A stretch of DNA of 30,505 bases. Source: a virus. The notes under the pieces are model-generated. The model ran no database searches, was not told where the DNA came from, and was given only the letters and a program-made list of their open reading frames with translations. Positions 1-30,505 of this stretch are shown in pieces; the stretch's first letter is position 1, and every line of letters begins with the position of its first letter. The DNA is taken from positions 1 through 30,505 of the IMG/VR virus record IMGVR_UViG_3300033146_004445; one strand, given 5' to 3'. A program made the translations under genes and the position numbers.

Positions 1-2
1 AT

Positions 3-37
3 TGTAAGAGAAACCTTACGGACCGGGGTAGTGTGTA
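3..37. promoter_or_regulatory. Partial dyad element (left edge)
   Basis: TGTA at 3 and TACG at 17 keep the 14-bp step; CCGG at 23 and TGTA at 34 keep the 11-bp step. The distance from TACG to CCGG is 6 rather than 11, so one spacer is shortened. It shares its TGTA at 34 with the complete element that follows. Confidence 0.5.
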
Positions 38-88
38 CACAAAACCTTACAAACTCACTCCGGGGTGTCTTGTATAATAAACTTTACA
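34..88. promoter_or_regulatory. 54-bp dyad element, copy B
   Basis: Anchors TGTA 34, TACA 48, CCGG 60, TGTA 71 and TACA 85. Steps are 14, 12, 11 and 14 bp; one spacer is a base longer than the norm. It lies beyond the terminator of gene 112-540. Confidence 0.75.
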
Positions 89-94
89 TATGTA

Positions 95-120
95 ATAAAA
101 AAAATGGGAGTTTATCCCAT
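95..120 (-). terminator. Intrinsic terminator overlapping the stop of gene 112-540
   Basis: On the minus strand a hairpin with arms ATGGGA and TCCCAT is followed by eight T residues. The TAA stop of the gene lies in the loop region. Confidence 0.8.
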
Positions 121-540
121 TTCAATCAGTTCTTCAATTTCGTAACAATCACCAACTTTAAGAAAATCAAAATCAATTTTAGGGTCAAGACAACTTGCCA
201 CATATAATTCAGTTGAAATTCCGTCGTCAAATTGCCAATTTCCTTCACAATCTTTATAAGGCTTACAATCAAACAACCAAACTGTTTCGTCTTCTTCATC
301 TCTTACAATCCAATTAAAATCAGGGTCAAGAATTTTTAAGAAGTCTTTTGTTTTTTTATTCACTTCCAATACCTCTTCAAAATTAAATTCAAAAATATCA
401 CTAGCTGTGAAGTTTGAGTACCTTTGCGTTCTTTTGCTAAATAACAAACCATTCCTTTTTTCAAAAATTTCAATTGAGCTTACCCATTTTAAATTAGTAA
501 CTCTGTATTCTTTACCCTCTACCATTTGATTAAATATCAT
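112..540 (-). CDS. Hypothetical early protein, paralogue of 4609-5037
   Basis: A 142-residue acidic protein of unknown function. It shares its length and scattered identities with the product of 4609-5037, notably N-F-x-E-V, an x-W-I-x-(R/K)-D-(E/D) block near the middle and I-(D/N)-F-D-F-L near the C-terminus, so the two are probably duplicated copies. Tryptophans are TGG. The start has a GGAG ribosome site and the ATATG start context shared by most neighbours. The TAA stop lies inside the terminator hairpin. Promoter at 570-597. Confidence 0.8.
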   Translation of the reverse strand: MIFNQMVEGKEYRVTNLKWVSSIEIFEKRNGLLFSKRTQRYSNFTASDIFEFNFEEVLEVNKKTKDFLKILDPDFNWIVRDEEDETVWLFDCKPYKDCEGNWQFDDGISTELYVASCLDPKIDFDFLKVGDCYEIEELIEMG

Positions 541-569
541 ATTATTCTCCTTTTCTCTTCTATATCCTT

Positions 570-597
570 ATTATATCACATTTTCAAGTATTGTCAA
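570..597 (-). promoter_or_regulatory. Promoter of gene 112-540
   Basis: On the minus strand TTGACA (597-592), a 16-bp spacer and TATAAT (575-570), followed by the A/G-rich leader that recurs in front of most early genes. Confidence 0.8.
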
Positions 598-605
598 GAA
601 CTATT

Positions 606-821
606 TTAAAGTTTCCAAACGCCTGCGTCTTGAATCATATCAACTACTTCATTCGTTGAATACTGAATAGCAACAACAATCCCTGTAAAAAAGTATATTA
701 AAAATATTATTATTAAGAAAATCCAAGATAATGGATTCCATAGTCTAAGTTTAAAGAAACCTCTTTGGTCTTCATATCCTACTCGAAGACATCTAAGAAT
801 TGCGATAATAATTTTTCTCAT
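606..821 (-). CDS. Small single-pass membrane protein
   Basis: A 71-residue protein of unknown function. Residues 1-29 are basic (R/K-rich) and residues about 31-53 form a strongly hydrophobic I/F/L-rich helix, followed by a short acidic tail ending in W-K-L. This fits an inner-membrane protein with a cytoplasmic positive N-terminus. The tryptophan codons seen are TGG and the stop is TAA. It has its own promoter at 848-875 and no obvious terminator before gene 112-540's promoter. Confidence 0.7.
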   Translation of the reverse strand: MRKIIIAILRCLRVGYEDQRGFFKLRLWNPLSWIFLIIIFLIYFFTGIVVAIQYSTNEVVDMIQDAGVWKL

Positions 822-847
822 ATTTTTCTCCTTTTCTCTATATTTTA

Positions 848-875
848 ATTATATCATATTTTCAAGTATTGTCAA
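848..875 (-). promoter_or_regulatory. Promoter of gene 606-821
   Basis: TTGACA (875-870) and TATAAT (853-848) on the minus strand with a 16-bp spacer. Confidence 0.8.
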
Positions 876-882
876 GGACTTT

Positions 883-1131
883 CTAGAAAAAATCTAGAAA
901 AGTCTTTGAGTGGTCTTTATAAGTAACTCTAATCATTGCGTTCATATATTCAATTAAGAAAATATTCGTATTAAATACTTCTGGCTTATGACTTCCCAAA
1001 AGGTGAATCGTTAAACTTTTTTCATCTCCTTGAATACTTTCAACCACGCCATGATTAATTTTTTTTAATCCATAACAACCGTCAAGAATAACGCTAACCT
1101 CTTTACCTACTAAATCTTTTAAGTTCATCAT
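883..1131 (-). CDS. Hypothetical early protein, possibly a small beta-barrel
   Basis: An 82-residue protein of unknown function. It starts M-M-N-L-K-D-L-V-G-K, a common opening for small SH3-like or Tudor-like barrels, and alternates short polar and hydrophobic stretches with no catalytic motif I can name. The stop is TAG, followed directly by the -35 region of the next promoter (848-875), so no terminator separates the two genes. Promoter 1160-1187. Confidence 0.7.
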   Translation of the reverse strand: MMNLKDLVGKEVSVILDGCYGLKKINHGVVESIQGDEKSLTIHLLGSHKPEVFNTNIFLIEYMNAMIRVTYKDHSKTFLDFF

Positions 1132-1159
1132 AATATTTCCCCTTTCTTTCTATACTCTT

Positions 1160-1187
1160 ATTATATCATACTGTCAAATAATGTCAA
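1160..1187 (-). promoter_or_regulatory. Promoter of gene 883-1131
   Basis: TTGACA (1187-1182), a 16-bp spacer and TATAAT (1165-1160) on the minus strand. Confidence 0.85.
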
Positions 1188-1219
1188 GACTTTTTTTAAA
1201 ATAATTTAATATAAAGTTG

Positions 1220-1273
1220 TGTACATTAAACCTTACAAAACAGACCGGAGCCCTTTGTAAGGTTTCTCTTACA
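1220..1273. promoter_or_regulatory. 54-bp dyad element, copy C (canonical)
   Basis: TGTA 1220, TACA 1234, CCGG 1245, TGTA 1256 and TACA 1270, with steps of 14, 11, 11 and 14 bp. The inner arms extend to CCTTACAAA and TTTGTAAGG. It sits between the terminator at 1282-1309 and the promoter at 1160-1187. Confidence 0.85.
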
Positions 1274-1281
1274 TATATAAT

Positions 1282-1309
1282 AAAAAAAAGACCCTACTTT
1301 TGTAAGGTC
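1282..1309 (-). terminator. Intrinsic terminator of the 1438-1779 transcript
   Basis: Minus-strand hairpin with arms GACCTTAC and GTAGGGTC (one mismatch) around a four-base loop, followed by eight T residues. Confidence 0.8.
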
Positions 1310-1316
1310 TCTCATA

Positions 1317-1370
1317 CTATCCTCTATAGATTGATACATCAAAAAAGATTTTAAGTAGTTTTAATAACAT
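1317..1370 (-). CDS. Candidate 17-residue hydrophobic micropeptide
   Basis: A short reading frame, M-L-L-K-L-L-K-I-F-F-D-V-S-I-Y-R-G, in the 3' part of the transcript of gene 1438-1779. It has a strong ribosome site (AAAGGGGGTG) a few bases before its ATG and a TAG stop just before the terminator. The N-terminal half would form a cationic amphipathic helix, as in type I toxin-like or membrane-active peptides. That function is only an inference; the frame may equally be chance within a structured untranslated region. Confidence 0.35.
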   Translation of the reverse strand: MLLKLLKIFFDVSIYRG

Positions 1371-1375
1371 GTACA

Positions 1376-1432
1376 CCCCCTTTACTTTTGTACTAATAAA
1401 TTAGCAAAGGTGGGGGATTGTATCCCCCTCTA
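1376..1432 (-). other. Structured 3' untranslated region of gene 1438-1779
   Basis: Just after the stop codon the minus-strand RNA can form a hairpin with arms GGGGGAT and ATCCCCC, then a second pairing of CACCTTT with an AAAGGGGGTG stretch. There is no T-tract, so it is not a terminator. The second arm contains the ribosome site of the candidate micropeptide, so folding could hide it. Confidence 0.5.
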
Positions 1433-1437
1433 TACAT

Positions 1438-1779
1438 TTACTCTACTTTACCTTTTTCTCTTTCTGCTTTCATCTGTGCCTTTTGTTCTTCTGTAAAGTT
1501 TGGAATACTAACTTTAGCTTTAGCTTTCGCTTTAGGTTCATTTTTTGTTTCTTCTTTTACTTGTTCAGTTGGTCTTTCAATCTGTTCTTTTTCAAAATCA
1601 ACTGCAACTTTTTTCAAGATAGTTTTTACAATTACATCTTGATTATTTACAGTATCTCTTAAAAGTAAACCTTGCTTAACATGTCCAATCACTTTATAAT
1701 CAGAGAATGAAGCATTTCCAATAGATGCGTAAAGTCTGTTTCTTTTCAATTCGTCGTTTGTAAGTTTTCTGTTAGCCAT
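1438..1779 (-). CDS. Small early protein, paralogue of 3127-3357, with a K/A/E-rich tail
   Basis: A 113-residue protein of unknown function. Residues 1-70 match the product of 3127-3357: E-L-K-R-N-x-(L/I)-Y-A-(S/T), a G-x-V-K-(Q/E)-G-x-L-L-R segment, and D-V-I-V-K followed by E-Q-I-E-R. The remaining 40 residues are an added low-complexity tail (K-A-K-A-K-A-K, then E-E-Q-K-A-Q-M-K-A-E-R-E). ATG at 1779 is preferred over GTG at 1791 because AGGTGG lies 8 bases before it. Three tandem promoters at 1845-2023 suggest high expression, as for an abundant early protein or inhibitor. Confidence 0.75.
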   Translation of the reverse strand: MANRKLTNDELKRNRLYASIGNASFSDYKVIGHVKQGLLLRDTVNNQDVIVKTILKKVAVDFEKEQIERPTEQVKEETKNEPKAKAKAKVSIPNFTEEQKAQMKAEREKGKVE

Positions 1780-1844
1780 AATTTTAGCCACCTTTCATAA
1801 AATTTTAGGATAGGAACAATTTCCTATTTCCTTTCTATATTTAT

Positions 1845-2023
1845 ATTATACCACCTTTTTGAGATGATGTCAATAACTTTTTTTAATTATTTTTTTTATT
1901 TCCTTTCTATATATATATTATACACCTAGACGAATAAATTGTCAAGACTTTTTTTTAATTATTTTTTTTATTTTTTTATTTCCTTTCTATATCTATTATA
2001 CACCTAGATTAAAAAATAGTCAA
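1845..2023 (-). promoter_or_regulatory. Three tandem promoters of gene 1438-1779
   Basis: Minus-strand TATAAT/-35 pairs at 1845-1873, 1917-1945 and 1995-2023, all with 17-bp spacers. The -35 is TTGACA in the first two and TTGACT in the third. The two distal copies share the flanks (CCTTTCTATAT, CACCTAGA and a following T-rich tract), so they look duplicated. Confidence 0.8.
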
Positions 2024-2052
2024 GACTTTTTTTGTCTAATTTATATTTTATT

Positions 2053-2112
2053 TGTATGCGGAACCTTACAAACGCACCCGGGACCTTTTTTCCTTGTAAG
2101 GTAAACTTTACA
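2053..2112. promoter_or_regulatory. 54-bp dyad element, copy D (6-bp insertion)
   Basis: TGTA 2053, TACA 2067, CCGG 2078, TGTA 2095 and TACA 2109. Steps are 14, 11, 17 and 14 bp, so the right inner spacer carries six extra bases (a T-run). The inner arms are CCTTACAA and TTGTAAGG. Confidence 0.75.
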
Positions 2113-2119
2113 TATGCAA

Positions 2120-2145
2120 TAAAAAAAAGGGTTATCCCCTTTTTA
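2120..2145 (-). terminator. Intrinsic terminator of the exonuclease gene
   Basis: Minus strand AAGGGG, a short loop, AACCCTT and eight T residues. A TAA in frame with the exonuclease lies in the loop at 2134-2132. Confidence 0.75.
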
Positions 2146-2146
2146 A

Positions 2147-2884
2147 TCATTTTACTTGAAAGAATTTCTTTACAATTTGCCATGGTGAGCCTACAAAACC
2201 ATTTTTGTAAGTTTTAGTTTTATACATATCTTTCCTTACAATGTTATGAAAAATCATACTTTCGTCAATTGCGTCATCTAAACCTGTATGTTTTTCAACA
2301 TAATATTTATCATCAAACATAAATCTATAAGCAATTTCCGCACTTGTTTTATAGTTGCCTTTCTCAGTAACAAAACCATTATCTAATACAAATTCTTGAA
2401 ATTCTTCTTTCAAAAGTACAGTTTCACATACTAAGCCCCAAATATCCAAAAATTCATAATCACCACTAACAATAACTTTAAAAGATTTTTTATAATCTAA
2501 TTTTTTTTCATTGTAAATCATTTTCTTTTTATTTTGACTTAAAATTCTATTATAACTATTTACTAAAGCTCTAATATCAAATAATAAGTTATAAGCCATA
2601 ACACGAGCTACATTATTTTCTTTAATATCTTTTCTTAAAACTTCCAACATTTCCATAAAATCTACTTTGATATGGTCTAAACCTAAATAATGAATTTTTA
2701 CTTTTTCAGAATAGTAAGCACTATCCATAAGACTTTTAGTTTCAAAAATTTCTTTAATAATAAATCTTCTCTTTTTTAAAGTTTTTCCTTGAGGTGAAGT
2801 GATAATCCAACCAATATCATAAATTAAAGGTAAAGCGATATTTCCAGCAGTTTCAACGTCAAATACTAAGTTATTGTTTTTCAT
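2147..2884 (-). CDS. DnaQ-like 3'-5' exonuclease (DEDD family)
   Basis: A 245-residue protein of the DEDD exonuclease superfamily, which removes nucleotides from DNA or RNA 3' ends using two metal ions. Exo I is F-D-V-E-T near residue 10 with the paired Asp and Glu; Exo II is the L-L-F-D-I-R segment near residue 104; Exo III is H-T-G-L-D-D-A-I-D near residue 200, giving the DEDDh pattern. No polymerase is fused to it, so a repair, proofreading or RNA-trimming role is open. The first stop is TGA at 2149-2147. If TGA were Trp, the frame would add W-L-K-R-G and stop at TAA 2134-2132 inside the terminator, as neighbouring genes do. Confidence 0.85.
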   Translation of the reverse strand: MKNNNLVFDVETAGNIALPLIYDIGWIITSPQGKTLKKRRFIIKEIFETKSLMDSAYYSEKVKIHYLGLDHIKVDFMEMLEVLRKDIKENNVARVMAYNLLFDIRALVNSYNRILSQNKKKMIYNEKKLDYKKSFKVIVSGDYEFLDIWGLVCETVLLKEEFQEFVLDNGFVTEKGNYKTSAEIAYRFMFDDKYYVEKHTGLDDAIDESMIFHNIVRKDMYKTKTYKNGFVGSPWQIVKKFFQVK

Positions 2885-2930
2885 ATTATTTTTCTCCTTT
2901 TAATGTTTCCCCATGTCTTTCTATACTCTT

Positions 2931-3038
2931 ATTATATCACATTTTCAAGTATTGTCAAGACTTTTTTTTAATTTATTTTTTTTATTTTATTTCCCTTTGG
3001 TACTATTCCATTATATCAAATGTTAACTAACAAGTCAA
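2931..3038 (-). promoter_or_regulatory. Two promoters of the exonuclease gene
   Basis: Proximal: TTGACA (2958-2953), 16 bp, TATAAT (2936-2931). Distal: TTGACT (3038-3033), 17 bp, TATAAT (3015-3010). Confidence 0.7.
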
Positions 3039-3062
3039 GCACTATTTTAAAATAATTTTCGC

Positions 3063-3090
3063 CCGGGTCGTTTGTAAAGTTTTCTTTACA
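3063..3090. promoter_or_regulatory. Right half of a dyad element, copy E
   Basis: CCGG 3063, TGTA 3073 and TACA 3087 (steps of 10 and 14). The left TACA and TGTA anchors are missing; that side is occupied by the distal exonuclease promoter. Confidence 0.6.
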
Positions 3091-3096
3091 TATGTA

Positions 3097-3122
3097 ATAA
3101 AAAAAAAGGGGTTTCCCCCTTT
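3097..3122 (-). terminator. Intrinsic terminator of gene 3127-3357
   Basis: Minus-strand hairpin AAAGGGG / CCCCTTT followed by at least eight T residues, directly after the TAA stop. Confidence 0.8.
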
Positions 3123-3126
3123 ATGT

Positions 3127-3357
3127 TTACTTTTCTGTATCTTCTTTAACATTTTCAGTCAATCTTTCGATTTGCTCACTATCGTAATCAACAACTGATT
3201 TTTTAATGATAATCTTTACAATTACATCTTCAGTTTCATTTCTTAATAAATAACCTTCTTTTACATTACCAACATTTTCATAATCACCAAATTTTGTATT
3301 AGCAACTGTTGCGTAGATAGCATTTCTTTTTAATTCCATTTTAGTCATTTTTTTCAT
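3127..3357 (-). CDS. Small early protein, paralogue of 1438-1779
   Basis: A 76-residue protein of unknown function that aligns over its whole length with the first 70 residues of the product of 1438-1779 but lacks the K/A/E-rich tail. Shared positions include E-L-K-R-N, Y-A-(S/T), the G-x-V-K-(E/Q)-G-x-L-L-R segment, D-V-I-V-K and E-Q-I-E-R. It also has tandem promoters (3418-3546). The duplication of both gene and promoter arrangement suggests the pair was copied as a cassette. Confidence 0.75.
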   Translation of the reverse strand: MKKMTKMELKRNAIYATVANTKFGDYENVGNVKEGYLLRNETEDVIVKIIIKKSVVDYDSEQIERLTENVKEDTEK

Positions 3358-3417
3358 AATATTTTCTCCTTAATCATTTTTTAGGAAATAACTTTTTTAT
3401 TTCCTTTCTATACATAT

Positions 3418-3546
3418 ATTATACCATGAGATTAAAATATTGTCAATACTTTTTTTTAAAATATTTTCAACTTTTCGAACCAACCAGATTTTCAATTTAT
3501 CTCTTTGGTATATATCTATTATACACCTAAATAAAAAAAATGTCAA
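3418..3546 (-). promoter_or_regulatory. Two tandem promoters of gene 3127-3357
   Basis: TTGACA/TATAAT pairs at 3446-3418 and 3546-3518 on the minus strand, each with a 17-bp spacer. The flank CACCTA beside the distal -10 also occurs in the tandem promoters of the paralogue. Confidence 0.8.
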
Positions 3547-3598
3547 ACTTTTTTTTATTTATTTTAACAGCTCACAAATATGTAATAGTCCTTACGCG

Positions 3599-3652
3599 TG
3601 TATGATTTACCTTACAAACGGGTCCGGAGTGCTTTGTATATTTTTCCTTACA
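3599..3652. promoter_or_regulatory. 54-bp dyad element, copy F (canonical)
   Basis: TGTA 3599, TACA 3613, CCGG 3624, TGTA 3635 and TACA 3649; steps of 14, 11, 11 and 14 bp. An AGCT lies upstream at 3569 and a TACG sits 20 bp before the first TACA. Confidence 0.85.
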
Positions 3653-3662
3653 ATACAAATGT

Positions 3663-3690
3663 AAAAAAGATCTTACTTTCGTAAGACCCT
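3663..3690 (-). terminator. Intrinsic terminator of the HAD gene
   Basis: Minus-strand hairpin GGTCTTAC / GTAAGATC (one mismatch) with a four-base loop and six T residues. Confidence 0.75.
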
Positions 3691-3695
3691 CTCAA

Positions 3696-4151
3696 TCAAT
3701 TTTCAATAAAATAATTCAAAGTTTCAAAAATTCTTGTTTCGTCAAATGCTATTCCGCCGTTTATATACCAATCTTTTCTCACTTCTGGATTATCATCTAG
3801 TAAATAACAGTCTTGTAAACTTGTGGGTACATCATGTTTGTTAGTTCCATATTGCACAATATACACATTATCAAATTTAATTCCTGTTTTATCTAGCCAT
3901 TCAAGTTTTTCCTCTGTTACAATTGTATTATAATTATTACTTACATTCTTTGCTAACCATGTAATAATATTTATTTCAAAGCCTTTTGACTGTAATCTTT
4001 CTATCTTATCTCTAAGTAAATTTAAATCTATAAGAGGTTTTGCATTTACATATAAGCCTACCTTTTCAGTCATTAAGTCCTCAAGCCAATTATCTTGTCC
4101 ATATAAATCTACAATTGTTCCGTCCATATCAAAATAAATTTTTTCTTTCAT
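3696..4151 (-). CDS. HAD-fold 5'(3')-deoxyribonucleotidase-like phosphatase
   Basis: A 151-residue haloacid-dehalogenase-fold protein. Motif I is F-D-M-D-G-T-I-V-D-L at residues 7-16, with the nucleophile and acid Asp pair. The I-I-T-W segment fits motif II, and C-Y-L-L-D-D-N-P-E near residue 117 fits motif IV with paired Asp. Size and motifs resemble the NT5C family, which dephosphorylates (deoxy)nucleoside monophosphates in the cytoplasm; phages use these to adjust nucleotide pools. The gene ends at TGA (3698-3696). If TGA were sense, the frame would continue 16 codons through the terminator to TAA at 3650-3648, so here TGA looks like a genuine stop. Confidence 0.85.
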   Translation of the reverse strand: MKEKIYFDMDGTIVDLYGQDNWLEDLMTEKVGLYVNAKPLIDLNLLRDKIERLQSKGFEINIITWLAKNVSNNYNTIVTEEKLEWLDKTGIKFDNVYIVQYGTNKHDVPTSLQDCYLLDDNPEVRKDWYINGGIAFDETRIFETLNYFIEN

Positions 4152-4185
4152 ATTATTTTCTCCTTTTGTCCTTTTCTATATTCTT

Positions 4186-4214
4186 ATTATATCAAGCCTT
4201 GACTAAAAAGTCAA
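4186..4214 (-). promoter_or_regulatory. Promoter of the HAD gene
   Basis: TTGACT (4214-4209), a 17-bp spacer and TATAAT (4191-4186) on the minus strand. Confidence 0.75.
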
Positions 4215-4222
4215 GACTTTTT

Positions 4223-4423
4223 TTAAATTAATTCATAAATATTATTAGAGATATCATAAAATCTAATCTCATTTGGAAAAAGATAAAAATCATCGTAACT
4301 ATCTATAAATTCGTTATGTTCATTATCTCCAAAAATAATAACAATAGTTCTACCCTCTATAAATAATTCTTTAAATACTCCCTCATACACTAGCTCTCCA
4401 TTTTTAAAAAGTTTTTTAGTCAT
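4223..4423 (-). CDS. Hypothetical early protein
   Basis: A 66-residue acidic protein of unknown function, rich in aromatic and beta-branched residues (I-V-I-I-F, D-D-F-Y-L-F) and probably all-beta. It ends in TAA only 9 bp before the -35 of the HAD promoter; no terminator hairpin is visible between them, so readthrough into the HAD gene is likely. Confidence 0.65.
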   Translation of the reverse strand: MTKKLFKNGELVYEGVFKELFIEGRTIVIIFGDNEHNEFIDSYDDFYLFPNEIRFYDISNNIYELI

Positions 4424-4451
4424 ATTGTTTCCCCCTTCTTTCTATACTCTT

Positions 4452-4479
4452 ATTATATCACACTGTTAAATAAAGTCAA
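4452..4479 (-). promoter_or_regulatory. Promoter of gene 4223-4423
   Basis: TTGACT (4479-4474), 16 bp, TATAAT (4457-4452) on the minus strand. Confidence 0.75.
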
Positions 4480-4532
4480 GCATTTTTTTAATTATTTTTT
4501 GGCAGCTCGTCTTTTTTTAATATACTTACATA

Positions 4533-4586
4533 TGTAAAATATTCTTTACAATTCAGACCGGGCTCTTTTGTATACTAAATTTTACA
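4533..4586. promoter_or_regulatory. 54-bp dyad element, copy G (canonical)
   Basis: TGTA 4533, TACA 4547, CCGG 4558, TGTA 4569 and TACA 4583; steps of 14, 11, 11 and 14 bp. A further TACA at 4527 (20 bp before) and AGCT at 4504 match the array at 6965-7144. Confidence 0.85.
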
Positions 4587-4593
4587 ATTGCAA

Positions 4594-4620
4594 TAAAAAA
4601 ATAATGACCTAAGTCATTAT
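4594..4620 (-). terminator. Intrinsic terminator overlapping the stop of gene 4609-5037
   Basis: A perfect 8-bp stem, ATAATGAC / GTCATTAT, with a four-base loop that contains the TAG stop codon, followed by seven T residues on the minus strand. Confidence 0.85.
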
Positions 4621-5037
4621 AATTAATTTCTGAATTTTGTAAGCAATTTCTGTTTGAAGAAAGTCAAAATTTATATTTTCATTGAGATATCCTGAACGTA
4701 TAAAATTAAATGCTGAGCCAATACTGTCTTCCCAATAATCATCTCCAATATCTTTTACTGGCATTCTTTTGAAGAAATTAATGTCCCCGTCATCATCTTT
4801 TGCTATCCATTTATATTTACTACTAACTAACTGTAAGAGCAATTGAGTTGCTTTGTTTATTTTAGGTACTTCTGTAAAGTTTAAATCTGGAATTTCTTCT
4901 ACTCTATAATGGCTAAATTTTTCTATATCATTTAAATAAAGTAAATTGTCTTTTATTGAATAATGACCAGAAAGAAGCTGGTTGTTTATATCTACTATCG
5001 CATACATCTTATCTTTTTTTAAGTCTTTAAATTTCAT
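4609..5037 (-). CDS. Hypothetical early protein, paralogue of 112-540
   Basis: A 142-residue protein of unknown function, the same length as the product of 112-540. Shared features are an N-F-x-E-V segment, x-W-I-A-K-D-D-D (versus W-I-V-R-D-E-E) near the middle and I-N-F-D-F-L near the end. ATG at 5037 is preferred over an upstream TTG because AGGAG lies 7-8 bases before it; the start then overlaps the end of the small gene 5027-5140. It is the third gene of the operon from the promoter at 5303-5330. Confidence 0.8.
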   Translation of the reverse strand: MKFKDLKKDKMYAIVDINNQLLSGHYSIKDNLLYLNDIEKFSHYRVEEIPDLNFTEVPKINKATQLLLQLVSSKYKWIAKDDDGDINFFKRMPVKDIGDDYWEDSIGSAFNFIRSGYLNENINFDFLQTEIAYKIQKLIIMT

Positions 5038-5140
5038 AGCTCTCTCCTTTTTGTTTTTTGTAGCTCCCAAACCCCGTATTATTATTGAGAGCCTTCTTTA
5101 TTTTTTTTAGTCTTTTCAGCCTTTTGTACTTCTTAAGCAT
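5027..5140 (-). CDS. Very basic 37-residue peptide
   Basis: A short gene translationally coupled on both sides: its ATG overlaps the TAA of 5140-5277 (TAATG) and its end overlaps the start of 4609-5037. AGGAG precedes the start. The first 17 residues are almost entirely Lys, Arg, Leu, Ile and Tyr, so the product is strongly cationic and may bind nucleic acid or serve mainly for coupling. No family recognised. Confidence 0.55.
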   Translation of the reverse strand: MLKKYKRLKRLKKIKKALNNNTGFGSYKKQKGESYEI

Positions 5141-5277
5141 TAATACCACGCTCCTTTTGTAGCTTTATTATATATTGCGTCAGCTATTATCACAGCAAAC
5201 CCCACTACAGCTGTAAACTTTATCGCTCCAACAAACATGTCCAACATGATTTTCAATACCATTAGTTTTTCATTCAT
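5140..5277 (-). CDS. Small membrane protein
   Basis: A 45-residue protein, first gene of the three-gene operon 5277-4609. Residues about 14-34 (V-G-A-I-K-F-T-A-V-V-G-F-A-V-I-I-A) form one hydrophobic segment followed by a short polar tail ending G-A-W-Y. GAGAGG lies before the start. No family recognised; a holin-like or membrane-tether role cannot be judged from sequence. Confidence 0.6.
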   Translation of the reverse strand: MNEKLMVLKIMLDMFVGAIKFTAVVGFAVIIADAIYNKATKGAWY

Positions 5278-5302
5278 ATTATGCCTCTCTTTCTATACTC
5301 TT

Positions 5303-5330
5303 ATTATATCATACTATTATATATTGTCAA
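5303..5330 (-). promoter_or_regulatory. Promoter of the 5277-4609 operon
   Basis: TTGACA (5330-5325), 16 bp, TATAAT (5308-5303) on the minus strand. Confidence 0.8.
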
Positions 5331-5350
5331 GACTTTTTTTAATTAATTTT

Positions 5351-5470
5351 GATAAATACAAGATTCGAACTTGTATCTCCTAGCCTTTCCCGTTAATTTA
5401 TGAACAAGTGTTCAAACGGATTCGAACCGTTATAGCCAAGCGTGTTCCCAATTACACCAATCTACCTCAT
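5351..5470 (-). ncRNA. tRNA-like locus with two T-arm hairpins, possibly degenerate tRNAs
   Basis: A promoter-driven stretch with no convincing reading frame. On the minus strand it shows in order: GTGT-(8 nt)-ACAC like a D-arm at about 5457-5442; a G-C-T-T-G-G start of an anticodon stem with no partner; AACGG-TTCGAAT-CCGTT at 5431-5415, a textbook T-arm; TGAAC-ACTT-GTTCA at 5414-5401; and ACAAG-TTCGAAT-CTTGT at 5373-5357, a second T-arm, followed by ATTTATCA. I could not fold either into a full cloverleaf: the first lacks the rest of its anticodon arm and a matching acceptor, the second has too little sequence before its T-arm. It may be decayed or minimal tRNAs or a tRNA mimic. Confidence 0.45.
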
Positions 5471-5486
5471 CTCTTTCTATACTCTT

Positions 5487-5514
5487 ATTATATCATACTA
5501 TCAAATAATGTCAA
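5487..5514 (-). promoter_or_regulatory. Promoter of the tRNA-like locus
   Basis: TTGACA (5514-5509), 16 bp, TATAAT (5492-5487) on the minus strand. The RNA would start close to the D-arm-like hairpin. Confidence 0.8.
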
Positions 5515-5556
5515 GGTTTTTTTTAATTATTTTTTGTAGCTCCAATTATTTACATA

Positions 5557-5610
5557 TGTAAAAAATGCCTTACAATCAGCCCCGGACCCCTACGTACAAA
5601 AAACCTTACA
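5557..5610. promoter_or_regulatory. 54-bp dyad element, copy H
   Basis: TGTA 5557, TACA 5571, CCGG 5582, CGTA 5593 (one mismatch) and TACA 5607, steps of 14, 11, 11 and 14 bp. An extra TACA at 5551 precedes the inner TACA by 20 bp and AGCT lies at 5538. Confidence 0.8.
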
Positions 5611-5620
5611 AATGTAAGGT
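5596..5620 (-). terminator. Terminator of the 6048-5632 operon, sharing bases with dyad copy H
   Basis: Minus strand ACCTTACA / TGTAAGGT, an 8-bp stem with a two-base inner loop, then six T residues. The TACA at 5607 is both the last anchor of the dyad element and part of this stem. Confidence 0.7.
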
Positions 5621-5631
5621 CTTATCTTTTT

Positions 5632-5793
5632 CTATACTCTTGTAAATATTATTTGACAATCACAATCAGCGTCGCACGCCATACATATTCTATCAATTAT
5701 TCTTTCATCAGTTGTGACATATTGTTCTTCTGTATCTCCTACTACTAGATAACTATCTTCTCTAATGTTGTGAGCTATTTCTATTGTTTTCAT
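5632..5793 (-). CDS. Small Cys-rich protein
   Basis: A 53-residue protein read directly from the minus strand, with GGAG before the ATG and a TAG stop. The C-terminal third holds C-M-A-C-D-A-D-C-D-C, a C-x2-C-x3-C-x-C cluster that could bind zinc or an iron-sulphur centre. The rest is polar. It lies downstream of 5839-6048 without its own promoter. Function unknown. Confidence 0.6.
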   Translation of the reverse strand: MKTIEIAHNIREDSYLVVGDTEEQYVTTDERIIDRICMACDADCDCQIIFTRV

Positions 5794-5816
5794 AATTTTT
5801 CTCCTTTTTTATGTAA

Positions 5817-5837
5817 AGGTGGAATTTTTATCCACCT
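5817..5837 (-). other. Intercistronic hairpin
   Basis: AGGTGGA / TCCACCT, a perfect 7-bp stem with a 7-base loop between 5839-6048 and 5632-5793. The T-run that follows is short (TTTACAT), so it may attenuate transcription or stabilise the upstream message rather than terminate fully. Confidence 0.5.
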
Positions 5838-5838
5838 A

Positions 5839-6048
5839 TTAAATTAATTCTACTACTGCTGAATGACTTCGAACATAAGTTCCGTCGTCGTAATCTAATA
5901 CTTCTAAAACATCTTTACCCATTGCGTCCCTATATTTTCCCCAGACCTTTGTTCCAACTTTGTCTACTTTATTTGCTTGAATTACTATTCCTTGAAGTTT
6001 TTTTCCGTCGTTCTCTTTAATGAATTCTTTTCTTTGTTTTCTAGTCAT
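5839..6048 (-). CDS. Hypothetical basic early protein
   Basis: A 69-residue protein of unknown function with a basic start (M-T-R-K-Q-R-K-E) followed by what looks like a small beta fold. GGAG lies before the ATG and the stop is TAA. It is first in an operon with 5632-5793. Confidence 0.65.
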   Translation of the reverse strand: MTRKQRKEFIKENDGKKLQGIVIQANKVDKVGTKVWGKYRDAMGKDVLEVLDYDDGTYVRSHSAVVELI

Positions 6049-6080
6049 GTTATTTTCTCCTTTATCTCTTCTATGTATTT

Positions 6081-6108
6081 ATTATACCATACTGTCAAAT
6101 ATTGTCAA
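6081..6108 (-). promoter_or_regulatory. Promoter of the 6048-5632 operon
   Basis: TTGACA (6108-6103), 16 bp, TATAAT (6086-6081) on the minus strand. Confidence 0.8.
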
Positions 6109-6116
6109 GACTTTTT

Positions 6117-6272
6117 TTAAAAAAATAATGCTAAATTCATTCCAATTAGAAATATTATAAAAACTCTTTTGGCAATCTTTTTTTCATTAGTCATAATAAA
6201 AACTATTGCTGATGATATTGATATCATAATAAATAAACTCTCTATTACTAAAAATCCTTTAAGTGTTAACAT
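6117..6272 (-). CDS. Two-helix small membrane protein
   Basis: A 51-residue protein read directly. Residues 6-27 and 38-51 are hydrophobic and a basic turn (N-E-K-K-I-A-K-R) lies between, so it should form a hairpin in the membrane with the loop facing the cytoplasm. GGAAG lies before the ATG; the stop is TAA. Class II holins share this topology, but position among early genes argues against lysis. Function unknown. Confidence 0.6.
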   Translation of the reverse strand: MLTLKGFLVIESLFIMISISSAIVFIMTNEKKIAKRVFIIFLIGMNLALFF

Positions 6273-6297
6273 TTTTACACTTCCTTTCTATACTCTT

Positions 6298-6325
6298 ATT
6301 ATACCATACTGTCAAATAATGTCAA
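6298..6325 (-). promoter_or_regulatory. Promoter of gene 6117-6272
   Basis: TTGACA (6325-6320), 16 bp, TATAAT (6303-6298) on the minus strand. Confidence 0.8.
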
Positions 6326-6367
6326 GATTTTTTTTAATTATTTTTAAAACTTTTTTATTCTTTTTCC

Positions 6368-6396
6368 TTGACAAGACCCCGGAATAGGCGTATAAT
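6368..6396 (+). promoter_or_regulatory. Promoter of gene 6431-6889
   Basis: TTGACA 6368-6373, 17-bp spacer, TATAAT 6391-6396. The spacer contains CCCCGG, but the TACA/TGTA anchors of the dyad element are absent. Confidence 0.85.
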
Positions 6397-6430
6397 AAGA
6401 TTATAGAAGAGGAAGAGAAAGGAAAATAAT

Positions 6431-6889
6431 ATGAATTCAAACTTAAAAAAAGAAATGGTTCTTAAAGAAATGAAAAATTTAATGAATGTAAAAACAATCC
6501 AATCTAAAAAATATAATGTTGGAGAGTACGCCGAATGTTTAGCTGATGACAAAGAAAATATTCTTTGGAAAAAAGATAACAAAAAATATTCAAAAGGTGA
6601 TGACTCTAAAAGATACGGTTCAATAAAAACTGATAAAGCTACAATTATTGAAGATAAAAGTTGTAAAAGTGAAAAAGAATTATTTGATACTTATTTTAAA
6701 AATGTTCATTCAATCAAATTTACTTTAATTCATTTTACAAAAACAGAAATAGAATTTATAGAATTAAACAAAAAACAGTTTAAAGAGGTTGTAAAAAGAT
6801 TTGCATATTATGAAGAAAAAAGAAGTAAATTGAGATTAAATCTAAGTCAAAAAAATATCAACTTAATAAAATATGAAATTCTAAATTGA
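6431..6889 (+). CDS. Lone rightward early gene, hypothetical
   Basis: A 152-residue, Lys-rich basic protein of unknown function and the only rightward gene in the first 10.3 kb. Its consensus promoter lies back to back with that of 6117-6272, and GGAAAA precedes the ATG. The middle has V-G-E-Y-A-E-C-L-A-D followed by Y-G-S-I-K-T-D, which I could not place in a family. The gene ends in TGA (6887-6889); if TGA were sense it would run 32 codons further, through the terminator and into the dyad array, to TAG at 6983. So TGA most likely stops here. Confidence 0.7.
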   Translation: MNSNLKKEMVLKEMKNLMNVKTIQSKKYNVGEYAECLADDKENILWKKDNKKYSKGDDSKRYGSIKTDKATIIEDKSCKSEKELFDTYFKNVHSIKFTLIHFTKTEIEFIELNKKQFKEVVKRFAYYEEKRSKLRLNLSQKNINLIKYEILN

Positions 6890-6890
6890 A

Positions 6891-6916
6891 TCCTTTTGAA
6901 AAGGGTTCTTTTCTTT
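6891..6916 (+). terminator. Probable terminator of gene 6431-6889
   Basis: CCTTT, a three-base loop, AAAGG, then a T-rich run interrupted by single C residues. Confidence 0.55.
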
Positions 6917-6964
6917 TATACAATTAACCTTACAATAAAAAAAATCCCTTACAATAGATTCTAC

Positions 6965-7144
6965 AGCTCACATTTGTACATATAGCCTTACAAAGTTATA
7001 TTTATCCTTACAATTCACACCGGAATCAATTGTATAGTGCAGCTCACTTTTGTATTGTAACCCTTACAGCTGCATAATTAACCTTACAAATGGAACCGGT
7101 GTGTTATGTAAGTGACAGCTCGCATATGTATATAAAGCCTTACA
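6965..7144. repeat. Anchor-repeat array with 76-bp period
   Basis: AGCT 6965, TGTA 6975, TACA 6989, TACA 7009, CCGG 7020, TGTA 7031, AGCT 7041, TGTA 7051, TACA 7065, TACA 7085, CCGG 7096, TGTA 7107, AGCT 7117, TGTA 7127 and TACA 7141. Steps of 11, 11, 10, 10, 14 and 20 recur exactly, while the bases between anchors differ. Seven CCTTACA words fall within 6925-7145. There is no reading frame of note. It lies between convergent genes. Confidence 0.8.
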
Positions 7145-7146
7145 AA

Positions 7147-7169
7147 GGTATCCTCAAGAGGATAATACC
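7147..7169. repeat. Inverted repeat after the array
   Basis: TATCCTC-AA-GAGGATA, extended outward by GGTAT and ATACC with one slippage. No T-tract on either side; role unknown. Confidence 0.45.
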
Positions 7170-7224
7170 TCCATATTCGACTTCTCAGAGCTTTTTATAT
7201 ATACAGGTCTATTTATTCACATAA

Positions 7225-7249
7225 AAGAAAAAAGCCCCTAAAGGCTTTA
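7225..7249 (-). terminator. Intrinsic terminator of gene 7247-7390
   Basis: Minus-strand AAAGCC / GGCTTT stem followed by six T residues; the TAA stop abuts the stem base. Confidence 0.8.
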
Positions 7250-7390
7250 ATTTGGTAGTATTTTTAATATTTTATACGTAATCTCAGTATCTTTATTCGT
7301 TGGTTCAGCTAAAACCTTTAATTCTCTCAGCTGTGCTTTAGTCATATCTTTAGTGTGAGGAACTCCTCCAATTAAATAACTTACTCTCAT
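7247..7390 (-). CDS. Small hypothetical protein, possible HeH/SAP-like
   Basis: A 47-residue protein read directly, with GGAG before the ATG. The segment D-M-T-K-A-Q-L-R-E-L-K-V-L-A resembles one helix-extended-helix repeat (x-L-x-x-L-K-x-L) of small nucleic-acid-binding domains, but this is a weak match. It is preceded by a hairpin and by gene 7453-7623, with which it probably forms an operon. Confidence 0.6.
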   Translation of the reverse strand: MRVSYLIGGVPHTKDMTKAQLRELKVLAEPTNKDTEITYKILKILPN

Positions 7391-7409
7391 ATTATATCTC
7401 CTTTGTATG

Positions 7410-7440
7410 TTTTATGTAAGCCCTCAACCTTATTGTCAAG
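7410..7440 (-). other. Intercistronic hairpin upstream of 7247-7390
   Basis: On the minus strand AGCCCT pairs with AGGGCT across a loop that contains TTGACA. A -10-like TACATA follows at a short spacing, so a weak promoter is possible. Confidence 0.35.
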
Positions 7441-7452
7441 GGCTCTTATTAT

Positions 7453-7623
7453 TTATATTCTATTGAATGTTACTTGATATCTCTTGTCGCTATCATATCT
7501 CTTGCATAATGTATCTACTAATTCAGTGTTCTTTGTAGTGTATTTAACGCCATTTTCCTCTACTATCTTGAACCAGTTAGTTTGAATGTTGTGTTCAATA
7601 GTTACTTTTACAGTTTTTCTCAT
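7453..7623 (-). CDS. Small hypothetical protein
   Basis: A 56-residue basic protein read directly, starting M-R-K-T-V-K-V-T-I-E and ending Y-Q-V-T-F-N-R-I, which suggests beta strands at both ends. GGAGAAAA precedes the ATG, the stop is TAA and the promoter is at 7656-7684. No family recognised. Confidence 0.6.
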   Translation of the reverse strand: MRKTVKVTIEHNIQTNWFKIVEENGVKYTTKNTELVDTLCKRYDSDKRYQVTFNRI

Positions 7624-7655
7624 TTTATTTTCTCCTTAATCTTTATGATATATCC

Positions 7656-7684
7656 ATTATACCATAGCTATTTTATACTGTCAA
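7656..7684 (-). promoter_or_regulatory. Promoter of the 7623-7247 genes
   Basis: TTGACA (7684-7679), 17 bp, TATAAT (7661-7656) on the minus strand. Confidence 0.8.
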
Positions 7685-7703
7685 TATTTTTTTATTTATT
7701 TTT

Positions 7704-7724
7704 AAGGGGGAGTTTTCCCCCCTT
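7704..7724 (-). terminator. G/C hairpin after gene 7739-8218
   Basis: AAGGGGG / CCCCCTT stem with a short loop. The T-run on the minus strand is poor, so termination may be partial. Confidence 0.5.
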
Positions 7725-7738
7725 GCTCCCTTGCTCTC

Positions 7739-8218
7739 TTACTGATATTTTCTTAGGTGATTTTTAAAAGCTAATCTTATTTTATTGTTATCTTTGATTG
7801 TCTGTATTGATAAGAACTCTTTGAACTGTTCAGGTGTTAGCTTGATTATTTGATTTAAATTGATTTCTAAATCATTTTCTATATATATCCAAAATTCATT
7901 TACTTCTTTGTACTTTTCCATAATTCTATTTATAAATTGTTGAGGTGTTTCAGTCGGTGCTTTCTTTGTTTCAGTAACTGAAGGGTTTGAGTTACAACCT
8001 AAGTATTTAAATTGAATGTTGATACCTTTATAAGTGAAGTCGGTACCAGGTTTATTGTCAAATACTGTTTTAATTCCCAACTGTTCAACTGCTTTCATTT
8101 CAGCTATAATACCTTTATTACCTCTCTTGCTAAAACCATTCATTTGATTTTCAGTTAAAAACCCTTTAAGATACAGATTTTCAGCCATTTTCATTTGCAT
8201 TTCTTTCGTTATATTCAT
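7739..8218 (-). CDS. Hypothetical protein with PD-(D/E)XK-like motif
   Basis: A 159-residue protein. E40, then D60 in K-P-G-T-D-F, then Q69-F-K71 in N-I-Q-F-K-Y follow the spacing of the E...D...(E/Q)-x-K core of PD-(D/E)XK nucleases, with Gln in the variable position as in some family members. The assignment rests on motif reading only. ATG at 8218 is chosen over ATG at 8236 because AAAGGAAG precedes it at the right distance and nothing precedes the upstream one. Promoter 8272-8300. Confidence 0.65.
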   Translation of the reverse strand: MNITKEMQMKMAENLYLKGFLTENQMNGFSKRGNKGIIAEMKAVEQLGIKTVFDNKPGTDFTYKGINIQFKYLGCNSNPSVTETKKAPTETPQQFINRIMEKYKEVNEFWIYIENDLEINLNQIIKLTPEQFKEFLSIQTIKDNNKIRLAFKNHLRKYQ

Positions 8219-8271
8219 TTTTTTACTTCCTTTCATATTATTTTTTTTATTTACTTGTTTGGTACTATTTC

Positions 8272-8300
8272 AGTATAACAGAAGTTTAAAAACATGTCAA
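8272..8300 (-). promoter_or_regulatory. Promoter of gene 7739-8218
   Basis: TTGACA (8300-8295), 17 bp, TATACT (8277-8272) on the minus strand. Confidence 0.75.
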
Positions 8301-8719
8301 CAAAATATTTAATTATTTTTTTATGCAACTTGATAGGGTATTAATAAAGTAGGTTGTTTACTTATTCTTTTATATAAAAAAATAATTAAATAATTAATAA
8401 AAAAAATATATAATTAATAAAAAAAACAATTAAAAATAAATAATAATTAATAAAAAAAATATTATATAATAATTAAATTATATAATATTTATTAAAAAAA
8501 AAATATAATTTAATTATTATATAATGCAAGTGTATACCGATATATAACTATTAAAAAAAATATAATAATAATAATAATAATAATAGATATAATAATATAA
8601 TATATAATAATAAAATGTATATAATGTAATACAGGATAGCTTCCTATAAGAGTAAGTGGGGGTAGGTTTTAGGGGCATATACGTTTTTGTTTCTTACATT
8701 AGGGCCGCCCCCACAACTT
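8301..8719. other. AT-rich non-coding region, origin candidate
   Basis: About 420 bp without a gene. Positions 8380-8630 are almost pure A/T with TAA/ATA runs. They are followed at 8640-8715 by a short G/C-rich stretch in which GTGGGGG (8656-8662) can pair with CCCCCAC (8708-8714). The AT-rich DNA, large inverted repeat and nearby iterated repeats resemble a replication origin, but no initiator gene is in the window. Confidence 0.45.
8461..8525. repeat. Perfect 23-bp inverted repeat
   Basis: Left arm 8461-8483 and right arm 8503-8525 are exact reverse complements, separated by 19 bases. Every base of the arms is A or T. Confidence 0.85.
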
Positions 8720-8808
8720 CTAATGAATTTTTTTTAAAAGTTATCTAATGAATTTTTTTTAAAAGTTATCTAATGAATTTTTTTTAAAAGTTATCTAATG
8801 AATTTTTT
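8720..8808. repeat. 25-bp tandem direct repeat
   Basis: Units start at 8720, 8745, 8770 and 8795 with an exact 25-bp period; the last is partial. Each unit carries CTAATGAA, a run of T, then AAAAGTTAT. The repeat directly follows the stop of gene 8807-9199. Confidence 0.9.
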
Positions 8809-9199
8809 ATCTAACATCTAAATATAATTCTTTTCTTATTCTAGCTATTATTTTTGGTCCCATCCCATGTATTTCTTTAGACCTAGCCTCTAAATCTTCT
8901 ATAGCAAATCTATCTCCCATAGCTTCTTGTATATGCACTATTATTTTAGCCCCTATACCTCTAACTCCTTTGAGCTGTTTAATAGTTATCATAGTATCTT
9001 CTCCATAAAATTCTTCTATCCCTGCCAAAGTAATCTTGTCACCTCTTTTTAACTCATATTCAAACAAGCTCTTCATAGTAGTAAACTCTTTAGGAGTGCT
9101 TATTTTCAATAACTTCATTTGATACAGATTTCATAAACTCCATCTAGAAAATTCACCTTGTGCCGCAAATTTCTCTTCTACAAATTTATCTACTCGCAT
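8807..9199 (-). CDS. Helix-hairpin-helix DNA-binding protein, read through TGA
   Basis: A 130-residue protein with two helix-hairpin-helix motifs: L-K-G-V-R-G-I-G-A-K-I and I-H-G-M-G-P-K-I-I-A-R-I. These are the G-h-G hairpins that contact the DNA backbone in RuvA-, ComEA- and ligase-type domains. The frame is open from ATG 9199 only if TGA at 9133-9131 (codon 23) is Trp. That ATG has GGAGG 8-9 bases upstream and lies next to the TAA of the RtcB-like gene, whereas ATG 9118, the start in the standard code, has no ribosome site. Second gene of the 10115-8807 operon. Confidence 0.75.
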
Positions 9200-9200
9200 A

Positions 9201-10115
9201 TTATTCTACCTCCTTACTATAAAATACTTTAATCATTTTCTTAATCTCTACAGTAGGCAAGATTTCTGCCTCAAAATGGTCGGCAGGAGCAGAATAATTC
9301 CATTCTTCTATACCTTTGCCGATTCCCAATATTACACTATTCATAGGACTCATAGGTATTACTACCTTTTGGTCTTCATATGCTTGTATGGCTCCTTTTC
9401 GCAATATGCCGTCGTCTGCTATATAATTCTGAATAGATTCTGTAATCTCAACCGTATTTGGCTTAATCTTAAAATAATTAAACACTTTATTTGCTATCAT
9501 ATTACGGTTTATTGAGGCATATTCTACTACAGCTTGCATTAGACGGAAATAAGTTGTGGAGTCTCTGCCTTCTAAATACGGTGATGAAGTGAAATGGCTA
9601 ACCATACTAGCCCCTAAGTCTCTACTATCACTGCGAATTATCAAGTAAACTACTTCGTCATCGTCTTTCGCCAAGGAAATAAAATTGTGTTGACTTCCTA
9701 GCGTACCCAATGCATTTATGGCGTTTTCCTTATGTTCAAATCCTATTGTTTTGCATACCATATTTATAATTCTTATGGCTTCTCTAGGAACCTTTTGGGA
9801 ATCATAAATTTTGTCGCCTGTAGGGATTTCATTATCAAGAAATGTGTCAAATTCTACAATATCTGGGTTAAATCTTCCTAGTTTATAAACAGTAGTACCA
9901 AGGCCAACATTGTAACCTACTCTTTTGGGGTCAATTTTACCCTGTTCTAAGGTAGTAGTGAGTCCTATAATACTGTTTTTTAGGGGATGAGCATTAGGCA
10001 TAATGCGTATTTTCTCTCCTATTAGGTCTTTTGCTTCAAGAATATTATACACTTTATCTAATAATTTTTGTATAATAGCATCTTTAAATATTTTTACGTT
10101 GTGTTTTTCGAACAT
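9201..10115 (-). CDS. RtcB-family protein with degenerate active site
   Basis: A 304-residue relative of RtcB, the GTP- and Mn-dependent ligase that joins RNA 2',3'-cyclic phosphate or 3'-phosphate to 5'-OH ends. The family backbone is clear: M-P-N-A-H-P near 39, G-Y-N-V-G-L-G at 67-73, G-T-L-G-S-Q-H-N-F at 137-145, R-S-D-S-R at 161-165, R-K-G-A-I at 239-243 and W-N-Y-S-A-P at 272-277. Against Pyrococcus RtcB the ligand positions are changed: Asp95 to Asn69, Cys98 to Leu72, Asn202-His203 to His143-Asn144, His234 to Arg161 and His329 to a Gln/Asn context. The H-G-A-G-R block with the guanylated His is replaced by A-D-H-F-E. It is also about 80-100 residues shorter than usual, so it is probably a pseudoenzyme. 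Confidence 0.85.
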   Translation of the reverse strand: MFEKHNVKIFKDAIIQKLLDKVYNILEAKDLIGEKIRIMPNAHPLKNSIIGLTTTLEQGKIDPKRVGYNVGLGTTVYKLGRFNPDIVEFDTFLDNEIPTGDKIYDSQKVPREAIRIINMVCKTIGFEHKENAINALGTLGSQHNFISLAKDDDEVVYLIIRSDSRDLGASMVSHFTSSPYLEGRDSTTYFRLMQAVVEYASINRNMIANKVFNYFKIKPNTVEITESIQNYIADDGILRKGAIQAYEDQKVVIPMSPMNSVILGIGKGIEEWNYSAPADHFEAEILPTVEIKKMIKVFYSKEVE

Positions 10116-10206
10116 ATGTTTCCTCCTTTTATTATAACTTTCCTCTTTTATCTTATTATATTTGTTTTATATATGTTATATCTATATAATATTTCTTTAT
10201 ATATCC

Positions 10207-10235
10207 ATTATATATCTTTTTTTCTTTTTTGTCAA
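10207..10235 (-). promoter_or_regulatory. Promoter of the RtcB-like operon
   Basis: TTGACA (10235-10230), 17 bp, TATAAT (10212-10207) on the minus strand. It leaves an AT-rich leader of about 85 nt before the gene. Confidence 0.75.
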
Positions 10236-10250
10236 GAAAAACTTTTTAAT

Positions 10251-10331
10251 TTGACAAATAAAGTTAGTTATGTTATAATTATTATATAGTAGTATATAGA
10301 ACTTGACAAGACGTAGAAAATGTGGTATAAT
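10251..10331 (+). promoter_or_regulatory. Tandem promoters of the late operon
   Basis: P1: TTGACA 10251-10256, 17 bp, TATAAT 10274-10279. P2: TTGACA 10303-10308, 17 bp, TATAAT 10326-10331. Both match the consensus exactly. P2 places the RNA start about 15-20 bases before the PhoH start codon. Confidence 0.85.
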
Positions 10332-10353
10332 AGTGTATAAGAGAGGTGAAGCA

Positions 10354-11592
10354 GTGAATAAAAACATTGTTTTAGATACAAATTTATTAATGCAATACGG
10401 AAAAGACGTATTAAAAGAGTACAAAGACGAAAAAGTAATAATCTCTTTAGTAACATTAGAAGAATTAGACAATTTAAAAAATAAACCTGGTAGTAAGGGC
10501 TTTCTTGCAAGACAGGGAATAAGAGCTTTTAACGAATACCAAGATTTTTTAATAGTAGATTCTATAATGAGTACGAAAGAAATGGAAAATTTAGGTCTAA
10601 GTATCACTTTTAAAAATCAAAATGATAGTGTAATCCTTTCAACTGCAATAAGAAATAATGCGATACTACTAACAAATGATGTTTCATTGAGAATTAAAGC
10701 AGAAGCATTAGGGGTAGAAGCAAAAGAGTTTAATGGAGAAAAAGAATATTATAATGAAAATGGTTGGAAAAAAATAATTTTAAAAGATTCTGAAGTTTAT
10801 AACTTTTATACAGATTTTGAAATAAACCCAAGAAAAAATTATTTTAACTTGAGAATCAATGAATATGCGATTTTACTTAATGAGGAGGAAGCTCCAGCAG
10901 ATTGTTATAAGTGGAATGGGGAAGAGACAATTAGAGTGAACCCCAATGCTTTTTTAAAATCCAATATGATGGGTGTATTAAAACCTAGAGATTATTATCA
11001 AGTTGCTGTGATAGACAGTTTAACAACTAATGACTTAACTATGATAACTGGAGAAGCTGGTTCTGGTAAAAGTTTATTAGCATTGAGTTACTGTTTACAA
11101 CAAATAGAAAGACATGAAGCATTAAGAGTTAACATCTTTATAAATCCCGTTATTGCTAAAGGTACGGTTGATTTAGGAGCATATCCAGGTTCTAGAGATG
11201 AGAAATTATTAAATAAAAATTTAGGAAGTACTTTGATAGGAAAACTAAAAAGTGCAAGTGTAATATATAAAATGATTGAGGAAGGTTCTTTGAGAATTTA
11301 CCCTATAAGTGAGATTAGAGGACTAGAGATAGGCTCTAATGAAATCTTATATATGCCTGAAGCTCAAAATACTACTAGTGAAATGATTAAATTAGCAGTG
11401 CAACGTGCGGCTGAGGGAGCTAAAGTAATAGTTGAAGGGGACATACATCAATCAGATAGCAATTTATTTGCTAGTGGCTCAAATGGACTAAAAAGATTAA
11501 CTGAAGTCTTTAGTAATAAGTCTGTTGCAGGCAGAGTTAATCTGCCAACGATTTATCGTTCAAGAATAGCCAATATAGCACAAGATTTATAA
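10354..11592 (+). CDS. PIN-PhoH protein (RNase plus ATPase)
   Basis: A 412-residue two-domain protein. The N-terminal PIN domain keeps its acidic set: L-D-T-N near residue 8, L-E-E-L-D near 33, N-D-S-V near 90 and L-T-N-D near 109. The C-terminal PhoH ATPase has Walker A G-E-A-G-S-G-K-S at 233-240 and the family E-G-D-I-H-Q block. In PhoH the Walker B reads D-E-A-Q-N; here it is P335-E-A-Q-N, so the metal-binding Asp is lost while the catalytic Glu stays. Fusions of this kind act as RNA helicase-nucleases. GTG at 10354 is the start, with GAGAGGTGAA just upstream; the longer frame begins inside the -35 box. First gene of the late operon. Confidence 0.88.
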   Translation: MNKNIVLDTNLLMQYGKDVLKEYKDEKVIISLVTLEELDNLKNKPGSKGFLARQGIRAFNEYQDFLIVDSIMSTKEMENLGLSITFKNQNDSVILSTAIRNNAILLTNDVSLRIKAEALGVEAKEFNGEKEYYNENGWKKIILKDSEVYNFYTDFEINPRKNYFNLRINEYAILLNEEEAPADCYKWNGEETIRVNPNAFLKSNMMGVLKPRDYYQVAVIDSLTTNDLTMITGEAGSGKSLLALSYCLQQIERHEALRVNIFINPVIAKGTVDLGAYPGSRDEKLLNKNLGSTLIGKLKSASVIYKMIEEGSLRIYPISEIRGLEIGSNEILYMPEAQNTTSEMIKLAVQRAAEGAKVIVEGDIHQSDSNLFASGSNGLKRLTEVFSNKSVAGRVNLPTIYRSRIANIAQDL

Positions 11593-11604
11593 GGAGGTAA
11601 TAAT

Positions 11605-12741
11605 ATGAGTGATCCATTGGATCTTAAATGTATAAAATGCGGAAAAGAGAAAAGACTTCATAATTATTATACAGTAAATAAAGCTTCAACAAAAGACCTT
11701 ACTAAGAATGAAGATATAGTAGGAGACAAACTTGCAATATGTAAGTCTTGTTTAAAAAGTGAATATAAAATTAATGACACAGAAATGGCAAAGAAGTTTT
11801 TTGAAGAGTTAGACTATCCTTTTGCTGAAAATATGTGGCAATTTTACATTAGAGGAAAGATAGAGGATGGATATCCTGCAAATTTCAAAAACATATTTGG
11901 AACGATATTGTCTACATTGACAATGGAAAAACCGACTTTTGACATGTCAGCAGAGTTTGAAGAGAAATATAAAAGAAAACTTAAAGATCAAGAGACTCAA
12001 GCAGTAAATTCAATTAGATATGAAGCTTTGAGAAATGATTATGAAATAAGCAAAAGAAAACAAAAAAAAGTAGTAGAAAAAGCTATTCAGAAAAAAAGAG
12101 AAGACCTAGAAAGAGAAATATTTTTAAGAGAAAGAGAAAAATATGACGTACGACCTGAAGACTTAAGTAAAAGTGATATTTCTTATCTTAAAAATAGATG
12201 GGGAGATGATTATACTTCTAAAGAACTAATAGGTTTAGAAAGAAATTATGTGTCTCTTATTAAGAATAGTGACCCTAATGACCCAATTAAAGCAGATATT
12301 GTAAAGAAAATAAGTAAGATATCAATGCTTATGGATAAAGCTTTAGATAGTGGTGATGGAAGAGACTGGAAAGACTTGGGGAATTTGTATGATAAGTTAG
12401 TAAAAACAGCTGATTTATCGGTAAAAAAAGAAACTACTGATACAATAGATAGTATTTCAGAAATAGTTGCAATATGTGAGTCTACTGGATTCATTCAATT
12501 AGATGAACATATTATGTATGACCAGGATAAAGTAGATTTAACAATAAATAATATGCAAAAATATACAAGAGATTTAGTAATTTCAGAAACTGGCTTAACA
12601 AAAATTATTAAAAACACTCTTGAGGAAATGGTAAGCAATGATATGATTACTATAGCAGAACTTATAGATATTATTAGAAAAGATGGAGATGAAGACTATT
12701 TGGAAAAAATGGTTCGTATGGTTTCCGGGCAAGGTGATTAA
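11605..12741 (+). CDS. Zinc-ribbon protein in the small-terminase position
   Basis: A 378-residue protein. C9-x2-C12 and a second C-x2-C near residues 47-50 form a four-Cys zinc ribbon. The rest is mostly alpha-helical and highly charged, with K/E/R-rich coiled-coil stretches around 120-180. It ends at the ATG of the large terminase (TAA-ATG), so the two are coupled. Position suggests the DNA-recognition subunit of the packaging motor, but it is larger than usual small terminases and has no clear helix-turn-helix. Confidence 0.65.
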   Translation: MSDPLDLKCIKCGKEKRLHNYYTVNKASTKDLTKNEDIVGDKLAICKSCLKSEYKINDTEMAKKFFEELDYPFAENMWQFYIRGKIEDGYPANFKNIFGTILSTLTMEKPTFDMSAEFEEKYKRKLKDQETQAVNSIRYEALRNDYEISKRKQKKVVEKAIQKKREDLEREIFLREREKYDVRPEDLSKSDISYLKNRWGDDYTSKELIGLERNYVSLIKNSDPNDPIKADIVKKISKISMLMDKALDSGDGRDWKDLGNLYDKLVKTADLSVKKETTDTIDSISEIVAICESTGFIQLDEHIMYDQDKVDLTINNMQKYTRDLVISETGLTKIIKNTLEEMVSNDMITIAELIDIIRKDGDEDYLEKMVRMVSGQGD

Positions 12742-14454
12742 ATGGCTATAGAAGAATTATGGCATTCGGCTGGAATAGATGTTAGCGGTGAAATGAGTAA
12801 AGAAAAAATTCAAGACAATCGTCAAGAATTATCAAACTATATAGCTTATTGGAGGGAATACCCCGATAAGCTAGTAGATTTCCTTACTCCTAATGGAAGT
12901 AATTTCAATCTTTATTTCTATCAAAGAATATTATTAAGGATAATATTGAGATATCCTTATACGTATGCTACATGTACTAGAGCTTATTCTAAATCATTTC
13001 TTTCTATATTAGCACTGTTGCTTAAGTCAATATTGTACCCTGGCATAAAGTTATTTATTAGTTCAGGAACTAAAAAACAAGCAGCAGGAATAGCAAAAGA
13101 AAAGTTAGATGAGTTATTATACCTATTGCCACAATTAAAGAATGAAATAGTTGGTGGGGAAAGAGGTATAAATAAAGGTAGTGATTATTTAGAAATTAAT
13201 TTTAAGAATAGAAGTAATTTAATGATTGTTGGCGTTTCCAATAGTTCAAGAGGGGGGCGTAGACATTCAGGTCTATTAGAAGAAGCTATACTAATAGATG
13301 GTACTAAATTGAATGAAGTAATATTACCATTGATGAATATAGATAGAAGAGCTGCAAATGGTTTAGTGGACCCGAATGAAAACCATAAATCTCATAGTTT
13401 TATTACTACAGCAGGTTATAAAAATACTTTTGCTTATAAGAAACAAATACAATTCTTAATATGGCAAGTGCTGTTGGGTAAAGGATTTGTAATTGGTGGA
13501 GATTTTGAAATACCAGTATCTTATGGACTATTAGATGAAAATTTTGTTAAAGAATTAAAATTAGATGGTACTTATAACGAAATGTCATTTAGTAGAGAGT
13601 ATGGAAGTAGATGAAGTGGTTCCATAGAAGGAAGTTTTTATAATCCAGATTTATTTGACAGACAAAGAATTTTAGAAGAACCTGAAAATTTTAGAGATGT
13701 AGAATCATCGCTTGATACTTATTATATTATAGGGATTGACGTTGGACGTTTAAATGATAGTTCTGAAGCAGTAATCATTAAAGTAGTTCCGGATATAAAT
13801 GGAGTCGCTAAAAAAGAAGTTGTATGATTAGAGAGTTATGAAAAAATGCATTTTAAAGAACAATCAATAAGAATTAAAAAACTATATAATAATTTTTTAC
13901 CAGAAGCTATTGTAATAGATGCTAATGGTATTGGAGCAGGACTCGTTGATTATTTAATAGATGACCAAATTGAGTCAATAACTGGAGAAATTTTACCTAC
14001 TTTTGCAATTAAAAATGATAGTAGATACGAACATTTAAAGAAGAAAACGGATATTGATGTACTATTTAATATAAAGGCTAATGAAAGCCTTAACAGTGAG
14101 ATGCATATTAATTTAGCTTCTCAAATGAGCTCAAATAAACTTCATTTTTTACTAGATGAAAGAGCTGCTAGAAAATTAGTAAATAAAGAAGGTCAAATAA
14201 TAGAAAATTTATCAATAAGAGATAGGGCTAAAAGATTAAAGCCCTTTATTCTAACTACATTATTAAAAGATCAAGTAATGAACCTGGTTAAGAAGAATGA
14301 AGAGATGAATAAAGTGAGTTTAAAAAGATATGACGTTTCATTGGGGAAAGATAAGTTTAGTGCACTTGAGTATGGACTTTATTATATTAGTATGAAAGAA
14401 TCTAATGTTACCTCAAGAATGAGTGGAATAATGGACTATTTAAATTTCAATTAA
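12742..14454 (+). CDS. terL: Terminase large subunit, with two in-frame TGA (Trp)
   Basis: A 570-residue DNA-packaging motor ATPase and nuclease, interrupted by TGA at 13612 (codon 291) and 13825 (codon 362) in the standard code. The ATPase part has a Walker A variant C-T-R-A-Y-S-K-S at 78-85 and Walker B G-L-L-E-E-A-I-L-I-D at 177-186. The RNase H-like nuclease part has I-I-G-I-D-V-G with D333 and V-I-D-A-N-G with D393. The first TGA falls at R-E-Y-G-S-R-(W)-S-G-S, where related terminases carry a conserved Trp, which supports Trp as the meaning. The domain joins only if both TGA codons are read. Confidence 0.93.
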
Positions 14455-14471
14455 GAAGGAGGTATGTTGAA

Positions 14472-15920
14472 TTGATAATTAGTAGAACAATAAATAAAAG
14501 AGATAAGATATCTTTTGCGGAGTTAGGTAAGGCTAAAGGTTTAATACCTTCTGATATGTTAAATTCTTCTAGTGGATTGCAATATACTACTGAAGATATT
14601 GAGAATGCTATCATTTCCGGAGATAGAAGTCAAATGAGAACCATTTCAAATTATTTTTATGAAAGAGGTGGGATATATAGCAATTTAATACAATATAAGG
14701 TAGATTTAATTTCTCCTAAATATATTGTATCATCTGTTAACTCTCAAGAAAAAAATAAAGAAGCAACTTTAAAGTTGGTGTTGGAAGGCTTGGACTTTAT
14801 AGAAAAGATGTCTCTTGATAAACAGTATATAGAAATTGCTAGAGAAACTTTTAAAGATGGGGCTAGTTTTAGATACTATGTTGAAGGAGATAGTGCAATA
14901 ACTTTTCAGCAATTGCCAGTAAAGTATTGTAGAACTAGATTTCAAGTAAACAATTTAGGGACAGTTGAATTTGACCCTAGCTACTTTAATAATGAATTTA
15001 GAGATGCAACAGAAAGAGAACAGATTTTAAAAATGTATCCGAAAGAGATTCAAAAAGCTTATCAAAGTTTACAGAATGGAAGTTTAAAAAGAGATACTAG
15101 TGGGGGTTATTGAATATTATTAGATCCAAATAATGCTGTAGCTTTTACTTATAATGGGATTCAAACACCACCTTTTATGTCAATTTTAACTGATATTATT
15201 GATTTAAAAGATGAAAGAGTCATTGTAAAAAAAAGAATGGCACAAGAATTAAGAAAAATATTAATTCAAAAAGTACCTAGTGATAAAGAGGGAAATTTTT
15301 TATTAGACGCAGAAGAGACAAAGTCTTTACATAAGTTCGCTAATAATATATTATCAGATAATGAAGACGTAGATGTTTTAACGACTTTCGCTGAAACAGA
15401 GCTAATGGACTTGCAAGAGTCTCAAAAGGTACAACAAAATGCAACTAGTCAGTCTGAGCAAATAGTATTTACAGAAGCTGGAATTTCATCTTCTCTATTT
15501 AACTCAGATAGTAATACGACTCAAAAATCTTCTATATTAAGAGACATAGAAACATTAAAATATTTATTATTAAGTGTAGAGGTATTTTTAAATAGAAAAA
15601 TTAAAGAGGCAGTAAATGAAGACCTATGGTTAAAGTTAATACCTGTATCAATTCATACTATTGAAGAACAATATAGAAGAGCTGTTGAAGGTGCTACTTT
15701 CGGGATGCCTACAAAAATGATAGCTGCTATTTATAATGGGATTACTCAAAAAGAATTCTTAGAATTGTTGTCATTTGAGAATGACGTTATGGATTTAGCA
15801 GAATTGATGAAACCAATGAATTCTTCTTATACTCAGTCAGGAGACGGTGGAAGAGAATCTTCTAAAGAGGAAGATGTTACTTCTAAAACAATAGAGAATA
15901 AAAACACTGAGGAGGGGTAA
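14472..15920 (+). CDS. Portal protein, with one in-frame TGA (Trp)
   Basis: A 482-residue portal candidate; TGA at 15111 is codon 214. It follows the large terminase directly, as in most tailed phages, has the expected size, and includes a long helix-rich segment and a polar, disordered C-terminus (S/E/K/N-rich, about 440-482). The portal forms the ring through which DNA enters and the tail attaches. The start is TTG at 14472 with AAGGAGG about 9 bases upstream; the ATG inside that region leads to a stop in another frame. The family call rests on gene order and overall character. Confidence 0.82.
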
Positions 15921-15921
15921 T

Positions 15922-17268
15922 ATGAAGAAAGAAAAAAAATATTTAGATAAAAATATTAAAATGACATACAGTATTCTACCAGAAGAACTTCAATATGATA
16001 ATAGATTTACTCTTGGTAAAATTAGAGTTATGCATTGGGGATTAAATCCAAATGGAACTTATTTTGATAGAGATGTAGCAGAAAGTTTAGTTAGATCAAT
16101 GCGAGGAGTCCCAGTAGTTGGTATTTATGATTACTACCAAGGAGACTTCACAAGTCATGGTGCTTTATTTGGAGCCAAAGAAGGTCCAATACCTTTTGGG
16201 TTTGTTCCAATTAACGCTGCTTATGAGTGGGTTGATGTAATTGAAGAAGGTGCGTTTAGAGAGTATCTTGACATAGAAGTAGTTATGTGGACTAAAAAAT
16301 ATCCAGAAATAGAACAATTCATTTCTCAAAAGAAGCATCAATCTATGGAATTAGTTCCAGATGACGTATATGGATATATCGGAGTCAAAGAAGGTGTGGA
16401 ATGTTTAGTTATTGAGCAAGCAAAAGGTTTGGCTTTGACTATATTGGGAGATAGTGTATCACCAACTTTTAAGTCAGCAAGTTTAATGATGTATCAAGAA
16501 GGTGAAACTTTTGAAACTAAATTCAACCAAATGGTTGAAGTTTATAATAAATATAAGGGTGGACAAGAAGATAGGACAGGAGGTACTGAAGTGTTTAAAT
16601 TTAATAAAGAAGTTGAAGCTCTGTTAAAAACAGAAGCATTTTCAACTAACGTAGAAGATTCTTATACTGTTAAAGTAATGCCTCTTCAAACTAGTGATTC
16701 AGGTACATACGGATATAGTTATGAGGACAATGCCTTAATCTATAGCTTAAAAGAAGAAGTACAGACATTAGAGTTGGAGCATGTATTTAGCAATGAAAAA
16801 ATCTTAAAAGAGTTACAAGAAGAAAAAGTAGAATATGAACAGAAGGCTGAAGAAAAAGATGCAGTAATTTTATCTTATGAGGAAGAAATTGCTAGTTTAA
16901 AAACATCAGCAGAAACTTCTGTTTCTGAATTAGAAGCTAGTAAAACTGAGTATTCTGAGTTGTTAGCTAAATATGAAGAAGCAGTAGAAAAATTAGAAGG
17001 ACTTGTTGCGTTTAAGCTTGAAAAGGACAGACAAGAAAAAGAAGCAATAATTAAAAAATATGCTAAAATATTAACTGAAGAGGAAGCAGCAACTTATAAC
17101 GAAAATATTGATAATAAGACTGCAGAAGAATTAAAATATGAGTTAGGTGTTAAAGCATTTGACGCTTTGTCTAATGACAAAGATACAAATACTTATAATT
17201 TAAATCATAACAATGATGATAATGTTAGCCCATCTTGGGTAAAAGAAATTAACAGTAGAAGAAAGTAA
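15922..17268 (+). CDS. Prohead protease with fused scaffold-like coiled coil
   Basis: A 448-residue protein. Residues about 20-210 resemble a capsid maturation protease, with candidate His in F-T-S-H-G near 73 and Ser in H-Q-S-M-E-L near 148; the catalytic set needs checking. Residues about 280-375 are a long E/K-rich coiled coil, as expected for the internal scaffold, followed by a short polar tail. Protease-scaffold fusions assemble the procapsid and then degrade themselves. AGGAGG is absent, but GAGGAGGGG overlaps the portal's end just before the start. All Trp are TGG here. Confidence 0.75.
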   Translation: MKKEKKYLDKNIKMTYSILPEELQYDNRFTLGKIRVMHWGLNPNGTYFDRDVAESLVRSMRGVPVVGIYDYYQGDFTSHGALFGAKEGPIPFGFVPINAAYEWVDVIEEGAFREYLDIEVVMWTKKYPEIEQFISQKKHQSMELVPDDVYGYIGVKEGVECLVIEQAKGLALTILGDSVSPTFKSASLMMYQEGETFETKFNQMVEVYNKYKGGQEDRTGGTEVFKFNKEVEALLKTEAFSTNVEDSYTVKVMPLQTSDSGTYGYSYEDNALIYSLKEEVQTLELEHVFSNEKILKELQEEKVEYEQKAEEKDAVILSYEEEIASLKTSAETSVSELEASKTEYSELLAKYEEAVEKLEGLVAFKLEKDRQEKEAIIKKYAKILTEEEAATYNENIDNKTAEELKYELGVKAFDALSNDKDTNTYNLNHNNDDNVSPSWVKEINSRRK

Positions 17269-17284
17269 AGAGGAGGAATAAATA

Positions 17285-17800
17285 ATGGCTTACGGAGTAG
17301 TAGAATTTAATCACATGATTGCACAAAAAACAGGTCAAATTAAGGCACAATTACCAGCGTCTAGTGCTTTAAAGACAGTGGTAGGAAATAAATTAGAGAA
17401 TGGTATGGTATTAGTATATGACGAGGTAGTTGGAGAAGTTAGATTACCAGTTGCTACAGATACACCTTCTGATTTAATGTTACACAAATCAGCTGAAAAA
17501 CTATATGACAAGTTTCATAATGCTTTAGGAGATTTTGCTTTAGATTTAACTGGTGGTGTATTTCCTAGAATGTACGCATTAGTATCTGGAAGTACTTATA
17601 CAATGACTTTAGAGAATGTTGTATTCGGTTCAGATTTTGCTTCAGCATCTGCAGGAGATCTTTTATACGTAGACGTTGATAATGGAACTGGAAAAATTAC
17701 AGATGTTATTGGAACTGACAATATCGCATTCGCTAAGATTGCTAAGAAAACAGTTGCACCAAACGGTGTAGATGATGCTATTAAAGTAGTAGTACTTTAA
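17285..17800 (+). CDS. Head protein, probable capsid decoration or stabilising protein
   Basis: A 171-residue protein rich in Val, Ala, Gly and Thr with few Cys or Trp, typical of a beta-rich virion protein. It lies between the protease/scaffold and the major capsid gene, where capsid decoration proteins are commonly encoded. Strong AGAGGAGG upstream suggests high expression. No family signature recognised beyond position and composition. Confidence 0.65.
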   Translation: MAYGVVEFNHMIAQKTGQIKAQLPASSALKTVVGNKLENGMVLVYDEVVGEVRLPVATDTPSDLMLHKSAEKLYDKFHNALGDFALDLTGGVFPRMYALVSGSTYTMTLENVVFGSDFASASAGDLLYVDVDNGTGKITDVIGTDNIAFAKIAKKTVAPNGVDDAIKVVVL

Positions 17801-17831
17801 TTAAGATTATAATAGAGGAGGAATAGAAGCA

Positions 17832-18866
17832 ATGAAAAAAATAAAAGAATTAAGAGAACTTGTAGAAAAATTAGCATATGCTAAGAATCATGGCGGAGTG
17901 GTACAATACTCAATTGGTGAAACGAAAGAGAATTTTACTTATTCTGAGTTAGAAGAACAATTTAGAGTTGAATTAAGAGAATTGTCGAAAGACTTCAATT
18001 CTTATAGAAGAAATAAATTAGTTATTTTTGAATTAATGCAGGAAGCTGTAGATCAATTCTTACCTAAAAAAGTAAAAGAAGTTATTGGTATGTTTGCTGA
18101 TGTTAAAACTTATCCATCAGGTAGTAAGCCAACATTTACTACTAGAGTAGGAAAAAATAGAGCTAAACAATTTATTACTAAAGTTGGATTATCTGGTGTG
18201 TACGAAACTTTCAGATTAGATAACAAGAACTTTGAAATCACTACTTCTGCTTATGGTGGAGCTGCTCAGATTGAATTAGAACAGTTTTTAGATGGAACTG
18301 CTAGCTTTGATGAATTAGTTACTATTATTATGGAAGGTTTAGAAGCTTCTATTTATGAAGAAGTAAATGCTGCTTTAATCGCTTCAATTACTAATATGCC
18401 AACTGCTAATAAGCATTCAGACGGTACTTTTGATGAGCCAGCTTTAAAAGGTTTAATCAATACTGTTATGGCTTATGGTACAGGTGCTACAATTTTCTGT
18501 ACTAGAGAATTCGCTGGAAATCTTGTTACTTCTTCTAGCTACATTGCAGATGCAGATAGAAATGATATAAGAAACCAAGGTTACTTAGGTAAGTTCTTTG
18601 GAGCTGACGTAGTTATTTTACCTCAATCTTTCGAAGATGAGACAAATACAGTTAAGTCTATTAACCCAGGTTATGCTTGGATAATTCCAAAAGGTGGAGC
18701 TGCTAGTGAAAAAGTAGTTAAAGTTGCTTTAGAAGGACAAACTGTTATTGACGAAAGTAAAAATAGTGACATGTCTAGAGAAATTCAAGCTTACAAAAAA
18801 CTTGGTGTTGCTGTGTTATTCGTGAATCACATTGCATCATATGAAGACACTAACTTAAGTGCATAA
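17832..18866 (+). CDS. Major capsid protein
   Basis: A 344-residue protein, the probable HK97-fold shell subunit. It starts with a charged helical stretch (about 1-75), then a mixed alpha-beta body with P-S-G-S-K-P-T-F-T-T-R near 98 and A-Y-G-G-A-A-Q-I-E near 142. It follows protease and decoration genes and is followed by a strong terminator, the usual arrangement for the most abundant virion protein. GAGGAGG precedes the ATG. The assignment is by order, size and composition. Confidence 0.85.
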   Translation: MKKIKELRELVEKLAYAKNHGGVVQYSIGETKENFTYSELEEQFRVELRELSKDFNSYRRNKLVIFELMQEAVDQFLPKKVKEVIGMFADVKTYPSGSKPTFTTRVGKNRAKQFITKVGLSGVYETFRLDNKNFEITTSAYGGAAQIELEQFLDGTASFDELVTIIMEGLEASIYEEVNAALIASITNMPTANKHSDGTFDEPALKGLINTVMAYGTGATIFCTREFAGNLVTSSSYIADADRNDIRNQGYLGKFFGADVVILPQSFEDETNTVKSINPGYAWIIPKGGAASEKVVKVALEGQTVIDESKNSDMSREIQAYKKLGVAVLFVNHIASYEDTNLSA

Positions 18867-18884
18867 GAGACTAAGATAATAGAT

Positions 18885-18928
18885 ATTTAACTAAATAGAG
18901 AAGGATTTTTTCCTTCTCTTAGTTAAAT
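18885..18928 (+). terminator. Terminator or stabilising hairpin after the capsid gene
   Basis: Outer arms ATTTAACTAA / TTAGTTAAAT and inner arms GAGAAGGA / TCCTTCTC around a T5 loop. The following T-run is short, so partial termination that lowers downstream expression is likely. Confidence 0.75.
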
Positions 18929-18955
18929 TATTTTAAATAAGGAGGAAACAAAATA

Positions 18956-19633
18956 ATGATTAAATCAGATAAAAAAATAAAAGTGATTTTGCTTGAAAAA
19001 ATGAGTGTATCTTTTACCTCACCATTTAGTAAAAGAAGATATTTTATAGAAAAAAAAGACAATACAGAAGCTTACGTTAAAGTACCTTTTGGAGATGTTG
19101 AATCAATATTCGTTACAAATGGCGGAAGAAATTTATACAACAAATATTTATTAATAGAAGATAAAGAGGTTATTGAGAGTTTGGGTTTAAAAGATAAAAC
19201 TAAAAAAGAAAAATATGAAATAGTTGAAGCTTTAACAAAATTATCTATTTTAGATTTTGAAGATTTTTTAAACACTTTAGATCCTAGCGAATATTTGAAA
19301 TTAGCTCAGACTGCTGTTGAAAGAAAGATTAGTGACTTAAATAAAATTAAAATGATAAAAAATAAAACTAATTATGATATATTGCCTTCAATTTTAGATG
19401 AGGATGTTAAATTTGAGCCAGAAAATGTAATAGAGGATGAAATTATTACAGAAGAAAAAAAGTCTTTAGAAGACGAAATTAAGCCTGAAATAAAATTAGA
19501 TTCATTACTAAAAAGTGAGCTTGAAAAAATAGCAATGAAGATGGATATTGATGTTAAAGGTTTGAAAAAAGCAGATATCATAAAGAAAATAGATGGAGCG
19601 GAAGCTATCAAAATAGCAAATCAACTATTATAA
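18956..19633 (+). CDS. Virion-region protein with C-terminal HeH/SAP-like domain
   Basis: A 225-residue protein. Residues about 185-220 (L-L-K-S-E-L-E-K-I-A-M-K-M, then K-K-A-D-I-I-K-K-I) match the small helix-extended-helix fold found in Rho N-termini, SAP and LEM-like domains, often used to bind nucleic acid or proteins. Before it lies an acidic linker. It is the first gene after the capsid terminator, with AAGGAGG before the ATG, so a head-completion or DNA-contact role is possible. Confidence 0.6.
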   Translation: MIKSDKKIKVILLEKMSVSFTSPFSKRRYFIEKKDNTEAYVKVPFGDVESIFVTNGGRNLYNKYLLIEDKEVIESLGLKDKTKKEKYEIVEALTKLSILDFEDFLNTLDPSEYLKLAQTAVERKISDLNKIKMIKNKTNYDILPSILDEDVKFEPENVIEDEIITEEKKSLEDEIKPEIKLDSLLKSELEKIAMKMDIDVKGLKKADIIKKIDGAEAIKIANQLL

Positions 19634-19646
19634 GAGGAGGTAATAG

Positions 19647-20153
19647 ATGTCAACTCCCTTACAGGATATATATGACAAATTTTGGTCAAAGGTAGAAAAA
19701 GAAGAAACTATTTCACTTTTAAGAGAAGATGACATGGTAGAAGAACTTCTTTTATTTTATAGAGCTGCGGCTTCTAATTTTATAAATGCTAAAAAAGATT
19801 TAGAGACTATAACAGAGTCTGATGAAGTAGTAAATGCAGGTACAATAGATGAATACACTGTTATCAGAAGAAGTTTGGTGGATGATTTAACTGAAACCGA
19901 GAAAGAGATTTTATCTTATTTAATGATTGTTTCTTTTTTAGAAAGAAAGGTTGTTAACAATGACTTTTACGAAGTTATGGGATTAACGACAAAAGATTTT
20001 AAACATCTTTCAAAAGCTAATCAATTGTCAAATGTAAATAAAGTAATTAAAGATTATCAAGAGAGAGCTAGAGTAAGAATGAATATGTATGGAAGAGTTA
20101 AGAATGATAAAGGCAGTATAACTACTTTCATAGATGAAATGAGTGATCTATAA
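19647..20153 (+). CDS. Head-tail connector protein (adaptor candidate)
   Basis: A 168-residue, largely helical acidic protein in the position of the head-tail adaptor. The helices E-I-L-S-Y-L-M-I-V-S-F-L-E-R-K and D-Y-Q-E-R-A-R-V-R-M-N-M are consistent with the small helical bundle of such adaptors. It ends one base before the start of the next gene. Assignment by position. Confidence 0.6.
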   Translation: MSTPLQDIYDKFWSKVEKEETISLLREDDMVEELLLFYRAAASNFINAKKDLETITESDEVVNAGTIDEYTVIRRSLVDDLTETEKEILSYLMIVSFLERKVVNNDFYEVMGLTTKDFKHLSKANQLSNVNKVIKDYQERARVRMNMYGRVKNDKGSITTFIDEMSDL

Positions 20154-20154
20154 T

Positions 20155-20472
20155 ATGAAAGACACAATAACTAATAAATATGGTGGCGAAGTAGAGAAAA
20201 GTAGTTTAGTAGCTTATTGCAAAGAACAAAAAAATAGATTTTATGAATTACTATGTTTAAGAGAAGAGAATAAAAATTGAAAAAATTTTTTAACTTCAAA
20301 ATTATTAGAATACAGTGGTAAGCATAAATATTTTAAAGGCAAAATTAATTATTTATCAATAGTTGCAAAGTCTGAAGAACTTTATAGTATGGACTATGAT
20401 AATTATAGAAAAACAATATTCGAAATAATGACTTGTTTCGATAGACTAATAGAAGAAATTAAAGAGGGGTAG
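20155..20472 (+). CDS. Small connector-region protein, with one in-frame TGA (Trp)
   Basis: A 105-residue helical protein visible only when TGA at 20278 (codon 42, E-N-K-N-(W)-K-N-F) is read as Trp. It starts one base after the previous stop and ends in TAG at 20472, the only TAG among late genes seen. It is Lys/Tyr-rich and has no recognised motif. Packed spacing on both sides supports a real gene. Confidence 0.8.
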
Positions 20473-20480
20473 GTAAAACT

Positions 20481-21404
20481 ATGGGTTATATAGATATAGT
20501 AAGAAAAAGAATGAATTTTAGCCCAGATAATCCTCTTGATACATTAATCAAAGGTAACGTTGCAAATATTGAAGTTAAAAACGTATATACTGGAGATACT
20601 TTTGTAGGCGTTATTGTTGAAGATGATAGTGATTCAATGACTGATGAAAAAATATTATATCTATATCCAGGTGACATGCACGAAGGTGACGTAATAGAAT
20701 GGAAAGAAAAAAAGTGAATACTTTTTCAAGAAGAACTAAATACTTTAAATCAGTATAATAAGTTCTTTATTATAGAATGCTTAGGAGATATTAAATTTTT
20801 ATTAAATGGTAAAGAAAGTGGAACTCATCCAATAGCTTTTTTAAAAAGTAGAGCAGGAGCTTCAACGACTAAAGTTGGAGCAAGGTATTATCATGCAATT
20901 GGAAACTCTTTTTTAAGTGCTATTGTTAATAAAAATGAAGAAACTGTTTCTTTAAAAAGAGATGATGAATTAATAATTAATAAGAATATTTGAGAGATAG
21001 AAAGCTTAAATAATTACGAATCTGATTCTGTTATTGTATTAGGCCTTAGAGAAGGTAAAATAAGTAATTCAGACGATGTCATTAGTGGTGTTGCAAATAC
21101 TATAAATAATTTAAATTCACCAATAGTTACAGATGGAACTTACGAATATACGATAGAAGGAGAACCTACAATATCTGTTGAAAGCTATAAAACCTATGTA
21201 GTTAAAAAAATAGATAGTTTTGGAAATGAAATTCCATTGGACACGGTATTGTATTCAACAACTTCTGATTTGGTAACTTTAATACCAGAAGGTAATGATG
21301 TAAAAATTGTTGCAGGAGAAGAAGCGGGAACTTTCATATTAAACGTAGCTGTAGATGGACAAGAAATAGATGTAAATATAGAAATATTGAGTTTTTGAGG
21401 GTAA
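20481..21404 (+). CDS. Head-tail joining protein with Ig-like C-terminus, three in-frame TGA (Trp)
   Basis: A 307-residue protein read through TGA at 20715, 20991 and 21396 (codons 79, 171, 306). The N-terminal half resembles head-closure or stopper proteins: G-D-V-I-E-W-K-E-K-K-(W)-I-L-F and D-E-L-I-I-N-K-N-I-(W)-E-I, where Trp after a short turn is typical. Residues about 215-305 look like a bacterial Ig-like domain (T-I-S-V-E-S-Y-K-T-Y and A-G-E-E-A-G-T-F-I-L-N-V), which may decorate the neck. It ends W-G just before TAA. Confidence 0.8.
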
Positions 21405-21420
21405 AAGGAGGTTTTATTAA

Positions 21421-21909
21421 ATGGACATAAGTAAAGTTATTGGTACATTTGGAGACAAATTAAAAATTATGGCAAAAGCGTTACTGGAAAATGAGAAACT
21501 ATGTAAAGTATTGTACTATTCAGATGACCCTTTGGGGCAACCCAATGTCGAAAATAAAATGGAAACAATTTTAAATAAGCATATTATAGTAAATACAGAA
21601 GTCCCTTATGATTCAAAAAAAGGTTCATATATATTACTTACAATAAATAACATAGATAGAAATAGTACTAATAATGAAATCGTTGATGTTGAGTTATACG
21701 TTGATATAATCACACCAACTTCTGATTGAAATTATAGAGGTCCAAGCCTAAGACCCTTCTTCATAATGGAGCAGGTAACAAAGGCTTTTAAAACTATAGA
21801 CTTACAAGGAGTGGGGAAATTCCAATTTGGTGGAGCAACCTTAGCTGTAACTGCGAATTCTATGTCTGGTTATACACTTAGATTTGTAAATTATGACTTA
21901 GGAGTCTAA
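21421..21909 (+). CDS. Tail completion or terminator protein, with one in-frame TGA (Trp)
   Basis: A 162-residue protein read through TGA at 21727 (codon 103). It falls where siphophages encode the tail terminator, between the head-closure and tail tube genes, and has the right size. The segment V-D-V-E-L-Y-V-D-I-I-T-P-T and the ending in L-R-F-V-N-Y-D suggest a mixed alpha-beta fold. AAAGGAGG precedes the ATG. Confidence 0.7.
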
Positions 21910-21911
21910 AC

Positions 21912-22643
21912 ATGGATGTTGATGTTGCTAAATTAAGTTTAGGCATGCCCTTTTATGTAGGCGATTATTATATAGTCCACCCTTTAACTGTAGAAGAAAT
22001 CGTCGAACTAGGGTACGATAACTTAAGAAAGCATTTAAGAATTATACTAATTGATTGAAATGGTTTAGAGACAAAGATACCGAAGAAGGAACAAACTGAG
22101 AAAGCTCTTTATAAAGCTTTAAAAAGAATGTATTATGAGGATGATAAATTTTATAAAAGTTTTAACGAAGCTTGCAATATTTTTTTGAAGAGGCCTTTAA
22201 CAAAAAATAAAAATGAATCAATAGAGGCAAAAACATATGAAAAGGTTAAAAAATTCTTTTCTACTGAAATACTAGGAAAAATTCAAGTTATAATAAAAGA
22301 ACAGTATTTGTTGCAAGAAAAGGAAGAAGAAAAAATTGTATTTGCAAATGATAAGGCAAGAAAATTATATGAAAGAATACAACGTAATCAAAAAAAAGCT
22401 GAGAAATATGAAAAAAAAGGACCAGAGTTTAGTGACTATGTTTCATCTCTAAGATGAAGGTTGAGAATACCAAAAGAAGAGTTATTAAAATTAACTATTT
22501 ACGAATTATATGAAGGACTAAATAGAACTCAGCTAAATGAACGAATAGATAATTTAACTACAGGAATATACTCTGGGAATATTAGAGCAGAATCCATTGA
22601 AGATGATGAGTTAAGATGGATTAAGCATATAGAATTAAAATAA
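21912..22643 (+). CDS. Tail-region hypothetical protein, with two in-frame TGA (Trp)
   Basis: A 243-residue protein read through TGA at 22056 and 22455 (codons 49 and 182). In the standard code it would break into three fragments, none with a convincing own ribosome site. It starts two bases after the previous stop. The middle is a charged K/E-rich helix (about 130-165) and one Trp near the end is encoded by TGG, so both Trp codons occur in one gene. No family recognised. Confidence 0.78.
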
Positions 22644-22666
22644 GATTTTTTTAAGGAGGAATAAAA

Positions 22667-23458
22667 ATGGCTAATGTAAAAAGATGGGCAATAAGAGATG
22701 CGGGTATCGCAACATTTTATGCTCTAACAGATATTACAAATGGAGCAAAAGCTGGAGAGCCAATTGTAACTTTACCTAGTTTAAAAACTAGTGGAGTAGA
22801 AACAACTGGTGAAACTGTTTATGCAAGAGGTGGAAGAGGAAATTCTAAATTAGTAGGTTTCTCAAGTAATAGAGAAGCAAAAATTACTTTTGAGAACGCT
22901 TTATTTGATAATGAGGCTTTGGGAATGTTGACTGGTAATATTGTTACTGAAGGTGTTGAAAATGTTGAAGTGCAGCATTTCTATAATGTTGTAACACCAG
23001 GTTCAGAGACTGTTACTCCAAGTGCAACTCCAGTTGCAGGAACTCAAGCTAGCGCTTTTCTTTATGTAGACGGTATGAAAGATGGAGAAGAATTACAAGC
23101 AACAGTAAATGGTAGCGATATTGATATAGATACTACTGGTTTATCAGCTGGCGATACAATAATAATTTATTACGTAGCAGCAACTGACGCTTTCTCTTCA
23201 ACTGTAAATGTTACTACTGATGCATTTGGTGGAACTTTCAAAGTTGTTCTTGATTTATTAGTAACTGATTCAGTTTCAAAAGCAGACTACGCAGCTCAAT
23301 TAGTTATACCTAACGCTAAGTTTGAAGATAATTTTAATTTAGATTTATCTGCAGACGGAGACCCTGCTACATTGAACTTAAATTTAGAAATATTGAAAGA
23401 TCCAAATTCTACAGATATGTGGAAGTTAATTATTTTTGATGATGAAACTTTATCATAA
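22667..23458 (+). CDS. Major tail (tube) protein
   Basis: A 263-residue protein. The opening (M-A-N-V-K-R-W-A-I-R-D-A-G) and the E-T-V-Y-A-R-G-G-R-G-N-S segment followed by A-K-I-T-F-E-N-A-L-F are typical of tail tube subunits, which stack as hexamers. Residues about 105-165 are a Thr/Val/Ala-rich beta insertion, perhaps a surface Ig-like module. AAGGAGG precedes the ATG. No sheath gene follows, so a non-contractile tail is likely. Confidence 0.82.
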   Translation: MANVKRWAIRDAGIATFYALTDITNGAKAGEPIVTLPSLKTSGVETTGETVYARGGRGNSKLVGFSSNREAKITFENALFDNEALGMLTGNIVTEGVENVEVQHFYNVVTPGSETVTPSATPVAGTQASAFLYVDGMKDGEELQATVNGSDIDIDTTGLSAGDTIIIYYVAATDAFSSTVNVTTDAFGGTFKVVLDLLVTDSVSKADYAAQLVIPNAKFEDNFNLDLSADGDPATLNLNLEILKDPNSTDMWKLIIFDDETLS

Positions 23459-23464
23459 AAAAAC

Positions 23465-23493
23465 TTGACAAGAAATAAATAGTATGATATAAT
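23465..23493 (+). promoter_or_regulatory. Internal late promoter before the tail chaperone
   Basis: TTGACA 23465-23470, 17-bp spacer, TATAAT 23488-23493, an exact consensus match just after the tail tube gene. Confidence 0.85.
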
Positions 23494-23536
23494 GGAAATA
23501 TAAGTAATTTAGAGATATAAGGAGGTCTTATTTATT

Positions 23537-24025
23537 ATGAAAATAGACGAAATGTATGAAGAAGTAATTATTAAAGAAAAAGAAGTTAAAGTTGGAGAAA
23601 CCACAATAAAAGTTAAACAATATTTACCTTTAAAAGAAAAATTTACTTTAATTTTAAATATTATAGAAGGTTCTTATTCAAAAGAAGGGTATAAAGGATT
23701 GTTATCTTATTTATCCTATAATATTAATATGATAGACTTTTATACAAATTTAGATTTTGAAACAGATTTAAGTTATTTTGATTTGATGGATTATTTAGAA
23801 GAGAATAATATTGTCGGTAAGGTTTTGAACGCGATACCTGAAACAGAAAAAGATTTTATTCAAAAAGTTTTACTTGAGGATTTAGAGGAGCGGAAGAAAA
23901 AAGAAGATAGTTTAATAGGAAATCTTGGTAAGTTATTCGGAGACTTAGCTGAAGAAATTAATTCTTTAGATGATGAAGTGCTGGATAGAGCTCGTAAGAT
24001 ACTTTCCTCAAGTCTCCCTGAGTAA
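23537..24025 (+). CDS. Tail assembly chaperone candidate
   Basis: A 162-residue acidic protein between the tail tube and tape measure genes, the fixed place of the gpG-type chaperone that binds the tape measure during tail assembly. It begins with beta-like V-x-V-G-x-T-x-I-K-V-K-Q-Y and continues as helices with Y-L-x-Y-x-x-N-I-N-M-I-D-F-Y. No frameshifted extension (the G-T product) is evident: a terminator follows its TAA instead. Confidence 0.72.
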   Translation: MKIDEMYEEVIIKEKEVKVGETTIKVKQYLPLKEKFTLILNIIEGSYSKEGYKGLLSYLSYNINMIDFYTNLDFETDLSYFDLMDYLEENNIVGKVLNAIPETEKDFIQKVLLEDLEERKKKEDSLIGNLGKLFGDLAEEINSLDDEVLDRARKILSSSLPE

Positions 24026-24051
24026 ACTATTGTTAAAATGATTTTTTTATT

Positions 24052-24079
24052 TAGGTAGCTTAAGGGCTACCTATTTTTT
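24052..24079 (+). terminator. Intrinsic terminator after the tail chaperone
   Basis: AGGTAGC, a short loop, GCTACCT and six T residues. With the promoter at 23465 this makes the chaperone a separate transcription unit inside the late operon. Confidence 0.85.
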
Positions 24080-24108
24080 ATACATAGAATAAAGAAAAGA
24101 GGTGAAGG

Positions 24109-25398
24109 ATGTCAACACAGCAAGAACGTAAAGAATATGCTAATATGGTGAATTTCTTTAGGGATACGAGTATAGCAGATCATAAAGCTCCTTATCTTAA
24201 GGATATAAAAAACAGATATAATAAAAAACAAAAAACCCATAACTTGTCGGATACAGATTTATATAGTATCGTGAAAGCTTTAAATGGAGTTGCTGAATCT
24301 GTAGCAGATCTTGATATGAATAAAATTTTTTATGAGTCTTTTGATAAAGTAGCAGAAGGAAAAGCACCAAAATCTAATTCTAATCCTCAAAAAGATATGG
24401 ACAAATTAATGAAAACATTAGAACTTTTTTTTGAAGGAGCAGACTTTAACGTCAATGACGTTCAAAAAGAAGTGCTTAAGTTTTATGAAGATGAACGAAT
24501 TAATATAGGAAATATTGGTAGAAAGAAACATATTTTAACTGAAGCACAAGTTAAAAAACTTAATAATATTTTTAAAAATGAGTTTAATGATTTACCAGCA
24601 GCAAGAACCGCTTTTGCAAACATTCTTACAATTTTACCTGAAATTAGAAAACCAGGAAACTTATGAAAATATAAAGATTGAAAAGGTCTGAAGCAAGGTT
24701 TGAGAGGTTACTGTAGTAACATAGTAGGAAGTTTTTTTGAAGGAGAAATTGCCAAAGCTTTAAATAATATTCAAAGCATTGATGATTTATATAATTTAAA
24801 AGCTACTGCAGTTGGCGGGAAAAATAAAAAAGAAGATTTAATTATCAAATTCGAAGCTATGTCTAAATTAGAGTCACAAAAAAAAGAAGAAAAAGTAGTA
24901 GCATTAAATTTAAAAAGTTATAAACTTACTAGGAAAAGTGGTATATCATTACATGGTACAACAATTAATGCAATAGAAAATGATTGAAGAAGCCCCACTA
25001 AAGACTTACAATTGTCAAGGATGTCTAAAATTCTAATGATGTCTGACGCAAAAGGATTTTTAAAAATTCATCAAAATAGTATTAGTATGCCAGACACAGT
25101 TGATATAAATAAAAGTCTATTTAAAAAATCTCCGAAAGGCGATACTGCTAAAAATATGATAAATACTCTTAAAAACTCTATGTATTTTAATGCAGATAGA
25201 ATTTTTGGAAAAGAAATATCTTTTTTAATGGGAAAGACAGAATTTATAGGAGGTAGTAAAATACTTAAAAATATTTTTACACCAGAAGAGTTTATAGATA
25301 GATTAGGTAGTAGTAATAAAGGATTGACTATGTCTGTAAGTGCGAATGAAAATGTAGATATAGTAGGTTTTTTAGCTGCGGAAGGAGGCAAGATATAA
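24109..25398 (+). CDS. Unknown protein before the tape measure, three in-frame TGA (Trp), nuclease-like motif
   Basis: A 429-residue protein read through TGA at 24664, 24679 and 24985 (codons 186, 191, 293). Around 205-270 it has G-S-F-F-E211-G-E, then K-E-D243-L-I-I, then L-N267-L-K269-S-Y, a spacing reminiscent of the PD-(D/E)XK core with Asn in place of the acidic residue. It occupies the slot where the second tail chaperone would sit but is larger and unlike one. It ends TAA-ATG against the tape measure. A virion-associated nuclease is one possibility; I am not sure. Confidence 0.75.
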
Positions 25399-28300
25399 AT
25401 GAGTTCAAGTTATAAAAAAGAATTTTTAATAGAAGTCCAACCCACAGTAAGTACTACTTCTATTTCAAAAATGGATAAAGAAGTTCAACAAATTATAGAA
25501 ACTGTAGAAAAAAATAAAAAAATTACTTTTGAAGCAGATACTAAGTTAAATGATAGACGAGAAATGGCATCTTTGGTAAAAGAAATAAAAGAAATAACAA
25601 AAGCTAAAAAAGTCAGTAGAAATATGAGTTTAATGGATTTTGACTTAGATAAGGAACAATTTAAACAAGCAGAAGTTGCTTTAAAAAGATATAGTGAATT
25701 AGCAGAATCTAGTGGGAATCATCGTGCCGAGGCTAATTTTTTAGAGTATGAAAAAATAGAAATTGAACTTAAAAAAATGGCAGACGCTGTCACTAGGTTA
25801 AAGAAATTAGGACCTCCAATTTCGGCAGAAGAAATTAAAGAAGCCGAAAAGGAGATGGAAAAATATAATACTGCTGCTCAGTCTGTTGCTAGAAGAGGAT
25901 GGGGAGAGAATGGTTTTACGTCTGGAACTAGAGCTGATTTAATTGCTCAAAACAATCAAAGACGTGGAATTAGTGTGATAGACACAGAAGGTTTAGATAC
26001 TTCTTCAGAAGCTTTACAAAGAATGACAGTATTATCAGATGAAATTATTGATAATTTTAAGAAGATAAATACAGAAACAGATAAAATGGATGGGACTTCT
26101 ACTGAAAAGACTGCAAAAGAAATGGACAAGCTTGGAGATAAATCTAAAGAAGCTGCAGATAATGCTAAAAAGACAGCTAAGAATACGAAAGACGTTGGGA
26201 ATTCTTCTACAGATATTAAAAAGACTACTAAAGCTACAGAAAGTCTTGCAGATAGTTTTAAAAAAATAGCTCGATGGAGTAGTATTGCTTATATGTGGAG
26301 AGAACTAGGACAGCAATTACGTTCTGCTATTGGCTACATTAGAGAATTTGATGTAGCGTTAACTGAGATAGCTGTTGTAACTGGAAAATCCAGAGAACAA
26401 GTATATGCATTAGGAAAAGAATTTAATAATATGGCGAGAAGACTTGGTAGAACTACCGCGGAAGTAACTCAAGCTTCAAAAATATTCTTCCGTCAAGGTA
26501 AAACAACTGAGCAAGTAATGAAGTTGGTTGAAGCTACAACTATAGCAGCTTCAGTGGCTCATATAGAATTAGCTGATGCTTCAGATTATTTAACATCTAC
26601 TTTGAATGGATTCCAAATGCAAGCTACAGAGGCTATGGATGTAGTAGATAAATTCTCTGCTGTAGGTGCAAATGCAGGAACATCTTTTGAAGAGATGGCT
26701 CAAGCGTTGAAAAAAGTTGCGTCAAGTGCGAATAATGCTAATGTAGATATAGATCATATGATTTCTTATTTAGCTACTGTATCAGAGGTTACTAGAGAGG
26801 CTCCAGAAAATATTGGTACTTCTTTCAAAACTTTGTTTGCTAGAATGAAAAAAATTACTGATGGAGAAATGCCCGAAGAATTAAATAAGGTAGATACTGC
26901 TTTAAAGAGTATTGGGATTTCTTTAACAGCGCCTTCAGGACAAATAGATTCATTACAAACTATTATAGAGCAATTAGGTGGACAATGGAAAAATTTAACT
27001 AAGAACCAACAAGCTTATCTTGCTACTACAATTGCTGGTACAAGACAACAAGTTAGATTTATATCTTTAATGGATAATTATAATAGGAGTTTAGAAATAT
27101 TAGAAACTTCATTAAATAGTGCTGGAGAATCTCAACAACAATTTGGAGCTTACTTAGATGGTATTGAAGCAAGCACTAAAGAACTTAAGTCTGGAATTGA
27201 AAATTTATATTCAATGTTGGTAAATTCAGAAGACATAAATAAGCTTATAGATCTATTAATAGATTTAACTTTTAGGGTAGAGAGTTTAGTAGATAAGATG
27301 GGAGCTTTTAAATTAATACTAGCTGCCGTTGCAAGTTTTATGGTCGGGAAGATGGTTATGTCTTTTGTTGCTGCTGAAGTTCAAGCTAAATTATTTGCAA
27401 GTTCTTTAAACGCTATAGGAGTTGGTGCGAAAGACGCTGCTGCAAGTTTGTTTGTAACAAGCTCCGCAGTAGAAGTGCTTACTGGGGCTTTCAAGATGTT
27501 AAAAATGGCTACACCATACTTATTAGCAATAGGCGCAGCCTTTATGATTGTTCATGAAGCGTTAGATAGAGTTAATTACAGTGTTGGAGAAGCTCAAGAA
27601 GATTTAAAAGAATTTAGAGATTTAGAAAACGAAATAAATAAGTTGGCAGAAGGTAAAGCCCAGATAAAAAAATATGAAGAACTAAATAAAGAGTTAAAAG
27701 ACGGGAATTTGACTTTAGAAGAGAGAAAAGATTTATTAGAAGAGATTGATAAATTAGAATTATCTATAGCTGGAAGAGTTAAGGGCGCTGGAACTCAGTT
27801 TAATGCTCAAGGAGAGAGAGTTGCAACTGATGTCGTTCAAATGAAGGCGGCTTGGCAAGCGGAAATGGATAAACAAATTATAGATATTGCAAAAAACTTA
27901 AAAGAAAATGATGTCGCTTATAAAACTATGGAAAAAGAAGTAGAAAGCTACGAACAAAAGGTAAAAGATTATAATGAGGCTATAGCAGATAGAAAAAAAT
28001 CTTCTTACACAGATCGTAGAGGCAATATTTCAGTAAATATTGTTGATAAGCCAAATGAAGCACAGCATAATAAAAATTTAAAAATCCTAGAAGACGCTAG
28101 GAAAGAATCTGCAAAAGCTTTAGTAGATTGGATAAATTCTAATGATATGACGATAAAAGAAGTCTTAAGTATATCAGAAGATAAGTTGACTGAAGCTCAA
28201 AAAAGTTTTGTAGATATTTACAAATTAAGAGGCGATAGAAAAACTATAAATGAATATGAATTTTTTACAAAAATATTACCTAAAATAGATACCAAAAAAG

Positions 28301-30505
28301 GTTCAAAAAGTTTTGTAGAGAAATATTGGACTGAATTTTTTGATGGAGTGGAAGATGTATCTGATGGTGCGATAAACCATCATACTGACTTATTAAAAGA
28401 TATTACTCAAGAATCTTTAAACAAAGTAATGAAGGAACTAAATAGTAATGACCCAAATATAGCATGAAGTAATAGTACTAATGCAGTGGGATATTTATTA
28501 GAAGGATTGAAAATAAATTTAGATGATTTTGATAGTCCTGAACAAAAAATGATAGTTGTTACACAAGCAATAGAAGACTTTAATAGCGCTGTAATGGAAA
28601 TGGAAAAAAGTAATAATACCGTTTTAAAAATAAAAGACAATTTAAATCAAATAAAAATAAATAAAAATACTATAAATGATTTACAAACTATGCTAGACAA
28701 AATTAAAGAGACTGGAAATCTTGATCTTGATGATATAATAAAATTAGAAAGCAAATACGATGATTTTAATGGAAATACTATAAATAGCATAGATAGCTTT
28801 GAAAAATTTGTTAGAGATAAAATGGGGATTGCTGAAGAATTAGTATCAGACTATGCTTTAAATGTTGCTTTATCTCAAACAAACATTGAAAAAAGTACAA
28901 GAACATTTTTAGAGAATACTATTAAGAATAAAGCCGATGCTCTTGGTATTTCTATAAGCAATGAACTTAGTTATGCTGCACAAGTAATAGCAATTGAAAA
29001 GGGAATTAGAGATTCTATTGATACTATATATGCTGGATATGGAAGTAGCCTTGGTTTAAATTCAAAACAGTTAGCACAGGCGAAATTAGATTCAGTTACT
29101 CTTGGAATAAAAAGATTTAGAGATTCTCTGAAAGAAACATTAGGAGATGATTTTCTTTCAGAATTCTTAAAGAACTTTACAAGCTCAACATCAACTGCCG
29201 CTGAAGAAACTTATTTAGATTTACTCAACGCTCAGAAAGCTCTTGCAGAAACTAAATATAGTAATTTAGAAGTAGATGATAAAATCCTTGACAATGGAAT
29301 CGATATGATTTCTAATTTAAATGAAAGGTTAGTTTTAGAAGAAAAAATTACAGCAGAACTGAAAAGTATGAAGAAAACTGCTTCGAAAGTTGAATTAGTC
29401 AATCTTCAAACACAAATAGAGGCTTCACTTGGTGCTACTAAACAATTAAAGAAAACAATTTCAGAACTTTATGATAAAGAAATCCAAAATGAACTTTCTA
29501 ATAGAAGAGATTTAGAACAAAGAGCTAAAGATGATTTAACAGAAATATATGATACTCAACACGAAGAAAGAATGTCAAGAGAGAATGAAGAATATGAAAC
29601 TTATAAGAAAAATAATGATCAAAGATTAAAAGACTTAAGAGATTTATATGCGGCTGAAGATTATGAGAATGATTTAAAGGATATGAGAAAAGATCAAGAA
29701 AAAATTCAAGACAAGATAAATGAGTATAAACTTATTGGAACAGCTGCTTCTAATAAAAAAATATTAGAATTACAAAAAGAGTATGACGATAAGCAAGCTG
29801 AAATTGATAAATCTAAAACAGATAAAACTAGAGAACAATCAATAAAAAAAATTGAAGAGGAGGGAACAGCTGCTTCTGATGCTCATGAGAATAGACTTGA
29901 TGAAATGGATGAAGAGCACGAAGAAAAAATTGATAATCTTAAAGAAGAGTTTGATATGACAAAACTTAATATTAAAAAATTAAAAGAGATTACAAAAGAT
30001 TTTGGAGAAGAAAGCCAAAGTGCTATTGGAAAAGTTATAACAGATCTTCAAGGGTTGGGTAAAGAATATGATTTAGTTACAGAAAAGGTAAATAAATTGC
30101 GTCTTGCAAATCTTAATAATTCCCCTGGAGATGACAAAAGTGGATTCTTTAGTATGGATAAACAAATTATGCAAGATTATATTAGTAATAAATTTAGCTG
30201 GAGTCCAGAACTTTCGAGTGATAGAAAAAAAGAGTTAAGCAGTAGGAATGATGCTATTAGAGAAAAATATAAAATAGATGAAGATAATATGACTTATACT
30301 GATATGGTCAAATTGTTTAAAGAACTCTATGGAGAAGACTTTGCCCCTACTCCTTATGCAGATGGTGGGATATCAACTTCCACACATATTGCTCAATTAC
30401 ATGGAACAGAGAGGGAACCTGAGTTTATATTTAACTATGAACAAATGGGTGCATTAAAAGGTATGTTGCAAGGAGAGACTGGAATAAATATTGGAACCTT
30501 AGTAA
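25399..30505 (+). CDS. Tape measure protein, partial at the window end, one in-frame TGA (Trp)
   Basis: At least 1702 residues; the frame is open to the last base once TGA at 28465 (codon 1023, N-I-A-(W)-S-N-S) is read as Trp. Residues about 290-490 match the conserved tape-measure core (E-I-A-V-V-T-G-K-S-R-E-Q-V, then A-S-K-I-F-F-R-Q-G, then A-P-E-N-I-G-T-S-F-K-T). Two hydrophobic stretches near 635-662 and 702-722 fit the membrane-inserting segments. Residues about 1365-1530 form a long K/E coiled coil. The end (Y-A-D-G-G-I-S and H-G-T-E-R-E-P-E-F-I-F) is a common tape-measure tail. It sets tail length and helps DNA entry. Confidence 0.93.

Follow-up and report, generated by a model that had tools for sequence, protein, structure and literature searches.

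A gapped sequence pattern recurs between the early genes of the phage DNA analysed here, raising the question of what this element is, which landmark it is attached to and what it may do there. The window (the whole 30.5-kb contig) is a fragment of a large, gut-type SPbeta-related siphovirus. Most of its small early genes have no family match, the genes are arranged as promoter-gene-terminator modules, and the boundary operons of its early region all lie on the minus strand.

A gapped dyad pair in the early region

The skeleton, TGTA-N10-TACA-N7-CCGG-N7-TGTA-N10-TACA, spans 54 bp and consists of two 18-bp dyads, their centres 36 bp apart, which flank a CCGG centre as a first-pass annotation of this DNA had described (Table 1). 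The anchors lay where that annotation had placed them, with 20 of 20 anchor bases in three copies and 19 of 20 in one, and its claim of a single 54-bp skeleton holds for these four; the copies at 34–88 and 2053–2112 are stretched, to the left and to the right of the centre, respectively. To assess significance, the early intergenic DNA (first 7.2 kb) was compared with 1000 dinucleotide-shuffled versions of itself. The dyad TGTA-N10-TACA occurs there 17 times against 0.115 expected, and six windows score at least 16 of 20 anchors against none in any shuffle, confirming the expected excess over shuffled sequence. TACA-N7-CCGG (7 observed vs 0.02 in shuffles) and TACA-N2-TGTA (8 vs 0.07) were also enriched. 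Among TGTA-to-TACA gaps of the early region N10 alone was enriched at this level, and among TACA-to-TGTA gaps strong enrichment was confined to N2 and N18. The N2 motif, mostly TACATATGTA, borders the elements and extends into the A/T tract of the terminator.

Table 1 Elements, array and associated motifs in the early region (hairpins and −35 boxes with their strand in brackets)
Feature	Position	Strand	Details
Partial element	3..26	+	Imperfect dyad TGTAAGAGAAACCTTACG at 3–20 (TTACG); CCGG at 23–26
Element, 55 bp	34..88	+	N8 left of CCGG (60–63); 12 bp behind terminator 123–101 (−)
Full element, 20/20	1220..1273	+	12 bp behind terminator 1313–1286 (−); −35 at 1187 (−), 33 bp downstream
Element, 60 bp	2053..2112	+	N13 right of CCGG (6 bp longer); 11 bp behind terminator 2144–2124 (−); −35 at 2023 (−)
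Half element (right half)	3063..3090	+	CCGG-N6-TGTA-N10-TACA; 13 bp behind terminator 3122–3104 (−); −35 at 3038 (−)
Full element, 20/20	3599..3652	+	~16 bp behind hairpin near 3669–3688 (−); AGCTCAC at 3569; −35 at 3546 (−)
Full element, 20/20	4533..4586	+	14 bp behind hairpin 4620–4601 (−); AGCTC at 4504; −35 at 4479 (−)
Element, 19/20	5557..5610	+	CGTA for TGTA at 5593; right TACA overlaps hairpin ACCTTACAAATGTAAGGT (5603–5620); −35 at 5514 (−)
Array, three ~76-bp units	6965..7144	+	Dyads 6975, 7051, 7127; CCGG 7020, 7096; AGCTC 6965, 7041, 7117
Outer TACATATGTA	85..94	.	Motif also at 3087, 4527, 5551; TACAAATGTA at 3654, 5607
Example early promoter	3518..3546	−	TTGACA-N17-TATAAT; other −35 starts 1187, 2023, 3038, 4479, 5514

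The element had been described as its own reverse complement, which is true of the anchor skeleton and not of the sites themselves: all 15 dyads in elements and array read YTTACA at their right end, and 5 read TGTAAR at the left. Since all 15 point alike (TGTA-N8-YTTACA), the sites have an orientation, and each element consists of two imperfect dyads in tandem, facing one way, and is not a true palindrome. Within the elements the spacer bases vary while anchors and distances stay constant, in line with the original argument against recent copying. That argument does not extend to the terminator-proximal edge, where TTTACATATGYAATAAAAAAAA forms an almost contiguous sequence, nearly identical in several copies, so that some copying of terminator and element as a unit is likely.

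Covariation between the dyad arms scored no higher than in shuffles (207 of 500 were as high), inner arm pairs are broken in 7–11 of the 15 dyads so that only the invariant TGTA/TACA pairs hold, and no Rfam match was found at the elements. A reading as an RNA hairpin or terminator element was rejected on these missing compensatory changes in the paired arms, and the initial reading of the anchors as a code of protein contacts is supported.

The array unit follows AGCTCRC-N3-TGTA-N7-CCTTACA ..., its copies being 58–71% alike, and the array is enclosed by convergent terminators at 6888–6908 (+) and 7248–7231 (−) with no adjacent promoter. A plus-strand gene (6431–6889) stands alone beside it; the structure model of its product was too poor for use (pLDDT 48). 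Separately from the array, an AT-rich segment at 8.3–8.8 kb repeats a unit of ~24 bp.

Placement between terminators and promoters

The copies lie beyond terminators, as first noted, and do so at a nearly fixed distance: the gap from hairpin to element is 11–16 bp (sd 1.6, six copies). The spacing to the next −35 box, earlier put at about 45–70 bp, measured 25–54 bp from the near edge of the element (sd 12), leaving the terminator distance as the constant one. Furthermore, a dyad end lay within 17 bp of 7 of the 7 minus-strand terminators examined, whereas the count never exceeded 5 of 7 when placement was randomised in 200,000 trials, and no TGTA-N10-TACA occurred within 110 bp upstream of strong promoters without a preceding terminator, save at promoter 1945, where the dyad at 108 bp belongs to the pair serving 2023. 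The element is anchored to terminators, not promoters. Helical phasing of CCGG relative to the −35 box was weak (p = 0.04 at 10.5 bp in the window; not significant in the relative L177).

Relatives and known operator systems

No close relative of the window phage was present in the collections searched, single-protein searches in IMG/VR recovered none, and the exact element was found in no other record (exact skeleton scans of IMG/VR and bacterial genomes returned 0 matches). A 16-base version of the skeleton gave 11 single matches in other records, none with further copies, and the array-unit pattern gave one match, in a contig with 44% GC; both results were attributed to chance.

Relatives with the same letters were not found, and those with the same plan have capsid proteins ~40–53% identical. 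Their layout runs terminator, GTTAGT-N4-ACTAAC, GCCCGGGC, GTTAGT-N4-ACTAAC, promoter. Arrays of CTTTAA-N4-TTAAAG, or arrays phased at 11 bp that have GC-rich cores, are also seen among them, and relatives have long, AT-rich phased arrays surrounding GC-rich cores. A promoter follows within 110 bp for 18 of 19 GCCCGGGC copies in L177 (p = 4e-10) and for 11 of 12 in L176 (p = 3e-7), and L177 6160–6207 reads dyad-N4-GCCCGGGC-N4-dyad, the plan seen in the window. The hairpin-to-core gap is 32–35 bp in 6 of 6 L177 and L176 sites with a GTTAG dyad between hairpin and core, and 37–42 bp in the window. Under a strict T-tail rule the contrast between terminators and promoters did not reach significance in L177 (p = 0.46) and was weak in L176 (p = 0.045); as a terminator and a promoter occur together at most boundaries in relatives, the two anchors can be told apart only in part there. 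The idea that every relative is enriched in CCGG was tested and rejected, the enrichment being confined to the window, L176, L177, L181 and, marginally, L180. Spacers kept without anchors, the pattern named at the outset as speaking against the element, is not what relatives display: neither spacers nor outer anchors are kept, but core CCGG, layout and position persist in some of them.

Among known systems, operators of the CopY/BlaI/MecI type read TACANNTGTA. Similarly, TACATATGTA flanks several window elements, but the main unit here is TGTA-N10-TACA, and the window has no recognised repressor gene of that type. Enterobacterial BIME/REP extragenic palindromes are repeated, palindrome-like and situated behind operon ends, as are the window elements, which differ in not being transcribed hairpins and in having anchors without covariation.

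A parallel from a related phage group (SPbeta-like phages, with homologous structural genes) is Bacillus phage SPbeta, whose MrpR (YopR) binds SPBRE, a 15-bp motif TACA-N7-TGTA, at early promoters (PMC10516654). Both have many early intergenic copies and TACA/TGTA half-site letters; SPBRE, however, is one dyad on or next to a promoter. Identity with SPBRE was rejected, since positions 1–7200 contain TACA-N7-TGTA once and TGTA-N10-TACA 17 times, against 7 and 2 in SPbeta (50 kb compared), and since the window elements lie 25–54 bp upstream of the −35 box and 11–16 bp behind a hairpin, whereas SPBRE lies within or beside promoters.

In cluster A mycobacteriophages, stoperators (L5 type) are many oriented intergenic sites whose letters differ by phage while the plan stays the same (PMC6550527, PMC9283540). 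The window likewise has multiple intergenic sites of one orientation (15 of 15 dyads), perhaps for one regulator. Stoperators of this type, in contrast, are single asymmetric 13-bp sites for a monomeric repressor, where the window has paired 18-bp dyads with a core, and they occupy short intergenic spaces in which they are proposed to halt elongation, where the window sites lie beyond terminators. We do not equate the two; the element would be stoperator-like in action, an option that the first-pass annotation had listed and that oriented sites across early operon boundaries support.

What the element may do

We tentatively favour, at somewhat less than an even chance and from sequence patterns, a reading in which the paired operators behind terminators would act as oriented roadblocks or silencers that stand between early operons. 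Each element would offer two 18-bp operators (TGTA-N8-YTTACA) around the CCGG core to a putative DNA-binding protein, which we infer to be phage-encoded, with a host protein as the other candidate. The element immediately follows the intrinsic terminator of an early operon and precedes the next promoter, always in the same orientation, and the protein bound there would most likely build an oriented nucleoprotein obstacle that halts read-through coming from the operon upstream. Such a block, acting in the manner of a stoperator or boundary element, may keep early operons isolated or silent during lysogeny or at the switch from early to late. Counting against this reading, the sites lie outside transcribed DNA, so that blocking would have an effect on read-through alone. 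No recognised DNA-binding regulator domain was found among the early ORFs of the contig, itself a fragment.

It is unlikely, though to be taken seriously, that the elements serve a classical repressor or activator as operators upstream of the early promoter that it controls, through looping or RNA polymerase contact, as MrpR acts at the SPBRE of early promoters (PMC10516654). A strong early promoter does follow every complete element whose downstream side is in the window, GCCCGGGC lies upstream of promoters in relatives (the 18 of 19 and 11 of 12 copies above), the TTGTTTACAA dyad of L180/L181 is often 9–14 bp from the −35 box, and a search of 20 uncultured relatives found mrpR homologues in two, while several named phages have them too. 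Against it stand the variable −35 distance (25–54 bp) and weak phasing, ~10 strong promoters without an element of their own, an array without a neighbouring promoter, and three phages (G013, G024, G025) that have analogous elements and gave no MrpR match (E<=0.001).

It is improbable that the elements are partition (centromere) or origin sites of a phage-plasmid, in which the 76-bp array would be the main site and the remaining copies secondary and dispersed. Plasmid records (Limosilactobacillus, Vagococcus, Bacillus) do include capsid relatives, the gene annotations of PJN02 include partition protein and ParG-like, and the array is iteron-like; strict terminator linkage of single elements is, however, unexpected for such sites, no par or rep gene was recognised near the array or in the window (an incomplete contig in which many early ORFs match nothing), and the AT-rich repeat at 8.3–8.8 kb is separate. 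We give little credence to module borders for recombination or shuffling of early gene cassettes, in which the terminator-element junction moves as a unit: the near-identical TTTACATATGYAATAAAAAAAA junctions and the modular small genes mostly without family matches fit, but copying alone is not enough where spacers diverge and anchors and distances hold. Least probable are topological, BIME-like boundaries, taking up supercoils or binding a nucleoid protein where promoters are densely packed, with no sequence-specific regulation, as the location behind terminators and the relatives' long AT-rich phased arrays around GC-rich cores would allow, because the exactness of the anchors and their single orientation in the window point to a binder with sequence specificity.

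The terminator-linked repeat and the layout kept by distant relatives suggest an undescribed way of separating or silencing neighbouring phage operons. It is possible, if doubtful, that a lineage of large SPbeta-related gut phages shares a border plan of terminator, dyad, CCGG-type core, dyad and promoter in which the outer dyad letters are swapped from phage to phage, a phage-specific insulation code that would be read by fast-evolving DNA-binding proteins and would join operon silencing to termination at a protein roadblock. In large gut phages the early genes are tiny and number in the dozens, and many of them come with a perfect promoter and terminator of their own. A boundary element that keeps its geometry while its letters can be exchanged, if true, predicts one cognate DNA-binding protein per phage, and would provide a bait for finding that binder as well as a compact oriented transcription insulator; its lineage-specific motifs would be usable for assigning metagenome phages to immunity groups.

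Architecture of the element and its genome setting

The five-anchor skeleton TGTA-N10-TACA-N7-CCGG-N7-TGTA-N10-TACA proposed by the first-pass annotation was borne out (table below): six real windows matched at least 16 of the 20 anchor bases, a level never reached in shuffled early intergenic sequence. Its dyad, TGTA-N10-TACA, occurred 17 times against 0.115 in such shuffles, and among all gaps of 0–30 those enriched were N10 from TGTA to TACA and N2 and N18 from TACA to TGTA. The element is real and strongly significant. Its presumed self-complementarity holds for the skeleton but not for the dyads: since all 15 within the elements and the array read TGTA-N8-YTTACA in one orientation, with mirror bases at the left end in only 5, the element amounts to two dyads in tandem, pointing one way, on a palindromic skeleton. 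No covariation links its inner arms, and an RNA hairpin was therefore rejected.

Features of the window
Feature	Position	Detail
Full element	1220	20/20 anchors
Full element	3599	20/20 anchors
Full element	4533	20/20 anchors
Element	5557	19/20 anchors
Element	34	one spacer +1 base
Element	2053	one spacer +6 bases
Half element	3063
Array	6965-7144	three units of 76 bp
Late gene	12742-14454	needs TGA = tryptophan
Late gene	14472-15920	needs TGA = tryptophan
Late gene	20481-21404	needs TGA = tryptophan
Late gene	21912-22643	needs TGA = tryptophan
Late gene	24109-25398	needs TGA = tryptophan
Late gene	25399-30504	needs TGA = tryptophan

The record is linear (30.5 kb), and its late genes (PhoH, tape measure and capsid homologues) belong with the SPbeta-related group of large siphoviruses, their best named or deposited matches being Enterococcus EF1/VRE9, Geobacillus E3 and Bacillus PJN02, alongside human gut phage Phass-1 and two human faecal fragments. 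Several late genes are intact only under code 4 (terminase 570 aa, portal 482 aa); recoding seems confined to late genes, because early genes 2147-2884, 3696-4151 and 6431-6889 stop at TGA, the last just ahead of its terminator. Default ARAGORN found no tRNA gene in the window; an Rfam tRNA match (5350-5466, minus strand, 44 bits over 117 bases) contains an insertion with a second T-arm-like hairpin and resembles a split or decayed tRNA pair. Small early genes, almost all of them minus-strand, occupy the first 8 kb, where perfect sigma-70 promoters are numerous and several intrinsic terminators occur. Early proteins 1438-1791 and 3127-3357 appear paralogous by eye (NRKLTNDELKRNRLYAS / KMTKMELKRNAIYAT). 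At 8330-8815, a highly AT-rich segment precedes some four copies of a ~24 bp repeat, TTTTTTTTAAAAGTTATCTAATGAA; this region may be a replication origin.

Placement behind terminators

Elements were indeed found behind terminators, as first proposed, with 11–16 bp from hairpin to element edge in six copies and overlap with the hairpin (5603-5620) in a seventh; the distance to the next -35 was 25–54 bp rather than 45–70 bp. A dyad end lay within 17 bp of all seven minus-strand terminators examined, against at most five in 200,000 random placements. No element was found at promoters lacking a preceding terminator in the window, and the array is flanked by convergent terminators with no adjoining promoter. 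In this phage, elements are therefore tied more strongly to terminators than to promoters. Conservation is almost unbroken across TTTACATATGYAATAAAAAAAA, where terminator meets element, so the two may move as a unit. Separately, the plus-strand promoter (6368-6396) of lone gene 6431-6889 has a CCGG within its spacer, opposite a divergent promoter at 6325.

A common plan in relatives

No other record in the searched collections contained an exact copy. Comparing early regions of relatives chosen by capsid (37–53% identical) revealed phage-specific dyads in the equivalent place in several, so that the plan, not the letters, is common. L177 (contig G025) has 19 copies of GCCCGGGC, 18 of them no more than 110 bp upstream of a promoter. 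This sequence comes either directly after a hairpin (0–10 bp) or beyond a GTTAG-N6-CTAAC dyad, at a constant 32–35 bp from the hairpin that L176 shares. At L177 6160, GCCCGGGC sits between two GTTAG dyads, four bases each side, with centres 32 bp apart versus 36 in the window; this is the window plan. L172 (G013) carries CTTTAA-N4-TTAAAG arrays (13/13 copies intergenic) surrounding GC-rich, CCGGGCG-type inverted repeats. L180 and L181 carry TTCATAAT/TTTACAAT arrays phased at 11 bp around GC-rich hairpins, with a terminator before and a promoter after. These hairpins (L180 4951-4990, L181 5476-5515; conserved loop GATTACCTATTTCAAT) show compensatory stem differences between the two related phages; that of L180 had no Rfam match. 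Upstream of promoters, CCGG was significantly enriched in the window and in L176, L177 and L181, marginally so in L180 and not in the remaining relatives compared; the core is thus common to only part of the group.

Enterococcus phages VRE9_3 (L011, 654-8591) and EF1 (L014, 1698-8582) have two kinds of dyad, mostly in early intergenic DNA: one similar to TTGTGAAA-N-TTTCACAA and reminiscent of Rex operators, the other similar to TGTAAGCGCTTACA and reminiscent of CcpA cre sites. Host global regulators may be used or titrated in this way.

Known systems and possible function

SPbeta's own repeated element (SPBRE), the MrpR binding site (PMC10516654), is TACA-N7-TGTA at promoters; the window element differs from it in both spacing and position. 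Of 20 uncultured relatives searched, two (G001, G004) have MrpR homologues, as do Geobacillus E3, Alicyclobacillus KKP_3916, PJN02 and BcoS-136; none was found in G013, G024 or G025, which carry analogous elements. Searches of an open library of papers yielded no similar phage element, which does not prove novelty; the element is apparently undescribed so far.

Among the rival explanations, an upstream operator carries most weight, followed by a partition site and then a recombination border; a topological boundary has the least. We favour a dimeric or oligomeric protein that would occupy both dyads, with or without CCGG contacts. The element resembles mycobacteriophage stoperators (PMC6550527, PMC9283540) in orientation, multiplicity and intergenic placement, but differs in site anatomy and in its location beyond terminators. 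There, the bound protein would stop polymerase coming from the terminator side, or silence the boundary.
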